NCBI GenBank assembly: GCA_902765395.1
Contig: CACWZP010000001.1
Coordinates: 157,583-221,582 of the forward strand
Origin: an uncultured Eubacteriales bacterium
GTDB taxonomy: Bacteria; Bacillota; Clostridia; Christensenellales; Aristaeellaceae
Length of the DNA stretch: 64,000 nucleotides
Direction: 5' to 3'
The translations under genes were made by a program, and so were the position numbers. This document shows positions 1-64,000 of this stretch, one piece after another (position 1 is the first letter of the stretch; every line of letters begins with the position of its first letter). Below the pieces are notes generated by a model. It searched no databases. It was not told the origin of the DNA and saw only the letters and a program-made list of their open reading frames with translations.

Positions 1-10
1 GTCGCGCATA

Positions 11-328
11 TCACTTGGTAATCAGGTCGAGGATTTCCTTGGCGAACATTATGATGACGCCGCCCGCCAGCGTCATAAAGCCGTTGGCGCGCTGGCTGGG
101 GTCATGGCCCTTCAGGGACAGGCCGATCTGCACAATGCCGAAGCCCAGCAGGATCAGGCCTATGGCCCGGATGACGCTGAACATGAACGTGGACAGGTTA
201 TTGATGACCGAGATGGGGTTGTCCGCAGCGTAGGCGGTCATGCCGCACATACAGGCCAGCATGATGGAGAAGGCGCACCAGGCCCGGAAGCTCCGGCTGG
301 AAAGCGCCTTGTACAGAGAGTTCTTCAT
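11..328 (-). CDS. Maff2-family pilin-like conjugation protein
   Basis: This 105-residue protein has an N-terminal signal-like segment (about residues 14-35, ending near AYAAD) and two further hydrophobic stretches (about 45-70 and 83-100). That is the layout of VirB2/TrbC pilins and of the Maff2 family found next to VirD4 in Bacillota ICEs. It starts at an ATG preceded by an AAGGAG site and lies 13 bp downstream of the coupling-protein gene, so the two are likely co-transcribed. By family it would form or anchor part of the mating channel in the membrane; this is inferred from similarity and position. The rest of the transfer operon should continue past position 1. Confidence 0.72.
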   Translation of the reverse strand: MKNSLYKALSSRSFRAWCAFSIMLACMCGMTAYAADNPISVINNLSTFMFSVIRAIGLILLGFGIVQIGLSLKGHDPSQRANGFMTLAGGVIIMFAKEILDLITK

Positions 329-341
329 AGTCGTGATCTCC

Positions 342-2177
342 TTACAGATTGTTCGTGTAGATATGTTCGTTTTGCTCGTCCGGGGACTCGAAGTAGTCGA
401 TCTGTCCGGTCAGCAGACCCGCCAGCTCGTCGCCGTCCAGCAGGGTGTAATCCTCGGTGCGGCTGGCATCGAAGGAAACCTCGCGCTCCACGCCGTCCAG
501 CCCGTCGTGGTTGTAGGGCTTCCCGCCGCCGTCCGGCGTATATTTGATGTTCGGGTGCTTTGTCAGGTCGAACTTCTCGTCCACGATGGGACGTTCGCCG
601 CGAATAAAGAGAAGCGCGTAGCGGTTGTCCAGCATGCGCACTTCATCCGAGGTTAGCAGCTCGCGGCCCGTCTGCTGATAGTTGTCGGAGTAGCTGCCGT
701 TCTTGCCCTTGTTCAGGCCGTGGGTGGTGGTGTCGATGGTGCCCTTGCCCATCAGCTTGGAGACGTATTCATGGGTGGACTGTTCGTTGCCTCCGAGGTA
801 GACGAAGGTATCACAGTTGCCCACCAGGGATTCCCAGCTGTCCTTGAACAGCGCCTTCAGCTGGGCCATGTTCTGGATGATGATGGACACGGAGATTTCT
901 CGGCTGCGCATGGTGGCCAGCAGCTTTTCAAAATCGTCCGGCAGGGCGACGTTGGCGAACTCGTCCATCAGGAAATGCACATGGACCGGCAGCCTGCCGC
1001 CGTACTTCCTGTCGGCCAGGTTGTAGAGCTGCTGGAAGGTCTGGGTGTAGAACATTCCGATCAGGTAGTTGAAGGAGGTGTCGTTGTCGGGGATGCAGCA
1101 ATACACCACGGTCTTCCGTTCGCCGATGGAGGGTATGTCCATCTCGTCGAAGTCCGTCATGCGCGTCACCTGGGACAGGTTGAAGGTCGCCAGACGCACG
1201 CCCACGGACACGAGGATGGACTTCGCCGTTTTGCCCGCCGCCATTTTGAATATGCGGTATTGCTTCACGGCGATGTGGTCGGGGTCGCGCATTTCCAGAT
1301 TCTGGAAGAGGATGTCGAGGTCGCTCATGTAATTCTTTTCATCCTCCTTGACATCCGCGGCTTGCAGCATCTCCATGACCGTCGCAAAGTTGCGCTCGTT
1401 CTTGGGCGCGCAGTGAACGAGAAACAGGATCAGGGCTTCCAACAGCGCCGTCTCCGACTTCTCCCAGAAGGGGTCGTTGTTGCTGGCGTTCTTCGGCGTG
1501 GTGTTCTTGATGAGGTTCGTCACCAGCCGAAGCACGTCGTTGTCCGATTCGATATACTCCAGGGGATTGTAGCACCAGGATTGGTTCATGTTGATGAGGT
1601 CGATCACCTTCACGTCGTAGCCGAGGCGCTTCATCAGCTCGCCGGTGTCCCGGCAGATCTCGCCCTTCGGGTCGGTGATGATGAAGGAGGTGTTGCCCTG
1701 GAGCACGTTGGGCTTGGCGTAGAAGCGGGTCTTGCCAGCGCCGGAGCCGCCGACGATCAGCACGTTCAGGTTGCGGCGGTGGATGTGGCTATCCAGGCCG
1801 AGGCGCACGCTGTTGGTCAGCAGGATGTTTTCGGCCGGGTCGCTGCCGGCGTATTTCTTGTTGACCTGCTTTGCATCTCCCCAGCGAGCCGAGCCGTATT
1901 CCTCCAGCGGCTTCACCCTGCGCCTTGAAGCTGCCCAAGCCAGGACGGACACGGCGTAGGTGCCGCACAGCAGAAACAGCATCTTGGGGGTCTTGTCCAC
2001 CCAGCGGACGCTGAACGGCTGTGCCATCGCCGCGTTGAGGCCTTCCAGCAGTCCGGACAGGCCCACGTCCTCCGTCACAAGCGGCGCGACCAGCAGTGCC
2101 AGCCACGCCACCAGCAGGAGGCCCGCGACCATCAGGATGACGGTGGCCTTGTCGAGGGTTCCCACTTGTTTGGGCAT
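342..2177 (-). CDS. virD4: VirD4/TraG-family type IV coupling protein
   Basis: A protein of about 611 residues with two N-terminal membrane segments (about 12-35 and 65-85). A Walker A motif (GGSGAGKT, near residue 141) and a Walker B-type motif (HFLMDEFANV, near residue 405) follow. This is the architecture of TraG/VirD4 hexameric ATPases, which bring the relaxase-DNA complex to the conjugation channel. The first possible start is a TTG, but the adjacent ATG overlaps the upstream stop codon (TGATG) and is preferred. The acidic, Tyr/Glu-rich C-terminus is typical of the Gram-positive group. Its partner PcfB is encoded just upstream, matching the pcfB-pcfC order of pCF10-like systems. Confidence 0.93.
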   Translation of the reverse strand: MPKQVGTLDKATVILMVAGLLLVAWLALLVAPLVTEDVGLSGLLEGLNAAMAQPFSVRWVDKTPKMLFLLCGTYAVSVLAWAASRRRVKPLEEYGSARWGDAKQVNKKYAGSDPAENILLTNSVRLGLDSHIHRRNLNVLIVGGSGAGKTRFYAKPNVLQGNTSFIITDPKGEICRDTGELMKRLGYDVKVIDLINMNQSWCYNPLEYIESDNDVLRLVTNLIKNTTPKNASNNDPFWEKSETALLEALILFLVHCAPKNERNFATVMEMLQAADVKEDEKNYMSDLDILFQNLEMRDPDHIAVKQYRIFKMAAGKTAKSILVSVGVRLATFNLSQVTRMTDFDEMDIPSIGERKTVVYCCIPDNDTSFNYLIGMFYTQTFQQLYNLADRKYGGRLPVHVHFLMDEFANVALPDDFEKLLATMRSREISVSIIIQNMAQLKALFKDSWESLVGNCDTFVYLGGNEQSTHEYVSKLMGKGTIDTTTHGLNKGKNGSYSDNYQQTGRELLTSDEVRMLDNRYALLFIRGERPIVDEKFDLTKHPNIKYTPDGGGKPYNHDGLDGVEREVSFDASRTEDYTLLDGDELAGLLTGQIDYFESPDEQNEHIYTNNL

Positions 2178-2377
2178 CAACGGGCGTCACCCCGACTGAC
2201 GCTTCGCCGCTTCTCCTTTCTGGTCGGCGCCTCAATGGTCTTGATCAGCAGTTCGTCAATGATGTCCGTGGTGTAGCCCTCGGAGAGCTTGGCGGTTCGG
2301 TAGTCGTTCAGAGCGTTGATGACGACGCCCTGTTCGTGTTCGTCTATTTCGAGGATCAATTTGTCATCCCGAAACAA
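2177..2377 (-). CDS. Small DUF5720-like ICE protein
   Basis: A 66-residue protein starting at a TTG, six bases downstream of a strong GAGGTGATG ribosome site that overlaps the stop of the pcfB-like gene. It reads FRDDKLILEIDEHEQG... and ends in a basic segment. Longer open frames exist upstream, but they only shadow the PcfB gene. It looks like the small DUF5720 proteins that sit between PcfB and VirD4 in clostridial ICEs; the family assignment is from memory of that pattern. Function is unknown. Its stop overlaps the VirD4 start, so translation is probably coupled. Confidence 0.62.
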   Translation of the reverse strand: MFRDDKLILEIDEHEQGVVINALNDYRTAKLSEGYTTDIIDELLIKTIEAPTRKEKRRSVSRGDAR

Positions 2378-2381
2378 AGCA

Positions 2382-3029
2382 TCACCTCGTTTGATTGTTC
2401 GTGCGGGGCATGGGGGAGCGTGGCGTCCGCGACGGCACGGAGGGCTGTGCATCGCCCGCCAGTCGCGCATTGCGCAGCTCGCGCAGCTGGGCGCGCACGG
2501 AGGGCAGCTCATCGCTTCCAGCCTCGCGCGCGTGCGAGGGCCTCCCGGACGGAGTATAATCCCTCGCCGCCCTCGTAGGGTTTCCGCCCACACCATGCTC
2601 CTGCTGGTTCTCTCTGCGCTCCCGCTGAATCTCGCTCCTGATATGGGCGACGTCGGGATGCTCGGAGATCGCCAGGCGGTCAAAGATACGGTTGACGCGG
2701 GCGGCATCGTCGGCGCGGAACATGATGTCACAGGTTCCGTCCGCTCGCTGCTTGTCCCGGATGGCGACAAACATCACGCCGTACTTCTTCGCCATGTCGT
2801 TGAAGTAGGGGATTTCATCCACCTTGATGCGTTGCACAGTCAGCGGGCTGCCGTCCGCGATCATGCGCTTCAGGGTGGTCTTGCCCTTGCTGGGGCCGCC
2901 CTCCTTCAAGGCGTTGGCGAGATACACGGCAAGATTCTTTGCCGCGCTGCCGGACAAACGAAGCACCACTTCGCCGCCCTTGAATGCGTAGGATACCATC
3001 TGATCAGCGGCTTCACCGCCGTTCATCAT
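2382..3029 (-). CDS. PcfB-family (DUF3801) conjugation accessory protein
   Basis: A 215-residue protein whose first 130 residues match the PcfB/DUF3801 pattern: a GG-containing start, a helix with VVLRLSGSAAKNLAVYLANAL, then KTTLKRMI and FNDMAKKYGVMFVAI. The C-terminal third is basic and Ser/Pro/Arg-rich, probably disordered. PcfB in pCF10 helps deliver the relaxosome to the coupling protein; the same role is inferred here because VirD4 lies two genes downstream. The start chosen is the ATG eight bases after AAGGACGG, rather than the upstream GTG. Confidence 0.82.
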   Translation of the reverse strand: MMNGGEAADQMVSYAFKGGEVVLRLSGSAAKNLAVYLANALKEGGPSKGKTTLKRMIADGSPLTVQRIKVDEIPYFNDMAKKYGVMFVAIRDKQRADGTCDIMFRADDAARVNRIFDRLAISEHPDVAHIRSEIQRERRENQQEHGVGGNPTRAARDYTPSGRPSHAREAGSDELPSVRAQLRELRNARLAGDAQPSVPSRTPRSPMPRTNNQTR

Positions 3030-3121
3030 GGGGATCACCGTCCTTTATGCTTTGAATTATTGCCGCGCTGGCTGGGCGGCCCTCGGATGACATATCCCAT
3101 TGCGAAATGTTGACCTCCGTT

Positions 3122-4006
3122 TCAATAAGGGATATTCAGATAGTCCAACACTGGCATGAGGCCCAGCCCGCCCTCCGATAGAGGCTTCATGGCATATTCG
3201 TACTGCTTCGGATGCAGGCGCTTCAATCGCTCGTAGCGGGATTCCGTGCCCTTCCTCCGACGCATACACTGTCCCAGCGGGCAGGCATAGCAGCCGGTGC
3301 GCTGCTCCATCGTGGTGGCGAGGTGGCCCTTCCTGTCCTCGACGATTTCGCCGTAGATGTCCTTCGCATAGGGGATGCCGGTTTCCTTGATATAGCGCAG
3401 CACGTCCTGTCCCGTCCAGAATCCAAGCGGCATAGATCGGGGCTTGCGGCTCTTATAGGCGTTGCAGCCGGTGTGGAGATAGGCCACGGTGCGGCGCTCA
3501 CTCTCAGAGGCAAGCATCCCGATAAAGGGCTTGCGCTCTTTCTCGATCTCAGCGAGGGGTCTCACCTTCAATTCGTGGCAGCACTGATCGCTGATGGCGA
3601 AGTCCGCGGACAGTATCCGTTTCCATCGTCCATGTCGCTGGGCGTACCATTCGGAGGGCGTGCCGTCCGGCCTCTGCCCGTCGAAGCGTCGAATGGCCCA
3701 AACGCTTCCGTGGCGGGCATAGTAGGCGGTTCGGGAGATGTCCTTGCTGATTACGGGGTAGCCGTATTCCATGAACACCTGGGCTGGCGTCATGGCGGGG
3801 GTGATTTCGCGGATGTTGGGCAAGGTGCGCACAAAGCGCACGATTTCGGGAAACTCCATCCGCGTGTTGACGAAGATGCCGGGGACATCGGGATACAGGC
3901 CGTGGATCAGGTCATACATCACCGTGGAGTCGATACCGCCCGACACTGAGGCATATACCATGCCGTCCCAGTATTCGTACCAATCCCGGATGCGCCGTTG
4001 GGACAT
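3122..4006 (-). CDS. PAPS reductase-like PP-loop protein of the ICE
   Basis: The protein has the PP-loop signature SGGIDSTV (about residues 23-30) of the adenine-nucleotide alpha-hydrolase superfamily that includes PAPS reductases and DndC. A Cys cluster (TGCYACPLGQC, about 240-250) could bind a metal or an iron-sulfur cluster. Members are common in Bacillota mobile elements next to relaxase genes and are often paired with ParB-like proteins; a ParB-like gene occurs at 31,362-32,276. The true start is uncertain: an in-frame segment encoding QSLPLEAKI, typical of the family N-terminus, lies upstream of this ATG, but its only nearby start is a CTG at 4063. Substrate unknown. Confidence 0.75.
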   Translation of the reverse strand: MSQRRIRDWYEYWDGMVYASVSGGIDSTVMYDLIHGLYPDVPGIFVNTRMEFPEIVRFVRTLPNIREITPAMTPAQVFMEYGYPVISKDISRTAYYARHGSVWAIRRFDGQRPDGTPSEWYAQRHGRWKRILSADFAISDQCCHELKVRPLAEIEKERKPFIGMLASESERRTVAYLHTGCNAYKSRKPRSMPLGFWTGQDVLRYIKETGIPYAKDIYGEIVEDRKGHLATTMEQRTGCYACPLGQCMRRRKGTESRYERLKRLHPKQYEYAMKPLSEGGLGLMPVLDYLNIPY

Positions 4007-4074
4007 GATTATCTTCGCCTCCAGCGGCAGGGATTGTCTCTGTCTCAGTTCATATAATTCCAGTATCCATTTCC

Positions 4075-4106
4075 TCCAAAAATGGAAATGCCCGCACAGG
4101 TGCGGG
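4075..4106 (-). terminator. Hairpin terminator after the ICE relaxase
   Basis: A 7-bp stem (CCCGCAC / GTGCGGG, 4091-4106) begins right after the relaxase stop codon. On the minus strand it is followed by a T-rich run (CATTTCCATTTTT). It may separate the relaxase operon from the PAPS-reductase-like gene. The loop is very tight, so one or two inner pairs probably open. Confidence 0.5.
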
Positions 4107-4107
4107 T

Positions 4108-5478
4108 TTATCGGATGGGCTGGCGCGGCTTGGCCGGCTCTCCCTTGCTATTCAGTTGTCGTTCGGCTTCGCGCATCACGGCGCGCTTTTTTTCAAGCTG
4201 TCGGGAATCCTCCTCCACCTTTCCGCACAGCCAGACTTCTCTGCGCAGCGTCTTCAGCTGGTCGCGGATATGCGCCAGGGAAGCCTCTGCGTCCGGGCTG
4301 GCCCTGTCCCTTTGCAGTGTCCTGCGCTTGGCGCAGAGGTAGCCGATCATCTCCCGGCATTCATCGCGGTGAGCGTGAAGCTGCTCGTAGGTTTCAATGC
4401 GGTTTGTTACCAGCAGTCGGGTCATTTCATCCCGCATTTTCAGCTTGTACAGATCCTCCCGCAGCAGATAATGAGCGCGCTTGGAGCCAGTGCGCCGCCG
4501 TTTGATATTGCCCATACGGTAGGCATACCAGAGGTACAGTGCCATCAGGCCGCGCACCTTCTTTTTGCGCACCTTTCGGAAGGAGCCGGCAAAGCGGGCG
4601 CGATAGACCTTCGGAACAGCTGGTTCCGCTTTCTGCGGGGCGGGGATTTTGGCTGGATCGTTACACAGGATGCGCTGACGGATGGCTTCTTCGGTGTACT
4701 CATCGCCCAGTCTGCGCAGACGGGTGAATCGTTCCTTGCCGGGCGGTCGCACCGCCATGTGCTTTACGCCGGTCTTGACCTCGTAGCCCCTCTCCCGTAG
4801 CAGCCTGACAAACTGCTCAAAGGAGAGGCTTCTGGCCAGTGCCTCGTCCACGTCCTGCCTGATGGCGCTGCACCAGGTCGGCTGGCCGCTGCGCTCCGCC
4901 TGCCATTCGGCGTATGCCTGCCGTCGCTTACCTATGTCGTCCGGGGGAATGACGGACAGGCCGTACTTCCGGCAAAGGTCGTCGGAAACCTCGCGCAGTT
5001 CCGTATAGTAGCTCTTCTGGCTGCTGTGATACTTGTGCCCGTCCACACAGTTTACCGAGTTCAGCACGATATGGTTGTGGATATGCGCGTGATCCAGGTG
5101 CGTGCCCACGACGGCTTCGAAGCCTGGAAAGCACTTCTCCACGAACTCCACACCGATGCGGTGGGCCAGATCAGGCGTGATTTCGCCGGGCTTGAAGGAC
5201 TGGACGACGTGGAAGCCCTGAATCCCGTCCGTCTTGCCCCAGCGTTCCTTGGTGACCTTCATTTCCCGCCATGCTGTCTCCACGCTGTCCAGGTTGATCG
5301 CTGTCTGGTACAGCTTGGTCGTGCCCTTCTCCGGGTTCAGCGCGTAGGCAATGTTCCGCGTCATGCTGGCATCCTCGGCCCTCTGAGCGTTGTAGGCGGT
5401 CTTGACGGGATTGACGGCGTAGTTTACCGTCCTGTCCATGCGAGTATGGCGTATGGAGCCGATCCATGTGTAGGCCAT
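4108..5478 (-). CDS. MOBP-type relaxase of the ICE
   Basis: A 456-residue relaxase. The N-terminal half carries the metal-binding histidine motif HLDHAHIHNHIVLNS (about residues 126-140), the hallmark of MobA/VirD2 relaxases. The catalytic tyrosine is expected near the N-terminus, where several Tyr residues occur. The C-terminal half is very basic (RRRTGSKRAHYLLRED and similar), as expected for DNA binding. It would nick the ICE at oriT and pilot the strand through VirD4. The MobC gene ends one base upstream, giving a mobC-relaxase operon. Confidence 0.93.
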   Translation of the reverse strand: MAYTWIGSIRHTRMDRTVNYAVNPVKTAYNAQRAEDASMTRNIAYALNPEKGTTKLYQTAINLDSVETAWREMKVTKERWGKTDGIQGFHVVQSFKPGEITPDLAHRIGVEFVEKCFPGFEAVVGTHLDHAHIHNHIVLNSVNCVDGHKYHSSQKSYYTELREVSDDLCRKYGLSVIPPDDIGKRRQAYAEWQAERSGQPTWCSAIRQDVDEALARSLSFEQFVRLLRERGYEVKTGVKHMAVRPPGKERFTRLRRLGDEYTEEAIRQRILCNDPAKIPAPQKAEPAVPKVYRARFAGSFRKVRKKKVRGLMALYLWYAYRMGNIKRRRTGSKRAHYLLREDLYKLKMRDEMTRLLVTNRIETYEQLHAHRDECREMIGYLCAKRRTLQRDRASPDAEASLAHIRDQLKTLRREVWLCGKVEEDSRQLEKKRAVMREAERQLNSKGEPAKPRQPIR

Positions 5479-5787
5479 TTACGTCAGCTTCTTCACTTCC
5501 GACAGCAGCTCTTTGTAGGTCTGCCTGAGCTCGTCCACATGGTCGGCGCTGACGCCGCCGCGTTCCAGCGCGTCCTGCGCCACGGCGGCCAGCAGATGGC
5601 CTTGCTTGCGCACTTCCTTCAGCAGATCCACGCAGTCCTGCTGGGGACGCTCCCTGACCTCCCGGCCTATCACCAGCTTGCGGACGTAGACCTCCCTGGA
5701 CAGCCCGCTTTTCTCCACCTGCTTCTTCAGATGGTGCATCTCATCGTTGTTCAGCCTCAGAATGAAAGCGTGTTCCCGCTTCCTCAA
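5479..5787 (-). CDS. mobC: MobC-like relaxosome accessory protein
   Basis: A 102-residue protein starting at TTG, nine bases after GAGGTG. The first 45 residues fit a ribbon-helix-helix fold (FILRLNNDEMHHLKKQVEKSGLSREVYVRKLVIG), and the rest is a predicted coiled helix. This matches MobC proteins, which bind oriT and help the relaxase open the DNA. It is directly followed by the relaxase gene. Confidence 0.82.
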   Translation of the reverse strand: MRKREHAFILRLNNDEMHHLKKQVEKSGLSREVYVRKLVIGREVRERPQQDCVDLLKEVRKQGHLLAAVAQDALERGGVSADHVDELRQTYKELLSEVKKLT

Positions 5788-5818
5788 TGTGTATCACCTC
5801 GAAAATGGTATTGTTCAT
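5741..5818 (-). CDS. Possible 25-residue leader ORF overlapping mobC
   Basis: An ATG follows an unusually good ribosome site (AAGGAGGTG, nine-base spacing) and opens a 25-codon frame (MNNTIFEVIHIEEAGTRF...) that overlaps the mobC start in another frame. The mobC ribosome site lies inside it. It may exist only to open the message and couple mobC translation. There is no evidence beyond the ribosome site and layout. Confidence 0.3.
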   Translation of the reverse strand: MNNTIFEVIHIEEAGTRFHSEAEQR

Positions 5819-5842
5819 ATCTCACTTCACCTCCTTGGCATG

Positions 5843-5870
5843 AAAAAAGCGCCTGCCGAAACAAGCGCTT
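5843..5870 (-). terminator. Rho-independent terminator after AbiEii
   Basis: A stem-loop with AAGCGC/GCGCTT arms (about 5847-5870) is followed on the minus strand by six T residues. It lies 22 bp after the stop of the AbiEii-like gene and would end the abiE transcript before mobC. Confidence 0.72.
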
Positions 5871-5891
5871 GTCTTATAAATTTGTCGCTAC

Positions 5892-6734
5892 TCAACCTTG
5901 GATTTGGCTCTTCTCCTTCAGAAGCCTAACACTGTCATTCACTTTTTCCCATGCCAAATCCCCGACGAAGTAGTTATCCTGCCGGTATTTTTCCCACATT
6001 TCTCGCATAACAGGATCGGACTTAACCGCATCAAGAATCGAATCGAACCTCGGAATCATCTGTGTTGTCTCACGCTTTATGCTGGTCGCCATAAAAGCAT
6101 CATGGAGGACCTCATAATCTATGGTTTCCTGTTCCGTCAGGATATAGATGTCATAGAAATCCCTCATTCTGGTGTTGGCAGTTTCCCGCGCCATGATGGT
6201 TTCCAGCTTCTCGCCGAGCAAGGTTTCCAAATTGTATGTCCAGATGGAGATGGAGCGATCATCAAACATCAGTTTATAGGAATACTCCACAGCTTGAGGC
6301 GTGATAACATCCCCGGTTGAGATGTCAATCTTTATCGTCTGACGCAGCTTTTCCAACGTCGCTTCAAGCATAAACCGAATGCCGGGATAATCGTGCCCTT
6401 CCATGATATCCGAGACCTTCGTAATTGCAAAGGACATACCATCCGGAACATCAATTTGGATGATGTCCTCGACAACCTTCCTCGCGTTCTCCATGGTCAG
6501 AGGAAGCGATTTCACTGTAGTGTCGATGTCCATCGTGGCTCTGGTTTCCAGTCCCACGACAGCCGCGACGAGCATTCCGCCTTTCAGGATGAAATTGTTT
6601 CGATACTGTGAAAGCGCCACCCGTTCCAGGAATCGCTCCATGACAAAATTGCGGATCAATACCCTTGCGCGGTCATTGTCTCCTCCGGACAAATTGCGAA
6701 TCTTCGCTTTGAGCTGAGTAGCTGTTTTGATCAT
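5892..6734 (-). CDS. abiEii: AbiEii-family nucleotidyltransferase toxin
   Basis: A 280-residue protein of the AbiEii / nucleotidyltransferase family. It shows the GG-containing segment ILKGGMLVAAVVGLETRATMD (split here: FILKGGML about residue 49, ATMDIDTTVK about residue 66), where the D-x-D pair is the metal-binding motif. A later block (TLLGEKLETIMARETANTRMRDFYD) carries the conserved Lys and Arg/Asp positions of the family. It is the toxin half of type IV system AbiE, which causes growth arrest and phage abortive infection and also stabilises ICEs. Its start overlaps the AbiEi stop (ATGA). Confidence 0.9.
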   Translation of the reverse strand: MIKTATQLKAKIRNLSGGDNDRARVLIRNFVMERFLERVALSQYRNNFILKGGMLVAAVVGLETRATMDIDTTVKSLPLTMENARKVVEDIIQIDVPDGMSFAITKVSDIMEGHDYPGIRFMLEATLEKLRQTIKIDISTGDVITPQAVEYSYKLMFDDRSISIWTYNLETLLGEKLETIMARETANTRMRDFYDIYILTEQETIDYEVLHDAFMATSIKRETTQMIPRFDSILDAVKSDPVMREMWEKYRQDNYFVGDLAWEKVNDSVRLLKEKSQIQG

Positions 6735-7324
6735 AACATGACCTCCGTATAAGTCCTCACAATATCTTCGATGCCGAAAGCCCTCGCATAGCTGATCAGG
6801 TTTCCGAGGTTCTTTCCCTTGCTGCTCATGTACTCTTTCATGGCGGTTTGGAAGGTTTGGATTTCAATTTCCTTTTTGCTTCGGATGATGTCGCAGATGG
6901 TCCTTTCCCTGTCATAAACAGAAACTTCATTTCCAAAACCGGTGTTCACTCTCGAAAGGCCAATGCCATACCATTCCAGCTTTGTGTGAATGACGCGCAC
7001 ATTCTGTTTGACAATGTGGGAAGCATTGTAGTCCTTCGGAACGGTTACTGTAGTCATTGTTGGTTCTCTATCCATCAAACCATGAAGATAGAGGGCGCTC
7101 TCATGCGAGAATACGACGCGGCTGTTTCTGAGATAAAGAAGATAATAGGTGTCAGGCCACGCTTCATCCGTCATATAAACGCCGTGAGCCACGCGTTCCA
7201 GCCCGCGCTCTGAGACATATCTTGCCAACGTCAGCTTTGAAATGTTGTGCTCCAGAGCGGTGGAGGTTTGAAGATAACCGTTTCCTTCTTCCACAAGCTG
7301 ATCCAGCAGTTCAATCTTTCCCAT
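6731..7324 (-). CDS. abiEi: AbiEi-family antitoxin and autorepressor
   Basis: A 197-residue protein with an N-terminal winged-helix region (LLDQLVEEGNGYLQTSTALE, then LARYVSERGLERVAHGVYM), the AbiEi antitoxin signature, followed by a C-terminal domain (SHESALYLHGLMDREP). The start chosen is the ATG six bases after GAGGTG; a GTG 18 bases upstream is also possible. AbiEi proteins bind inverted repeats in their own promoter, and a perfect pair of 16-bp inverted repeats lies directly upstream. It would repress the operon and neutralise AbiEii. Confidence 0.88.
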   Translation of the reverse strand: MGKIELLDQLVEEGNGYLQTSTALEHNISKLTLARYVSERGLERVAHGVYMTDEAWPDTYYLLYLRNSRVVFSHESALYLHGLMDREPTMTTVTVPKDYNASHIVKQNVRVIHTKLEWYGIGLSRVNTGFGNEVSVYDRERTICDIIRSKKEIEIQTFQTAMKEYMSSKGKNLGNLISYARAFGIEDIVRTYTEVML

Positions 7325-7343
7325 CTGCCTCACCTCGCTCACA

Positions 7344-7392
7344 GTTTACTTTCTCGCCACCTATAATAGCATAGAATGGCGAGAAAGTAAAC
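7344..7392 (-). promoter_or_regulatory. abiE promoter between perfect 16-bp inverted repeats
   Basis: The arms 7344-7359 and 7377-7392 are perfect 16-bp inverted repeats (GTTTACTTTCTCGCCA) separated by 17 bp. On the minus strand a promoter fits inside: -35 TTTACT (7391-7386), a 17-bp gap, and -10 TATTAT (7368-7363). The repeats therefore cover the -35 and the transcription start, as expected for an AbiEi operator. Confidence 0.82.
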
Positions 7393-7463
7393 CCCTGCCA
7401 TGAGATTATCGACGATTTTCATCGACGCGCATATAGTGTTTCCATCACTTGTGGCAATATGAT

Positions 7464-8189
7464 TCATTGTGAATCGCCCTTGTTTTTCTTCGCCTTCGCC
7501 ATCGCAAGAACAGTAGCAATATCCGTTTCTCGCACCTGATCGGGCTGTCTTTCCTGAAAGTTAAGCAGTATGGCTTCCGCTTCGGATTCCGAGGCGCGGC
7601 ATCTCTCATACAGAGCGGAGGCATCCGGCGTGTTCAGTGCGGATTTCACCAAATCTATGGTATCTGCCGAGATACGGTCCCAGGAGCCGTACAATTCCCG
7701 AACGGCACGGTCGATACGGTCAAATGTCAGCGGCGCGTTCTTCCGCTGATGCTCGCCGATAATCCCCACGATGTCGGACAGATCGTTCTTGTACTGCCGC
7801 GCCGACATCATCTTCATGGCGACAAGGTATTCCGCGGTCACGGTACGGACTGTGACGACGCCATAGAAGCTCTTGTAGTATTGAGAGTATTGCACCAGCT
7901 TCGGGGAATAGGAGGCCGTCTTGCGAAAGTCCTCGTTCAGCCAGCCATTCGGGAGATTAAATTCATCGCCCACGGCACGGATGGCATCCTTCATCACCGA
8001 CGAGGCCGTGATGATGGCATCGATGTCATAGGTGGCTTCCCTGAAGCCGTAGTCCGCGAGAACGGCTGCACCGCCGATCAGTATGATCTCCGCGGGCGTA
8101 TTCCTGCCACCCAGTTTCCTGTAGGCTTTGGCAAGCGCCTTCATGTACTGGTCGATGTTTTCCGTCGTAAAGCGCACATCAGACGACAT
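7464..8189 (-). CDS. DUF6036-like nucleotidyltransferase
   Basis: About 241 residues. The segment PAEIILIGGAAVLADYGFREATYDIDAI (GGAAVLADYG near residue 30, TYDIDA near 45) is a minimal nucleotidyltransferase motif with GG and D-x-D. It resembles DUF6036 and AbiEii-type enzymes. The start is the ATG four bases after GAGGTG, overlapping the end of the upstream HTH gene by 11 bp. The pair (regulator first, enzyme second, tight overlap) has the same layout as AbiE, so a second toxin-antitoxin module is inferred. It has not been shown to be toxic. Confidence 0.7.
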   Translation of the reverse strand: MSSDVRFTTENIDQYMKALAKAYRKLGGRNTPAEIILIGGAAVLADYGFREATYDIDAIITASSVMKDAIRAVGDEFNLPNGWLNEDFRKTASYSPKLVQYSQYYKSFYGVVTVRTVTAEYLVAMKMMSARQYKNDLSDIVGIIGEHQRKNAPLTFDRIDRAVRELYGSWDRISADTIDLVKSALNTPDASALYERCRASESEAEAILLNFQERQPDQVRETDIATVLAMAKAKKNKGDSQ

Positions 8190-8748
8190 TTCGCACCTCA
8201 CTCTCTACGATGTTGAATCGCATGAACTCAGGGATTGCGTCACGATAGCTCTGTTCTTCTCGGTGGTGGCTGTTCGTGATCGCGTCGGAAATCTGCACGC
8301 TCATGGGTAAAAGTGGCGTGGCCAGCTTCATGGCGCGTATATCATTGTATTCGGAGCATAGGGGAAGGTCGTTCTCCCTGCTCAGATAGTCCAGCATGGC
8401 GAGCAGGTAGAAGCATTCCGCATACCACTTCCTGTCAAAGAGGATTCTGATCTGGTTGCTATTCAGGGTGTCGATGATGAAGTCCAGGTCGCCCATATCC
8501 TTGACGCGGTGACAGACGTTGCTCTTGTACACGTCAAAGCTGCTCCGGGGCATCATCGCGTCCCTGAGCAAATCCTCCATTGGCACCTTCAGTGCGGCTG
8601 CCAGCTTGTACAGCGTTTCGCCGGAGCATTTCTCGATCTTCGTCTTGCCGTTGCATAGATCATTGATCGTAGTCATAGGTACGCGGCTCAACTTGGAAAG
8701 CGCGTACATACTCATGTGGCGAAGCGCCAGCATATCCTTGATCGTCAT
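8179..8748 (-). CDS. HTH protein, candidate antitoxin/regulator
   Basis: A 189-residue protein with an Xre-type helix-turn-helix at the N-terminus (ALSKLSRVPMTTINDLCNGK, then LYKLAAALKVPMEDLL, residues 15-60). An uncharacterised domain of about 120 residues follows. It precedes and overlaps the DUF6036-like nucleotidyltransferase. Its promoter contains a perfect 14-bp palindrome, so it probably represses its own operon and may act as the antitoxin. Confidence 0.7.
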   Translation of the reverse strand: MTIKDMLALRHMSMYALSKLSRVPMTTINDLCNGKTKIEKCSGETLYKLAAALKVPMEDLLRDAMMPRSSFDVYKSNVCHRVKDMGDLDFIIDTLNSNQIRILFDRKWYAECFYLLAMLDYLSRENDLPLCSEYNDIRAMKLATPLLPMSVQISDAITNSHHREEQSYRDAIPEFMRFNIVESEVRNVV

Positions 8749-8766
8749 CAGAATCCCTCCAACACC

Positions 8767-8795
8767 ATTATATCGGTATACCGATGCAATGTCAA
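8767..8795 (-). promoter_or_regulatory. Promoter with 14-bp palindromic operator
   Basis: On the minus strand a consensus -35 TTGACA (8795-8790) is 17 bp from a consensus -10 TATAAT (8772-8767). The perfect palindrome ATCGGTATACCGAT (8772-8785) fills the spacer and touches the -10. The gene starts 19 bases further on. A repressor bound here would block RNA polymerase; the HTH protein is the obvious candidate. Confidence 0.85.
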
Positions 8796-8811
8796 CAGGG
8801 AACCCAGGGTT

Positions 8812-8895
8812 TTAGGGGCGGGAGCCCCTAACAAGCATTGGCTGTCCTTTGGACAGCCGATGGGCGTTCGGATGGATATCCGAATGCGATGCTTG
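8812..8895. other. Highly structured intergenic element (three-way junction plus hairpin)
   Basis: Four stems can be drawn by eye. One is an 8-bp hairpin (8812-8831). An outer 7-bp stem (8832-8838 with 8889-8895) encloses two inner hairpins: 8 bp with a TTT loop (8840-8858) and 10 bp with one wobble and a GGAT loop (8864-8887). No open frame crosses it. It lies between the YodL-domain gene and the HTH promoter. It could be a small RNA, a terminator array or a palindromic DNA element. Confidence 0.6.
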
Positions 8896-8909
8896 CCAGA
8901 TCATAAGCC

Positions 8910-9482
8910 CTACGTCCGTTCCTCATTCGGTACGATCCGTTTTACCGTGTCGTTTGCCGGTATCTCAGGCGATTCCTTTGCCTTTACAGGCGTGTCGAAG
9001 AAGTCCGGAAGCTCTTTGAAGCCGAAGCTGTCCACGAAATGTGCCGTTTTCGATGCGCCATCATGGAGAACGATCACATCGCTGACAGACAGCGAGTGTC
9101 CCTTGAAATCCTCCGGGCGCTTGATGTTGAACATGGCGAAAATGCTCTCCAGGTTCATGCCATCTTCCATGTTGCCCTTATACACGGAATCATAGCAGGA
9201 AACGTCCAGCTTCACACCTTTCTGTTGGAGAAAAGAATGATTGCAGAAGGCATAGATATGGTTGGCGCGGTTGAGCTGGAGTATCTCATATTCGCGCTGT
9301 CCGTCGTTACGGATGGGCTGGATGTCCAGAACATCATAATCCGTTCCGCAGATCTCTCCGGGTTTCAGCTTTCCTTCCTTTTGCCATGCCATGATCTGTG
9401 CAACGGCGTCCTGCTCATTTTCCGCCTTGACCTCAACTTGCTGTTTTCTCGTCTCATAAAAAAGTACCGTATACTTGTCCAT
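8910..9482 (-). CDS. YodL-domain protein of the ICE
   Basis: A 190-residue protein. The segment LSVSDVIVLHDGASKTAHFVD (split: SLSVSDVIVLHDG about residue 140; FVDSFGFKELPDFF about 157) is the YodL-domain pattern found in Bacillota mobile elements. The start MDKYTVLFYETRK follows CGAGGTGAG; the longer frame upstream is spurious. A second, divergent YodL-type protein is at 23,434-24,171. Function is unknown. Confidence 0.7.
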   Translation of the reverse strand: MDKYTVLFYETRKQQVEVKAENEQDAVAQIMAWQKEGKLKPGEICGTDYDVLDIQPIRNDGQREYEILQLNRANHIYAFCNHSFLQQKGVKLDVSCYDSVYKGNMEDGMNLESIFAMFNIKRPEDFKGHSLSVSDVIVLHDGASKTAHFVDSFGFKELPDFFDTPVKAKESPEIPANDTVKRIVPNEERT

Positions 9483-9486
9483 TTTC

Positions 9487-10434
9487 TCACCTCGTTTTCC
9501 TTTGCTCCTGTTGCCTTTCGGTATGCTCGGCCATCCACCGCGCCTCGTCGTTGAAATCCTTGCCATGAGCCGGGAAAGCTGTCTTGACATCATAGCTTTC
9601 TCCCAAAGAAGCAGCGATATGACGGGCCGCTTCACGACCTGCCTTGTCGTTGTCCAGCATCAGGTGGATTTGCCTGATCGAAGGATGATCGTTCAGATAT
9701 TGAACCAACGCCCGGGGTACGGTGCTCATTTTCTCAGATATGCCGCCGAGGGACAGGTAGTGTGGGGAACGCCATTTCATTCCGTGCCTGCACAGGAGCG
9801 TGGCGACGGAGAGCGCGTCAATGGCGCTCTCTGTTACCATCAGCGTATCGTCCGTTCCCGGCATGGAAAAGCTGAATCGCTTGTCGCTGCCCTCCGCCTC
9901 GATCTTGAACGTACCGCCATCTGTGGCGCGCAGCATCGCGTAGCGTGCCGCTCCCTGTGTGTCCCTTCCGATGAACACGGCGTTGTGATAACCACACGAT
10001 TCATATAGCGTTCCGTTTTCCAGGCAACGAGCGATAACAGAGAAGTGTACTCCGCGCCGCATCAGGTACATCGTTACAATGGAATCATCGCCGTTGTGCC
10101 GCGGGAGGGCGAAGGGCTTTGTCTGGGGCTTCGCATGGGCTTTGACGGGTTCCGCCAGCGCAGGCTGTAATTCATCGCACAGCAGCTGAACCGCCGGGAC
10201 AAAATCCATGCCCTTGACGTGAATCAGGTAGTCCAGCGCGGTCTTGCCTCCGATGCCCCGGCTGTGCCAATGCCACAGACCATTGGAAATCTTCAAGCTG
10301 TCGTGGGTCCGGGTGCGATAACCCTTGCCGCACTTCACCAGCTCCTCCGGCTCGCAGGCGCGCAGATAGCTCTCCAGGTCGATCTCCTTCGCCCGCGCGA
10401 TCTCATCCCGCGTCACATAGCCCTTCGCTGTCAT
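9487..10434 (-). CDS. DUF3991/TOPRIM-domain primase-like protein
   Basis: A 315-residue protein. The N-terminal part (residues 10-100) contains YRTRTHDSLKISNGLWHWHSRGIGG, read as a DUF3991-type, zinc-ribbon-like region (quoted piece GLWHWHSRGIGGKTALD near 55). The C-terminal part is a TOPRIM fold: VTESAIDALS (about 208) with the catalytic Glu, and LMLDNDKAGREAA (about 265) with the D-x-D. Such proteins are standard in clostridial ICEs beside the large helicase and are thought to act in DNA replication or establishment after transfer. It ends five bases before the YodL gene start. Confidence 0.82.
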   Translation of the reverse strand: MTAKGYVTRDEIARAKEIDLESYLRACEPEELVKCGKGYRTRTHDSLKISNGLWHWHSRGIGGKTALDYLIHVKGMDFVPAVQLLCDELQPALAEPVKAHAKPQTKPFALPRHNGDDSIVTMYLMRRGVHFSVIARCLENGTLYESCGYHNAVFIGRDTQGAARYAMLRATDGGTFKIEAEGSDKRFSFSMPGTDDTLMVTESAIDALSVATLLCRHGMKWRSPHYLSLGGISEKMSTVPRALVQYLNDHPSIRQIHLMLDNDKAGREAARHIAASLGESYDVKTAFPAHGKDFNDEARWMAEHTERQQEQRKTR

Positions 10435-10440
10435 TGCAGA

Positions 10441-10848
10441 TCAGATGTACTCGTCCAGCTCGTCGGGCAGTAGGATGATCCTGTCCACCCGGATGAAGCC
10501 GGACATACTCTCCTTGGTAACGGACACGCGGATTGCGTCGCTGGCCTTCAGCTCGGCATAGTCGATCTCCTGGCCGTTGATGTCCTCCACATACAGATCA
10601 TCCGCGCAGGAGAGCTTGATTTCGCCCTTGCCCAGCTTGCCGGATTCAGACTCCACCACCAGGCCGGTGCTGGTCAGTTCCTTGATCGTCACATCGTACT
10701 TCGGGATGACCTTCTCGCTTCTGGAAGCGCAGAACAGTATGACGAACAGGACGATCAGACCGGCGATCACAAAGAGGACGGTCATGCTGGTGTTCGAGGT
10801 GGACGAGGTTCCGGGGTTTTTCTGCTTCATATTCGGGGTCTGTTTCAT
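10441..10848 (-). CDS. Small membrane-anchored hypothetical protein
   Basis: A 135-residue protein with one transmembrane helix (about residues 20-42, VLFVIAGLIVLFVILFC). An outer domain of about 90 residues, probably beta-rich, follows. The ATG chosen is eight bases after AAGGAGG; a start six codons upstream has no ribosome site. It lies between the polyvalent helicase and the TOPRIM gene in one operon. I do not recognise the domain. Confidence 0.6.
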   Translation of the reverse strand: MKQTPNMKQKNPGTSSTSNTSMTVLFVIAGLIVLFVILFCASRSEKVIPKYDVTIKELTSTGLVVESESGKLGKGEIKLSCADDLYVEDINGQEIDYAELKASDAIRVSVTKESMSGFIRVDRIILLPDELDEYI

Positions 10849-10872
10849 TATGGTTTCCTCCTTCATCTGCCG

Positions 10873-13800
10873 TCATCGGACGGCTGTTCTCTCGCGGGAA
10901 GGGGCTTCCCGTTCGGGTTCTTCGTCATCGTCGCCCATTGCGGCGGCGCTGTTGTCCCTGCCGCCCACGTCCAGCTCGACGTTCAGCTGGGCAAGGCGTT
11001 CGGACTTCTCCTTCAATTCCTGCTCCTGCGCCCAGGGGCGGGCCAGTTCTTCCTTTGTGGCCTTTAACTGCTCCTTCGCGTTGGCCAGCTGCGCTTCGGC
11101 CTTTTCCTTGGCCGCGACCATGCCTTTTGCCAGGTTCTCGACGCGGGTGATGTTGCCCAGCACGCTCTCGCCAAGCTCGGCCATGTACGTTCCTTCGCCC
11201 TCGATTTCCAGCTTTGGAGGAGACATCATTTCCGGCCTGCGGATGCGCAGCGTGAAGCCGCAGTATTCGCCGACCTTCATCACCTCTCCCAGCGGCACCA
11301 GTTCCGAAAGCCTGGTCAGCTTCTCGCCGGCCTCCACGCGCTTGTCATAGGTGCTGCCCATCAGGGTTATGGAAAAGCCGCCCTCTTCGGACGGCCTGTG
11401 CTGCTCATAGATTTGCATATCCTTGTTCAGGTGGTCGATCTGGTGCTCCAGCCGCGTGATTTCCGTGGGAAGCTCCGTGGAGACGCGCCGCTCCAGCCGG
11501 TATCGCTCGGATTGCCAGTTGCTCTTCAGCAGCTTCAGCCTGGCGACCTGCACATCCAAATCCATCTTCTCCCGGATTGCCGGATTGCCGGCCGCCAGCG
11601 CCTTGACCTCCGCGTAGGAGAGTGCCATTTCGTCCAGGTCCTCCGCGCCGCGGGCCGGGGATTTGCTGGTGAATATCTGGCTGATGAACTTCTGCTTGTT
11701 CTCCACCAGCTGGTAGGAATAGGCGTCGAAGGTATCCTGGGTGATGTAGCGGAGAACCTCCACCTCCTTGTTGCCATTGCCCTGGCGCAGTATGCGCCCG
11801 TCCCGCTGTTGCAGATCGCTGGGCCGCCAGGGGCAGTCCAGGTGATGCAGAGCCTTTAGCTTTGTCTGGACATTGGTGCCCGCGCCCATCTTCGCCGTGG
11901 AGCCGATCAGTACGCGCACTGCGCCCTTGCGCACCTTGGCGAAGAGATCATCCTTCTGCTGCTCGGTGTTCGCGTCGTGGATGAAGGCGATCTCATTTTC
12001 AGGGATGCCCTCGCGGATCAGCTTGCGGCGCAGGTCGTGGTAAACATCGTCGAAGACGCCGTCCACGCGCTCTGTCCTGGGGGTGGACAAATCGCAGAAA
12101 ACCAGCTGCGTCAGCCTCTCCGGGTCGCCCTCTTTGTAGATGCGCATGATCTCCCGCACGCAGGTGTTGACCTTGCTGTTGGGATCGTCGGGTAGCGTCG
12201 GGTCGATCAGGCGAGCGTCCAGCGCCAGCAGCCGCCCGTCGTTGGTGACGTTCAGCATATTGTCCTCGTGGGGATCGACGCCGCCTTGCCTGATTTTCTC
12301 GGCGCGCTCCGCCAGCTGCGCTACCATCTCCTTCTGATATTCGCTGGCCTCCGTCTTGATGTTCTGCGTCTTGCCGCCCTTCAATTCGGGGACGGGCAGG
12401 TTCAGCATATCCGGGGTCTGTATGTCCGCCACCTGCTTGAACATCGCCATCAGCTCCGGCAGGTTGAAAAACTTGGCGAAGCGCGTTTTCAGCCGGTAGC
12501 CGGTGCCCTCCGGGGCCAGCTCTATCGCCGTCTGCGTCTCGCCAAAGTTGGCGGCCCAGCTGTCGAAATGGGCCAGCCCGCGCCGCTGCAATTCCGTGTG
12601 CTGAAGGTATCGCTGCATGGTGAACAGTTCCGTCATGGAGTTGCTGATGGGCGTGCCCGTGGCGAATACCACGCCCCGGTCGCCGGTCAGCTCGGAGATG
12701 TAGCGGCACTTCATGTACATATCGCTGGACTTCTTCGCCTCGACGGTGTTGATGCCGGCGACATTGCGCATCTTTGTTATACACGCGAGGTTTTTGTAGC
12801 CGTGCGCCTCGTCCACATAGAGCATATCCACACCCAGCTCCTCGAAGGTGACAACGGAATCCTTGTTTTCGTCGCTGTTCAGCTTCTTCAGCCGAGTCTC
12901 CAGCGACTTTTTCGTGCGCTCCATCTCCTTGATAGAGAAACGTTCGCCACGGGAGTATTTCAGCTCCTCAATGCCATCCACGATTTCCTGGATCTGCGCC
13001 TCCAGCATCTCCCTCTGTCGCTCCCTGGAGATGGGGATGCGCTCAAATTGACTGTGACCCATGATGATGGCATCGTAGTCACCGGTGGCGATGCGGCCCA
13101 CGAATCGCTTTCGGTTCTGCTTCTCAAAGTCCTTTCTGGTCGCTACTAGCACCTTTGCCGCGGGAAAGAAGCGCAAGAACTCGGCGGCAGTTTGCTCCGT
13201 CAGGTGGTTCGGCACGGCGATCAGCGCCTTGTGGCCCAGGCCGATGCGCATCTTCTCCATGACGCTGGCCACCATGACGGCGGTCTTGCCCGCGCCAACG
13301 GTGTGCGCCAGCAGCGTGTTGCCGCCGTAGAGGACGCGCGCCACGGCGTTCTTCTGATGGGGTCGCAGCTGCAATTCCGGGTTCATGCCGGAGAAGCGCA
13401 GGTGTGAGCCGTCGTATTCGCGGGGACGGATGCAGTTGTAGGTATCGTTGTAGACCCGGCAAAGGCGCTCCCGCCGATTGGGATCTCGCCATATCCAATC
13501 CTGAAAGGCCTCGCGAATGGCGGTCTGCTTCTGCTGGGCGAGGATGGTTTCCTTCTGGTTCAGCACGCGCTTTTCTCTGCCATTCTCATCCAGCACAGTA
13601 TCAAACACCCGCACGTCCCGCAGGTTCAGGGAATCCTCGATGATTCGGTAGGCGTTGCGCCGGTCCGTGCCGTACTGGGTGTTGGCGACGACATTGTTGA
13701 GGTCAACCGTCTTGTTGGTGATATTCCAGGTGCCGGTGAGTGGAACGAACTCGGCCTGAATCCTGCGGCGAAGATAGTAGGGCGTGTTCAGAAGCTCGTG

Positions 13801-16800
13801 CACAAAGTCGGTGATGTCGCTGGCGGGAATCCACGTCGCGCCGAGGCGCACGCCGATCTCGTGGGGTTCCAGGTCCTTGGGGACTACGGCTTGCAGCGCC
13901 TCAATGTTGGGCTTGAAGCGTTCGCCGCCCTCCTGAAACTCCACGGCCGCCTCCGCCGCCTTCAGCTTCTGCCGGATGTCGCCGGACAGGTATTCGTCCG
14001 CGGTCTGCCATTGTTCATAGGGACCGGGATTGCCGATGGGGTTCTGGTAGATGAGACCGGTCAGCTCGTCGATGAGTTTGTCCTTGTCCATGCCGGTGAG
14101 GTCCGCCATGAAGTCCAGATCAACCATCGCGCGCTCCGCCATGCTGACCGCCAGCGCCTCCGGGGCGGTGTCCACATGGTCGATGGGGCGGCTGACGGCG
14201 ATGGTGCGCCGGGTGAACATATCCGCCTTGCGCTCCAGCTTGTGTTCGTCGTCCAGTATCTCCAGGGAGGTCAGCAGGTAGTAGCCGTCATCCTCGCCAA
14301 AGACCTGGGCGTTCTTACGGCTGGACAACAGGCCGTATTGCTTCGTGAAGTCGTCGTAACGCTCGTTCAGCTCTATTTGCAGGGTGCCGACCACCTGATC
14401 GTCAGCGCCGGCGAGCTGTGCCTGGATCAGCTGCCGTGTGGTGTCCCGCAGGGCGATCATGCCGCGCATACGGCGCTCGTCCGGCGCGCTCAGGGTCTGC
14501 TTCTCCATCCATTCATTCCGCCGGTAATAGATCTTGCCGTCCTGAATGGCATAGGAGAAGTTGGGTACGGCGGGGTCGGCGGGAATCTGGCTGTCGTCCT
14601 GCACAGGCGCGTCCACGGTGCGCTCCACATACTGCCCTTGAATATTCTGGATGGCATGGGCAAGCTGCTCAGACAGCTCCGCGCCGGGGATGGCGTGGCA
14701 GGTGGTATCCTTTTCGCTGCCGTACATGCTGTCGTCAAAGGACATCGTGCCCAGCAGCATATCCGGGTTTTCAAGGAAGTACGCATTGACCGGCACGCCG
14801 TTTTCATCTGTGCCGACGTGAATCCACGAGGGCTCAATATCTATCGGATTTTTGCGCTTTTGCAGGAAGAGGATGTCCGTGGTAACGTCCGTGCCGGCGT
14901 TGGCCTTGAAAGCCGTGTTGGGCAGGCGAATCGCGCCGAGCAGATCTGCGCGCTGGGCGATATACCGGCGGACGGAAGAATCCTGCTTGTCCATCGTGCC
15001 CTTGCTGGTGATGAAGGCCACGATGCCGCCCGGACGCACCTTGTCCAGCGCCTTGGCGAAAAAGTAATCGTGGATTCGGAAATGGTATTTGTCGTATCGG
15101 GTATCCGGCAGCGAATACGCGCCGAAGGGGACGTTGCCCACGGCGGCGTCGAAGAAGCTGTCGAGGAAGGGGGCGCTCTCAAAGCCCTGCACGCTGATCT
15201 TCGCTTCGGGGTACAACTTCTGCGCGATGCGTCCCGTGATGCTGTCCAGCTCCACGCCGGTCAGCTTGCTGTCCTGCATGGCCTCCGGCAGCATCCCAAA
15301 GAAGTTGCCCACGCCGCAGGACGGCTCCAGGATGTTGCCGCGCCGGAAACCGAGGTTTTCAAGCCCCTGGTAGATGGCGCGGATGACCGTGGGGCTGGTG
15401 TAGTGGGCGTTCAGGGTGGAGGCCCGCGCCGCTTTATACTCATCTTCCGTCAGCAGGGATTTCAGCGTCTCACGCCGGTCTGACCAATCGCCATTGGCCT
15501 CGTCGAAGATCTGCGGGATGCCGCCCCAGCCGACGTATTGCGCCAGCGTTTCCTGCTCTGCCGCCGTCGCGCCGCGTCCCTCGCTCTCAATGGTTTTCAG
15601 CGTGCGGACGGCCTCTATGTTGCGGTCTGCTTTGGTGCGCTGCCCGCCTTCGCCCAGGTGATCGTCGTGGATACGGTAGTTGGTGACAGCGGGTTCCTGC
15701 GTGGTGTCAGTTGACACCCTCCCATCCTCGTCGATTGGGGTGTCACTTGACACCGTGGGTTCAGACGCATCTTGGGTGTCATTTGACACCCTCTCCGCAG
15801 AGAGCTGCCGCCAATGTTCGCTAAAGAAGTAATCCTGTTCATCCAGCAGATCATGCACATATTCGATAGGCTCATTTCTGAACAGGGGATAGCCGGAGGC
15901 GAACATGGTCATGTCCCTCAGAGAAACCGTCGCCGTCATTCGGTTGACGGAATCCACCTGAAAATCATGGCCTTCGATTTTCAGCGTCGCTCCGATGGGG
16001 ACGTACTCCTCCGCTCTCACATCCTGCACGGTTTCATATTCACCGGACTCCGAAAGCCCGCGCAGCAGCACGCTGTTCCCTTGGTCGCACAGCTGCTTCA
16101 GATAGTAACGCCACTGTGATGCAGGGTCAAAGCCGGACATGGCGACGGGGTGCTTGCCGTCGAATATCCGGGTGTATTCCGCATGGGGAAGCGCGCGCTG
16201 AACGAGGGCGGCGTCCTCGCCGTAGGTTTCATAGTGGCTGCCCACCTGTACCAGCACGATGCTGTCGGGGTGGAGGTGTTTCTGCTGATTGTACTCAGCC
16301 ATCGCTGCCTGGACCTCCGGCGCGTCGTTCGGCTCAAGCTGCGGCCTGGCGGGCTCTTCCTCTGCCGGTTGCGCAGCCTCCCGATGAAGCTCCGGGTGTT
16401 CCGCAGCCTGTCGCTGGTAGTCCTGAACGGTTTGCTCCAGGATGTATTCATGCAGTCCGTCCCGGAACTCAGGATAGTCACAGTAGGCGCGATACAGGTC
16501 GATGTCCTCTGCCGCCAATCCCGCGGCGATGCCCTCGATGATGCTGTCAACCTCCATGCGGAAGTTGCCCTCGTCCGGGCTGCCCAGGGCTTTGGGATAG
16601 TCCGGGGACTCCGTGACGCGGCGCAGCAGGTCGTCCCGATGCTGTTCCAGCATATCGCTGACCCAGGTCTGCTCCGAGGGAGAGACGGCGGCGGTCTGCT
16701 GCTCGGTAGAAGCGGGCGAATACGCATCTGCTCCCTCTGCTGGTTCAGGTTCAATGGTAATCGGCTCTTCCAGATGATTCTGCATATAGCGATCCATCTC

Positions 16801-19185
16801 GGCAGCCGTCAGGAACCAGCCGTGGTCGATCAGCTCTCCCACGCATTTGGCGGCTTGCTTCCAGTTCAGCTTCACAACGGCGCTTGGGTTTGTGATGTCG
16901 CCACGCTTGAGGACGATCCCCTTGCTGTCGTAATCCGCCCAGCTGTCGTCCGCGCCGGAAAGCGCGTGGGAGCTGCCTCCGATGCCATAGGCTTCTTTCA
17001 GATATGCGGCCCGCTCGTCCTGGGTGTGCGGTTCGGTGAAGTAGCGATAGGTGCGCTCTTTGGAGCCGGAGTAGCTTCCGCCTCTGGTGAGGAAAGCGTC
17101 GATTTCATCCTGCGTGATGAACGTCTCCGGCATAGCGGGCATCGGGAAGTCGCCGGTAAACTCTATGGTCGGTCTGCGCAGAGCCTGGGCGTCTGCTTTG
17201 AGCCTGCCCAGGTCATGCCAGCGTCGCCTGTCGCTCGGTGCGCTGTTTGCCCGGTCAATATCGTCCTCCAGCCTGGCGATCAGCATATCGCGGGAGGTGG
17301 GCTCGATCAGCATCCCGGCGATCTGGCCGCTTTCATCGGGATAGGTTCCTCTGTCCCATAGGGGACGGGCGTCCGGCATATCGTCGCGGTAGGCGTCGCA
17401 AATGCGGTTGGCGATTTCCCGCCGTTCGATCTGATCCACAAAGCCTAATTCATCATTGGACATATACCGGCCCAAATCCAGCAGTTCCCGGATGCGAGCT
17501 GCGGCCTGCTCATAGGGGATAAGGGTCGCGTCCTGGGTGCGTGCCGTCGTACCCTGGCTGATGCGGATGCCCTCCGCGTTCCACCATACGGCATACTGCT
17601 TGCCATCCAGCATGAAGCCTCTGCCGCCTGTCTTGTATTCCCGAATCAGGAAAGCGCGGTTTTCCTCCGCAGGGAAGTCCTTCTTGAAATGCGCGGCAAT
17701 TCGGTAACGGCTGTTCCCTTGATTGCTTCCCAGCACCAGCGCCTGGTCTATGACCTCCTGGGGCAGTCCGAAGGCGGGTGAGGAGAACATGGAGATCTGC
17801 TGGGCAGGCTGCGAGGGCGTAAAAAAGGAGCTGCGCTCTTCGCGTAGCTCCCATCCTCTGTCGCCCAGCTCGAAGACCATTGAGTTTAAGCGTATACCAC
17901 CGTTTCCCTCACGATCTCCTCCGCCTGGGCCTTTAGGCTGTTCATCCGTTGAATCCAGCCCAGCGGATCGCTGTTCTTGTCCGGCATCGGCTCGGCCTGC
18001 TGCATCTGATTCACCAGCTCTTCGACCTTCGCCTTCGCCTGTTCGTTCACGTCCATCAGGTGCTGCTTCAGCGTCCCCTCCATGCTCATCCGAGCGTAGG
18101 TCGCCTTGCGGTGCTGCTGGAGGTAGTCCCTCCGCATCCCGCCGTACTTCCCGATGTTGCCCTCCGGTTGCTTCGGGAACGTCAGCACCGGATCGAGCAT
18201 CCCGTCCGGGCTCTCCCTGTACTGAATCTCCGGCCACTGGATCGCCATGTTCATCCTCCCTTTCTGTCGGTGTCGGCTCGGCGGCCTCCACGTTGGGCGG
18301 CTCGCCTCGATCTCCGTCAGTCGGTTCCGAAGGAACCTGCAAGGAAGTATTAATAGACTGACTTTGACTTAATCCGTCACCCATATTATTCCACATTCCG
18401 GCTCGGTTGTCAAGGGTCTTTTCGGCGGTTTTCGGATTGTTCCGCTCCGCCGCCTTGACGCCGCGCTCGATCTCCCGCAGCACAGTCCCCGCGATCTCAT
18501 GGGCGGCCTGCCCGATGGCGATCTGCGTGCCCCAGCTGGTAAAGAAGTCGATGTCGCCCAGCAGCCCCTCCGCGTCCACGCCCTCCGGCATCGGAAGGTT
18601 CAGGCGATAGGAGGCGATGACATAGGCGCTGTTGCAGGCAAGATTGGCGAACGTGCTTTCCGCCAGCTGCTCGTCCATGTCCGCCATCGGGCCGTCCACG
18701 CGGGCATCTTGAAAGTCGTTCTGGTACCCGCCGGCGATCTCCGCCGTCGCCTCCATGATGGCGCTGTACAGCGTGAGGCTGGGGTCGCTTGCGTCCGCTT
18801 CGATCCCCCAGCGGCTGGTCAGGGCATCCTCCAACACGCTCCGCTGATCCTCCCGCAGCTGCCAGATCTGCGGCAGGCGGTTGGGGCGGGCGTTGATGTC
18901 CGAGATGTCGAACACGCGCAGGGTCTGGTAGGGATTGTTGGGATCGATGGCGTGGATGGCCTTGCTGCCCTTGCGAATCCAAAGGTTGTGGCGATTCCAC
19001 TGCTGCATGGTGGCGCAGGCCACGGCATCCGGCCGCTGCGAGGAGATCAGCAGCGCGTTTTCAAAGGAGTATTTGTAAAACGGAGCCACTGAGCGCAGCA
19101 GCTCCATCCAGTTTTCAGGGGTTTGTGTCGCTTCGTGCAGCGCGACCATCGCGCTCTCGTGAAGCTGTGCGGCCTTTACAGCCAA
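10873..19185 (-). CDS. Giant polyvalent protein: ArdC-like, N6-methylase and SNF2 helicase
   Basis: A 2,770-residue multi-domain protein. Rough order: an ArdC-like ssDNA-binding region (1-250); a Gly/Pro/Arg/Glu-rich linker (about 300-440); two related accessory domains around 470-590 and 690-800; a MutS domain I-like segment (VLVQVGSHYETYGED, about 980); an adenine-methylase fold (PSCGVGNFFG about 1285, NVPF in place of NPPF about 1350); an SNF2-type helicase (GAGKT about 1958, DEAH about 2123, QRDGRILRQGN about 2461); and a C-terminal coiled coil. It starts at TTG after an AGGTGATC site. Such proteins travel with ICEs and probably protect or process incoming DNA; the exact role is inferred. 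Confidence 0.88.
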   Translation of the reverse strand: MAVKAAQLHESAMVALHEATQTPENWMELLRSVAPFYKYSFENALLISSQRPDAVACATMQQWNRHNLWIRKGSKAIHAIDPNNPYQTLRVFDISDINARPNRLPQIWQLREDQRSVLEDALTSRWGIEADASDPSLTLYSAIMEATAEIAGGYQNDFQDARVDGPMADMDEQLAESTFANLACNSAYVIASYRLNLPMPEGVDAEGLLGDIDFFTSWGTQIAIGQAAHEIAGTVLREIERGVKAAERNNPKTAEKTLDNRAGMWNNMGDGLSQSQSINTSLQVPSEPTDGDRGEPPNVEAAEPTPTEREDEHGDPVAGDSVQGEPGRDARSGADVPEATGGQHREVRRDAEGLPPAAPQGDLRSDEHGGDAEAAPDGRERTGEGEGRRAGESDAAGRADAGQEQRSAGLDSTDEQPKGPGGGDREGNGGIRLNSMVFELGDRGWELREERSSFFTPSQPAQQISMFSSPAFGLPQEVIDQALVLGSNQGNSRYRIAAHFKKDFPAEENRAFLIREYKTGGRGFMLDGKQYAVWWNAEGIRISQGTTARTQDATLIPYEQAAARIRELLDLGRYMSNDELGFVDQIERREIANRICDAYRDDMPDARPLWDRGTYPDESGQIAGMLIEPTSRDMLIARLEDDIDRANSAPSDRRRWHDLGRLKADAQALRRPTIEFTGDFPMPAMPETFITQDEIDAFLTRGGSYSGSKERTYRYFTEPHTQDERAAYLKEAYGIGGSSHALSGADDSWADYDSKGIVLKRGDITNPSAVVKLNWKQAAKCVGELIDHGWFLTAAEMDRYMQNHLEEPITIEPEPAEGADAYSPASTEQQTAAVSPSEQTWVSDMLEQHRDDLLRRVTESPDYPKALGSPDEGNFRMEVDSIIEGIAAGLAAEDIDLYRAYCDYPEFRDGLHEYILEQTVQDYQRQAAEHPELHREAAQPAEEEPARPQLEPNDAPEVQAAMAEYNQQKHLHPDSIVLVQVGSHYETYGEDAALVQRALPHAEYTRIFDGKHPVAMSGFDPASQWRYYLKQLCDQGNSVLLRGLSESGEYETVQDVRAEEYVPIGATLKIEGHDFQVDSVNRMTATVSLRDMTMFASGYPLFRNEPIEYVHDLLDEQDYFFSEHWRQLSAERVSNDTQDASEPTVSSDTPIDEDGRVSTDTTQEPAVTNYRIHDDHLGEGGQRTKADRNIEAVRTLKTIESEGRGATAAEQETLAQYVGWGGIPQIFDEANGDWSDRRETLKSLLTEDEYKAARASTLNAHYTSPTVIRAIYQGLENLGFRRGNILEPSCGVGNFFGMLPEAMQDSKLTGVELDSITGRIAQKLYPEAKISVQGFESAPFLDSFFDAAVGNVPFGAYSLPDTRYDKYHFRIHDYFFAKALDKVRPGGIVAFITSKGTMDKQDSSVRRYIAQRADLLGAIRLPNTAFKANAGTDVTTDILFLQKRKNPIDIEPSWIHVGTDENGVPVNAYFLENPDMLLGTMSFDDSMYGSEKDTTCHAIPGAELSEQLAHAIQNIQGQYVERTVDAPVQDDSQIPADPAVPNFSYAIQDGKIYYRRNEWMEKQTLSAPDERRMRGMIALRDTTRQLIQAQLAGADDQVVGTLQIELNERYDDFTKQYGLLSSRKNAQVFGEDDGYYLLTSLEILDDEHKLERKADMFTRRTIAVSRPIDHVDTAPEALAVSMAERAMVDLDFMADLTGMDKDKLIDELTGLIYQNPIGNPGPYEQWQTADEYLSGDIRQKLKAAEAAVEFQEGGERFKPNIEALQAVVPKDLEPHEIGVRLGATWIPASDITDFVHELLNTPYYLRRRIQAEFVPLTGTWNITNKTVDLNNVVANTQYGTDRRNAYRIIEDSLNLRDVRVFDTVLDENGREKRVLNQKETILAQQKQTAIREAFQDWIWRDPNRRERLCRVYNDTYNCIRPREYDGSHLRFSGMNPELQLRPHQKNAVARVLYGGNTLLAHTVGAGKTAVMVASVMEKMRIGLGHKALIAVPNHLTEQTAAEFLRFFPAAKVLVATRKDFEKQNRKRFVGRIATGDYDAIIMGHSQFERIPISRERQREMLEAQIQEIVDGIEELKYSRGERFSIKEMERTKKSLETRLKKLNSDENKDSVVTFEELGVDMLYVDEAHGYKNLACITKMRNVAGINTVEAKKSSDMYMKCRYISELTGDRGVVFATGTPISNSMTELFTMQRYLQHTELQRRGLAHFDSWAANFGETQTAIELAPEGTGYRLKTRFAKFFNLPELMAMFKQVADIQTPDMLNLPVPELKGGKTQNIKTEASEYQKEMVAQLAERAEKIRQGGVDPHEDNMLNVTNDGRLLALDARLIDPTLPDDPNSKVNTCVREIMRIYKEGDPERLTQLVFCDLSTPRTERVDGVFDDVYHDLRRKLIREGIPENEIAFIHDANTEQQKDDLFAKVRKGAVRVLIGSTAKMGAGTNVQTKLKALHHLDCPWRPSDLQQRDGRILRQGNGNKEVEVLRYITQDTFDAYSYQLVENKQKFISQIFTSKSPARGAEDLDEMALSYAEVKALAAGNPAIREKMDLDVQVARLKLLKSNWQSERYRLERRVSTELPTEITRLEHQIDHLNKDMQIYEQHRPSEEGGFSITLMGSTYDKRVEAGEKLTRLSELVPLGEVMKVGEYCGFTLRIRRPEMMSPPKLEIEGEGTYMAELGESVLGNITRVENLAKGMVAAKEKAEAQLANAKEQLKATKEELARPWAQEQELKEKSERLAQLNVELDVGGRDNSAAAMGDDDEEPEREAPSRERTAVR
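15703..15790. repeat. Three 16-bp palindromes at exact 36-bp intervals
   Basis: Copies of GGTGTCA-NT-TGACACC lie at 15703-15718, 15739-15754 and 15775-15790. The arms are perfect and the centre differs (GT, CT, TT). The 20-bp stretches between them are unrelated, so only the palindrome is conserved. They sit inside the giant helicase gene, where they encode VSxDT at 12-residue intervals between the MutS-like and methylase regions. They may be protein-binding sites. Confidence 0.85.
17886..18248 (-). CDS. tnpV: TnpV-family protein overprinted on the polyvalent gene
   Basis: A 120-residue protein read in a different frame of the same strand as the giant polyvalent gene. It matches the TnpV pattern: GNIGKYGGMRRDYLQQHRKA (about 30-50), MEGTLKQHLMDVNEQA, then an amphipathic C-terminus ending ETVVYA. 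The start follows an AGGGAGG ribosome site at six bases. The polyvalent reading here is a low-complexity linker, so both frames can be coding. TnpV is often annotated as transposon-encoded, but no transposon ends are visible here. Its function is unknown. Confidence 0.75.
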   Translation of the reverse strand: MAIQWPEIQYRESPDGMLDPVLTFPKQPEGNIGKYGGMRRDYLQQHRKATYARMSMEGTLKQHLMDVNEQAKAKVEELVNQMQQAEPMPDKNSDPLGWIQRMNSLKAQAEEIVRETVVYA

Positions 19186-19217
19186 CGGTGATCACCTCGA
19201 TTACTTTGGTTCATTAT

Positions 19218-19379
19218 CTATTCTCCTGTCAGTTCTTTTTGTCGTTCTTCGCGTTTTCGCCTCTGTTCGATGTACGCCTCCGATTGGCGCTCATAATCGC
19301 TTCCTACAATAAGACAGGCATAGCACATCAGGGCGAGGAACAGCGCGATCAGTATGAGTAAGATGACCAATGGGTTCAT
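19218..19379 (-). CDS. 53-residue membrane protein
   Basis: A short frame between the prepilin peptidase and the giant helicase gene. Residues 3-25 are strongly hydrophobic (LVILLILIALFLALMCYACL), followed by a highly charged tail rich in Glu, Arg and Gln. An AGGAGAG site lies about 11 bases upstream. It has the layout of a small single-pass protein, perhaps linked to the Tad pilus operon. I see no known family. Confidence 0.5.
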   Translation of the reverse strand: MNPLVILLILIALFLALMCYACLIVGSDYERQSEAYIEQRRKREERQKELTGE

Positions 19380-19395
19380 GTCCGGCTGATCTCTC

Positions 19396-19851
19396 CTATC
19401 TGAAAATGGCGAGCGCGTACTGCGCCGCCAGCGTCGCGGCGCCTCCCAGCGCCAGGGATGGGGCGAGAGGAATCCGCTTTTCGGTAATACCTTTCTTCCA
19501 CAGGAGGCTGTATATACCGGCCACGCCGAGAATCAGGCAGGACACCGAGCAGGAGATGACCGTCATATTGATCCCCATATAGAAGCACATCAGCGCCATC
19601 AGCTTCACGTCCCCGCCTCCAATGAAGCCCCTGTGCCAGAAGATGAGCAGCAGCACAAACACGGGAAAAGCGCACAGATAGGGCCAAACGGCCTGACCCG
19701 CGCCGATGGAATAGCCGAATTGCAGCAGTCCCGGCAGCGCGACGCTCCACAGGAACAGTCCCGGGATTTCATGGATGCGGCGGTCGCTGTCCGCGCAGAG
19801 CAGCAGCGCTGCCACAAAGGACACATCCATGACGATCTTGAACGCGCTCAT
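19396..19851 (-). CDS. A24 prepilin peptidase (TadV/CpaA type)
   Basis: A 151-residue membrane protein with about five hydrophobic segments and no methylase domain, the size of CpaA/TadV. Both catalytic aspartates are visible: CADSDRRIHEIP (about residues 19-30) and GGGDVKLM (about 78-85, the GxGD motif). It would cut the leader of the Flp-type pilin and the TadE-like proteins encoded nearby. It closes the Tad operon. Confidence 0.9.
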   Translation of the reverse strand: MSAFKIVMDVSFVAALLLCADSDRRIHEIPGLFLWSVALPGLLQFGYSIGAGQAVWPYLCAFPVFVLLLIFWHRGFIGGGDVKLMALMCFYMGINMTVISCSVSCLILGVAGIYSLLWKKGITEKRIPLAPSLALGGAATLAAQYALAIFR

Positions 19852-19857
19852 GGGTGC

Positions 19858-22800
19858 CTACCTCCCCTGGATGGCCGTCACCCGGTCATACATATCGCCC
19901 AGGATGTCCACGCTGCCCGCATCGTACCAATACATCTGCCCCGCGGGGGACCATGCGTAGAACGCCTGGGACAGCACGGTGTATTGCCCGTCCGGGAACC
20001 ACAGCGGCGTGTAGTGAAGCCGGCTGCCGCTCTCTGACCACGGATTGACGGCATATCGCCATTGGGTGTTCTTGTCGCCGGACGAACCGGCGCTGATCTC
20101 CAGCGCGTCGAACACGCTGCTCCACTTGGAATACTGCCCGTAGCCCGCCTCCGGGCTGAACACCCATGCCATCTGAACACCCACCAGCTTTTCGGGATGA
20201 TCGTAGTTGGTGGTGAGCTGGGTGCGCAGCGCGACCTGCACGCCAAACCCGGACTCCATGCGCTTCGGCTCGGCGGGATAGGCAATTCGCGGGTCCGGCG
20301 CGAGGGCGAACACGGTTTGCAGCCTTGCCCAGTAGGTTTTGGTCACATAGGAGCCACCCTCATAGCGCACCTCTTGCCAGATATGGTAATCTGAATTGGT
20401 AGTGTCGGGAATGGGAAGCAGGCCCCGGGTCTTGTAGGTCTGCTCCAAGTCCGACAGGTCCGGGTCAAGCACGACACCGGCTGGCACCGCCAAGATCTGA
20501 ACCGACTTGCTCAGGCCATTGTTGTTCTCGTTGCCCTCCGGGATAGCGTTGTAGGGGTCGACGACAAAGGCCAGCGAGGTCGTGCCCGTGGTCGCGGGCA
20601 GCTGAATCCTGAACACCGCCAGATTGCTGCCGTTGCCGGGCATGGGTATGACTTCCTCATATCGCTTGCCGCCGAGGGTCAGGCGCACCGTGACCTCCGG
20701 CACCGCGCGCTTGGTGTAGTTCACCACGGTGGCCGTGACCACCGCCTCCTTGCCCGCGTACCAGTTCTGCGCGTTGGTGGCGATGATCGCAAGATCCGGC
20801 GGGATGGGCTTGACCGCCAGCGTGCTGGTCAGGGTGTTGTTGTTCTCATTGGATTCGGTGATCTCGTTGGTGGGGTCGGTGGTCGCGGTGGCAGTGACGG
20901 TCATGCGCTCAAGTGTCTCCGGCGCGATGAAATCGAACGTCACCTGGGCGGCGCTGCCCACGGCGATCATGCCCGTGGTCTTGGTCTCTGAGAAGAAGTC
21001 ACCCAATACCAACCGCAGCTTGGAGCTGTTCACGGCCTTGGAGCCCTGGTTCACCACCGTGACGGTCACGCGGCCCGTCTCGTCCTCGGTGTACTCGTTC
21101 TTGTTGGCCTGGATCTTGGTGACGGTCAGGTCGGGCAGCGGATTGGAGACCGAGAAGCTGCCGTTTCGGGAGTTGTTGTTCTCATTCGATTCCGCGATCT
21201 GATTGTCGGGGTCCGCCGTCGCGGTGATGGCGAAGGTCTTGTCCCCGATGACGTAGGGCGCGGTGAAGGTGAATGCCACCGTCGTGGAGCCTCCTGCCGC
21301 CAGCGCAGGGACATTCTTCGTCTGCGCGGTGATGCCATCGCCCGACAGCCGCAGCTTGCTGGCCGGACAGGGCACGATGCCGTTGTTTTTGACCGTGGCG
21401 GTGATCGTCACCGTCTCGTTGGGCTTGTACTTCGCCGCGTCCGCTATGAGGTTTGTGATAGTCAGATCGGGCTTCTCCCCGATGATCGTCACGCTGCCGA
21501 TGCCGGTGTTGTTGCTCTCGTTGCTCTCCGTGACGGCGTGGGTGGAATCCGCGACAACAGTAAGTGTCTTGTTCTGCGTGGAGGTCAGGATCGGCGCGGT
21601 GAACGTCCACCGAAGCGTCTTGGTCGCGCCGACTGCCAGCCCCGTCATGGTCTGCGTCTGCGCACTCATGCCCTGGGGCGTGAAGGAGACTACGAAGGTC
21701 CCCGCGTCCTTGTCCCCGCTGTTCTTGATGACGGAGTTGACCACCACGGTGCTGCCCGCCGTGTAGCTGGGCTGCTCCGGCGTGACAGAGGTGACTGTGA
21801 GATCGGGGTATTTGCGAGCGATCACCGATACGGACGTGGTCGCTGTGTTGTTGTTCTCGTTGCTCTCCAACACGTTCCCGTCACAGTCCGCGTAGCCAGT
21901 CAAGGTGAGTGTGCAGGGCGATGCCGGGGCTGTCCAGGTCCAGGTCAGCGTGGTAAACGCGCCGACGTTCAGTCCGCCGCAATAGGCTTTTGCGGACGCG
22001 CCGTTGGAGCCAGTCAGGGAGGTATAGAACGCGCCGCTGGCGGCGCTTCCCTGGTTTTTCACCGTAGCCGATATGGTCATGCTGTCCTCGACGGTGTAGC
22101 TGCTCGCGTTCGTCGTGAGCGCGGTGATCACCAGGTCGGGATAGGACGGCGCAACGACCGTCACCGATGTGGACGCGGTGTTGTTATTCTCGTTGCTCTC
22201 GTCAATCCCGCCCAAACTGTCCGCCTTGCCGTTCAGCGTCACGGTCTGCGCCGTGGAGGGGGCCGTGAACTCAAAGGAAACCGTCTGGGAGGCGCCAACC
22301 GCGAGGCTGTCGATATAGGAATAGTGGGTCAGGTCGCCCATCGTCAGGCCGACATCAAAGCGCCCCACCGCTGCCGCGCCCTGGTTCTTGACCGTCGCGG
22401 AGAAGGTCATATTCTCGCCGGTCAGGTAGGTGGTCTTTCCAGGCGTGAGCGAGGTGATGATCAGGTCGGGCTTCGGCGTTTCAAAGGCTCCCGTGGTGAC
22501 GGTGAAGGTCTTGGTGACAACCTCCGTGTACCAGGAGGTGCCGATGCGCACGGTCACGACGCGCTGGAAGCTGGCATTGCTGTTGTGCCCGATGGCGGCG
22601 ATATTGGCCCGGCAGCGGTCATCCTTGCCCGTGACCGTCAGCGTGTAGGTCTTGTTGGCCGCGGCCGCCGACGCGGGAATGCTGATCGTGACGGTTTCCG
22701 TCTTTGTTCCCGTGTAGCCCGTGACCGTCGAATCGGCGGGCAGCGCCGAGGTGTCCAACGTGTAGCCCCCGCGCAGGTTCGTGACCGTGATCGACGTGGA

Positions 22801-23433
22801 GCCGGAGAACACGCTGCCAGAGCGCGCCGCGGAGACGTTGGTCGCGCCGAGGCCGACATCATGGGTGATGGTCTGCTGCGCCCTGGCCTTGATGAGCAGC
22901 TCCACCGAGAATTGGAGCGCGGGGATGTAGCTTGCGTCCCGAGCGCGAATCTTCTTCGTGATCGTTCCAGACGCCGCCAGTGTGCGCAGCTGTGCGTCCG
23001 TGAAGCTGCCGAGGTTGGTCTGGTTGTAGAACTCGCTGTCGCCGCACTCCGAGAGCCAGAAGCGGACGGCGTTCGCCGTGGCGTACTCCGCCTGGGCCGC
23101 CGTCAGACCGCCGGTCTCCCAGGGATAGCCGTTGGTGAGGATGATCTGCAAGCCCTTCTTGACCTTGTCCGAATAGTTGTCGTAGAGGTCGTCCAGCTTG
23201 TAGGTCTCGGAGTTCGGCACGGACTTTTTGTGCTGGAGGCAGTAGGCCACATAGGTGGAGGATAGCCGGTGCTGGGCCGTTTTCAGTTCATTCCACGCCT
23301 TTGACGTGGCGTTGTAGGCGTCAAAGAGGTTGGTAGTGGTCTTGGTCGTCACCTTGCCCGTCGCGGCATAGGCCGGAATGGCCGCCAATGCCAGCGCCAG
23401 CAGCAGAAGGAGTATGAGTATTCTCTTTTTCAT
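19858..23433 (-). CDS. Secreted protein with six CARDB-type repeats
   Basis: A 1,191-residue protein with a clear signal peptide (basic start, ILILLLLLALALAAIPAYA). An N-terminal helical region runs to about residue 190. Six CARDB-like Ig-fold repeats follow, each opening with PDL-x-(I/V)-T and closing with ESNENNN (about 320-920), and then a unique C-terminal domain. No LPxTG motif or membrane anchor is seen, so it may be released or held by partners. CARDB repeats usually mediate adhesion. Its place inside the Tad operon suggests a pilus-associated or tip protein; that is inferred. Confidence 0.8.
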   Translation of the reverse strand: MKKRILILLLLLALALAAIPAYAATGKVTTKTTTNLFDAYNATSKAWNELKTAQHRLSSTYVAYCLQHKKSVPNSETYKLDDLYDNYSDKVKKGLQIILTNGYPWETGGLTAAQAEYATANAVRFWLSECGDSEFYNQTNLGSFTDAQLRTLAASGTITKKIRARDASYIPALQFSVELLIKARAQQTITHDVGLGATNVSAARSGSVFSGSTSITVTNLRGGYTLDTSALPADSTVTGYTGTKTETVTISIPASAAAANKTYTLTVTGKDDRCRANIAAIGHNSNASFQRVVTVRIGTSWYTEVVTKTFTVTTGAFETPKPDLIITSLTPGKTTYLTGENMTFSATVKNQGAAAVGRFDVGLTMGDLTHYSYIDSLAVGASQTVSFEFTAPSTAQTVTLNGKADSLGGIDESNENNNTASTSVTVVAPSYPDLVITALTTNASSYTVEDSMTISATVKNQGSAASGAFYTSLTGSNGASAKAYCGGLNVGAFTTLTWTWTAPASPCTLTLTGYADCDGNVLESNENNNTATTSVSVIARKYPDLTVTSVTPEQPSYTAGSTVVVNSVIKNSGDKDAGTFVVSFTPQGMSAQTQTMTGLAVGATKTLRWTFTAPILTSTQNKTLTVVADSTHAVTESNESNNTGIGSVTIIGEKPDLTITNLIADAAKYKPNETVTITATVKNNGIVPCPASKLRLSGDGITAQTKNVPALAAGGSTTVAFTFTAPYVIGDKTFAITATADPDNQIAESNENNNSRNGSFSVSNPLPDLTVTKIQANKNEYTEDETGRVTVTVVNQGSKAVNSSKLRLVLGDFFSETKTTGMIAVGSAAQVTFDFIAPETLERMTVTATATTDPTNEITESNENNNTLTSTLAVKPIPPDLAIIATNAQNWYAGKEAVVTATVVNYTKRAVPEVTVRLTLGGKRYEEVIPMPGNGSNLAVFRIQLPATTGTTSLAFVVDPYNAIPEGNENNNGLSKSVQILAVPAGVVLDPDLSDLEQTYKTRGLLPIPDTTNSDYHIWQEVRYEGGSYVTKTYWARLQTVFALAPDPRIAYPAEPKRMESGFGVQVALRTQLTTNYDHPEKLVGVQMAWVFSPEAGYGQYSKWSSVFDALEISAGSSGDKNTQWRYAVNPWSESGSRLHYTPLWFPDGQYTVLSQAFYAWSPAGQMYWYDAGSVDILGDMYDRVTAIQGR

Positions 23434-24171
23434 CTATCTGGCCTCTCCTTTCAGGGCATAGATGGGGTCATGTATGAGATCTTCCGGCCTGTGCCAGCCG
23501 GGAGGCCGCATGAATCGCTGCACCAACTCGAAGCCGAGGCTGTCGATGTACAGCGCGTGGCAGCCGCTGCGGGTCTGGTACACCAGCACATCGCTTACCG
23601 AAGGAGCGTACCCTTGGTAGCCAGTCGGCACTTCCAGGTGATAGCGTTTGCACACGTCCACCATCGCCTCGCCCGGCTGCACTGCCTCGGAGTAGATCAG
23701 GTCGTACTTGTCCATCGTCGGCTCCACGCCCAGCCGCTCCACCGTCTCCCGGCTTTTCAGGAAACAGGGGCGCAGCTCCTCGGTGTCCTTCATGCGCATG
23801 ACGTGCAGCCTCTCCTCAAACGGGCGGGTCATGCAGTGTGCGTCCATCTGGCGGTGGATATCCAGGTTGGCGATCAGCAGGCTGACGGCGGCGATGCAGA
23901 CATAGGGATCATGCTTCCATTCGTCCATCTCCTGATAGTCCGATACCAGCACGTTTTCTTCGTCCAGCCGGTGAACAAGGTCAGTCTCCACACCGTTCTT
24001 CATCACGCCAAGGACGGATTGTTGCTCGGCGGCGTATCCGTTGTAGATCGTGATGGCATTGGGAAGCGTCAGGTTATAGTTGGCGACAACGGCCTCGTTG
24101 TTCGATTCAGGGTTTCGGTTGCTGACCACATAGAAGGCCAGCTCGTTGTCCTTGAGCGTGGAATGATTCAT
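23434..24171 (-). CDS. YodL-like (DUF4316-type) protein of the Tad operon
   Basis: A 245-residue soluble protein. Near the C-terminus, APSVSDVLVYQTRSG and ALYIDSLGFELVQRFM match the YodL-domain pattern seen also at 8910-9482. The N-terminal half (residues 10-130) resembles the ICE-borne DUF3849/DUF4316 group, read by eye only. Its stop codon abuts the CARDB gene start. Function is unknown. Confidence 0.65.
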   Translation of the reverse strand: MNHSTLKDNELAFYVVSNRNPESNNEAVVANYNLTLPNAITIYNGYAAEQQSVLGVMKNGVETDLVHRLDEENVLVSDYQEMDEWKHDPYVCIAAVSLLIANLDIHRQMDAHCMTRPFEERLHVMRMKDTEELRPCFLKSRETVERLGVEPTMDKYDLIYSEAVQPGEAMVDVCKRYHLEVPTGYQGYAPSVSDVLVYQTRSGCHALYIDSLGFELVQRFMRPPGWHRPEDLIHDPIYALKGEAR

Positions 24172-24189
24172 ACTCGTACCTCCTGATAT

Positions 24190-24657
24190 TCAGTTGATGT
24201 ATAGGATTTTTGCGTACAGGTCGATGGGAAACTGCACTGTCAGCTGATTGGCCAGCTTCCAGGGAAGCGGAATCGTCAGCGTGGCGGTCAGGTGCAGATT
24301 GGAACCGCTGACGCTGTAGCTCACGCTGGTCAGCCGGTAGGCCCAGCGCCCGTTTTCATACTTGGCCCAGCCATTGGCCTCCCGCGTCCAGCCCCGGTTC
24401 GTCAGGTTCTGCTCCAGCACATTCACCACGGGCTGATACTGCACGTCCGTGATCACGTCGCGCAGCTTCGCGTTGTGGATGTTGCTGTCCAGGGTGATGG
24501 AGGCGCATCGGGTCAGCTCGTCCTCCACAGCGTAATACTTGGAGTAGAGCGCGTGGGCGTTGTACAGCACGGCGGCAAGCATAAAGAACATGAGGATGTA
24601 GAAAGCAACCCACATCTGCGCGCTGCCGCGGTTGTCCTTCGCAAAGCGTTTCAGCAT
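24190..24657 (-). CDS. TadE-like pseudopilin
   Basis: A 155-residue protein with the TadE layout: a short basic leader ending in DNRGS, a hydrophobic helix (about residues 14-36) and an outer domain of about 115 residues. The start chosen follows AGGGGTGA, which overlaps the stop of the preceding gene. TadE/TadF proteins are minor pilins processed by the prepilin peptidase. Confidence 0.7.
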   Translation of the reverse strand: MLKRFAKDNRGSAQMWVAFYILMFFMLAAVLYNAHALYSKYYAVEDELTRCASITLDSNIHNAKLRDVITDVQYQPVVNVLEQNLTNRGWTREANGWAKYENGRWAYRLTSVSYSVSGSNLHLTATLTIPLPWKLANQLTVQFPIDLYAKILYIN

Positions 24658-24661
24658 ACCG

Positions 24662-25087
24662 TCACCCCTTCCAGTAAACCTCGGATATGCCACTGGCAGA
24701 CGCGCTCACTCGTACCTTGATCCCAATGGCGTGACCGCCAACGGGCTTGAGGATGGGAATGAGGATTTGCTTGGTGAGCGTGATCGTGAACGGGGTTTTC
24801 AGTTGAATCTTCTTTTGCGAGGCGTTGTACCATGTGGTTTCAATGGTGGTGTCGTCCGGCGCGAGCAGCTTGCCATTGGATGTGACCAGAGCAAGCGTCG
24901 CGCTGTCCGCCTGTCCGCAGACTTCGACCACATGGGCCATCTGTTTGGCGGTAGCGTTCAGGCTTTGGTAGGTGGTATAGATGGGGAACAGGGAAAAGAT
25001 GCCGGCGACCAGAGCGAAGATGATGAGCATGGCAATCGCCACATCCACATAGCCCTCACCGGTGCGATCTCTGATAAACTTCTTAAT
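24662..25087 (-). CDS. DUF4320-like pseudopilin, probable ATT start
   Basis: The translated region begins IKKFIRDRTGEGYVDVAIAM, a class III-type leader (basic, then GEG and a hydrophobic helix) like those of the neighbouring pilin and TadE protein. The only well-placed start is an ATT, seven bases after a strong GGAGGTG site. Without it, the protein would start inside the leader at GTG or at ATG 25048 and lose the peptidase site. The rest is a 90-residue outer domain of the DUF4320 type found in ICE pilus operons. Confidence 0.65.
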   Translation of the reverse strand: MKKFIRDRTGEGYVDVAIAMLIIFALVAGIFSLFPIYTTYQSLNATAKQMAHVVEVCGQADSATLALVTSNGKLLAPDDTTIETTWYNASQKKIQLKTPFTITLTKQILIPILKPVGGHAIGIKVRVSASASGISEVYWKG

Positions 25088-25276
25088 GGTGATGCACCTC
25101 CGAAAGATTGTCGGCGTGACGCAAGCATCCCGCCGACCCGCGCAACCGCAGGCTTTGCCTGCCGGTTCGCTAATCTTGCAAATGCAGAGAGCACCGCTTG
25201 CGCAGCGCCCTCCGCTGGGTGTTGCCCCTGCGACAGAGGTGTTATCCCTGCCGCAGCTGCTGCCAGGTTTTACCGA

Positions 25277-25513
25277 TCAGGGCAGCACGGTCACCTTGAC
25301 CAGCTCGTTGCTGATCTTGTTGATCAGGGACTGGAACAGGTTGGGCATGGCGGTGTTCATGATGGCCAGGATCGCCGCGCCGACCACGACGACGATCAGG
25401 ATCTTCATGGCCATGTCCAGGTAGCCCTCGCCGCGGTTGTCCTTGGCGAAGCGGGTCATGGCAGCGGTGATGCGGGAAGCGACGGTGTTCTTGACAGCAT
25501 TGATTTTCTTCAT
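25277..25513 (-). CDS. Flp-type pilin (DUF6133-like)
   Basis: A 78-residue protein with a long basic leader, the cleavage-type sequence KDNRGEGYLD, then a single hydrophobic helix (MKILIVVVVGAAILAIMN) and a short tail. It is likely the major pilin of the Tad apparatus; E in GEGY matches the +5 Glu region used by type IV-type pilins. The second ATG has the better ribosome spacing (GGAG, eight bases). It lies between the TadC gene and the pseudopilin genes. Confidence 0.8.
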   Translation of the reverse strand: MKKINAVKNTVASRITAAMTRFAKDNRGEGYLDMAMKILIVVVVGAAILAIMNTAMPNLFQSLINKISNELVKVTVLP

Positions 25514-25629
25514 GGGCATTTCTCCATTTCATTGTTATGGGTCGTTGGGGGGAATGAGTTGCGCGGATGAAAGGTCGCCGCCCCATGCCCGACACATGAA
25601 GGTCGGCGCTTTTCACCCATCTATGTAAA

Positions 25630-25655
25630 CACCCGCCTGTCGGGTAAGGCGGGTG
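25630..25655 (-). terminator. Hairpin between tadC and the pilin gene
   Basis: A perfect 8-bp stem (CACCCGCC at 25630-25637, GGCGGGTG at 25648-25655) with a 10-base loop, followed on the minus strand by TTTACAT. The weak T-run suggests partial termination or mRNA end protection, which could set the pilin level apart from the assembly proteins. Confidence 0.5.
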
Positions 25656-25673
25656 GGACATAGTGTTGTGGAA

Positions 25674-26552
25674 TCAGAGGCCGACCTCAGTCAGCGTGTC
25701 AATGATCATCAGCACCATCGGGATCATGAACATGAAGATCATCTCCACGGTGAGGATGAAGCAGGCGGCCTTGATGCGTCCGGGCCGCTTTTCCATGCGC
25801 CGCCGCTGAAGCTCGCGCTCCTTGGTGCGAATGTCGCGGGAGAGGATGGCGAGGCTGGTGCGCTGATCGGTGCCCTGGTCTACGCCGAGCAGTATCATGA
25901 TCAGCGCGGAGAGGTTGCTGGATTGGACGCGCCCCTCCATGCGGCGCAGGGCAAGCTCCTGATTGCCGGTCTGAAGGTCGGTCAGCAGCACGTCCAGCTC
26001 CTGGCCCATGACCTTTCCGGCAACCCGGCGATACCGGCTGAAAAAACCGATCAGGTCGCGGTTGTCGCTCAGGGTACACTCCATCGTGCCCACCATGCGC
26101 GGCAGCTCCGCGTTGATCGCCCGGTTCAGCTTTTCAATCTCCCGACGCAGCTTCTGGTCGGACTGGAAGTAGGCCAGGATGCCCGCGATGCAGGTGAGGA
26201 TACTCAGCCACGGGATGCCCAGCGGGATAAACGCCAGCCCCAGCAGCGCCAGCATCAGGCTTCGGGCGATTTTGCCGGAGGTATACTCCTGGGGAGATAC
26301 CGTCATGCCCAGCCGCGCGAAGTCGGATTCATATCGGGTGCGCTTGTACTCGCTCATGGGAAACAGGCGTCCCAGCAGCGCGGTCAACGGGCGCAGGGCC
26401 TTGGCAAACTGTTCTTCCGTGGTGGGCTTGCCGTGGGGATGCCGGATGACATTCTGTGTGGTCTTGTTCGGAAGGAAAAGCACATGGCTGGCGACCAAGT
26501 AGAAGCCCGTCGTGGTCAGCACCATGAAAAGCACGCGAAGGATCAGGCTCAT
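25674..26552 (-). CDS. tadC: TadC-like type II secretion F-family membrane protein
   Basis: A 292-residue protein with three to four membrane helices: one at the N-terminus (LILRVLFMVLTTTGFYLVAS), one or two around 100-130 and one at the C-terminus. A T2SSF-type cytoplasmic domain lies between them. This is TadC, one of the two platform proteins of Tad pili. Its start overlaps the TadB gene stop by 4 bp. Confidence 0.85.
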   Translation of the reverse strand: MSLILRVLFMVLTTTGFYLVASHVLFLPNKTTQNVIRHPHGKPTTEEQFAKALRPLTALLGRLFPMSEYKRTRYESDFARLGMTVSPQEYTSGKIARSLMLALLGLAFIPLGIPWLSILTCIAGILAYFQSDQKLRREIEKLNRAINAELPRMVGTMECTLSDNRDLIGFFSRYRRVAGKVMGQELDVLLTDLQTGNQELALRRMEGRVQSSNLSALIMILLGVDQGTDQRTSLAILSRDIRTKERELQRRRMEKRPGRIKAACFILTVEMIFMFMIPMVLMIIDTLTEVGL

Positions 26553-27475
26553 GTCTGCTCAGCTCCTTCCGCGGGTGCGTTGGCCCTTGATACCCAGACA
26601 GATGTGACCAGCACCGTGCCCAGCACGACGGCCAGCGTGATCTTGCCGGGGATGGTGTTCATCAGCATATCGTACCAATCCGCGATCATAAAGGCCATCA
26701 GGGGGATGCTGCCCAGCACCAGCAGCACGGTGATGATGTAATCGCTGATGTGCTTGCGCAGGGTGGTATCCACTTCCATCTGGATCTGCCGCATCTCGGA
26801 AAGACGCTCCACAATGCCATTGAGGGTCCGGTTCAGGTTCACGTCGTCCTGGCATTGGATGAGGGCGTTGCACCACTCCTGCCAGTACCAGTTGTCCACG
26901 CTTTCGCGCATTCGCTGGATGGCGTGGACGATATTGCCGTCCACATATTGTACATCGGCCATGAACCGCTTGAAGATGTCGCTGACCGGCGCGGGCAGCA
27001 TGGGCAGCACGCGCTCCACGGCGATGACGAGATTGCCCGTGGCGATGTAGCTGTTGGTGACGCTGCTCATGGCCATCTCCAGCTTCTCGTTTACCATGCG
27101 GGTATAGTCCGCCGTTCTCAGTCGGATGATGGTCAGCGGGGTCATGGCCAGGCCGATGCCCAGCACCGCGCTCACCAGCAGGTTGTCGATGACGATGCCA
27201 AACATCACGCCGGCCATCGCCAGCAGCACCGCCATGTTCCGGTAGGTGACAAATTGCTCGCCCATGCCGGAGGCATCCAGCATCACGGAGGCTTCCTCCA
27301 TCATGCGCTGGGCGAAGGAGGGCTTCTTGCCGGTGATGTGGCGGATGCGCTTTTTCCGGCTGACGCTGCGCTGGAAGGGCTTTTTCAGCTCGTCCGTCAC
27401 GTCGCGGGGGCGAACGTCCGCCATAATAAACAGCCCCGTCGTTACGAAGAGGGCGCATAGCAGATAGGCGATCAT
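26549..27475 (-). CDS. tadB: TadB-like type II secretion F-family membrane protein
   Basis: A 308-residue inner-membrane platform protein with helices at about 3-17, 75-115 and 245-295, and a T2SSF domain around 120-240. It overlaps both the TadA and TadC genes by 4 bp. Together they would transmit ATPase motion to pilin assembly. Confidence 0.85.
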   Translation of the reverse strand: MIAYLLCALFVTTGLFIMADVRPRDVTDELKKPFQRSVSRKKRIRHITGKKPSFAQRMMEEASVMLDASGMGEQFVTYRNMAVLLAMAGVMFGIVIDNLLVSAVLGIGLAMTPLTIIRLRTADYTRMVNEKLEMAMSSVTNSYIATGNLVIAVERVLPMLPAPVSDIFKRFMADVQYVDGNIVHAIQRMRESVDNWYWQEWCNALIQCQDDVNLNRTLNGIVERLSEMRQIQMEVDTTLRKHISDYIITVLLVLGSIPLMAFMIADWYDMLMNTIPGKITLAVVLGTVLVTSVWVSRANAPAEGAEQT

Positions 27476-28860
27476 GTCGAAGTACCTCCCTTCGATCTGC
27501 TCTTGGTGGTCGGGGTCGGCTCACGGCTGAAATAGGAGACCTGCTTCTCGTCGGCTCCGTTGCTCAGCATCAGCTCGGCAATGCGGGGCGATATGGCCCC
27601 GACGCGCCTCCAGCTGTCGCCGCTCCTGGTCTTTTCGTATTGGAAAAGTGTCCGGGTCTTGGCGACCCCGTCGCAGGCGGAGGTGGCCTCCACGACCTCC
27701 GTGATGCACCGCTTGTTGTCGGACAGCTGCTTGCAGAAGATGGTGATGGGGAACGCCTCCACGATCAGGTCCATCAGGAGAGTGGGCGTCAATGTATTGC
27801 CCGGATTCATCTGGCACATAGTCAGTATGCGGGAATAGGTCTGCTTGGCGCTGTTGGCGTGGAGGGTGCTGGTGACGGTATGCCCGGTGCGGGCGGCCTC
27901 CTGCGCGTCGTAGGCTTCGCCGCCGCGCATCTCCGCCATCGTGATGATGTCGGGCCGCATTCGGAGCGTGGAGCGTACCAAGCTCTGCATATTCACGTCA
28001 AGGCGGGGGTCGTCGCTGGGGCGGGTGCAGAGCGTTACCACGCTCTTGAGCTTCTGATTGTTCTCGTCCAGCGGATTGACGATCAGGATCTCGCGGGTCT
28101 CCTCAATGGTGACGATGCGCAGCTTCTCGTCCAGGTTGTTCAGCAGGTAGCTGGTCAGCGTGGTCTTGCCGGAGCCGGTCTTGCCCGCGACGCTGACAGA
28201 TACGCCGTGATTCAGGCACAGACTGATGAAGTCAAGCAGCTCGTCATTGGCGGTTCCCCAGCGGATCAGCTGGTCGCGGGTGACGTTGAACAGGTGCTGC
28301 TTGCGGATAGTGAAGGCGATTCCATCCTTCTCGTCGATGACCGGCGGGAAGAAGGCGGTGATGCGCACGCCGGTGGTGATGTAGGCATCCACGATGGGAT
28401 GGGCCGTGTCGATGGTCTGCCCAGAAATGCGCACCAGGCGGCGGGCAATGTCGCGGCCCTGCTCCGGGGTGGCAAAGCTCTCATGGTACTTGTGGCGGCC
28501 CTTCTCGTCGATGATCTCCACGTCGTTATAGGCGTTGACCAGGATTTCCTCCACGCTGGGATCGGCCAGCGGTTCCTCCAGAATGGAATAACCCGCCATG
28601 TCCCGATAGAGGCGGTTCGTTAGCTCCCGGATACTCATGCCCGCCACATAGACCTTGTTCGAGGTCAGGAACTGCTCAGTCAGGTAGCGCACAGTATCGC
28701 GGGCTTGTTCCTGAAGCACGGTCTCCGCGAGGGTCTGGGCATGATGCTCGCTCAGGTAGGCTTGGGTCTTTGCCAGCGCGCTCTCATAGGTGTTGTCCTC
28801 CGCGGGTGCGGCTTCGCTGGCGCTGTTGTACAGTATCTTGGAAAGGGTCGCTTCGCTCAT
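27472..28860 (-). CDS. tadA: TadA/CpaF pilus assembly ATPase
   Basis: A 462-residue secretion ATPase. An N-terminal helical region is followed by the core: Walker A VAGKTGSGKTTL (about 225), a Walker B-type region (PDIITMAEMRGGEAYDAQEAA, split: IITMAEMRGGEA about 312) and a His box (GHTVTSTLHANS, about 333). It powers Tad pilus extension and possibly retraction at the inner face of the membrane. It overlaps the TadZ stop by 4 bp. Confidence 0.93.
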   Translation of the reverse strand: MSEATLSKILYNSASEAAPAEDNTYESALAKTQAYLSEHHAQTLAETVLQEQARDTVRYLTEQFLTSNKVYVAGMSIRELTNRLYRDMAGYSILEEPLADPSVEEILVNAYNDVEIIDEKGRHKYHESFATPEQGRDIARRLVRISGQTIDTAHPIVDAYITTGVRITAFFPPVIDEKDGIAFTIRKQHLFNVTRDQLIRWGTANDELLDFISLCLNHGVSVSVAGKTGSGKTTLTSYLLNNLDEKLRIVTIEETREILIVNPLDENNQKLKSVVTLCTRPSDDPRLDVNMQSLVRSTLRMRPDIITMAEMRGGEAYDAQEAARTGHTVTSTLHANSAKQTYSRILTMCQMNPGNTLTPTLLMDLIVEAFPITIFCKQLSDNKRCITEVVEATSACDGVAKTRTLFQYEKTRSGDSWRRVGAISPRIAELMLSNGADEKQVSYFSREPTPTTKSRSKGGTST

Positions 28861-29624
28861 TCAGTAGCCTCCAGTGTCATGGTATCCAGATTGTCGCGGC
28901 GCGCCTCCACCGCGTCGTAGAGTCGATGCAGGTTCTTCGTCCACGCGATGCCCTCGCGCCAGATCTCCTCCGTCGCCAAGCGGCACTCGTCGTGCAGCCG
29001 TCCGAGATCGCGGCTGTACTTGAACTGGGCGGCAAAGCGGATTCCAAGCTGGCCCTCAACCTCCGAGATCAGATGGAAGGGCTGTACCATCGTGGCGGCG
29101 GGGACGGTTTTCTCCAGCACGCCGGCGTTTTGCAGCATGGGCAGGATGGCGCTGTACCAATACACCGCGCCGACGCTCGGAACGATGGGCAGCACGATGC
29201 AGTCCGCCTCACGGAGCATGACCGGCAGGAAGGGGTCGGTGCGCTGGACGCTGCAATCGAGGATCACGGTGCCCAGCAGCTCCTCGCTTTGCAGCAGGAA
29301 CTCCCTGGCCCGGTCGATGCCCTCGTAGCCGATCTCATAGTCGATGAAGGTGTCCCTGTCCGTCAGTCCCGCGAGGAACATCCCGCTGCACTGGGGATGC
29401 TGGTGGAAATAGGGGCGAATCTCGTTGGTGCCCAGGCGGTTCAGATGGCGGCCCAGGCTGTGCTCCCGCTCCAGCCGTGTGCCCGCCAGCTGGATTGGCA
29501 GGGTCGGACTGCAAAGGCTGGTGTCGATGACGCCCACGGTGCCGTGGTTCGCATAGATGCTGCCCAGCCCGGTGGCCAATGTGGTCTTGCCGGTGCCGCC
29601 ACAGCCCCAAATCGCAATAATCAT
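28857..29624 (-). CDS. TadZ/CpaE-like MinD-family ATPase
   Basis: A 255-residue ParA/MinD-fold protein. The P-loop GCGGTGKTTL is at residues 7-16; the usual first Lys of the deviant Walker A (KGGxGKT) is replaced by Cys. GVIDTSLCSPTL follows at about 35. TadZ proteins place the pilus machine at the pole, and the operon position supports that role. The altered P-loop suggests weak or changed ATP use. Confidence 0.78.
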   Translation of the reverse strand: MIIAIWGCGGTGKTTLATGLGSIYANHGTVGVIDTSLCSPTLPIQLAGTRLEREHSLGRHLNRLGTNEIRPYFHQHPQCSGMFLAGLTDRDTFIDYEIGYEGIDRAREFLLQSEELLGTVILDCSVQRTDPFLPVMLREADCIVLPIVPSVGAVYWYSAILPMLQNAGVLEKTVPAATMVQPFHLISEVEGQLGIRFAAQFKYSRDLGRLHDECRLATEEIWREGIAWTKNLHRLYDAVEARRDNLDTMTLEATE

Positions 29625-30748
29625 TCGCCCACCCCCGGATCGTTGAAGTCGATTTCAGAGGGATAGACGGGTTCGGAGGGTTCCTGCGTCGCGGCGGGCT
29701 CCGCCGTCACAGCGACAGTCTCGGTTTCAGCCGGTTCGACGGAAGCCTCCGGCGCGGTCGTCGCGGCTGGAGCCTCAGTCGCCTGAGCAGTCGTCGTCTT
29801 CTGTGGCACTTCGGGAGTCGGCTGTGCCGATTCGGAAGTCGCGGCAGGCGAGGCCGTGGGTTCGGCAGTGGGCGTGGGCTCCGGGATCGGCTCCTCCACC
29901 AGCACGCGCTCCTCGCGGGGAATGAACACGTCCGCCGCGTCACCGCGGGCGAGAAAGGCGATGTGGATGTCTCCGTTCTGCTCGATCTCCGCCAGCTTCA
30001 AAGCCTGTTCTTCCGTGACATAGAAGGTGATGGTGGCGGGCAGGCGGTTGGGCACGTCCGGGTCCTTTGCTGCGTTTACCAGCGCGTCGGTGCCGTCCGA
30101 GGACGTGACCTTACAGACCTCCAGGTAGCGCAGCTCCTCCGGGATGTAGGTTTCCGATTCCTTTTGGATGCTGGAGATCAGCGTCTGGTTGATGCCCGAA
30201 TTGATGTCGCCGTCGCTGTCCTCGCCTTCGCCGTCCTCCGATTCCGGGGTCGTGGTGATGGTGGATTGCTCCGTTGCCACCAACAGGCCCAGCTGCTGGT
30301 TGAACTGAGTGATCTTGCTCGTCACCATGACCGCCACCACATCGCCGGGCAGCAGCGTGCCGGACACGCCCGCGGTCAGGGTGGGAATGGTCAGGGAGAC
30401 CAGCTGCTTGCCTTTGGCCGCGCCAGCGGCGACGGGATCGACGAGGGTATCACGCACCTTCGTGGCGGTCAGGATGTCCCCGGCGAACAGCTGTGTCACG
30501 GCGTATTTGCCTCGATAGGTGTCCACTGACGAGGACGCGCCGCTGGGTACGTTTGCCGCAGGGATGGTGGTCGTCTCCAGGTTCTCAGCCGTGAGCTGCT
30601 CCCCGGCCTTGACGTTCTGCGTCAGGCGCACCACCTGGGTCATGGAGATCTCGTTGCGCTGGCTCTTGGGCAGCAGGATGAAGCCCGCCGTCACGCCGAT
30701 GGCGATGCACAGGATGCCGATGATAAACTTGTTCCGAATGAGTTTCAA
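29621..30748 (-). CDS. CpaB/RcpC-like SAF-domain pilus protein
   Basis: A 375-residue protein with one N-terminal membrane helix (FIIGILCIAIGVTAGFILL), a SAF domain starting at residue 39 (VVRLTQNVKAGEQLTAENLE), an RcpC-like region to about 285, and a Thr/Pro/Ala/Glu-rich tail of about 85 residues ending the protein. In Gram-negatives CpaB works with the secretin. Here, with no outer membrane, the Pro-rich tail may span the cell wall; that is inferred. Confidence 0.82.
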   Translation of the reverse strand: MKLIRNKFIIGILCIAIGVTAGFILLPKSQRNEISMTQVVRLTQNVKAGEQLTAENLETTTIPAANVPSGASSSVDTYRGKYAVTQLFAGDILTATKVRDTLVDPVAAGAAKGKQLVSLTIPTLTAGVSGTLLPGDVVAVMVTSKITQFNQQLGLLVATEQSTITTTPESEDGEGEDSDGDINSGINQTLISSIQKESETYIPEELRYLEVCKVTSSDGTDALVNAAKDPDVPNRLPATITFYVTEEQALKLAEIEQNGDIHIAFLARGDAADVFIPREERVLVEEPIPEPTPTAEPTASPAATSESAQPTPEVPQKTTTAQATEAPAATTAPEASVEPAETETVAVTAEPAATQEPSEPVYPSEIDFNDPGVGE

Positions 30749-30821
30749 AGCGTATTCCTCCTCGCTAGTGTTGTGATGTCAGGAAGGAATACGCGAGAAC
30801 GCTTATTCCTTCACGGCATGG

Positions 30822-31328
30822 TCAATGGTGTTGTGCCCTCGCTTCACGCAGACAGGGCGATTTGAAGATGGTCAGGGGCTCGCTGTCCCGAACGGTCAGG
30901 CGGCTCCAGCAGCGGTTATACTGGGTGCGCGGGTCAGTGATCTCACAATCGTAGGCGGCCTCGAAGCGGGTCTCCAGGTTCCCGATCAGTACGCGGAACT
31001 GCCGCACCGCGTCGCGGGTGCGCTGGATGGTCAAGTCCTTCTGGATATTGCTCAACAGACCGAGCATGGATCGGTGCATCTGCAATTCCGTGTGATAGGG
31101 CCGTGCCCACGGTCCGATGACCGACCAGAAGCCGTCCTCGGAAAGCTCCATCATGGTCAGGGGCACGTCATGGTACTGGCAGGTGTCGAGGTTCCCGATG
31201 TACAGCGGGTAGAGAAGCGGCACAATGCCCAGCTCGTCCACGCCGCAGAAGCGGATCAGCGAGCGGCTCATGTGCCGGTAGCCTTCGATGGGAATCAAAA
31301 AGGGTTTGCGCTTGGGGTATTCAGTCAT
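30822..31328 (-). CDS. Hypothetical protein upstream of the Tad operon
   Basis: A 168-residue soluble protein of unknown family. Conserved-looking features are an N-terminal RKPFLIPIEGYRHMSRSLIRF and several Trp/Tyr-rich loops (DGFWSVIGPWARPYH). It lies 33 bp after the ParB-like gene and 73 bp before cpaB. That gap holds a GAAGGAATA/TATTCCTTC stem (about 30783-30812). Function unknown. Confidence 0.6.
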   Translation of the reverse strand: MTEYPKRKPFLIPIEGYRHMSRSLIRFCGVDELGIVPLLYPLYIGNLDTCQYHDVPLTMMELSEDGFWSVIGPWARPYHTELQMHRSMLGLLSNIQKDLTIQRTRDAVRQFRVLIGNLETRFEAAYDCEITDPRTQYNRCWSRLTVRDSEPLTIFKSPCLREARAQHH

Positions 31329-31361
31329 GGCATCAGTCCTTCCGATGGTTCTTGATTGTCA

Positions 31362-32276
31362 TTACATTTCCATCCGTTTTCTGTGGTGGTACTGCTCGAT
31401 CAGCTCCAGCAGCTTCTCCTTCACGTCCTCAATGGTCAGGTTGGGGAAGTGTTCGTCGCGGATGGAGGCGACGAAATCATCTTTTGTTGTGTTCCGTCTT
31501 TCAGGCTGCTCCTGGGACATGACCTCGTCAAAGGCATCCTGGGTCAAAGCCCCTTGGTCAAAGAGAGAGCGTAGCTCCCTGATCTGCGTCACGGTCGGCC
31601 ACAGGTTGTTTTGCTCATGGAAGTCGGTGATCCAGCATTGGACCTCCGTATCGAGGTAACTGATCTGGATGGCAACGCCGAGCTTCAGTTTCCCTCCATC
31701 CACCATTTCAAGCAGAGGCTGGTTCAAATGTGTCAGCCGGATCATGCGCATCACCTTGCTGGCGCTCTCGCCAAAGTGTTCCGCAATCCTGTCCTTCGAC
31801 CTTCCCGGCTTGGCGTTGTCGCCATCAAGCTGGACGCCCTGATACACCAGCGCGTCGCGCATCATGCGATACGCCTTTGCCTTTTCGCTGGGGAACAGCT
31901 TTTGCCGGTTTTTGAGGTTTGTCTCGATCATGGCAATGGTAGCGGCACTATCATCCATATCCCTGCGAATCTCCACTGGCATTGTGGGTTTGCCGGCAAG
32001 CCGGGACGCTTCCTTCCGCCGGTGTCCGGCGATGATCTCATAGCCGCCCTGTCTCCTGGGACGGACGATAGCGGGAACCAGCACGCCATTGTTGCGGATG
32101 CTCATCACCAGCCGATCCATGTCCGCATCCATCACCACCCGAAAGGGATGGCCGGGGAAGGGGTATAGCTCGTCCAGCGAGGCCATGATGATCTCTTTGT
32201 CCGGCTTTGGCGGGGTCAGTTGCTCGTGTTCGGAGAACACTTCATCCACGGCGGCGACATCCATCTGCTCATTCAT
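31362..32276 (-). CDS. ParB/Spo0J-family DNA-binding protein
   Basis: A 304-residue protein with the ParB box pattern (LYPFPGHPF about 34; IAGHRRKEASRLAG about 78-91) and a helix-turn-helix around 155-185 (RSKDRIAEHFGESASKVMRMIRL). Lone ParB-like proteins are usual in Bacillota ICEs and may control copy maintenance or gene expression; no ParA partner is visible here. It starts after GGAGGACG and overlaps the upstream gene by 8 bp. Confidence 0.88.
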   Translation of the reverse strand: MNEQMDVAAVDEVFSEHEQLTPPKPDKEIIMASLDELYPFPGHPFRVVMDADMDRLVMSIRNNGVLVPAIVRPRRQGGYEIIAGHRRKEASRLAGKPTMPVEIRRDMDDSAATIAMIETNLKNRQKLFPSEKAKAYRMMRDALVYQGVQLDGDNAKPGRSKDRIAEHFGESASKVMRMIRLTHLNQPLLEMVDGGKLKLGVAIQISYLDTEVQCWITDFHEQNNLWPTVTQIRELRSLFDQGALTQDAFDEVMSQEQPERRNTTKDDFVASIRDEHFPNLTIEDVKEKLLELIEQYHHRKRMEM

Positions 32277-32676
32277 CGTGATCGTCCTCCAGTCGGTTCA
32301 GTTCTTCGATGTACCCGTCCATGTCCGAAAGTATATCGCGCATCAGCAGCGTCAGCGTTTCAGGGTTCTGGCCATACTCCAGAAACTGCCGCGGCACGGG
32401 CTTCTCCACGCCGATGAAGCAAAGTACGACGTACAGGAACATGGAACGGTATTTCCGAAGCTCGCAGAGCATCTTCAGGTAATCCCGGACGGTGTAGGGG
32501 TCTATCATCCGTGCCGAGAGCGCGCTCATCAGATCGGCGGTAATGGTGCCGCTATACGCCTTGCACGCCTCCGAGCGATTGGGATGCAGCCGCGCCATAT
32601 CCTCAAGCCCGGTCTGCGTGCAATAGGCCGCTGCCCCGATGCTCGTCAGCACGTCAAAAACATGGTTCATTTTCAT
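32269..32676 (-). CDS. Hypothetical helical protein
   Basis: A 135-residue, mostly helical protein of unknown family. It follows a good ribosome site (AAGGAGG) and overlaps the ParB-like gene by 8 bp, so the two are likely coupled. Residues 75-95 (RSMFLYVVLCFIGVEKPVP) are hydrophobic but probably a buried helix rather than a membrane span. Confidence 0.6.
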   Translation of the reverse strand: MKMNHVFDVLTSIGAAAYCTQTGLEDMARLHPNRSEACKAYSGTITADLMSALSARMIDPYTVRDYLKMLCELRKYRSMFLYVVLCFIGVEKPVPRQFLEYGQNPETLTLLMRDILSDMDGYIEELNRLEDDHDE

Positions 32677-32697
32677 AGCCTCCTTCTGCGATGGGTA

Positions 32698-32724
32698 AAA
32701 GAAAAAGCCAGCCTGTCGCTGACT
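32698..32724 (-). terminator. Terminator after the rep-like gene
   Basis: A 7-bp stem with one G-T pair (AGCCAGC 32706-32712, GCTGACT 32718-32724) followed on the minus strand by TTTTTCTTTT. It sits 32 bp after the stop of the replication initiator-like gene. Confidence 0.65.
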
Positions 32725-32755
32725 TCATTCTTGCGGTGTTTGGTGGGTTCCCGGC

Positions 32756-33658
32756 TCAAAACGGGAGTTCGTCGTCGTCCCTGGCGCGTCTGGTCGCGCC
32801 TCCGTAGAGGTCGTGGTTGACCAGCGCAGCGTAGTAGCTGTCGATGGTACTCGGCGCGTTGAACAGCGCCGCCAGGAGATACTTCTTGATGTTGCGCACC
32901 TGGGTTGTATTCCTGTCGAGGCAGTTCAGCACATATTCAATGTGCAGACTGTTCAGCCGCAGCAGCTTGTCCTTGACGGCGCGGGCGGGATATTCGTCCC
33001 CGGCAATGCTCATGGTCTCCCGCCGGGAGCAGAGTGTCTCCGTGATGAGATCGACGATTTCATCCAGGCGGCCTGCCGGGAACCGTTCGTCCTGTACCAG
33101 CACGTCATAGCTCAGGTTCCGCTTCACCAGCCGGCGCACGCTCTCCATGTCGAAGGGCGGGTCGGGATTGATTGGATCAGGATTTGATGCCTGCGTGCTT
33201 GATATTTTTATTATTTCTTTTTGGGGAATTGATTGCGGGGGATTCTCCTGTGCAGGTGCGGCCTGTTCAGGTTCTTCCTGTACAGGAGATGCCTGTGCAG
33301 GTTTCGCCTGTACTGGTTTCACCTGTACAGGATTTTCCCGTCCAGGTGGATTCGTGCCGGATTGCTGGGGCTGTTCGTATATCACGTACTCCATGCCCCG
33401 AAGCCGTCCGTGGTCGTCCCGCTGGCGGGAGCGTATGATGTAGCCGGCGCGCTCCAGCTCCTTGACCGCTTCACCGATTGCGTCCACGCCCTCTTTGCTG
33501 ATGACGGCGAGGCCCTTCAAGGTGTAGTCCCATTCTTCCGGCAGGGACAGCATCACCGAAAGCAAGCCTTTTGAACGGAGCGAAAGCCGCCTGTCCTTCA
33601 GATGGTGATTCGCCATCACGGTGTAGTTCTTTGTCTTTTCTACGCGAAATACCGCCAT
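32756..33658 (-). CDS. Replication initiator-like HTH protein (RepA_N/DUF6017 type)
   Basis: A 300-residue protein. The N-terminal 100 residues form a winged-helix initiator-like domain (MAVFRVEKTKNYTVMANHHL, SLRSKGLLSVMLSLPEEWDY, then GIGEAVKELERAGYI-like helices). A Pro/Gln-rich five-residue repeat linker (PVQxx, about 105-140) follows, then a C-terminal DUF6017-like domain. This three-part plan is that of RepA_N plasmid initiators, whose origin lies within the gene. The linker DNA here is a run of palindromic iterons. The start follows a purine-rich site; the longer frame upstream has none. Confidence 0.75.
   Translation of the reverse strand: MAVFRVEKTKNYTVMANHHLKDRRLSLRSKGLLSVMLSLPEEWDYTLKGLAVISKEGVDAIGEAVKELERAGYIIRSRQRDDHGRLRGMEYVIYEQPQQSGTNPPGRENPVQVKPVQAKPAQASPVQEEPEQAAPAQENPPQSIPQKEIIKISSTQASNPDPINPDPPFDMESVRRLVKRNLSYDVLVQDERFPAGRLDEIVDLITETLCSRRETMSIAGDEYPARAVKDKLLRLNSLHIEYVLNCLDRNTTQVRNIKKYLLAALFNAPSTIDSYYAALVNHDLYGGATRRARDDDELPF
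33199..33346. repeat. Seven 15-bp iterons beside an AT-rich tract: candidate origin
   Basis: The 10-bp palindrome CCTGTACAGG or a one- to two-base variant starts at 33247, 33262, 33277, 33292, 33307, 33322 and 33337, an exact 15-bp period. Directly beside them, 33199-33232 is rich in A and T within GC-rich surroundings. Iterons plus an AT-rich unwinding tract inside a rep gene is the known origin plan of RepA_N plasmids. The function here is inferred. Confidence 0.75.
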
Positions 33659-33782
33659 GCTTTTTCCCGCCTTTCTTGGCATATCCGGGGTAGTGGGCCC
33701 AGCAGATAGCCAGAGTGCAAATGAAGCTGATGAGGACAAATATGCCGATCAGCAGAGACAGGCCGATAAAAAAATCCTTCAT
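33471..33782 (-). CDS. Small membrane protein overlapping rep out of frame
   Basis: The first 30 residues form a membrane helix (FFIGLSLLIGIFVLISFICTLAICW). A basic segment (KKGGKKHGG) follows, and then the frame runs 188 bp into the rep-like gene in another frame, giving an Arg-rich tail. It starts at ATG after AAGGGTG, or at a GTG that overlaps the upstream stop. The N-terminus looks real; the overlapping tail may be an accident or a lost stop codon. Confidence 0.45.
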   Translation of the reverse strand: MKDFFIGLSLLIGIFVLISFICTLAICWAHYPGYAKKGGKKHGGISRRKDKELHRDGESPSEGQAAFAPFKRLAFGDAVPAGRMGLHLEGPRRHQQRGRGRNR

Positions 33783-33787
33783 GCTCG

Positions 33788-34234
33788 TCACACCCTTTCA
33801 AGTCGGGATTCAGCCGGTTCCTCGTTCTCGTTGCCAGGTTGTTCAGACTCGTCCGATTCCTGGAGATACTCGTTCATGTCCTGGTAGGCGTTATAGACAC
33901 GGCTCAGAACAAGATCGGTAGCGGTGAGCGGGGGAAAGGCACCTTCGGGCAGCTCCACTTCGCTCACGATGTAGCAGAGCACCAGCAGAAGATAGGCGGC
34001 ATCAATATTTCCAATCGCCCACAACTCACTGATGATGTTGACGATTTGGTGAATGTCCAAGCCCATAACCTTCAGCGCGTCCATGACCTGATAGGTGGTT
34101 TCGCCGCTGATGAAGTTGACTTCCACTTCTGCCGCTTGCCCGTCACGGCTATCTTCTTCGGTGCCAGTGAATTGGGACTGGTCTCTGCAAAGGATGGACA
34201 GGATCAGTTCCTTATCAATTCCATTCAGGCTCAT
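33788..34234 (-). CDS. Acidic hypothetical protein, first gene of the ICE leftward operon
   Basis: A 148-residue acidic protein of unknown family with a hydrophobic middle (IDAAYLLLVLCYIVSEVELP) and a Glu/Ser/Asp-rich end. It starts after GAAGGAGGGAG. It is the first gene downstream of an intrinsic terminator (34,260-34,284), so its expression may depend on reading through that hairpin. Confidence 0.55.
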   Translation of the reverse strand: MSLNGIDKELILSILCRDQSQFTGTEEDSRDGQAAEVEVNFISGETTYQVMDALKVMGLDIHQIVNIISELWAIGNIDAAYLLLVLCYIVSEVELPEGAFPPLTATDLVLSRVYNAYQDMNEYLQESDESEQPGNENEEPAESRLERV

Positions 34235-34259
34235 AGTCTCCCTCCTTCAAAATGGCAAC

Positions 34260-34284
34260 AAAAAAGACCAGCTGGCTGCTGGTC
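34260..34284 (-). terminator. Terminator or attenuator before the ICE operon
   Basis: A perfect 7-bp stem (GACCAGC 34266-34272, GCTGGTC 34278-34284) followed on the minus strand by six T residues. It lies about 25 bp upstream of the first leftward gene. It either ends transcription coming from the integrase side or attenuates the operon. Confidence 0.7.
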
Positions 34285-34549
34285 AGATTTGCTGGGTTGT
34301 GGTATGCGATTATCCATATGCAGGATTGAGCTTTGCTTCTTGCAAGGCACTTTCTCTCAAAAACGCGGCCAAATCATGCCTTGTGCCCATCGTACCCTTA
34401 TAAGCGTTCCGTACCCTTGAAACGTACCCTTATAAGGACAACACGATGCGATTCAATGCGGCCTTATTTGAACAGGCTGCACGGAAAACACGAACTTGGG
34501 ATTGTATAAATGGCACAAAACGATACTATCCGAACGCCCTCCCTTAAAG
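34285..34549. other. Right end of the ICE, non-coding
   Basis: No convincing gene is seen between the terminator and the tRNA-type repeat. It holds three GTACCCTT-led 13-mers (starting at 34392, 34411 and 34424; the first and third are identical, GTACCCTTATAAG), which may be binding sites for an integrase or excision factor at the element end. Promoter elements for the leftward operon may also lie here, but none stands out. Confidence 0.5.
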
Positions 34550-34648
34550 TTGGTAAGGATGAGGTCGCCGGTTCGAATCCGGCCATCAGCTCCATTAAAC
34601 CAGTCAGAAATGACTGGTTTTCTTATGCTTTTGGGCGATTTTTGCAGG
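34550..34648 (+). repeat. attL-type repeat: tRNA-Thr 3' fragment plus terminator (copy 1)
   Basis: Identical over 99 bp to 56,280-56,378. It starts at the first base of the anticodon loop (TTGGTAA, anticodon GGT) and runs through the T-arm (GGTTCGAATCC) and the acceptor 3' half to CCA at 34594. It then includes a GAAA-loop terminator hairpin (34,597-34,621) and 27 more bases. The 5' half of the tRNA is absent. This is the junction of the left ICE with the right element. Confidence 0.93.
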
Positions 34649-34749
34649 CAAAAACCGGGGTCAAAATCACATTCCAAATCACATTCCGGACGTTATTTGG
34701 AATTTTCCTTCCTATTATGTGCGTCAAAAAAGTGCAATCACATTTTTCA
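34649..34749. repeat. Short direct repeats next to the integrase
   Basis: AATCACATTCC occurs twice in tandem (34665-34675, 34677-34687) and related CAATCACATTT and CATCACATC copies lie just before the integrase stop. Integrases of this class often bind short arm-type repeats near the att core; that role is inferred. Confidence 0.4.
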
Positions 34750-35979
34750 TCACATCGCTGCGCCCCCTGGCAGCCCATAGAGCATTGAAACCGTCTTGGC
34801 GGCGTTAAGTTTCTGCGGTCTGCCTTTCACGTAGTGCTTCAGCGTCATCGCGGATGTGGTGTGGCCGGCTGCGTCCTTGGCGACGTTGATGTCCTTCGTG
34901 GTGTCGTAAATGTCCGTCAACACCGTCGTGCGGAACCGGCGCGGCAGGATGGGCTCGTCGAAGCTGATGTCCTTCTGGATGCGCCGGCACATCCGCCGCA
35001 CCTGTGTGTAGCTGAGCGGCTCCTTGCCGCCGAAGATGAAATCGCTCGCCCTGCCCTCCGGTAAGCAGTCGCGGATGCCCTCGGCCAGGTCGATGTCGCG
35101 ACGGCTGGCTTCCGTCTTCGTCGCCTTGACCTCCGGCTGGTTGCGCGTCGGGTGCGTCACCGAGCGCCGCACATGGATCAGGTTCAGCTTTCGGTCAATG
35201 TCCTCGTGCTTCAAGCCGAGAGCCTCCTCCAGCCTCAGCGGATGCAGGGCCATCAGCGCGATGAACGCGCGATCGTCCGCCCGCTTCACCTGATTGAGCC
35301 TGGAGACGATGGTCTGCATCTGCTCCACCGTGTAGGGTTCGGTGGGCTTTGGCGCGCGTCCCGTGATTCTGATGCTCTTCGACGCCAACGGGTTTTTGAC
35401 GATGATTTCATCCTCAATCGCCTGCTGGAAGATCATGTTGAGCACCATCTTCGCCTTGAGCTTGGTCTCCTTTGCGCCCTGGATGCCGTTGAACATCGCC
35501 TGAACATCCGCCGGCTTGATGTCCTCTACGTCCATCTCCCCGAAGGCGGGGATCAGGTAGCGCTTCAACTGGCGCTCGTAGGTCGTTGCCGTTGCGGTTT
35601 CGACGTTCGGGCGTGAAAAGATGTCGAACCACGTCTGTGCGTACTGTGCAAAGTTGTGTTTATCGTGTGGAGCCTGCGCGGGCGCTGCCTGCGGCGCCGC
35701 CATCTGAAACAGCTTCTCCGCGTATTCCTGCTCGCTGTTCGCGGTGATCCACACCTGGCGGCCGTCGATGGTGACGCGTCGCTTGATCTTGGGATTTGCC
35801 ATGTCGCTGTCCTCCTCAGACAGCCTGACTTCCAGTTTCCCTGTGGAGTTGTCAAGGTTCGCCGGGGTTGTCCCCATCAACGATTGTATCATATCCGCCT
35901 GGGTTTTGCAAACCTTCGTCAGCGCGTCGATCTGTTCTTCGAGCGTGTGCACATGGCTCTGAATGTCTTGCTGTGTCAT
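34750..35979 (-). CDS. int: Tyrosine-family site-specific integrase
   Basis: About 410 residues. A coiled-coil-like N-terminus (LEEQIDALTKVCKTQADMI) is followed by an arm-binding region, a SAM-like core-binding domain (about 110-205) and the catalytic domain. Visible catalytic residues are Arg in HPLRLEEALGL, Lys in ATKTEASRRD, Arg in RRFRTTVL, His in AAGHTTSAM and the Tyr nucleophile in LKHYVKG. The first His of the usual HxxR box is Arg. The start is uncertain: an internal ATG at 35802 has a far better ribosome site (GAGGAGG). It lies 101 bp from the tRNA-type repeat and should catalyse integration and excision of the 21.7-kb element. Confidence 0.92.
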   Translation of the reverse strand: MTQQDIQSHVHTLEEQIDALTKVCKTQADMIQSLMGTTPANLDNSTGKLEVRLSEEDSDMANPKIKRRVTIDGRQVWITANSEQEYAEKLFQMAAPQAAPAQAPHDKHNFAQYAQTWFDIFSRPNVETATATTYERQLKRYLIPAFGEMDVEDIKPADVQAMFNGIQGAKETKLKAKMVLNMIFQQAIEDEIIVKNPLASKSIRITGRAPKPTEPYTVEQMQTIVSRLNQVKRADDRAFIALMALHPLRLEEALGLKHEDIDRKLNLIHVRRSVTHPTRNQPEVKATKTEASRRDIDLAEGIRDCLPEGRASDFIFGGKEPLSYTQVRRMCRRIQKDISFDEPILPRRFRTTVLTDIYDTTKDINVAKDAAGHTTSAMTLKHYVKGRPQKLNAAKTVSMLYGLPGGAAM

Positions 35980-36006
35980 TGTGTTTTTTATCATCTCCTC
36001 GTCAAT

Positions 36007-36032
36007 CAAAACAACCGCCCGTTTCAGGGCGG
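36007..36032 (-). terminator. Terminator between primase and integrase genes
   Basis: A 6-bp GC stem (CCGCCC 36015-36020, GGGCGG 36027-36032) followed on the minus strand by TTGTTTTGATT. It begins 35 bp after the primase stop and would isolate the integrase gene. Confidence 0.55.
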
Positions 36033-36066
36033 CTGGTCGTAAAGTGTATTCTGGATTTGTTGGCCG

Positions 36067-37380
36067 TCAAAGCTGTGTGTTGATGAGCACATGGACGCCG
36101 TGATAGCCTCTGGCCTTCTTCCCGTATCCGGCGTCCAGATTCTTGTCGTAAGTGATGTTCAGCCTGCCCTCATTGTTCCGCAGGATGGTGCTGAACGTGC
36201 GCTCTGTGAAGGGCTTTTCCACGTTGTCCTCGCACCAGCGCCTGTAGGTCTGGAACAGCTCCTTTGTGGTGGCATGGGTGACGGGATCGAAGCGGATGTA
36301 GCCCGTGGAGCCCAGGAAGTCCAGCACATTGTTGTCGATGTGCCGGATCTCCGCCATGTTCCGCTGGGTGCGCTCGCTGATCGTGAATCGAAACTGGTTG
36401 CGCATCAGCCGGTGCAGACCCTCCAGGCACCACAGCGCGATTCCCTCCGCCTCCCGGATCAGGCGGTCGCCCAGGAAGGGATCGTCCTTCCGATCGGGCG
36501 GCTTTTCGCGCACCTTCAAAATCAGCTGCCGCCGATAGAATCCGTCGGACTTGTCATAGAGTGCCGCCAGAGAGCCGTTGCCAAAGCCGATCAGCCGGGC
36601 ATAGAGAAACCCCTGGTAGCTCTGTTTGCCTTTCCTCTCCAAATCGATCTTGTCTTCCATTGTGATGATGGCTTTCAGGATGTTCGTGTCCGGCAAGGCG
36701 CTCATGTTCATGTCGTCGTCCAGCATCAAGAGCTTACCCTCCAGGTCGGCGCGGGCGAAGCGATTTGTCGCCAGCTTAACGATGCTGCTGGTGTTCATGT
36801 TGTCGCCCAGGATCGCCCGCAGCACGCGGCCCACCCGCGATTTGCCTTCGCCGCCGTTCCCGATGAGCAGCAGCATCTGCTGTGCCTTGTTGGAAGGGAT
36901 CAGCAGATAGCCCATGAATTCCTGAAAGGCCGGGATGTCCTCCTCGTAGAACAGCTCTTTCAGGAAGGCCAGCCATCGCTTCGGCTCCGGTGCATTCGGA
37001 TTGTATTTCACGGCCAGCCGATTCAGGCAGAACTGCATTTCAGAGCTGAACGCGCCGTCCAGATAATAGGTGCCGTTGGCGAAGTGCACCCGATCCGCTT
37101 GAATCGGCAGGGCTTCCGAATGGGCGCAGTATTTCAGCGCGTTTGTCAGGTTCAGCACGGTCTTCTTGACATCGCCCTTCATGAGATAAGGCTCGACCTC
37201 TGCAAAGATCATCTGCTGCACCTCTTCATCGGGGATGTGGCCGTTTACGTCGTAGACCCGGTCGTGGACGCATTTCAGGGGATGCGCCTCCATAAATGCC
37301 CTGGCAAAGCCGATGGCGTTGATCTCCTTGCCGTTGTACCAAATCGGGTCAAGCGGCTGCTTTTGTTGGTTCTGGTTCAT
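36067..37380 (-). CDS. Phage/plasmid-type SF3 helicase (P4-like primase C-terminal type)
   Basis: A 437-residue protein. A D5_N-like region (about 60-165) precedes an SF3 helicase: Walker A GNGGEGKSRVG (about 190), Walker B KLLMLDDDMN (about 228) and sensor region RLIGFGNGSL (about 275). A winged-helix domain ends it. No N-terminal polymerase domain is seen, so it is probably the helicase/loader for element replication. The start follows TGGAGGAA; the longer frame has no ribosome site. Confidence 0.85.
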   Translation of the reverse strand: MNQNQQKQPLDPIWYNGKEINAIGFARAFMEAHPLKCVHDRVYDVNGHIPDEEVQQMIFAEVEPYLMKGDVKKTVLNLTNALKYCAHSEALPIQADRVHFANGTYYLDGAFSSEMQFCLNRLAVKYNPNAPEPKRWLAFLKELFYEEDIPAFQEFMGYLLIPSNKAQQMLLLIGNGGEGKSRVGRVLRAILGDNMNTSSIVKLATNRFARADLEGKLLMLDDDMNMSALPDTNILKAIITMEDKIDLERKGKQSYQGFLYARLIGFGNGSLAALYDKSDGFYRRQLILKVREKPPDRKDDPFLGDRLIREAEGIALWCLEGLHRLMRNQFRFTISERTQRNMAEIRHIDNNVLDFLGSTGYIRFDPVTHATTKELFQTYRRWCEDNVEKPFTERTFSTILRNNEGRLNITYDKNLDAGYGKKARGYHGVHVLINTQL

Positions 37381-37461
37381 ATTTCCTCCATTGATTGAAT
37401 TGCGCCCTCCGGGCGTGCCGGAGGGCGCGGTCGTTTTTGGCATAAAGGCATCTTTCAGTCC

Positions 37462-37497
37462 TTTACATCATACCCTAATTGTGATAGAATATTATCA
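37462..37497 (+). promoter_or_regulatory. Toxin-antitoxin promoter with interrupted palindrome
   Basis: TTTACA (37462-37467), a 17-bp gap and TAGAAT (37485-37490) form a good promoter. The sequence TGATAGAATATTATCA (37482-37497) is an imperfect palindrome across the -10, a likely operator for the antitoxin. Confidence 0.65.
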
Positions 37498-37529
37498 TTA
37501 AAAGCCATATGCGGAAGGGAGCCTCTGCC

Positions 37530-37784
37530 ATGATCATCAAACCGTCATCCGCGCTACGGAACAACTACAGCAGTATATCCAGCATTGCGAAGGAGACCCA
37601 GGAGCCGGTCTATATTACCGTAAACGGAGAGGGCGACGGCGTGTTCATGGACATGGAAGCCTTTGAGCGCCGGGAGCAGCTGCTCAACCTGCGGGCGCGC
37701 ATCCTGCAGGCCGAGGAAGAGCGTTTGCACGGCGCCAGGACCATGAGCGTCGCTGAGGCGCGGGAGGCATTGAGGAAGCTATGA
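37530..37784 (+). CDS. Phd/YefM-family antitoxin
   Basis: An 84-residue protein with the Phd/YefM fold pattern: IIKPSSALRNNYSSISSIA (residues 2-20), then EPVYITVNGEGDGVFMDMEAF (split: PVYITVNGEGDGVFM), and a helical, acidic C-terminus that would wrap the toxin. It starts after AAGGGAG and overlaps the toxin gene by 4 bp (ATGA). It stabilises the element and represses its own promoter by family precedent. Confidence 0.85.
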   Translation: MIIKPSSALRNNYSSISSIAKETQEPVYITVNGEGDGVFMDMEAFERREQLLNLRARILQAEEERLHGARTMSVAEAREALRKL

Positions 37785-38125
37785 GAATTGAAATCCTCCC
37801 CTCCGCCTGGGAAGGCCTGGCCCAGATCAAATACAGGGTGCAGGCCGACTTTGGCGAAGAAGTCGCGCTCAATGTCGCCGATCATATTCTGGACAGCCTG
37901 GAGCGCCTGGAGCAATTCCCGGATTCCGGCTCCATGACGCCCGATTCGTGGCTCAATGCCATGGGTTTCCGCATGGTCATCTCCGACAAGCGGAATGTAT
38001 CCGTCTTCCGAAAGGTGGATGAGAGCATCTTTGTCTACATCATCGCCGACACCCGGACGGAGTATGCCAAGGTGTTCAAGGATATGGTTGTCTCTGACCC
38101 CGGAATCCTCGCAAAAGACGAATAG
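37781..38125 (+). CDS. RelE/ParE-superfamily toxin
   Basis: A 114-residue protein with the ParE/RelE pattern (PSAWEGLAQIKYRVQADFGEE, split: AWEGLAQIKYRVQ; then LERLEQFPDSG and a C-terminal FRMVISDKRNVSVFRKVD strand set). The FRMV and VFRKVDES strands match the usual R-rich core. Whether it targets mRNA or gyrase cannot be told. It is the second gene of the pair, as expected. It ends seven bases before the convergent relaxase gene. Confidence 0.83.
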   Translation: MRIEILPSAWEGLAQIKYRVQADFGEEVALNVADHILDSLERLEQFPDSGSMTPDSWLNAMGFRMVISDKRNVSVFRKVDESIFVYIIADTRTEYAKVFKDMVVSDPGILAKDE

Positions 38126-38131
38126 CGACTG

Positions 38132-39736
38132 TCAAAGCGACGGCTCGCTCCTTTTTCGCCGGGGCGGCTGTGATTCGCGGGTTCGGACAGGCTGCGGCTT
38201 CTCCCGCTCCGGCAGGGGCATGCCCAGGATGGCGCGGACGTTGGTGTCCATCGTCTGGAATGTCCTTCGCACCTTGAGCAGGGGCTTCAGATCTTCCTTC
38301 TGCTGGTCGCGCTCCGCCTGCAATTCCGCTTTGGCGGCCTTGAGCGCGCCCATCTTCGGAAAGCCTGTTTCCCCATAGTGCTCCTTCAGCCAGCGCGCGG
38401 ATTCCTCATAGCGGTCGATGTCCGTGGCATGCGCGTCGCGAAAGGCCGCCCTGTCCGGGGCGTTCAGGAATTCCGCGTACAGCTTCTTCCGGCTCAGGTA
38501 GCTGCCCAGATGGTGAATCGCGGCGTTGGTCTCCTTGAGCCTGCTCTCCGTCTCCCGCAGCGCGGCGCAGGCGTCGCGGTAGTCCTGGTCGAACTCAGCC
38601 TTCTTCTCCTCCAATTCCTGGAGGGAACCGAAGTGATTTCGCTGGAGCCAGGATACCGTGCGCGCCATGGTCTGGATGTTGGAAATGGTGACCTTCCGGG
38701 CATAGGCGAGGCTCCGTTGGGCTTTGACGCATGTCTGCAAGTCCACTACCAGCCGCAGGTCGGACGGCATGGTGAGCACGTAGGACAAGCCGCCGGGATG
38801 TCCCATGAGCAGCTCCACGTTTCGATCCTCATAATCCCGCCCCAGCCGCTTGCCGCGGATGGGCCTTTTCCTGCCGGGCAGAAGATAGCTGACGGTCCCG
38901 CGGCTTTTCCTGACCTGGATATGGTACTTTTCTTCCAGTACTCTCGCGTAGTCCTCCCAGCTCTTGACCTTTGGAAGAACGCGATCAATGGCCTCGCGCA
39001 GCATTTCCACATCCGTTCGGAAGACGGTTTTGCGCGGCGGGGAACCGGCCTCGATCAGCGCCTCATTCTTCGCGTCCAGCTTCGCCTGTCCGCGCTGTTT
39101 TGCCCAATACTCCGCCTCCGTGGTTTTGCTGCTCGTCGGCAGCAGGAAGTCCACGGTGTTCAGGTGCTCCCTGACACAGATGGCGTTCAGTTCCTGCTGC
39201 ATTTCGCCCAGCAGCTGCCGGGTGACGTGGTGCTTGTAGCCGGCCTTTGTGTCGATATCCCGCTCCATGAAATCCTGCCGGGGCTCGTCCAGCATGCGCA
39301 GGCTGTTCAGCACGATGTGGACATGGAGGTTGCCGCTGTGGTTGTGGCCGTCTGTGTGCGTCACCACCAGCACCTGATGCCCGGCAAAGAACTTTTGGGC
39401 GAACTCCATGCCGATGGCCTGCACCTTGTCCGGTGTCAGGCCATTCTCCGTCTTGTCCCTGGGGTCGAAGCTGATGATGTAGTGGTGGGCCTTGATCTCA
39501 CCGTATTCGCAGTTCTTGCAATACTGCCGATTCAGCTGGATGCAGTCCGTATCGAAGTTGAATGGGTCGCAGTTGATGCCGCCCATGATGAACGCCTCCC
39601 GGAAGATCATCCTGCCTTCGTCGTCCAGGATGGGCTGGCGGTGGCGCGGGTCGTGCTTGAACAGCAGATACTGCTGCATCTTGGCGTAGTTACTGCTCTT
39701 CACGGCGATATGCTTGAGGATGGCCGTTGCGCTCAC
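38132..39736 (-). CDS. mobA: Relaxase of the mobilizable element (MobA/VirD2 type)
   Basis: A 534-residue relaxase with a Cys-containing N-terminal insert (RQYCKNCEYGEIKAHH, about 72-87). The metal-binding motif HNHSGNLHVHIVLNS (about 130-145) follows, and then a long helical, basic C-terminus (about 330-534). It is clearly distinct from the ICE relaxase at 4108-5478, so this element has its own oriT specificity. It lacks a coupling protein and a channel, and so would depend on a helper such as the adjacent ICE. It overlaps mobC by 47 bp. Confidence 0.9.
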   Translation of the reverse strand: MSATAILKHIAVKSSNYAKMQQYLLFKHDPRHRQPILDDEGRMIFREAFIMGGINCDPFNFDTDCIQLNRQYCKNCEYGEIKAHHYIISFDPRDKTENGLTPDKVQAIGMEFAQKFFAGHQVLVVTHTDGHNHSGNLHVHIVLNSLRMLDEPRQDFMERDIDTKAGYKHHVTRQLLGEMQQELNAICVREHLNTVDFLLPTSSKTTEAEYWAKQRGQAKLDAKNEALIEAGSPPRKTVFRTDVEMLREAIDRVLPKVKSWEDYARVLEEKYHIQVRKSRGTVSYLLPGRKRPIRGKRLGRDYEDRNVELLMGHPGGLSYVLTMPSDLRLVVDLQTCVKAQRSLAYARKVTISNIQTMARTVSWLQRNHFGSLQELEEKKAEFDQDYRDACAALRETESRLKETNAAIHHLGSYLSRKKLYAEFLNAPDRAAFRDAHATDIDRYEESARWLKEHYGETGFPKMGALKAAKAELQAERDQQKEDLKPLLKVRRTFQTMDTNVRAILGMPLPEREKPQPVRTRESQPPRRKRSEPSL

Positions 39737-40082
39737 CTCCCAGGGCGTCCACCTTGTACTTCATCTCATACAGCATACGGACGCACTCCTGAAGCCCGGC
39801 GTGCATCCGGGCATCCATGGGAATACCACTGTTCAGCTTCCATGCGATCTGGTTCAGGTTGTTGCCGATCCGGCTGAACTCCGCGGTCAGCTCGCGCAGG
39901 CCGGGCAGCTCCACGGACCGGACTTCGCGCACGCTGACCTTTCCCCTGACGATCAGATCGCGCACGCACTCCACAAGGGTCTGGTTGGATCTGCCTGCGA
40001 TGTCGTTCAGCCTGGCATACATGGGCTCGTCCAGGCGGACGGTCAGCTTGTGAATCAATGGGTTGTTTCTGGGTTTGTTCAT
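39690..40082 (-). CDS. mobC: MobC-like relaxosome protein of the mobilizable element
   Basis: A 130-residue protein with a ribbon-helix-helix N-terminus (HKLTVRLDEPMYARLNDIAG) and the MobC signature LTAEFSRIGNNLNQIAWKLN (about 74-93). It starts after AAAGGAGAT. It would bind the inverted repeats directly upstream and help the relaxase nick them. Confidence 0.9.
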   Translation of the reverse strand: MNKPRNNPLIHKLTVRLDEPMYARLNDIAGRSNQTLVECVRDLIVRGKVSVREVRSVELPGLRELTAEFSRIGNNLNQIAWKLNSGIPMDARMHAGLQECVRMLYEMKYKVDALGGERNGHPQAYRREEQ

Positions 40083-40163
40083 AAACATCTCCTTTTCTCT
40101 GAATGGTCTGTCATGGCCATTGCCATGCTGCGAATGAAATGAGCCAACCACGCGGAGCACGGA

Positions 40164-40270
40164 TCAATCAGGACGCTCATAGCATCCTGATTGACGGGTC
40201 CGGGGGAACCCCGGCAAGATTGCCTCGCGTCAGAATGCGAAGCATTATGACGTCGCAGGCGAATCTTGCC
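40164..40270. other. Candidate oriT: nested inverted repeats upstream of mobC
   Basis: A perfect 10-bp inverted repeat (TCAATCAGGA 40164-40173 with 40185-40194; 11-base loop) is followed by a longer near-perfect pair (40213-40225 with 40257-40270) enclosing a further GCGTCA/TGACG(T)CGC stem. Placement just upstream of mobC is where oriT usually lies. The nick site cannot be named from sequence alone. Confidence 0.55.
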
Positions 40271-40382
40271 CTTCTCTCGCTCAGAAAGAGCTCGAAGAAA
40301 ACGCCTGGCGGCTGGCAATTTGAAGATGGATAGGGGCAAGGGAAGGGCGCACCCCCATGCACCCTTCCCGGTGAAAAAGAGG

Positions 40383-40407
40383 AAAACGGGTGCATGCGCG
40401 CACCCGT
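40383..40407 (-). terminator. Terminator after the parMR pair
   Basis: An 8-bp stem (ACGGGTGC 40386-40393, GCACCCGT 40400-40407) overlaps the stop codon of the ParR-like gene. On the minus strand it is followed by TTTTCCTCTTTTTC. Confidence 0.7.
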
Positions 40408-40751
40408 CATGTGAGACTGTTGATAAAATCCAGGACAGCCGCGTCATCCTCAGCGTCGTTCCGGGCGACCTCCTCAAATGCAGCGCCCGGGGCGTCGTTC
40501 AGCGGCAGCGCCGTGAGCCGCGCCGTCCGCATCTCCTCCCGCAGCGCCGCGCGGATGGCGTCCATCGTCGGCGGTGCCGTGGCGGCCTCTCCGTCGAAGG
40601 TTCTGAGCAGCGCGTCCACGATCATGTGCGATTTGGACTTATACCGCGCCTGCCGCACGCCCTCTTCCAGAATGTCCCTGGCTTTCGCCATGCGCGGCTC
40701 GTTCAGGTTCAGCCGCAGCATCACGCGGATGGTATTTGGGCGGCTGGTCAT
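40407..40751 (-). CDS. ParR-like partition adaptor
   Basis: A 114-residue protein. The N-terminus (NTIRVMLRLNLNEPRMAKARDIL, split: IRVMLRLNLNEPRMAKA; KSKSHMIVDALLRTF) fits a ribbon-helix-helix DNA-binding fold, and the acidic C-terminus ends in LDFINSL, like the hydrophobic tail by which ParR contacts ParM filaments. It follows the ParM-like gene with a 4-bp overlap, the standard parM-parR order. Confidence 0.72.
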   Translation of the reverse strand: MTSRPNTIRVMLRLNLNEPRMAKARDILEEGVRQARYKSKSHMIVDALLRTFDGEAATAPPTMDAIRAALREEMRTARLTALPLNDAPGAAFEEVARNDAEDDAAVLDFINSLT

Positions 40752-41662
40752 TGCATCAGTCCCTTTTTGCGCAGGTCCAGCTTGGCCATGTACTCGTAGC
40801 CCTTGGCCGTCGCGTGAATGTCGGCGATGACCACCACCCGCGCCGGGTCGACCTCGGCGAAGTGCTTGATCAGGCAGCCTCCGCCCCCGACGACGTAGAG
40901 CCTCATCAGCTCCGGATCGTAGCCATGCTCGCGAAGCCGGCGAAAGATGCCCGACACATACTCCATCGCGGACTGGCGCATGGCGTCCTGATAGCGCTGG
41001 TCAATGTCGGCCTTGCCGTTGCGAATGAACGCATCGATCAGGTTGTCCTCGACACTCTTGCCAAAGCGGCTGAGCATCTGCTCACGGATGCCCAGCGTGC
41101 ACTGGTGCGTGCCGTAGAACTCGGTAAAGCAAGCGCTCTGCACCACCCGGCTGTCGACGAGCTTCATGATGTTCATGGTGCCGTTGCCGATATCCGCCAG
41201 CATGTTGATACCAACAAACGCCTTCATGCGGTCGGTGACCGCCGCGAAGCCCTGTGGAAAGACGAGCGCGTCAGAGAATCCCACGCGATAGGTCGCGCCA
41301 CGGAAGTTGAACTCCACCTCCGGCTTCTGCAGCAGATACGCGCGAAATCCCGCGCCCTGCTCCTTCACCCAGGTGAGGGGAAGCCCCGCGGCGATGATGA
41401 CCTTTGCCTCCCGCAGGCCGCGCAGGTTCAGCTCCCTGGCGACGGCGGCGAGGGTCAGGATATAGTAGTCCTGGTCGTTGGTCTTGATCGGGCTGTATTC
41501 CTTGTGACCCTCGCCGATGGTATAATAGTGCCCATCATAGATGAGCAGGTCGTTGGTGAACGCCGGCTTGCCCTCGTGTGTGATCACGCCGGTCTTGAAG
41601 CAGGTATTGGCGGTTTTGATGTTGGAATATCCGTGGTCGATGCCGATGATGATTTCTTTCAT
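40748..41662 (-). CDS. ParM/StbA-like actin-fold partition ATPase
   Basis: A 304-residue actin-like protein. The phosphate 1 motif is IGIDHGYSNIK (about 5-15), the phosphate 2 motif LADIGNGTMNIM (about 160) and the adenosine region VVGGGGCLI (about 262). It starts after AAGAGGTG; longer frames upstream lack a site. By family it polymerises to segregate plasmid copies. Finding it in an integrative element suggests that the excised circle can replicate or must be kept. Confidence 0.85.
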   Translation of the reverse strand: MKEIIIGIDHGYSNIKTANTCFKTGVITHEGKPAFTNDLLIYDGHYYTIGEGHKEYSPIKTNDQDYYILTLAAVARELNLRGLREAKVIIAAGLPLTWVKEQGAGFRAYLLQKPEVEFNFRGATYRVGFSDALVFPQGFAAVTDRMKAFVGINMLADIGNGTMNIMKLVDSRVVQSACFTEFYGTHQCTLGIREQMLSRFGKSVEDNLIDAFIRNGKADIDQRYQDAMRQSAMEYVSGIFRRLREHGYDPELMRLYVVGGGGCLIKHFAEVDPARVVVIADIHATAKGYEYMAKLDLRKKGLMQ

Positions 41663-41983
41663 GTAGTGATACACCTCTTTCTTGTAATTCTGTAATTGTT
41701 TTTTCCCTGTAGTTGAATCCATGTGTTCAGAACACTCTCGGACTTGCCCGTATGCGCACCTTTCTGCACCCCCTTTCACCTCATAATACGGAGAAAATGA
41801 GCGCAAACCGCGATTTTCAGCAGTTCCGCAAATTGCGGTGTTGAGCAGGGCGTGTTCTTACACTTTTGCAATTTAATCCTGCGTTCGATTGCTTTTCACG
41901 GGCACATATGTTAAAATATAAACAAACGTATGTTCGATTATGAATGATAAAATAGAACGCTTCCGAGCGATGAAAGGTGTATC
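41663..41983. promoter_or_regulatory. Divergent control region between parM and the Xre gene
   Basis: A gene-free 321-bp stretch. It holds a perfect 13-bp palindrome CCGCAAATTGCGG (41826-41838). A rightward promoter fits: TTGCTT (41889-41894), a 17-bp gap and TAAAAT (41912-41917). Just past it lies CAAACGTATGTTCG (41923-41936), close to the Gram-positive LexA box CGAACrnryGTTCG. One of the sites may be a parC centromere or an Xre operator. Confidence 0.55.
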
Positions 41984-42796
41984 ATGGAAAACAATGTCTA
42001 TCTCCCCGGCACGCCCGCCCAGCGCATCCGCGACAGGCTGGGCGCATTGAATATGAGCCAGTCGGAGCTGGCCAAGGCGGCCGGCCTCACGGAAGGCACG
42101 CTGAGCCGCATATTGCAGGAGCGCACGAAGTCCATCAAGAGTCAGGATCTGGTCGGCATCGCCAGGGCTCTGAACGTCTCCGCCGACTTCCTGCTGGGCC
42201 TGACCAACCTGCCCGGTAGGAAGAATTACAGCATCGAGCAGCTGGGCCTCTCCGACCAGGCCATGCAGGCGCTGGTCGGAAATCAGATCGACCGAAGTGT
42301 GCTGAGCCAGCTGCTGGCGCATAAGGATTTCCCAACGATCACGCGGCTAATCGCTGTCTACGCCGACGCCACCATGGCGGCGGGTTTCAAGGCGCAGAGG
42401 GATATGCTGCAATCGGCAAAAGCGGTGTTGAAGGATGTCCCCGGCGCTGGCAGCGCCGTCTCCGCGATGATGAAGGCGACGCCCGATACTGCCGATATCT
42501 CGGCGATACAGAATGGGTTATTGAAAATCATCCGCGATATACGGGATGGGAATGTCCAGGAGACCTATGAGAGCGCCCAGCCTGCCGCTGAAATGTTCGG
42601 CAGCATGGTCGCACAGGCAAAACCACTCTATGACGCTTACGGGCTGGAAGCTGCGTCCCAGCAGATGGGCGGGCTGATAACCGCCTATATCGCCAATGCA
42701 CTTGGGTTCGATCCCGGGGAACTGGAGGAATTGCAGGCCGCGTTGACCCACCTGTTCCAGCGGCAATATGAAAAGACAAATGAAAAAGTATGCTGA
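41984..42796 (+). CDS. Xre-family regulator
   Basis: A 270-residue protein. Residues 13-75 are a Cro/C1-type helix-turn-helix (RIRDRLGALNMSQSELAKAA, then GTLSRILQERTKSIKSQDLV and LNVSADFLLGL). The remaining 190 residues are helical and of unknown family. It faces the ParMR operon across a shared control region, so it could set either promoter. The next gene, sigma-like, overlaps its end by 29 bp. Confidence 0.8.
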   Translation: MENNVYLPGTPAQRIRDRLGALNMSQSELAKAAGLTEGTLSRILQERTKSIKSQDLVGIARALNVSADFLLGLTNLPGRKNYSIEQLGLSDQAMQALVGNQIDRSVLSQLLAHKDFPTITRLIAVYADATMAAGFKAQRDMLQSAKAVLKDVPGAGSAVSAMMKATPDTADISAIQNGLLKIIRDIRDGNVQETYESAQPAAEMFGSMVAQAKPLYDAYGLEAASQQMGGLITAYIANALGFDPGELEELQAALTHLFQRQYEKTNEKVC

Positions 42797-44006
42797 TTAC
42801 ACCAACGAAATGCTGTGCTCTGCCATCCAGGCCGGAGATGATTTTGCCAAAGCGGTATTGATTGAGCAGAACCGTCGATGGGTCGGCAAACTGGCAGAAT
42901 CCTTCCACAAAATGCTTGGCATGGACGTCTTTGCCACCAGCGCCGCGATTGACGATCTGATCCAGGCGGGCAATATGGCCCAGCTCCACGCAGCAGAACG
43001 CTATGAGCCCAACAAAGCCCCGGCCTTCCTGGCGTATGCGAAGAAAATCGTGCTGAACGCCATGCACACAGAAGCCAAACGCGAATACGCGGAATCGCCG
43101 CTGCACCTCCTGGAATCTGGCAAGGTACGGGCTGTTCTTCGCCTGGACGACAGCTACGATGAGGACACGGATTCGGCGCTTTCTGAGTGTATCCCGGACG
43201 AACGGGAGCTGACGCCGGAGGCATGGTACGAGCGCAAAGAAAACGCCCGGCCGCTATGGGATGCCTTGAAGGCGCTCAATCCCCATGACCGGGAGTTCAT
43301 CATGCTGCGCTATGGGCTTGGCAACAGGAATGGGAACACGGAGTCCCGCAAGGGTATTCTCCCATTCACAGAAGCCGCCGCGCTGGCGCATATCAGCCTC
43401 AGCAGAGCAAAGCGTATCGAAGCAGATGCACTTAGCTTCCTGAGGAAGCACGTCGAGGAACAGCATGCACAGAAGGAGGCCCCACCTGCAGAGTGGTCCC
43501 AAGAAGCCCTGTGCGCCGCGAAAAAGCTGAGGGATAACCTGCGCCATCAGGCAGAACAGAGTGCGCTTCATGTACACGGTATTCCATTTTTCGCATGCTC
43601 TTCCAAACATCCGGAGGCTGTCGAAGGCACGGCAGAACTGACTGTTGCGACGGCAGTTCTCAATACAAGCGAACAGCTGAAAAGATGTGCCTATGTGCCT
43701 ACGTGGATCATCTCCGGCGAATCGAAGGGCGATCTGACGATCCATATCCGTTTCCCTGCCCGAGAGGAGCACGCCGCCGAAGCCACGCTCCGCCTGCATG
43801 TCGACACAGTTGTCAGGGACTGCGTCGCTTCCGACAACCTAAAAAACACGCCAGACCTCACAGAATGGCTGTGGTGCCTGGCGTGCGAATTGTGGATGAC
43901 GGATGAAACTGAAACCGAAGTGCATGATGCCCTGTATGTCCGGCGCGCACTTGTCCGGGATATCTGCGACGCTGCGCTTGACCGTCATAGGCGCTTAGGC
44001 GGATAG
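42768..44006 (+). CDS. Sigma-70-like protein with long C-terminal extension
   Basis: A protein of about 412 residues. Residues 15-110 resemble sigma region 2 (AAIDDLIQAGNMAQLHAAERY, split: DDLIQAGNMAQLHAAERYEP), and residues 160-220 resemble region 4 (LNPHDREFIMLRYGLGNRNG, then TEAAALAHISLSRAKRIEAD). A unique domain of about 190 residues follows. A second ATG four codons in is also possible. It may direct RNA polymerase to element promoters, much as small sigma factors do in other ICEs; the extension has no family I recognise. Confidence 0.68.
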   Translation: MKRQMKKYADYTNEMLCSAIQAGDDFAKAVLIEQNRRWVGKLAESFHKMLGMDVFATSAAIDDLIQAGNMAQLHAAERYEPNKAPAFLAYAKKIVLNAMHTEAKREYAESPLHLLESGKVRAVLRLDDSYDEDTDSALSECIPDERELTPEAWYERKENARPLWDALKALNPHDREFIMLRYGLGNRNGNTESRKGILPFTEAAALAHISLSRAKRIEADALSFLRKHVEEQHAQKEAPPAEWSQEALCAAKKLRDNLRHQAEQSALHVHGIPFFACSSKHPEAVEGTAELTVATAVLNTSEQLKRCAYVPTWIISGESKGDLTIHIRFPAREEHAAEATLRLHVDTVVRDCVASDNLKNTPDLTEWLWCLACELWMTDETETEVHDALYVRRALVRDICDAALDRHRRLGG

Positions 44007-44089
44007 GCGGAAGAAAACGATGAATTGCCTGTATAGAAATAATCGTTCTATCAATCGTGCCAGCATACTCCCATCTGGTACAACAACTT

Positions 44090-44165
44090 CCCGAAAGTGT
44101 CCTGAAAACTGCCTGATAATTGCCCGAAAATGTCCTGTTATGAATACTATTGAATAATGTATAAT
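44090..44165 (+). promoter_or_regulatory. Paired 15-bp repeats before a promoter
   Basis: CCCGAAAGTGTCCTG (44090-44104) and CCCGAAAATGTCCTG (44123-44137) differ at one base and are 33 bp apart. A -10 TATAAT lies at 44160-44165 with only a weak -35 near 44138. Repeats just upstream of a weak -35 are typical of activator sites or of a non-standard sigma. Confidence 0.5.
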
Positions 44166-44191
44166 CGTGGTACGGAAAGGAGATGAGATAC

Positions 44192-44509
44192 ATGGATCAC
44201 AAGATATTGGAACCAATCGTGGAATGCTTGAAGCAAGAGAATCAGTTGTCGCCCATGGAGAGTGACTTCGTCGAAACCTGGAACGCGCTCGTTTCCCAGC
44301 CGTTCGATGCTGATGCGGCAAGACAAAGGATAATCAGCAATAATGTAAAACATCCGGACATATACAAGGCAATCATGGCAATGCCTGCCTATGTAAAAAG
44401 ACCAATTACTGAACTAACAGAAGATGATTTGAAGTACAATCTGTACAATCAGCTTGTCCAGATGGCCTTAAAGGGTGCATTGGGCTCAATGAACGGCAGA
44501 AGATTATAG
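44192..44509 (+). CDS. Small hypothetical protein
   Basis: A 105-residue protein of unknown family, probably helical. The start is the ATG nine bases after AAGGAG. It is a single-gene unit, with its own promoter and a downstream terminator, between the regulatory genes and the defence-type cargo. It may be a small regulator or accessory gene. Confidence 0.55.
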   Translation: MDHKILEPIVECLKQENQLSPMESDFVETWNALVSQPFDADAARQRIISNNVKHPDIYKAIMAMPAYVKRPITELTEDDLKYNLYNQLVQMALKGALGSMNGRRL

Positions 44510-44528
44510 AGCGTTTGGTGAATCCCTG

Positions 44529-44559
44529 TGCAGACGTCCTCGCGGGTGTCTGCATTTTT
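44529..44559 (+). terminator. Terminator after the small hypothetical gene
   Basis: A 7-bp stem (TGCAGAC 44529-44535, GTCTGCA 44548-44554) followed by five T residues, 20 bp after the stop codon. Confidence 0.82.
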
Positions 44560-44561
44560 GA

Positions 44562-44590
44562 TTGAAAGCACAGCGGATGTATGTTATAAT
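44562..44590 (+). promoter_or_regulatory. Promoter of the cargo operon
   Basis: TTGAAA (44562-44567), a 17-bp gap and a perfect TATAAT (44585-44590) lie 66 bp before the unknown 352-residue gene and right after a terminator. This would drive the cargo genes that follow. Confidence 0.78.
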
Positions 44591-44656
44591 TACTTTATAT
44601 GAAGCTACATAAAAGAGACTTTGTTGAATCCATAGAAAGCATGTTGCGGAGGGTAT

Positions 44657-45715
44657 ATGAAAAAGGTTTTAATCACAGGCATGGGCATTGGTAAAGAACT
44701 TGGCGTATGTGATGCTTGTAACCTGAACTTCTCATGGCTGGCATCGAATCCCAGCACTTTATTGTGGGCAGATAAGATATGTATACCTAAGAATCTATAT
44801 GAGTTATATACTAAGTATTCTGATGACGACAAGAGAGGAGTCGCAGTTTCTTATATATTGGACGAGCTATACACCCATCAGCTGCTTGAGTTGGTTGAGA
44901 TTCCACAGGAAAGTACTGCGATAAGTGATATAATAGAGCGCCAAGTAGAATCGGATTTTATGGATATGATACGCTTGTTTCCAGAATCTGTCAGAATATT
45001 GGATAAAGAGGAAAACAATCATCACAATATACAAATAGGGAATGAGGAATACTGTGGGCCATATATAAAATCTATATATGCATGCCGATATCTGGCCAAT
45101 TCTTTGCAAGCAAGTTGTCTTTTTGATGAAACCGACTATGAGTTATTAAAATACAAAGAGGGAATTGCATTCAGAAAAGCACCTGACAGACAGTATATAG
45201 GTGTCCTCTCTGAACTCTTTGCTGGCATGCTTCCCCAAGCAAGTGTTTTACCAGAATACGCATTGACACGACCGGAGAAATGTGATACCTGCGCTAAACA
45301 TGTCGATTGTCAAAAAACTTATGAGGAAGATGCTCGAAAGGCTATTTGTAGCTACTTAAAGTGGCGCGAGTATGATGAACTATATGAGTTGAGAAATGAA
45401 ATTGACAAAATACTCCTGGAACAAGTCTTAATAGGGAAAGACATATCGCTTAAGGAAGCAAAACGAGCTTTGGAAGAAAGGCAACGGAAAATCAATACTA
45501 ATATCCAAAGACGCTTTCCGAAGATAAAGAGATGGACGAAGCTGGCAACAATACTGTCAACTCCTGCGACGATTGTAGCTGCGGCAGGTGGTAATATTCC
45601 TGCTGCAATCGTATCTGCATCAATGACAGGAGCTGCTCAAGTCACAGAAAAGATGTTGGAGCTATATGAGAGTAAGAGCAAGTGGGTTGGTTTCATAAAT
45701 AAAATGTCGAAGTAG
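44657..45715 (+). CDS. Unknown 352-residue protein of the defence-type cargo
   Basis: Visibly more AT-rich than its neighbours, so likely acquired separately. It starts after GGAGGG. Features: an N-terminal GMGIGKELGVCDACNLNFSW; a four-Cys-like cluster (CDTCAKHVDCQKTYEE, about 214-229); long charged helices (about 240-290); and a Gly/Ala-rich hydrophobic segment near the end (ATIVAAAGGNIPAAIVSASM, about 300-320) that could insert in a membrane. I do not recognise the family. Being first in the operon with type III restriction genes suggests a defence or accessory role. Confidence 0.6.
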   Translation: MKKVLITGMGIGKELGVCDACNLNFSWLASNPSTLLWADKICIPKNLYELYTKYSDDDKRGVAVSYILDELYTHQLLELVEIPQESTAISDIIERQVESDFMDMIRLFPESVRILDKEENNHHNIQIGNEEYCGPYIKSIYACRYLANSLQASCLFDETDYELLKYKEGIAFRKAPDRQYIGVLSELFAGMLPQASVLPEYALTRPEKCDTCAKHVDCQKTYEEDARKAICSYLKWREYDELYELRNEIDKILLEQVLIGKDISLKEAKRALEERQRKINTNIQRRFPKIKRWTKLATILSTPATIVAAAGGNIPAAIVSASMTGAAQVTEKMLELYESKSKWVGFINKMSK

Positions 45716-45772
45716 AATCTCTATCTGATAAGATGGCCTATATTGTATTCCAAAATGGGGGGAGTGCGCAGG

Positions 45773-47503
45773 ATGCCGACGTTGAATTGGATTGGGAAAG
45801 ACAAGGTTGTCAATCATCATTTGGATGTACCGTTCCGGGTGCTGGATGAGCAATACACCTTCGGGGATAACGCGGACGGGAACATGATCATCCACGGGGA
45901 CAACTTGGACGCGCTGAAGGCGCTACTGCCCCGGTTCGAGGGACGGGTGAAGTGCATCTATATCGATCCACCCTACAACACCGGCAACGAGGGCTGGGTG
46001 TACAACGACAACGTCAACGATCCGAAGATTCGCAAGTGGCTGGGCGAGGTCGTCGGTCGGGAGGGTGAAGACCTGTCCCGCCACGACAAGTGGCTGTGCA
46101 TGATGTACCCCCGGCTGAAACTGTTGCAAAAGCTGTTGGCGGAGGATGGGGCAATCTTTATCAGCATTGACGATACAGAATATGCGAACCTGAAAGCAAT
46201 CGGTGATGAAATCTTTGGCTTAAATTGCTTTGTCTCCAACATCTCGTGGCAGCGTACATATTCCACTCGGAATGATTCCAAGGGGATTGTGAATGAGGTT
46301 GAACATATCCTCGTGTACAGTAAAACGCAGGACTGGCAGCCGGAAAAGCTTCCTCGCACAGCAGAGATGGATGCAAAATATAAGAATCCCGATAATGATG
46401 TTTCAGCATGGCGAACAGATAACGCTTTTGCTCCTGGCGCTGCAACACACCAAGGAATGGTATATGCCATTCAGCATCCATTTACAGGTCAGATGCTCTA
46501 TCCTGCAAATGGTAGGTGTTGGACATTCGGCCAAGACTTGATGCTTGAAATAATGCGGGGCTGGTGTAATTATGAGCTATGTAATCTTCACGATGAGGAA
46601 CAGCGCGCAGTAGTTTGCGGTGTTTCAAATGAAGAAGTGCGAAAAGACGTATTAGCGATTGTACTATCTGAGTCATTGGAAGAATCAGCAAAAAAAGCGC
46701 AAGCAGTATATGATCGTGGACAATGGCCGCGTTTTTTCTTTACCAAAGGTGGTAAAGGCGGTATAGCGCGTAAAACATACCTCGATAATGTTGGTGGGAA
46801 ACTGCCAACTAATTTGTGGACGTATTCAGATACGGGGCATACCGATGAAGCAAAAAAAGAAATATTTGCATTATTTAATGGAAAAGCGGTATTTGATACT
46901 CCGAAACCAAGTCGTTTAATTGAGTATGTACTTCGCATAGTTGGCGACAAAAATGGAATCATCCTCGATTCCTTTGCTGGTTCCGGCACGACTGCTCACG
47001 CTGTTCTTAACATGAACAAGCAAGATGGCGGGCATCGAAAGTACATTCTGGTTGAAATGGAGGATTACGCGGAAGCCACTACCGCCGAGCGCGTGCGCCG
47101 CGTCATCAATGGGTATGGCGAGGGCAAGAAGGCCGTGGAGGGCACGGGCGGCGGGTTCAGCTTCTATGAACTCGGCGCGCCGCTGATGATCGACGGCAAC
47201 CTGAATCCCGACGTGCCGGAGGCACGCATCCGGGAGTATGTGTACTACACCGAGACCAAGCTGCCGATGCCACCGGCGTCGGAGGCGGAGCCCCATCTGC
47301 TGGGCGTGCACAACCGGGCGGCGTACTACTTCTACTACCTGTCCGACGCCGTGACGACGCTGAACGAGGCGTTCCTGCGAACGATTCGCACGGAGGCCGA
47401 CAGCTACATGATCTACGCCGACATCAACGCCCTGGACGAGGCGACGATGAAGCGGCACCACATCACATTCAAGAAGATTCCCCGCGATATTACGCTGCTG
47501 TAA
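45773..47503 (+). CDS. mod: Type III restriction-modification methyltransferase (Mod)
   Basis: A 576-residue adenine-N6 methyltransferase of the beta order. Motif IV DPPYNTG is near residue 64, and motif I DSFAGSGTT near 400. It would methylate one strand of the recognition site and supply specificity to Res. The middle (about 46,180-46,990) is much richer in A and T than both ends, as expected for an exchanged target-recognition domain. The start follows GGGGGAG at eight bases; ten upstream codons are rejected. Res begins 12 bp downstream. Confidence 0.93.
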   Translation: MPTLNWIGKDKVVNHHLDVPFRVLDEQYTFGDNADGNMIIHGDNLDALKALLPRFEGRVKCIYIDPPYNTGNEGWVYNDNVNDPKIRKWLGEVVGREGEDLSRHDKWLCMMYPRLKLLQKLLAEDGAIFISIDDTEYANLKAIGDEIFGLNCFVSNISWQRTYSTRNDSKGIVNEVEHILVYSKTQDWQPEKLPRTAEMDAKYKNPDNDVSAWRTDNAFAPGAATHQGMVYAIQHPFTGQMLYPANGRCWTFGQDLMLEIMRGWCNYELCNLHDEEQRAVVCGVSNEEVRKDVLAIVLSESLEESAKKAQAVYDRGQWPRFFFTKGGKGGIARKTYLDNVGGKLPTNLWTYSDTGHTDEAKKEIFALFNGKAVFDTPKPSRLIEYVLRIVGDKNGIILDSFAGSGTTAHAVLNMNKQDGGHRKYILVEMEDYAEATTAERVRRVINGYGEGKKAVEGTGGGFSFYELGAPLMIDGNLNPDVPEARIREYVYYTETKLPMPPASEAEPHLLGVHNRAAYYFYYLSDAVTTLNEAFLRTIRTEADSYMIYADINALDEATMKRHHITFKKIPRDITLL

Positions 47504-47515
47504 GGAGGCCGCACC

Positions 47516-50113
47516 ATGATTCTGAAAAACTATCAAAAGCGCGTGCTGGACGATCTCAGCGGCTATCTCAAGGCGTTGGATAAGACAAAGAACCTGAAAG
47601 ATGCGTTCCGGCAGCACTGGGCGGAGCGCGGCGTCGCCATTGGCTTCCACGGGATGCAGCCCTACAACAACCTGTTGGCGGGCGTGCCCCACGTCTGCCT
47701 GAAGGTACCCACCGGCGGTGGCAAGACGTTGCTGGGCTGCGCCTCGCTGCGGCGCATATTCGATTCCATGGGAATCACCAAGACCAAGGCCGTGGTGTGG
47801 CTGGTGCCGTCCACCTCCATACTGGATCAGACGGCCCGGGCGCTGTCCTCCGTGGAGCACCCCTACCGGCAATGGCTGGACTATGACTTCAACAGCCGTG
47901 TGGAGATCTATAATTCCGAACAGGCCAAGAACGGCCAGAACCTGACGCCCTCCACCGTGCGGGAGCAGCTGTCCGTGTTCGTGATGAGCTATGATTCCCT
48001 GCGCATCAAGAAGAAGGAGGGGCGCAAGGCCTATCAGGAGAACGGCGCGCTGGCGCAGTTCGTGCCCCACTTCACCCAGCCGGAAGCGCTGCTGCCGGAC
48101 GTGGACGAATCCGCGCTGATTCAAGTGCTGGGGCAGATGAACCCGGTGGTGGTTGTGGACGAGAGCCACAACGCCACCAGCGAGCTGAGCGTGGAGATGC
48201 TGAAAAACCTCAACCCGTCGTTTGTGCTCGATCTGACCGCCACGCCGCGGCAGAACAGCAACATTATCTCCATCGTGGACGCGCGGGAGATGAAGCGGGA
48301 GAACATGGTCAAGCTGCCGGTGATCGTGTACAACCGGCACACCAAGCAGGATGTCCTGACCGATGCCATCCAGCTGCGAGGCAGCATAGAACGGCAGGCC
48401 AAGGCGGCGGAGGCCAACGGCGGGCGATACATCCGGCCTATCGTGCTGTTCCAGGCCCAGCCCAAGGGCAAGGAATCCAGCACAACATTTGAACAGTTGA
48501 AACAACGATTAGTCGAGATGGGAATTCCAAAGGAAGAAATCGCCATCAAAACCTCCGAGGTCAACGAGCTGAAAAACGTGGAGCTCATGTCCCGGACGTG
48601 TCCCATTCGATATATCATCACTGTCAACGCGCTGAAGGAAGGCTGGGACTGCCCGTTCGCGTACATACTGGCGACGCTGGCCAACCGCACGTCCCAGGTG
48701 GATGTGGAGCAGATTGTCGGGCGCATACTTCGCCTGCCCTACACGGAAAAGCACGGCCAGCCGCTGCTGAACATGTCCTACGTGCTGACCTGTTCCAACG
48801 ATTTCAGCGCTACCGTGCAGAACGTGATCAAGGGTCTGAACCGCGCCGGTTTCAGCGACAAGGAGTTTCGCGTCGGTTCCGAAGCAGAGCCTGAGCCAGA
48901 GAAGCCGGAGGAGACGCCGGCCCAGCAGAGCATCGATGACATTCAGACCGGACCGGAGGAGGAGTTCCTGGACTTCGATTTCGCGGCGGCCAGACAGCGT
49001 TTGGAGGAATCCGCCGGGGATATGCCTTCGCAAGCGGTTCAGGACATGACCCTGACGGCAGAGCAGACCGGTGCGGCCTTTGAAGCCGAGATGAACAACT
49101 TGGACGATCTTCCGTTGATGGGAGGCGGTGAAATGCGCAGGCATATCCAGATGCAGGCGGAGTTTGCGGAGGAGGCGCAGGCGCTGCGATTGCCCATGTT
49201 CGTGGAGCAGATTGAGGCCTCACTGTTCTCGGAGGCGATGAAGCGGCCCGTGGCGTCGCAGGCGCTGATCGACGGCTTCACGCTGGCGGACAAGGATACG
49301 CAGATCAACTTCAATATGACCCAGGGCGACGTGGCGAAAGTGGACGTGGACAGCGATGAACGCCCGCGGCGCATTGCGCTGAGTGAGCGCGAAGCCCGGC
49401 AGTTCAAGACCTATATGGAGAGCATTCCCTCCGAGAAGCGGAAGGACGCCTGCATCAACATTATCCATGGGCAGTTGAACCGGCTGGACTGCGTGGGTTC
49501 CGGGGATTTGAAGCGGTATATTCAGCGCGTCGTCGAGCAGATGAATGCGGACCAGCTCGCGGAGATGGAGGGTTCTATCCAGGCGTATGCCCGGAAGATC
49601 AGGGACAAGATCGAGGCGCTGATGGCGGATTATAAGGAGAAACGCTTTTACGATATGATCAACACCAAGGAGATTACCTGTGAGCCGAACTTCCGCTTCC
49701 CGAAAGTGATTTCCCCGGTGGAGACCATGCCGCCGATCAGCAAGTCGCTGTATACGGACGAGGCCTCCGTGAACGGGCTGGAGGAGAAGGTCATTCTCGC
49801 GGTCGCCGGCCTGGAGAACGTGAAGTGGTGGCACCGGAATATCGAGCGGCAGGGCTTCTACCTGAACGGGTTTATCAACCACTATCCTGATTTCATCGTG
49901 ATGACGAAGAAGGGGAATATCGTGGTGATCGAAACCAAGGGCGACGACCGCGATAACAGCGACAGCCGCGCTAAGCTGGCCCTGGGCAAAAAGTGGGAAG
50001 CCCTCGCCGGGGCTGACCGGTATTCGTACTTCATGGTGTTCGATGAGAACGATACCGGGTTGGACGGCGCAATGACCGTGGCGGAATTTATGGGGATTAT
50101 GAAGAGGCTGTAG
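47516..50113 (+). CDS. res: Type III restriction endonuclease (Res)
   Basis: An 865-residue protein with SF2 helicase motifs: Walker A VPTGGGKTLL (about 63), VVDESHN (about 212) and DLTATPRQNS (about 240). A helicase C region holds VEQIVGRILRLPY (about 400). The C-terminus has a nuclease core, DFIVMTKKGNIVVIETKG (about 795-812), the PD-(D/E)xK pattern with D and E-x-K. With Mod it cuts unmodified DNA after ATP-driven movement. Size and motifs are full, so it looks intact. Confidence 0.93.
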   Translation: MILKNYQKRVLDDLSGYLKALDKTKNLKDAFRQHWAERGVAIGFHGMQPYNNLLAGVPHVCLKVPTGGGKTLLGCASLRRIFDSMGITKTKAVVWLVPSTSILDQTARALSSVEHPYRQWLDYDFNSRVEIYNSEQAKNGQNLTPSTVREQLSVFVMSYDSLRIKKKEGRKAYQENGALAQFVPHFTQPEALLPDVDESALIQVLGQMNPVVVVDESHNATSELSVEMLKNLNPSFVLDLTATPRQNSNIISIVDAREMKRENMVKLPVIVYNRHTKQDVLTDAIQLRGSIERQAKAAEANGGRYIRPIVLFQAQPKGKESSTTFEQLKQRLVEMGIPKEEIAIKTSEVNELKNVELMSRTCPIRYIITVNALKEGWDCPFAYILATLANRTSQVDVEQIVGRILRLPYTEKHGQPLLNMSYVLTCSNDFSATVQNVIKGLNRAGFSDKEFRVGSEAEPEPEKPEETPAQQSIDDIQTGPEEEFLDFDFAAARQRLEESAGDMPSQAVQDMTLTAEQTGAAFEAEMNNLDDLPLMGGGEMRRHIQMQAEFAEEAQALRLPMFVEQIEASLFSEAMKRPVASQALIDGFTLADKDTQINFNMTQGDVAKVDVDSDERPRRIALSEREARQFKTYMESIPSEKRKDACINIIHGQLNRLDCVGSGDLKRYIQRVVEQMNADQLAEMEGSIQAYARKIRDKIEALMADYKEKRFYDMINTKEITCEPNFRFPKVISPVETMPPISKSLYTDEASVNGLEEKVILAVAGLENVKWWHRNIERQGFYLNGFINHYPDFIVMTKKGNIVVIETKGDDRDNSDSRAKLALGKKWEALAGADRYSYFMVFDENDTGLDGAMTVAEFMGIMKRL

Positions 50114-50157
50114 GAACAAAGCAAATCATCGGCCATAATGCATTAGGAGGGAATTGT

Positions 50158-52236
50158 ATGAAGATGCAGCTCATTCGTTATAAGGTTTTTCAGTTTAAGT
50201 CTGTAATGGATAGTGGGTGGATTAATTGTGATGATGTAACGACACTTGTCGGGGTTAATGAAGCAGGAAAGTCAAACCTATTACTTGCTTTGTGGAAGCT
50301 GAATCCAGCCCAAGACGGCGAAATCAATTTCACAGACGATATGCCGGTAACGCTTTTGACAGAATTACGGAAAAAGGAGAAAAAACCACAGTTCATCACT
50401 GCTGAATTCAGGATAGTTGATAGAGAACTAATACAGAAAATCGTGAAGTTGGCGGGATGTAATGAAGAGGATATAGAAACTGTTTGTGTTTCGCGGGATT
50501 ATGATGGAACGAAGTTTATTAGCTTCCCCAATTATCATCCTTTTGAAGGCTATCTACCTGGGGAGATTGTTGACTACTTGAATGAGAAATTAGAACAGAT
50601 TAACAACTCCACAGAAGGAAGGACTGAAGCCGGGATAAAGGAAGAGGCCATCACCAAAATTCAATCTGCACTTGCCGAAATCAATGACTGCGAGCTCATA
50701 GGTGATGAAGAATTAGCAAGTATTGAAACCGCCTTTTCACAGATTGATGCACAGGAGATGAAAACATCAACTATTCGTCCTTTGATGCTTCAAGTCGTTG
50801 AGAGGGTAAAAGAGCTTAGAAAGGCATTTGAAAAACAATCACCGGCTTCTGTTGCAGATGTGCGGAAGCTTGTTATCGCTGGAATGCCTAAATTTGTATA
50901 TTACTCTAATTATGGTAACCTTGACTCTGAAATCTATTTACCGCATGTCATAGAAAACTTGAATAGAAAAGACCTGTCTTCAGTAACAGCAGCAAAAGTT
51001 CGAACACTGAAGGTGCTATTTGAATACGTCAATTTGGATCCGAGAGAGATAATGGAAATGGGAGGGCCGAGACAGGTAGGCCTAAACGATGCTCAAATTG
51101 AAGAGTATAATGAAAAAACCAAACAAAGAGAAATACTGCTACAATCAGCAGCTACAAAACTCACTAGGGATTTCAGAAACTGGTGGAAGCAAGGAGAGTA
51201 TATTTTCGATTTTAAGGCCGATGGTCCGTTCTTTAGAATTTGGGTTTCTGATAGTAAGCGGCCGGAACGTATTCCTTTGGAGAACAGAAGTACTGGTTTA
51301 CAATGGTTCCTTAGTTTTTACTTGGTATTTCTTGTGGAGAGCAAGGATAGCCATGAGAATTCAATTCTGCTCTTGGATGAGGCAGGCTTATCCCTTCATC
51401 CACTTGCACAGAAAGACCTTATATCATTCTTTGACAATCTGGCATTAAGCAATCAGATAATACATACTACACATTCGCCTTTCTTGGTTTCTCCAGCGAA
51501 TATTGAAAGGGCACGTGTAGTGTATGTGGATAAAGAAGGATATACTGCAGTGTCTGAGGACTTGAGAGCAGCCGAAGACAGACAGCGTTCGAAGTCTGTT
51601 TATGCAATACATGCAGCGCTTGGTTTGTCTGTATCTGATGTTATCCTGCAAGGATGTAGACCAGTTATTGTAGAAGGACCGTCAGATCAGTACTATCTCA
51701 ACGCGATAAAGCAATATCTGATTTCAAATAAACTGATTGCGCCTAAGCTTGAGGTCGTATTCTTACCTTCTGGAGGCGTTAGGGGTATTTCGCAACTTGC
51801 ATCGTTGATCTCTTCAAAAGAGAGTCTGCCATATGTAATTATTGATTCGGATCGAAATGGGAAAGCGTATCGGGATAAACTGATTAAAGAGTTATATACC
51901 GGGTCGGAATCTGAGAAAATTATTGAGATTGGCGATTATACGAGTATTTCGGATGCAGAAGTGGAGGACACCATTCCATTTGCTTTGTTAGATAGGTATT
52001 TGGGTCATGTTCTGCACTCAAGCGACCAAGAATTTAGTGATTGCTATGATGACAAAAAGCCAATAATACCTCAGATAGAGCTATTTGCTAATAATAATGA
52101 AATAACGCTACCTGATGGGTATAAGGTGGAAATGGCAAAAGCCGCCAAAGTGTTGTTGCAAGGGAAACGGGCACCTGAACTTCCCAAAGAATATGTAGAT
52201 AGATGGGTTAATATGTTTTCAAAGATATGCGGATAA
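50158..52236 (+). CDS. OLD-family ATP-dependent nuclease (AAA plus TOPRIM)
   Basis: A 692-residue protein. An ABC-type ATPase comes first: Walker A GVNEAGKSN (about 31), a signature-like NRSTGLQWFL (about 378) and Walker B SILLLDEAGLSLHP (about 400). A C-terminal TOPRIM nuclease domain follows: VIVEGPSDQYYL (about 503) and YVIIDSDRNG (about 560). That is the OLD/GajA plan. No GajB-like helicase follows; the next gene is RhuM. The gene is AT-rich compared with Res, which hints at separate origin. A phage-defence role is likely but unproved. Confidence 0.88.
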   Translation: MKMQLIRYKVFQFKSVMDSGWINCDDVTTLVGVNEAGKSNLLLALWKLNPAQDGEINFTDDMPVTLLTELRKKEKKPQFITAEFRIVDRELIQKIVKLAGCNEEDIETVCVSRDYDGTKFISFPNYHPFEGYLPGEIVDYLNEKLEQINNSTEGRTEAGIKEEAITKIQSALAEINDCELIGDEELASIETAFSQIDAQEMKTSTIRPLMLQVVERVKELRKAFEKQSPASVADVRKLVIAGMPKFVYYSNYGNLDSEIYLPHVIENLNRKDLSSVTAAKVRTLKVLFEYVNLDPREIMEMGGPRQVGLNDAQIEEYNEKTKQREILLQSAATKLTRDFRNWWKQGEYIFDFKADGPFFRIWVSDSKRPERIPLENRSTGLQWFLSFYLVFLVESKDSHENSILLLDEAGLSLHPLAQKDLISFFDNLALSNQIIHTTHSPFLVSPANIERARVVYVDKEGYTAVSEDLRAAEDRQRSKSVYAIHAALGLSVSDVILQGCRPVIVEGPSDQYYLNAIKQYLISNKLIAPKLEVVFLPSGGVRGISQLASLISSKESLPYVIIDSDRNGKAYRDKLIKELYTGSESEKIIEIGDYTSISDAEVEDTIPFALLDRYLGHVLHSSDQEFSDCYDDKKPIIPQIELFANNNEITLPDGYKVEMAKAAKVLLQGKRAPELPKEYVDRWVNMFSKICG

Positions 52237-52305
52237 TCCCGAGCAACCAGATGTTTATTAGGTGGACGATAGAATGGTTGTGAAATGACTCGGAGAGATA
52301 GAAAT

Positions 52306-53361
52306 ATGGCTAAAAGGAAAACAGATATCAGCATACGATCTTCCGCTGCGGAATACCTGACGTTCGTGGCCGCCATGGGCGACAGCGAAGAGAGCGTGGA
52401 GATGCGCTATGAGGATGAAAACATCTGGATGACCCAGAAAATGATGGCAGTGCTGTATGATGTGGATGTACGAACCATCAATTATCACATCAAAAAAATA
52501 TTCAAGGATAGCGAGTTGCAGCCGGATTCAGTTATCCGAAAATTTCGGATAACTGCTGATGATGGTAAAAACTATCTGACGAATCATTACAGCTTGAAGA
52601 TGGTGATTGCCGTCGGCTTCAAGGTCAATTCCGAGCGCGCAGTGCAGTTCAGGAAGTGGGTCAACGAGATTGCCACGACCTTTACCATCAAGGGCTGGGT
52701 TATGGATGAGGAGAGGTTGAAGAACGGCGGCAGCATTCTGACGAAAAAGTACTTCGAAGAGCAGCTTGAGAGAATCCGAGAGATTCGCGCGAGTGAGAGG
52801 ATGTTCTATCAGAAGATTACTGATCTCTATGCGACGGCCATCGACTATGACCGCACCGCCCAGTCCACCAAGAGGTTCTTTGCCACGGTGCAGAATAAGA
52901 TGCACTTTGCCGTGCACGGCCACACCGCCGCGGAGGTCATCGTGGAGCGCGCCGACGCGGGGAAGCCCCACATGGGTCTGACAACCTGGGCGGATGCGCC
53001 GGAGGGGAAGATCAGGCCGTCCGACGTGGTAATCGCCAAGAACTACCTTTCGGAGTTTGAAATGGGCCAGCTCAACCGGATGGTGTCCGCTTACCTGGAT
53101 ATCGCCGAGACCATGGCCCAGCGGCACATCCCCATGACGATGCAAGACTGGGAAACGCGTCTGAACGGGTTTATCCAGATGCTGGAATATGGGTTGTTGC
53201 AGGACGCCGGGAAGGTCACCGCGGAGATTGCCAAGCTGCATGCGCTGGCAGAGTTTGAGAAATACCGTGTCGTCCAGGATCATTTGTATATGTCGGACTA
53301 TGACCGATTCATATTGGAACTGGAGGGGGAGAAAGACGATTCTGAAGAGGAAGCGAAATGA
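52306..53361 (+). CDS. RhuM-family protein
   Basis: A 351-residue protein matching RhuM: VEMRYEDENIWMTQKMMAVL near the start with the DVDVRTINYHIKKIF helix-turn-helix-like part; FRKWVNEIATTFTIKGWVMD (about 112); TDLYATAIDYD (about 178); and AEVIVERADAGKPHMGL (about 210). RhuM was first named in Salmonella SPI-3 and is common in defence islands, often near restriction genes, but its activity is not known. The start follows a GGAGAG site. Confidence 0.9.
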   Translation: MAKRKTDISIRSSAAEYLTFVAAMGDSEESVEMRYEDENIWMTQKMMAVLYDVDVRTINYHIKKIFKDSELQPDSVIRKFRITADDGKNYLTNHYSLKMVIAVGFKVNSERAVQFRKWVNEIATTFTIKGWVMDEERLKNGGSILTKKYFEEQLERIREIRASERMFYQKITDLYATAIDYDRTAQSTKRFFATVQNKMHFAVHGHTAAEVIVERADAGKPHMGLTTWADAPEGKIRPSDVVIAKNYLSEFEMGQLNRMVSAYLDIAETMAQRHIPMTMQDWETRLNGFIQMLEYGLLQDAGKVTAEIAKLHALAEFEKYRVVQDHLYMSDYDRFILELEGEKDDSEEEAK

Positions 53362-53447
53362 TACATGTCATTTCGTGCACAATCCAATAGATCAAACACG
53401 TAGCTTCGTGATCCATCTTGAGATTCCTGTAGGCAGGTGGAACATAG

Positions 53448-53521
53448 CAAAGCAGCCGCCATGAAAGCGACTGCTTTGTAAGAGTATTTGTTTGTTCGGT
53501 GATCCGTCATGCCGGATCACC
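53448..53521. terminator. Two hairpins between convergent genes
   Basis: A perfect 8-bp stem CAAAGCAG (53448-53455) / CTGCTTTG (53471-53478) is followed by a T-rich stretch on the plus strand. A 9-bp stem GGTGATCCG (53498-53506) / CGGATCACC (53513-53521) overlaps the ATPase stop codon. They probably end both converging transcripts. Confidence 0.55.
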
Positions 53522-54716
53522 ACTTGTCCATCAGCAGGAAATCCGCGATATGGATGAAAGCGATGCCTTCATCGTTGCCGATGGCCAGCTTGTCCATGGC
53601 AACCACATACTTGTGGTAATGGTCCCGGATTTCCTTCAGGTTCTCCGTTTCGCGGTCGGAATCCTCAGGAATCGTCCGGCACACCTGGACGTAGACTTTT
53701 TCATCCCGAAGGATGCCGATGAAGTCGATCTCCTTTGAGCCGATCTTCCCGATATAGACTTCATAGCCTCTGCGCTTCATCTCCAGAAACACGATGTTTT
53801 CCAGCATCGCGGCGATCATCTTGTTGTCGAAGCCAAGTTGGCCATATTTCAGGGATATATCAGACAGATAGTATTTCTCCTGGGTCTTCAAAACCGCCTT
53901 GCCCTGAAGATCATATCGCTGGCAGGGATAGATGATAAACGCCTCCTGGAGCCATTTCAAATAGTTATAAATGGTCTCCACGGAGAGGGAGCGCTTCTCA
54001 CCCTTCAGCAGTTTGACAATGCTGTTGGCTGAAAAGGTCTTCCCGACGTTTTCGATGATGAACCGCACGACGCGGTCAAACAGTGCCTTGTTCCTGATCC
54101 TGTGTCGCCTGGAAGTATCCCGAGTGACAACGGCAGTATAGATATCGTCCACGATCTGATAGGCGGAGCGCGTGTCAAAGCGACTGATGCCAATGACCGG
54201 AAAGCCACCGTATTGCAGGTAATTCTCAAACGCAGAATAGCGATCTTCGGCGTCCTTGAACGCCATGAATTCGCGCAGAGACAGCGTATAGACCGGGATG
54301 GACACATAGCGGCCCGACAGGTAGGTGGAGATTTCGCTCGACATCAGCTTGGAATTGGAGCCGGTGACGTAGATGTCCACGTCGGCGCTTTCCATCAGGG
54401 TATTGACCACCTTTTCCCAGCCATCGATCTCCTGAAGCTCATCCAGAAAGAGATAACAGCGCCCCTTTCCGTCTATAGCGGACAGGAGATCGGCATACAT
54501 ATCCTTTGACAGAAAGTCCTCGCCATATTCGACGGAAGCGTAGTTTCTGCCAATGATGTTCTCTGCCTTGATGCCTCGGTTCAGGAATTCTTCCTTCATC
54601 ATTTCCAGTATGGTGGACTTCCCACAACGACGAACGCCGGAAAGGATTTTCACCAGCGGCGCGTCTGCAAAGGGCAGTATCGCGTCCACATAATCGGGCC
54701 GATGGATCATTTTCAT
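53517..54716 (-). CDS. AAA/DUF4143-type ATPase
   Basis: A 399-residue protein of the AAA_14/DUF4143 type. Walker A SGVRRCGKSTIL is near residue 23, Walker B CYLFLDELQEIDGW near 85, and an arginine-finger region VTGSNSKLMSSE near 110. A winged helix (VKLLKGEKRSLSVETIYNYL) and a C-terminal nuclease-like DUF4143 domain (IGSKEIDFIGILRDEKVYVQV, split: KEIDFIGILRDEKVYVQV) follow. The start follows AAGGAG at two bases. The biological role of the family is unclear. Confidence 0.85.
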   Translation of the reverse strand: MKMIHRPDYVDAILPFADAPLVKILSGVRRCGKSTILEMMKEEFLNRGIKAENIIGRNYASVEYGEDFLSKDMYADLLSAIDGKGRCYLFLDELQEIDGWEKVVNTLMESADVDIYVTGSNSKLMSSEISTYLSGRYVSIPVYTLSLREFMAFKDAEDRYSAFENYLQYGGFPVIGISRFDTRSAYQIVDDIYTAVVTRDTSRRHRIRNKALFDRVVRFIIENVGKTFSANSIVKLLKGEKRSLSVETIYNYLKWLQEAFIIYPCQRYDLQGKAVLKTQEKYYLSDISLKYGQLGFDNKMIAAMLENIVFLEMKRRGYEVYIGKIGSKEIDFIGILRDEKVYVQVCRTIPEDSDRETENLKEIRDHYHKYVVAMDKLAIGNDEGIAFIHIADFLLMDKW

Positions 54717-54737
54717 CGCTCCTTCGCACGTTTTCAT

Positions 54738-55151
54738 CTATAGTATATCAAAAAAGAATTCAAATATCAATGGTTTTTACTTCTATAGGAATAAAAATGT
54801 TTTTGCGGCCTATATTTTCTATGCAATAAGAAGTAGTTTTACATATGGATGTGGTTTTCAGAGACCACGGTCATCGTATCAATGATCAACTGCGGCATCG
54901 AGATTCAAAGTGTGGAAGTGCGCTGCCGAGCGTGAAGGTGGGCGAGACGCAGTTTGTCAGCTGGCAGGATTGGGGAGATTTCCTGAATTGCTCCAATTCA
55001 ATCTATAAAACAAGAGAAACGTGCTCCGACGCATGAGAAGACGCGCTCATCGATTTCTCGTCTTCAGAATAATTGCCCAAAGGTCAATTCTATGCTATAA
55101 TGCCAGTAGATTCATAATATCCGCGATGCGACAAAAACTGGAGATGAGCCA
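54738..55151. other. Intergenic stretch with a promoter, no supported gene
   Basis: The first 100 bp are very AT-rich. A 63-codon frame at 54,845-55,036 has no ribosome site and no recognisable domain. The right part carries a promoter: TTGCCC (55073-55078), a 17-bp gap and TATAAT (55096-55101) with a TG extension, facing the DUF3990 gene. Confidence 0.6.
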
Positions 55152-55631
55152 ATGATCCTCTATCACGGCAGCAACATGGTGGTCGATCATCCTGACCTGA
55201 ACCATTCAAAGTCAAACCTTGACTTTGGAGCGGGTTTCTATACGACGTCGGACCTCGATCAGGCGAAGCGGTGGGCAATCACCACCACCCGAAGGCGAGG
55301 AACTGGCGAACCAACCGTTTCAGTGTTCCAGGTCTCTTCCGCCGCATGGCGTTCCATGGCGGTGCAGCGGTTTACCTCGGCGAATAAAGCATGGCTGGAT
55401 TATATCACGGTCAATCGTAAACGGTTGCCAGATGATTCGACTTGGGATCTCGTCATCGGCCCAGTTGCCAATGACGACACCCAGCAGACGATCGGTATCT
55501 ATCTCAGCGGGCTAATCACAGATCGGATGTGCATTCAGCTGCTCAAGCCGCACAAGCTAAAGAACCAGTACACCTTCAAGACAGAACGTGCCATTGCCAC
55601 GCTTTCATTCAAGAATGTGATCAAGGGCTAG
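55152..55631 (+). CDS. DUF3990 protein, possible ADP-ribosyltransferase-fold toxin
   Basis: A 159-residue protein opening with ILYHGSNMVVDHPDL and then LDFGAGFYTTSDLDQAKRWA (residues 27-46), the DUF3990 pattern. The HGS and GxGFYTT blocks resemble the NAD-binding core of ADP-ribosyltransferases. The start is five bases after GGAG. Two small genes follow closely, and this three-gene set is often seen in Bacillota; a toxin-antitoxin role is inferred. Confidence 0.78.
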   Translation: MILYHGSNMVVDHPDLNHSKSNLDFGAGFYTTSDLDQAKRWAITTTRRRGTGEPTVSVFQVSSAAWRSMAVQRFTSANKAWLDYITVNRKRLPDDSTWDLVIGPVANDDTQQTIGIYLSGLITDRMCIQLLKPHKLKNQYTFKTERAIATLSFKNVIKG

Positions 55632-55688
55632 TAGAACTCAGAGTTGCCCATCTCCAGACAAGGGCATCGCAGAAATGGAGGCAATGCC

Positions 55689-55934
55689 ATGAATAAGCTC
55701 ATGCCAGATGTGATAAAGTATTATGATAGAGAAGTGACGGCCCTGATGGCCGAGAAATATGGCTTCGCTCCCATGGAGGCATTGAGAACGTTTCTGTCCT
55801 CCCAGACTCACGCCATGCTGGAGGACAGAGACTTTGGCATGACGGACTTCGGCCCCTTCGGAGTATTTGATATCTGGGAAGCCGAGAGGGTCACGGGCAA
55901 CCCGCGAAATTCCGTATATATCCGTGCGGAATGA
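55689..55934 (+). CDS. Small hypothetical protein of the DUF3990 cluster
   Basis: An 81-residue protein (MNKLMPDVIKYYDREVTALM...) with a helical first half and a Gly/Phe-rich end (FGPFGVFDIWEAERVTGNPR). The ATG follows GGAGG at seven bases; the longer frame is rejected. It probably works with the DUF3990 protein. The family is not known to me. Confidence 0.6.
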   Translation: MNKLMPDVIKYYDREVTALMAEKYGFAPMEALRTFLSSQTHAMLEDRDFGMTDFGPFGVFDIWEAERVTGNPRNSVYIRAE

Positions 55935-55980
55935 AGCCCTGCCTTTCAAATCAAGGATGCTGGGGGAAGGAGCGCATTGA

Positions 55981-56196
55981 ATGGAACAGCAGATCAGCCG
56001 TGAAATGGATTTCTTTATGTATCTGATAGAGGCATACGCGGCGCACAAGGATCGTCCGACCGGCGATGTCCTTAAAGAATGGGACAGGCTTGGACTGACG
56101 GACCTGATCTATGCCATGTATGAAAAATACCACGTCGAGGCCATTGAAAACGCCTTTGAGGATATCGACCAAATGGTGAAGGAGAAAAAACTTTAA
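55981..56196 (+). CDS. DUF3791-family small protein
   Basis: A 71-residue acidic, helical protein with the DUF3791 pattern DFFMYLIEAYAAHKDRP followed by LGLTDLIYAMYEKYH. It starts 46 bp after the previous gene with a GGAGCG site. DUF3791 genes commonly neighbour DUF3990 genes, so it could be the antitoxin. It is the last gene before the element end. Confidence 0.78.
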   Translation: MEQQISREMDFFMYLIEAYAAHKDRPTGDVLKEWDRLGLTDLIYAMYEKYHVEAIENAFEDIDQMVKEKKL

Positions 56197-56279
56197 CGCA
56201 AGACAGATGACACCCATTGACACTCCACAGGGCTCCTGGAATCAGGCTTTTTGGTCGTTATTGCTCGCTAAAGTCCTCC

Positions 56280-56378
56280 TTGGTAAGGATGAGGTCGCCG
56301 GTTCGAATCCGGCCATCAGCTCCATTAAACCAGTCAGAAATGACTGGTTTTCTTATGCTTTTGGGCGATTTTTGCAGG
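56280..56378 (+). repeat. attR-type repeat: tRNA-Thr 3' fragment plus terminator (copy 2)
   Basis: A perfect 99-bp copy of 34,550-34,648, spaced 21,730 bp from it. It again begins at the anticodon loop and includes the T-arm, the CCA end and the GAAA-loop terminator (56,327-56,351). The bases upstream (GCTAAAGTCCTCC) do not complete a tRNA. It marks the right end of the mobilizable element and the join to probable chromosome. Confidence 0.93.
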
Positions 56379-56868
56379 TTTGATGGTGGCACCATGCAAA
56401 TCAGAGACCTCATCTGTTCGTTGGACTGGTTTTGTCAGGCGAAATGTCAGTTTTTGTTGCTTTCAAACGCCCGAAAACCATTGTGCTATCGGCATTTTCA
56501 GCCATTTGTGCTTGTCAGTTCAGATGTCAGTTCAAGACCATAAACCTGTGCGATGGGGGAGGCGGTGTTTGCAGTTTCTTCCCGACCCTTCACATAATGC
56601 TTGCCCGGCGCCTTTGGAAACATGCGGGTTCATTCAGCATAGAAAAGAGGGGATAAAGCCGGCCGACGCGGCTCAAGGCAATGGTTTCAAAAGGAGGGTT
56701 AATAAATAAACACTATGAAATTTTATACAAGAATAAATTAATGTGAAGTAAAACCGCTGTTCATAACGAGAAAAATACAGTATAATATAATTGAGAATTT
56801 ATATATACTTTTCTGGATGACAGGCCGGGATTGGAATAAGGACGAACTCGAAAAGGGTGTGAAAATAT
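56379..56868 (+). promoter_or_regulatory. Upstream region and promoter of the surface protein gene
   Basis: No gene is supported in these 490 bp. The last 170 bp are AT-rich. A perfect TATAAT lies at 56782-56787 with a fair TTCATA 16 bp before it, giving a leader of about 75 bases. An AAAAGGGTG ribosome site precedes the ATG at 56869. Confidence 0.55.
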
Positions 56869-59800
56869 ATGAAAAACAGTGATGTCAGGCGCAGGAACAG
56901 GATTGAGAATGCCTCAATTCGTGCTGCCGTGAATAAAATCAGCGAACGGGCAAGGCTCAGGCGCATCGTTGCGTTCCTGAGCGCTGTGGTCGTGTTCTTC
57001 ACCATGAACACGTTCATATTCGATGCCGGAGCGCAGGAGCCCGCGCCTTCATGCGGTTTTAAGGAACATGTGCATGATGCGTCGTGCCTGGATGAGAACA
57101 TGCAGGCTGTGTGCGGCATGGAGGAACACACCCACACCGAAGCATGCTTTCAGACGGAGTCTGCCGCGCCGGAGGCGAAGGTGACGGAACAGACTGTGCA
57201 GACTGATGATCCGGCTGAACAGCCCGGTTCCGCGGAGGCGGACAAGGAAGCCGCGCCTGCGGATGAAGCGTCCGACAAGGAAGCCGCGCCCGCGGATGAA
57301 GCGGCCGACAAGGAATCCGCGCCTGCGGAAGAAACGTCCGACAAGGAAGCTGCGCCTGCGGAAGAAGCGTCCGACAAGGAAGCCGCCCCCACGGATGAAT
57401 CAGCCGGCAAGGAGGCCGCACCCGCAGAAGAAGCGTCCGGCAAGGAAGCTGTGCCCGCGGATGAATCAGCCGGCAAGGAAGCCGCGCCCGCGGATGAATC
57501 AGCCGGCAAGGAAGCCGCGCCCGCGGAAGAAGCGTCCGGCAAGGAAGCTGTGCCTGCGGAAGAATCGGCTGGCAAGGAAGCCGCCCCCGCGGATGAGGCG
57601 GCCGCCGATGAAGCTGCCCAGGGCGAGGAAAACGCGCCTGAAGAAGACCAGCCGAAAGAAGACCAGCCGGAGGAAGCCGCCCGGGTCATCGTGACCCTGG
57701 ACTTCACCGATTATGTCGCCACCGACAAACACGTCGCGTATATCTATAACGCCACCAAGGTCGCGGTGCTGGTGGACGAGGACAAGATTGGCTCTGTGGA
57801 CGGCGTCAAGGCCGTCTTCCCCGAGAACATGGCGGACGCCGAATCCTCTGAAAAAGCAAGCGGCAAGCTGGTCATCACCGGAAACGAAGATTATGCGCTG
57901 AACGGCGTCACCTACACCGTCACCGGCCTGACCCTCCCGGTCTCCGTCATCGAGGGCACCGGCGCGGATTCGTATGTGGACGGCGACAAGGCGATCACCA
58001 TCAGCACCTCCAACGGCAAGGCCACGCTTCCCGACGTGGACCCCGTATTCGAGGAGACGGCCAAGGGCTATGCCCAAATATTCTCCCTCTTCTCCGATAT
58101 GCAGGAGGAGGCCGAAACCGGCGCGGATGAAGGCCCCTTTGCGCGGCTCATGGACACCCTTCTGGGCGGAAGCGCGCTGGCCGAGGAGCGCGAAATCCGC
58201 ACCCTGCAGATGAAGCTGTTTGACATCGGCCTGAAGGGGGACGACGGCAAGGCCGTGGAGCCCGGCTCCAAGGTCCATGTCGTGGCCTCCTTTGACGGGA
58301 TCGAGGGCGAGGACTTCCAGCTCTATCACATCGTGAACAACACCCCCGTGCTGGTCAGAAATGCCGTGCGGTGCGACAGCGCGGGCCGGGCAGTGGGCTT
58401 CGATTTCGAGATAAGCTCCTTCTCTCCCTTCGCCCTGGTCTACTATACGGTGATGACGGAGACCGGCGAGGTTTATTCCGGCTACAGCCTGAAGGCGGAG
58501 GACAGTGTTCTGAACGCCCAGGCGATCCTGGAAACGCTGGGCATTCAGGCGACGGCGGACAGCGTGGCATGCGCGGATGAGAGCGTCGTGATCGACGGTC
58601 TCAACATCGCCCTGCCCGAAGCCGGCTTCACCAGGGCGCTGGTGACCGTGGCCTCCGGCCTGGACCGCTATGAGATCACGCTGCTGGCGGGGGATGAACT
58701 GAAAGCCACCGCCGGCGATTATACCGTCGCGCTGGACCTGTCCCGGGCGGGCCTGAACGAAAACGGCATCTATAAGGTGGAGATCCGGCAGGTTCCCGCC
58801 ACGGACGCGCATATCGCCGCTGTGGAGGCGGCGCTGTCCGAGGATCTTGAGGATGGGACCCGAAAGATCGCGAAGGTATCCGGCCTTGAACTGGTGGACA
58901 TCGACATACTGGACGTCACCAACCCGGCCAGGCCCGCGGCGGTCGAGCCGAAGGGCGAGGTCGCCGTGACCCTGACCCATGCCGGCGCGGCGGTTCCCAC
59001 CGTCGTCCACTTCCGCAACGACGGCACCACCGAGACGCTGGACGTGGTGGACGGCGTGTTCACGACGGGGAGCTTCTCCACGTTCACCGGTTTCTATACC
59101 GTCGAATTCCATTACAGCGATCAGCAGATCAGCATCGAAGGCGCGACACAGGTGCTGTTGTCCACGCTGATCGAAAAGCTCGGCATCGTCGATGAGGATG
59201 GCAAGCGGATCGACGTAGCCAACGTGACCGCCGTCTCCTTCACTGACGAGCGCCTGGTGACCGTGGAAGAGGTCTCCGGGGAGGTGGAGGTCAACGGCGA
59301 GAGGGTGGACGTGGGTGAAAAGGATTTCCTGCTCACCAGCAACGAGCCCTTCACCAGCCGGGAACAGCTCATCCTGAGCCTGGCGGACGCGGGCGAGATC
59401 GCCGTGGACGTGACGGACTCGCAGGAATCCGCGGATCTGGCGAATTTCCTCACCAAGCTGCTCATAAATGGCGACGATGTGGGGGATGGCGATTATGTCG
59501 TCCGGCTCTACGAAGGTTATGAGGTCAAGCTGTATTTCGCCGAGACTCCGACCTTGCAGTTTGACAACAACGCCCAAGCGCTGACCTATCAGCTGCCCGC
59601 AGGTATTACCGTTCCCGAGGCCACCGAGGCTCAAATCACGATCAACATCAGCAGCCGTGGGGCCGTCTATTCGGTGCCGGGCACGGTCAGTGTGGACAAA
59701 AATGGCCAGGTGAGCGTAGTATTCGATAAGGATGATCCGAATTACAACAAGCTGACGGCGGCGACCAACATCACTTTCCGGATTGGCATCATGGTACAGT

Positions 59801-62800
59801 TTACCGGAGAGACCACAACCATTCGCTGGAGCACCCAGATCGAAAAGGATGTTGTCATTGACTACACGGATTATTCGGACGCCTATGTGGTGAAGAGCGC
59901 TGAATTTGATGAAGATGAATTTGCCTATCACTACACGATCACGGTAAAGGCCACCGGCAACCCGCAGAATGTCAATGTGAAAGACGTGATCAGCGGCAAT
60001 GCGCTGACCTTCGGTAATGATGTTCAGGTTTCTGGAAACAGCTCAAACTATATTGATAATGGGGCCGCGAATGGATTTGACTACACTTTCCCTGAGATGC
60101 AGGACGGTGAGGAGATCACGATCACCTATTCCGCCACGCTCGACCGCAATAAGGTGAAGGACGGCAAGATCACCGCCGATAAGACCAGGAATACCGTCAC
60201 CGTCCGGAATAAGGACGGCGAACCGCATACCGCGGAGTATTCGCATACTCTTTACCTGAAAAGGCCCGTCAAGGGAGACGGTGTGGAGAGCGGAGAAACG
60301 GAGGACGGTGATCGCCTGTACAACTGGCGCGTCGAATACAACAGCACTATGCTGCTTCCCGCCGCCGACGATGTCATAACGGATACCATCGCAGCAGCCG
60401 CCAAGCCGTTCATGAATTATTACAATAATGTGACCGTCCAGGTGTATGACAAGACGGGCCAAGAAGTTCGCACCCAAACCGTCACACCCAACGCATCCGA
60501 AGGGAAGTGGAGCTATACCGTGCCGGATACTGATACGGAGCCCTATCGCTATGTCTTCACGTATCAGACCATCGTTGACATGGATGCAGTGAACAGAAGC
60601 GGCGATATTGTTACACTGACCAACGAAGTTGAAGGGCCGAGCGGTTCAGACAGCGGCTATGTGAGCGTGAAGCCCACGGATTCCGCTTCGATCACCAAGA
60701 GCGTGGTGCATTCGAATACCGAAGAAATAGAATGGGTCTCCACGATCCATGTGCCGGCGACCGGTTTGGACGTGGCTGTGGTTACGGATGAGCTGCCGGT
60801 GCTCTCGATAAAACAGGAGAATTCGGTTGAACATTATAAGAATATGTATGATGAATACATAGCAGATTCTTTGAAAATCAAAGGCCTGCTCGATGATGAA
60901 TTCTATACCGTGGACACTTCGGATAAATCGAAGGTTGTGATCACCTTCTACAAGGATGAGGCGCATACGGTACCTGGCCTGATAGGGGTCGAGGGCGGAC
61001 ATGATATCACCATCCAGCTCAAGACCAATGTCAACCAGGAGGCGCTGGAATATGGATATAATATTGACGCGCCTGGTTATTTTGGTTATTATGCCGACCA
61101 TGTCAATAACATCTGGTTAAACTACCAAAAAAGAGCTTGGGCCCAAGTAACCTTTACGAAGCCGTCGATAAAAAAGAACCTGGAGAACGTGTCCGGCAAA
61201 AGTTTCAAGTATACGATCACGCTGTCCGACGTTACCGAAGAACCCTTGATTGTATACGATGAATTCGACACAAGCCTGATGGAGATCGATCCAACATACC
61301 ATTGGGACCAGCTGAAACTATATGGGGGCAACCAGTATGAACAGAGTCATGACGAGTATCCGGTAAACTACGCGGAAACGGAAACCGGCATCACCCTGAG
61401 CGCGAATTCCCTGCCCAAGCTGTCCAACGGCGAGTTCTACTCCCATTACAAGATCGTCTATTATCTCAGGCTGAAGGAAGGCGTCGACCTGCTTGATCTC
61501 GCGGTGAAAAACGGCGGCAAGTATGACCTGACCAATACCGCGGACTGGGAGGGTCATGAATCGTCATTCACCTATACGACGACGTATGATTTCCTCGATA
61601 AGAAGATCACACAGGAGCCTACGGCTGAAAGCCGCATGGCAAGCTATGAGATCACCTTCAATCCGGAGCAGGGCGAGCTGAATGACGGCCAGCCCATCAC
61701 GATCACCGATATCCTCAGCGCGAACCAGAGCCTGGACTATACCTCTGTCAAAATCGAGTGCAAGCCTGAGGCCAGCATCGAGGATATCCCCTATAACATC
61801 AAGGGAGGCGAGGGCGGCACGACGGTGGCCACGTTTGTTGTGCCGGATTCCACCTTTGTGAAGATCACATACAACGCAATGTTCACCGGCTCAAACGGGG
61901 ACAGCTATTCCAATAAAGTCGAAGCCATTGGCGAAAAAAAGGAGGTCAAGAACACCGTCGATATCGATATTGAAGCTGCGGGCGGAGCCACCATTGCATG
62001 TTTGCAGATCACCAAGGTCGACGCCTTCAACGCCAATAAAAAGCTGGCGGGCGTCAAGTTCAGGCTTACGCTGGACAACGGGGAGAAGATCAAGAACAAG
62101 GATGGATCCATAGAATATGACGAGGTTATCCTGGAATCAGATGAGAACGGCATATTGACCATCAGCGGCGAGGAGTATCAGATCCTCTATGACACGAAGT
62201 ACATCCTGGAGGAGATAGAGCCCAAGGAGGGTTATAAAAATCAGCACATAATGTACAATTATACGCTGACGGATGATATCAATGATGTCAACTATGACGG
62301 CCCGGATTACAAGTACTACTTCAACGATACCTTCCAGATCAAGAACGAACCTCTGGAGGGCCTGGTGGTCGGCAAGGCTGTCGAAAGCACAAAGGAGGAA
62401 GACCTGACCAGGAAATACGGGTTCAAAGTGTTCATCCTCGACGATGCTGGAAATGTGAATACTTCTGTCAACGGGGAATACGGGGACATGAACTTCGATG
62501 AGGGCGTCGCTACCTTCAAGCTGGTCAACAGGCAGCAAATGTCTGCCGCGGGCTTCCCTGCGGGCACCAAATTCAGGGTCGTCGAGACCGATCATGGCGA
62601 GCTTGAGCCGTATTACTCGATCGATGGCGCAAATGCTGTCAGCGGGAATAGCGCGACGGGGACGATCACCGGCGAGAAGTATACCCTCGTGACCTTTACA
62701 AACAAGCAGAAGGGCTCCCTGAAGCTCAAAAAGAAGGTGACAGTGAACGGCTCTGGAGACGGCGTCGGCAAGCTGGCGGACGGCACCTATTCCTTTGAAA

Positions 62801-64000
62801 TCAAGGGCCCCGGTGAAAACGGGAGCGTCAGCCATACCGTCGCGATCACGTTTGAAAACGGCTCCGCCACAGGGGCCGTGCTGGATAAGAAAGCGCTTTC
62901 TGCGGATGAAGACGGTTTCTATGAGGTCGCCGGTCTGGCGGCAGGCGATTATACCATCACCGAGACGGTGCCCGGGAACATGAAGCTGGCCGCGGAAGGC
63001 GGCAAAGCGAGAGGGAAGGACTTTGTCACCGTGACCGTGGAGGCGGGCAAAACCGGGGACAAGGTTCCCGAAACGGCCGTCGCCACCTTCACCAACAACC
63101 TGCCCACGATCGATATTCCCGTCACCAAGGTATGGGAGGACAACAACAACCAGGACGGCAAGCAGCCCAAGAGCATCAAGGTGAATCTGCTGGCGGATGG
63201 CGAGGAGAAGGACGATGCGACCCTGTCCGCGGTGAATGAATGGACACACACCTTCCCCGGCCTGGACAAGTATAAGGATGGGAAGGAAATCGTCTATACC
63301 GTCACCGAAGAACCGGTGGAAGGTTACACCGTGAAGATCACGGGCAGCATGACAGGCGGCTTCACCATCACCAACACCCACGTGCCGGAGAAGACCAGCG
63401 TGACCGTCACCAAGAGCTGGGACGACGGCAACGACCAGGACGGCAAGCGGCCCAAGAGCATCGCGGTGAACCTGCTGGCGGATGGCGTGAAGAAGGACGA
63501 AGCGACCCTGTCTGCGGCGAATGATTGGACACACACCTTCCCCGGCCTGGACAAGTATAAGGATGGGAAGGAGATCGCGTATACCGTCGAGGAGGCCGAG
63601 GTGCCGGATGACTATACGGCGACGGTGGACGGCTTCGATATCACCAATACCCTGAAGACGACGCCCACGCCGTCGCCCGAACCCACCGTGACGCCCGAAC
63701 CCACCGTGACGCCCGAACCCACTGTGACGCCCGAACCCACTGTGACGCCCGAACCCACTGTGACGCCCGAACCCACCGTGACGCCTGAACCCACTGTGAC
63801 GCCCGAACCCACCGTGACGCCCGAACCCACCGTGACGCCTGAACCCACCGAGACGCCTGAACCCACCGAGACGCCTGAGCCGGAGCCCGAAGAGACGCCG
63901 GTGCCGATGGTGGAGATCTCCGGCATCAAGACGTGGAACGACGGGGGCAATGCGCTGGGCCTGCGGCCGGAGAAGATTACCGTGCGGCTGGTGCGCGACG
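56869..64000 (+). CDS. Giant CnaB-type cell-surface protein (partial, runs off the end)
   Basis: An open frame of about 2,377 codons without a stop. A signal segment (RIVAFLSAVVVFFTMNTFIF, about 33-52) is followed by two CGxxEHxHxxxC-type motifs (about 62-95). Next come an acidic repeat region (SDKEAAPAEEA type, about 125-245), large beta-rich domains, several isopeptide-type repeats (EIEWVSTIHVP-like), and then CnaB-like domains: KVDAFNANKKLAGVKFRL (about 1720), VTKVWEDNNNQDGKQPKS (about 2085) and VTKSWDDGNDQDGKRPKS (about 2180). A TPEPTV spacer and another IKTWND domain end the window. A sortase signal should lie beyond. Likely an adhesin on the cell wall. Confidence 0.85.
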   Translation, partial: MKNSDVRRRNRIENASIRAAVNKISERARLRRIVAFLSAVVVFFTMNTFIFDAGAQEPAPSCGFKEHVHDASCLDENMQAVCGMEEHTHTEACFQTESAAPEAKVTEQTVQTDDPAEQPGSAEADKEAAPADEASDKEAAPADEAADKESAPAEETSDKEAAPAEEASDKEAAPTDESAGKEAAPAEEASGKEAVPADESAGKEAAPADESAGKEAAPAEEASGKEAVPAEESAGKEAAPADEAAADEAAQGEENAPEEDQPKEDQPEEAARVIVTLDFTDYVATDKHVAYIYNATKVAVLVDEDKIGSVDGVKAVFPENMADAESSEKASGKLVITGNEDYALNGVTYTVTGLTLPVSVIEGTGADSYVDGDKAITISTSNGKATLPDVDPVFEETAKGYAQIFSLFSDMQEEAETGADEGPFARLMDTLLGGSALAEEREIRTLQMKLFDIGLKGDDGKAVEPGSKVHVVASFDGIEGEDFQLYHIVNNTPVLVRNAVRCDSAGRAVGFDFEISSFSPFALVYYTVMTETGEVYSGYSLKAEDSVLNAQAILETLGIQATADSVACADESVVIDGLNIALPEAGFTRALVTVASGLDRYEITLLAGDELKATAGDYTVALDLSRAGLNENGIYKVEIRQVPATDAHIAAVEAALSEDLEDGTRKIAKVSGLELVDIDILDVTNPARPAAVEPKGEVAVTLTHAGAAVPTVVHFRNDGTTETLDVVDGVFTTGSFSTFTGFYTVEFHYSDQQISIEGATQVLLSTLIEKLGIVDEDGKRIDVANVTAVSFTDERLVTVEEVSGEVEVNGERVDVGEKDFLLTSNEPFTSREQLILSLADAGEIAVDVTDSQESADLANFLTKLLINGDDVGDGDYVVRLYEGYEVKLYFAETPTLQFDNNAQALTYQLPAGITVPEATEAQITINISSRGAVYSVPGTVSVDKNGQVSVVFDKDDPNYNKLTAATNITFRIGIMVQFTGETTTIRWSTQIEKDVVIDYTDYSDAYVVKSAEFDEDEFAYHYTITVKATGNPQNVNVKDVISGNALTFGNDVQVSGNSSNYIDNGAANGFDYTFPEMQDGEEITITYSATLDRNKVKDGKITADKTRNTVTVRNKDGEPHTAEYSHTLYLKRPVKGDGVESGETEDGDRLYNWRVEYNSTMLLPAADDVITDTIAAAAKPFMNYYNNVTVQVYDKTGQEVRTQTVTPNASEGKWSYTVPDTDTEPYRYVFTYQTIVDMDAVNRSGDIVTLTNEVEGPSGSDSGYVSVKPTDSASITKSVVHSNTEEIEWVSTIHVPATGLDVAVVTDELPVLSIKQENSVEHYKNMYDEYIADSLKIKGLLDDEFYTVDTSDKSKVVITFYKDEAHTVPGLIGVEGGHDITIQLKTNVNQEALEYGYNIDAPGYFGYYADHVNNIWLNYQKRAWAQVTFTKPSIKKNLENVSGKSFKYTITLSDVTEEPLIVYDEFDTSLMEIDPTYHWDQLKLYGGNQYEQSHDEYPVNYAETETGITLSANSLPKLSNGEFYSHYKIVYYLRLKEGVDLLDLAVKNGGKYDLTNTADWEGHESSFTYTTTYDFLDKKITQEPTAESRMASYEITFNPEQGELNDGQPITITDILSANQSLDYTSVKIECKPEASIEDIPYNIKGGEGGTTVATFVVPDSTFVKITYNAMFTGSNGDSYSNKVEAIGEKKEVKNTVDIDIEAAGGATIACLQITKVDAFNANKKLAGVKFRLTLDNGEKIKNKDGSIEYDEVILESDENGILTISGEEYQILYDTKYILEEIEPKEGYKNQHIMYNYTLTDDINDVNYDGPDYKYYFNDTFQIKNEPLEGLVVGKAVESTKEEDLTRKYGFKVFILDDAGNVNTSVNGEYGDMNFDEGVATFKLVNRQQMSAAGFPAGTKFRVVETDHGELEPYYSIDGANAVSGNSATGTITGEKYTLVTFTNKQKGSLKLKKKVTVNGSGDGVGKLADGTYSFEIKGPGENGSVSHTVAITFENGSATGAVLDKKALSADEDGFYEVAGLAAGDYTITETVPGNMKLAAEGGKARGKDFVTVTVEAGKTGDKVPETAVATFTNNLPTIDIPVTKVWEDNNNQDGKQPKSIKVNLLADGEEKDDATLSAVNEWTHTFPGLDKYKDGKEIVYTVTEEPVEGYTVKITGSMTGGFTITNTHVPEKTSVTVTKSWDDGNDQDGKRPKSIAVNLLADGVKKDEATLSAANDWTHTFPGLDKYKDGKEIAYTVEEAEVPDDYTATVDGFDITNTLKTTPTPSPEPTVTPEPTVTPEPTVTPEPTVTPEPTVTPEPTVTPEPTVTPEPTVTPEPTVTPEPTETPEPTETPEPEPEETPVPMVEISGIKTWNDGGNALGLRPEKITVRLVRD
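57236..57606 (+). repeat. Acidic Ala/Glu/Lys tandem repeat in the surface gene
   Basis: A degenerate 30- to 36-bp unit, about ten to twelve copies, encodes (S/A)xKEAAPA(D/E)E. Neighbouring copies differ mainly at synonymous sites and at D/E, S/G swaps. It probably gives an extended spacer and may vary in copy number between strains. Confidence 0.7.
63691..63870 (+). repeat. Ten tandem 18-bp units encoding TPEPTV
   Basis: Ten in-phase copies of an 18-bp unit (ACGCCCGAACCCACCGTG with C/T changes; the last two end in GAG, giving TPEPTE). It makes a stiff Thr/Pro/Glu wall-spanning or stalk segment between CnaB-type domains. Slippage could change its length. Confidence 0.85.

What the first reader, a model, noticed from the sequence alone, without database searches (positions are those of the whole stretch)
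33199..33346. Candidate replication origin inside the ICE rep-like gene
Seven copies of a CCTGTACAGG-type palindrome lie at an exact 15-bp period next to an AT-rich tract, all within the linker of a RepA_N/DUF6017-like initiator gene. RepA_N plasmids are known to keep their origin inside the rep coding region, so the ICE may replicate as a plasmid after excision. The repeat also forces a PVQxx peptide repeat, showing DNA-level constraint on the protein.
Basis: partly seen in the sequence, partly recalled or inferred. Interest (0 to 1): 0.75.

Follow-up and report, generated by a model that had tools for sequence, protein, structure and literature searches.

The report
Replication origin inside an initiator gene
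A mobile DNA element in a bacterium appears to keep the docking sites for its own copying machinery inside the gene for the protein that reads them, and relatives carry the same DNA sites in a different reading frame, so the DNA rather than the protein seems to be what evolution preserves.

Summary
The array is real: seven in-register 15-bp units (33242-33346, minus strand), then an AT-rich tract (33198-33235), inside a 300-aa gene (32756-33658). The gene is a winged-helix (HTH_36) + DUF6017 initiator, not RepA_N. [quoted passage not shown] Of the relatives fetched, 145 of 145 distinct HTH+DUF6017 genes carry the array. DNA, not peptide, is conserved: codon 3 of each unit ends in G whatever the amino acid (840 of 866; 421 expected), and 27 distinct relatives keep the word in another reading frame. 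The 11 RepA_N-type DUF6017 proteins seen lack it. The word follows the DNA-binding domain through natural domain swaps, and an AT-rich stretch follows it. Plasmid pPR9, whose rep region is reported to replicate alone, has a like array. Best explanation: iterons plus unwinding element of an in-gene replication origin, read by the protein's own winged helix. No binding or replication was tested. In-gene origins are known, so this is a new variant of a known kind.

The parts
32756..33658 (-). Initiator gene, 300 aa: winged HTH, linker predicted disordered, DUF6017 C-terminal domain
   Evidence: Pfam HTH_36 + DUF6017; PHROG replication initiation proteins; AF2 model wHTH 5-96, pLDDT<50 at 104-171, helical 174-292, in the 303-residue numbering of window:32756-33667; translation
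33380..33655 (-). Winged-helix DNA-binding domain (proposed reader of the iterons)
   Evidence: AF2 model; iteron cores follow this domain more than the C-terminus
33242..33346 (-). Seven 15-bp iterons, family form CC N6 GG AAAAN; here mostly CCTGTACAGG-like
33198..33235 (.). AT-rich tract next to the array, candidate DNA unwinding element
   Evidence: family mean AT 0.77-0.79 in the bins from +15 to +60 after 225 arrays; the window itself 0.62 over its first 60 bp
32798..33151 (-). DUF6017 C-terminal domain (proposed host replisome contact, inferred)
   Evidence: Pfam PF19481, 149.9 bits
31362..32276 (-). ParB-family protein downstream, possibly for maintenance of the excised element (inferred)
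   Evidence: Pfam ParB_N, TIGR00180
34550..34594 (+). Candidate right attachment site of the ICE: 45-bp copy of the tRNA-Thr 3' end
   Evidence: intact tRNA-Thr at G000:C1:108260-108335
342..2180 (-). VirD4-like coupling protein of CD1115 family
   Evidence: NF045973, 536.4 bits, cut-off 250

Best explanation
The 15-bp repeats are iterons, and with the adjoining AT-rich tract they form a replication origin embedded in the linker-coding part of the element's own initiator gene. The initiator's winged helix, encoded just upstream, binds the CC-N6-GG dyads. Several molecules line up along the array, the AT-rich tract opens, and the C-terminal DUF6017 domain brings in the host helicase/primase. 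This lets the excised circular ICE replicate as a plasmid-like episome, perhaps helped by the neighbouring ParB. Shown by sequence: array, DNA-level constraint, co-inheritance of word and winged helix, AT-rich neighbour, repeats at the candidate ICE ends. Inferred: binding, melting, replisome loading, excision and replication of this ICE.
For: 145 of 145 distinct HTH+DUF6017 genes fetched (HMMs built from alignment A1) have at least 3 CCN6GG units at 15 bp, each scoring above 20 codon shuffles. Codon 3 of each unit ends in G in 840 of 866 units versus 421 expected; Gln inside units is CAG in 172 of 174, but the boundary unit has CAA at codon 3 in 127 of 156. 27 distinct genes keep the word in reading frame +1; 8 exact 15-mers are shared between frames. 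AT-rich stretch after 225 arrays. Core distance (bases 3-8) tracks HTH (partial r 0.58, 0 of 300 permutations) and not the C-terminus (-0.19). Natural swaps: mean distance 0.22 with like HTH and unlike C-terminus (77 pairs), 0.69 with unlike HTH and like C-terminus (29 pairs). Dyad covariation between genes. pPR9 rep, whose mini-replicon is reported functional (PMC5703833, section 14 read), has a related winged helix (56.6 bits) and a four-unit chain scoring 13 of 16 against 4 in shuffles. SPP1 oriL is direct repeats plus AT-rich region inside gene 38 (PMC6316719, passages).
Against: No binding, melting or replication data. 20 of 100 HTH genes with another or no recognised C-terminus lack a qualifying array; some are truncated, and six have other 15-bp repeats. 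7 of 11 RepA_N-type proteins also show some 15-bp periodicity of another kind, 1-6 matches above the best of 50 shuffles, so the period alone is not special to HTH_36. For tail bases 11-15 the C-terminus keeps a small partial correlation (0.12, 1 of 300 permutations). Dyad pairs show no excess within genes; 4/7 and 5/6 are below the within-gene shuffle. Foldseek found no match at E<=0.001 and the model is of modest confidence. The window's following 60 bp are 0.62 AT, less than most bins of the family mean. The array adjoins the HTH, so linkage alone could make the two travel together. Pfam's HTH_36 score is near its cut-off.
Confidence: 0.83

Rival explanations
1. The repeat is only a protein feature: a flexible proline-rich pentapeptide linker that grows and shrinks by slippage.
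For: The linker is predicted disordered; the repeat is in frame as five codons; copy number varies.
Against: Wobble base 9 is nearly frozen while coding bases 7-8 vary; like words are kept in another frame, giving NVGK instead of PTLEK; the codon at the Gln position flips at the array edge; 11 RepA_N-type proteins with a related C-terminus lack the word.
Confidence: 0.03
2. The array is an operator: the protein binds inside its own gene to control transcription, not to start replication.
For: The protein has a DNA-binding domain; the promoter scan was uninformative, so regulation is open.
Against: A mean AT rise follows the array at a fixed place (225 arrays); a like array sits in the rep gene of pPR9, whose mini-replicon is reported functional; neighbours in fetched phage and plasmid records include SSB, DnaC and ATP-binding proteins; in-gene direct repeats of SPP1 are an origin.
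Confidence: 0.06
3. The array is the centromere (parS-like site) of the neighbouring ParB.
For: A ParB gene lies downstream; a Brevibacillus plasmid with the array has a ParA neighbour.
Against: A relative of this ParB occurs within the held flank of 1 of 61 genome loci, while 61 of 61 have the array; cores follow the HTH domain; no ParB is annotated in the shown flanks of array-bearing records.
Confidence: 0.04
4. The array is an origin inherited from a phage-type initiator but silent in this ICE, which replicates only from oriT by its relaxase.
For: R391 replication depends on oriT and TraI (PMC4489591, abstract); the window's units are less alike in the tail than in the core (rank 16 of 147 for that difference).
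Against: The array is kept in 145 of 145 distinct relatives fetched, and 47 of 61 genome loci have a VirD4 relative nearby; a silent relic should decay.
Confidence: 0.12

Closest known systems
pPR9/pUSA03-type staphylococcal plasmid initiator (pfam13730 N-terminus on a pSK41-type C-terminus)
   Same: Related winged helix (56.6 bits with the A1-derived HMM); 15-bp units in the linker, then AAT-rich triplets; pPR9 rep region reported to replicate autonomously
   Different: C-terminus is Bac_RepA_C, not DUF6017, and Pfam HTH_36 is below cut-off there (16.7 bits); a plasmid; in the best four-unit chain one unit matches CCN6GG fully and three have 3 of 4 fixed bases. pUSA03 was not examined
RepA_N plasmid initiators (pSK41) and RepA_N proteins of ICEs (Tn5252, Tn1549, TnGBS families)
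   Same: Rep boxes and origin inside the rep linker, dispensable as protein; RepA_N linked to maintenance of excised ICEs (PMC4701971, passages); some share DUF6017
   Different: N-terminus is PF06970, and no CCN6GG chain in the 11 RepA_N-type DUF6017 proteins seen, though 7 have other weak 15-bp periodicity
Phage SPP1 oriL in gene 38; lambda ori in gene O
   Same: Direct repeats and AT-rich region inside the initiator gene (SPP1); four 19-bp iterons, ori in the middle of lambda O
   Different: Other repeat lengths; SPP1 and lambda sequences were not compared here
Phage winged-helix + DnaB_2 initiators (GBSV1, CNPH82)
   Same: Related winged helix (85.0 and 83.4 bits) and the same kind of 15-bp unit
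   Different: DnaB_2 C-terminus and sub-cut-off Pfam HTH_36; CNPH82 reads the units in frame +1

Membership tests
RepA_N plasmid initiator | PF06970 N-terminal domain | tested here: not met
   No PF06970 at E<=0.1; 6 of 6 RepA_N-type DUF6017 relatives scored 82.9-105.7 bits as positive controls
RepA_N plasmid initiator | Repeats inside the rep coding region | tested here: met
   Repeats present; binding itself untested
HTH_36 (pPR9-type / phage-type) initiator | PF13730 winged helix at N-terminus | tested here: met
   26.9 bits, cut-off 25; pPR9 and the two phage proteins themselves score 16.7-18.8, below cut-off, but 56.6-85.0 with the A1-derived HMM
HTH_36 (pPR9-type / phage-type) initiator | 15-bp array in linker followed by AT-rich tract | tested here: met
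HTH_36 (pPR9-type / phage-type) initiator | Rep region supports autonomous replication | not testable with these tools
   Reported for pPR9
In-gene iteron origin (SPP1 oriL / lambda ori type) | Direct repeats plus AT-rich region within the initiator gene | tested here: met
In-gene iteron origin (SPP1 oriL / lambda ori type) | Initiator binds the repeats and melts the AT-rich tract | not testable with these tools
   Only indirect: co-inheritance of winged helix and iteron word
Tn1549-type ICE (label partly recalled) | CD1115-type VirD4 and relaxase | tested here: met
Tn1549-type ICE (label partly recalled) | VirB4 and VirB6 | tested here: inconclusive
   TraG P-loop ATPase found; TrbL_2 match 26.6 bits, just below its cut-off of 27
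Tn1549-type ICE (label partly recalled) | Integrase and flanking attachment repeats | tested here: met
   tyrosine integrase at C1:108457-109692; 45-bp repeats; no empty site examined

The most novel reading that the evidence does not exclude
HTH_36-type initiators and their in-gene iterons are a single exchangeable specificity cassette shared by ICEs, phages and plasmids. The N6 core is set by the winged-helix recognition helix, so the origin word, and hence which elements are incompatible or can cross-replicate, could be predicted from protein sequence alone; the reading frame of the linker is irrelevant to it. Related winged helices sit on at least three C-termini (DUF6017, DnaB_2, Bac_RepA_C).
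Probability: 0.45. Interest if true: 0.75.

Novelty: new variant of a known kind. Interest (0 to 1): 0.64.

Why it matters
Many ICE-like elements of Firmicutes carry this DUF6017 gene next to conjugation genes, annotated only as a domain of unknown function (for example on the E. faecalis plasmid pMG2200); one search of the paper library for DUF6017 with replication found 0 papers. If the reading is right, these elements are replicating episomes with a locatable origin, which would help explain how they survive between excision and reintegration. Like DNA words kept in two reading frames are an unusually clean case of DNA function overriding protein sequence, and give a ready system for testing how initiator and origin co-evolve.

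Tried and rejected
RepA_N assignment: rejected by Pfam. Palindrome as the conserved unit: perfect palindromes are 39 of 896 units and there is no within-gene excess of dyad pairs; kept in weaker form as a dyad between genes. Simple one-residue code (Arg/Gly/Cys at 'DAI-x' of the recognition helix): classes differ, but the window has Gly and not the CCGGATACGG word of the Gly class, so the simple code fails for the window itself. RNA element: no Rfam match in 30000-37500. Promoter/terminator scan uninformative. Single-sequence scans of genome and viral contigs found no relative; alignment A1 did. PDB sequence search gave one weak hit, judged irrelevant by its name. Foldseek gave only weak hits.

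Sampling limits: counts rest on the best-scoring loci, not all matches. Hit genomes were 62 of 308, 43 of 396, 89 of 391 and 18 of 398, each set including the own genome and overlapping the others; 30, 25, 27 and 26 new loci were taken. Relatives are not independent and some are near-identical; distinct sequences were counted, no tree correction was made. Unit bases 1-2 are CC by construction; 1, 2, 9 and 10 are selected; 3-8 and 11-14 are not. Rows dropped: units of the 4 genes with chains under 3; HTH genes with under 90 nt of linker or repeating another's first 150 nt; genes with chains under 4.

Full report
WHAT IS THERE. The gene is on the minus strand, 32756-33658, 300 aa from ATG. Pfam finds HTH_36 (26.9 bits, cut-off 25) and DUF6017 (149.9 bits) and no RepA_N at E<=0.1; PHROGs gives replication initiation proteins. 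An AlphaFold2 model from 49 sequences shows a winged helix (5-96), a stretch with pLDDT below 50 (104-171) and a helical C-terminus (174-292), numbered on the 303-residue translation of window:32756-33667. The low-confidence stretch contains the part encoded by the array. Overall confidence is modest (mean pLDDT 66.6, pTM 0.38), and Foldseek gave no hit at E<=0.001; weak hits include primosomal DnaB (E 0.042) and DnaD (E 0.29).

The array has seven units on the minus strand at exact 15-bp spacing, 33346 down to 33242, followed by CCCCCGCAATCAATTCCCC and an AT-rich run (33198-33235 in all). The word with at most one mismatch occurs 9 times in the window, 6 of them here, against 1.02 expected.

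RELATIVES. 62 of 308 genomes of the family, 43 of 396 of the order, 89 of 391 of the class and 18 of 398 of the phylum have a match at E<=0.001 (sets overlap and include the own genome). Loci also came from viral and genome contigs and annotated phage and plasmid records. HTH and C-terminal HMMs were built from alignment A1. At the first count, 276 loci gave 186 ORFs with both and 160 distinct linkers; 156 of 160 have a proline every five residues at least three times running, the other four twice. At the second count, 340 loci, 145 of 145 distinct HTH+DUF6017 genes carry at least three CCN6GG units at 15 bp, each scoring above the best of 20 codon shuffles. Of 100 distinct HTH genes with another or no recognised C-terminus, 80 do; the 20 that do not are listed. 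Some of those are truncated, and six (L055, L184, L194, L291, L332, L340) have other words repeating at 15 bp (lag-15 identity 32-40 of 45).

DNA, NOT PEPTIDE. First, in 896 internal units of 156 genes (466 distinct words) the third base of codon 3 is G in 840 of 866 non-Met units, against 421 expected from the codon usage of the same genes outside the linker. Leu is TTG in 345 of 366 (background 15%), Thr ACG 131 of 133 (25%), Ser TCG 50 of 54 (10%), Arg CGG 42 of 42 (29%), Gln CAG 172 of 174 (72%), Pro CCG 55 of 61 (52%), Ala GCG 12 of 12 (27%), Glu GAG 10 of 11 (52%). Coding bases 7 and 8 vary while this wobble base is nearly frozen. The boundary unit has CAA at codon 3 in 127 of 156. Slippage alone does not explain that pattern. 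Second, 27 distinct genes carry the array in reading frame +1 behind the same kind of winged helix: 22 IMG/VR viral contigs found with the protein of staphylococcal phage CNPH82 (their hosts were not looked up), the named staphylococcal phages CNPH82 and phiSa2wa-st30.2, plasmids of Brevibacillus and Exiguobacterium, and one genome contig (L102, weak); several are near-identical. Eight exact 15-mers, of 677 in frame 0 and 63 in frame 1, occur in both; CCAACGTTGGAAAAA is in 13 frame-0 and 4 frame-1 genes and reads PTLEK in one and .NVGK in the other. Bases 11-14, not used in selection, are A-rich in both. Third, 11 RepA_N-type DUF6017 proteins among the 20 C-terminus-only ORFs have no more than one CCN6GG unit in a row; PF06970 was confirmed in the six scanned, the other five are called RepA_N-type from their like N-termini. 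Against a clean contrast, 7 of the 11 show other 15-bp periodicity, 1-6 matches above the best of 50 shuffles. L027 in that list is a piece of a broken HTH-type gene and holds a 7-unit chain; L110, with another N-terminus, has 2.

WHO READS IT. Across 142 genes, distance between iteron cores (bases 3-8) follows distance between winged helices after removing the C-terminus (partial r 0.58, 0 of 300 permutations as high) and not the reverse (-0.19). For tail bases 11-15 the HTH partial is 0.33 and the C-terminus keeps 0.12 (1 of 300). Natural swaps agree: mean core distance is 0.08 when both domains are alike (133 pairs), 0.22 with like winged helix and unlike C-terminus (77 pairs, 58 genes), 0.69 with unlike winged helix and like C-terminus (29 pairs, 20 genes), 0.59 when both differ (5641 pairs), 0.515 over all 10011 pairs. 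Linkage of winged helix and array in one recombining block explains part of this, but such a block is what a specificity cassette would be. Between genes the core is a dyad: bases 3/8, 4/7 and 5/6 are complementary in 60, 51 and 59% of 78 distinct frame-0 consensus words against 30-32% shuffled (0 of 1000 each), while none of six control pairs exceeds z 0.7; in frame 1 (15 words) only 3/8 stands out (6 of 1000). Within single genes there is no such excess, and 4/7 and 5/6 lie below the within-gene shuffle.

UNWINDING ELEMENT. Mean AT is 0.53-0.57 in the 75 bp up to the end of the array, 0.62 in the first 15 bp after it, 0.77-0.79 from +15 to +60, 0.64 at +60 and 0.49-0.53 beyond, over 225 arrays; the window's own first 60 bp are 0.62.

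PRECEDENT. In pSK41 the origin and Rep boxes lie in the rep linker, which is dispensable as protein; pPR9 differs from pSK41 in the replication region by a roughly 500-bp block of N-terminus plus origin, has a pfam13730 N-terminus, and its mini-replicon replicates (PMC5703833, section 14 read; the primary paper was not held). I read the pPR9 rep gene: its winged helix scores 56.6 bits with my HMM (16.7, below cut-off, with Pfam's), and its linker has a chain CCGTTTACTGAAAAT, CCGGATACGGATAAC, CCGAATACAGAAAAT, GCGAATACGGAAAAC (13 of 16 fixed bases; shuffles 4), with two more such units upstream, then AAT-rich triplets. The section read does not mention these repeats. SPP1 oriL is direct repeats plus an AT-rich unwinding element in gene 38 (PMC6316719, passages); lambda has four 19-bp iterons, with ori in the middle of O (PMC3985674, passages). 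RepA_N and ParA genes in Tn1549-family ICEs have already been taken to suggest episomal replication (PMC4701971, passages). Searches for DUF6017 with replication (0 papers) and Tn1549 with iteron (1 paper, on MOBQ4 plasmids by its title; listing seen only) turned up no description of this array; other searches were made, of which I saw listings only, apart from the papers cited. Many subscription papers are not held.

THE ELEMENT. A 45-bp repeat of the 3' end of an intact tRNA-Thr (C1:108260-108335) recurs at window 34550-34594 and 56280-56324. The first interval, 83.8 kb, holds a tyrosine integrase beside the tRNA, a VirB4-like ATPase and a TrbL/VirB6-like match just below cut-off, a CD1115-type VirD4, a relaxase, ParB and this initiator, about 0.9 kb from the right repeat. 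If the circle forms by joining the repeats, integrase and initiator lie about 1 kb apart. I read it as an ICE; no empty site was examined and mobility is not known. The ParB is not general to the array: found near 1 of 61 genome loci, VirD4 near 47 of 61, the array in 61 of 61.

VERDICT.

Noticed in passing
window 34595-56324: A candidate second integrated element in tandem at the same tRNA-Thr site: tyrosine integrase 34750-36009, DUF5906/primase-type protein 36067-37443, relaxase 38132-39736 and an actin-like (ALP) protein 40748-41806, bounded by att-like repeats (71 bp identical between 34550 and 56280).
   Followed up: partly
window 27472-30748 and 19858-23433: The ICE carries a T2SSE-type ATPase, a CpaB/RcpC pilus-assembly protein and a 1191-aa CARDB-repeat protein with a thioester-domain match.
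   Followed up: no
window 10873-19185: A 2770-aa protein with MutS-I and SNF2/DEAD/helicase-C matches, plus ArdC-N and Eco57I matches below their cut-offs.
   Followed up: no
window 5892-6734 and 37509-37784: AbiEii-type nucleotidyltransferase toxin inside the ICE and a Phd-family antitoxin in the second element.
   Followed up: no
window 63674-63875 and 57241-57604: Strong tandem repeats: 18-bp unit, 11.2 copies, 95% matches; and 33/99-bp units.
   Followed up: no
L202 1785-2708 and 6001-6900: One contig carries a RepA_N+DUF6017 initiator and an HTH_36-type+DUF6017 initiator about 3.3 kb apart.
   Followed up: no
L055, L184, L194, L291, L332, L340: Initiators with a related winged helix whose linkers repeat at 15 bp with words other than CCN6GG, possible further iteron specificities.
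   Followed up: partly
RepA_N-type genes L049, L051, L094, L097, L100, L112, L202: Weak 15-bp periodicity above codon shuffles although no CCN6GG array; perhaps their own Rep boxes.
   Followed up: no
internal units of the family, e.g. L034, L035, L057: Base 15 of a unit and base 3 of the next covary within genes (57% complementary against 37% in within-gene shuffles); cause unknown.
   Followed up: no
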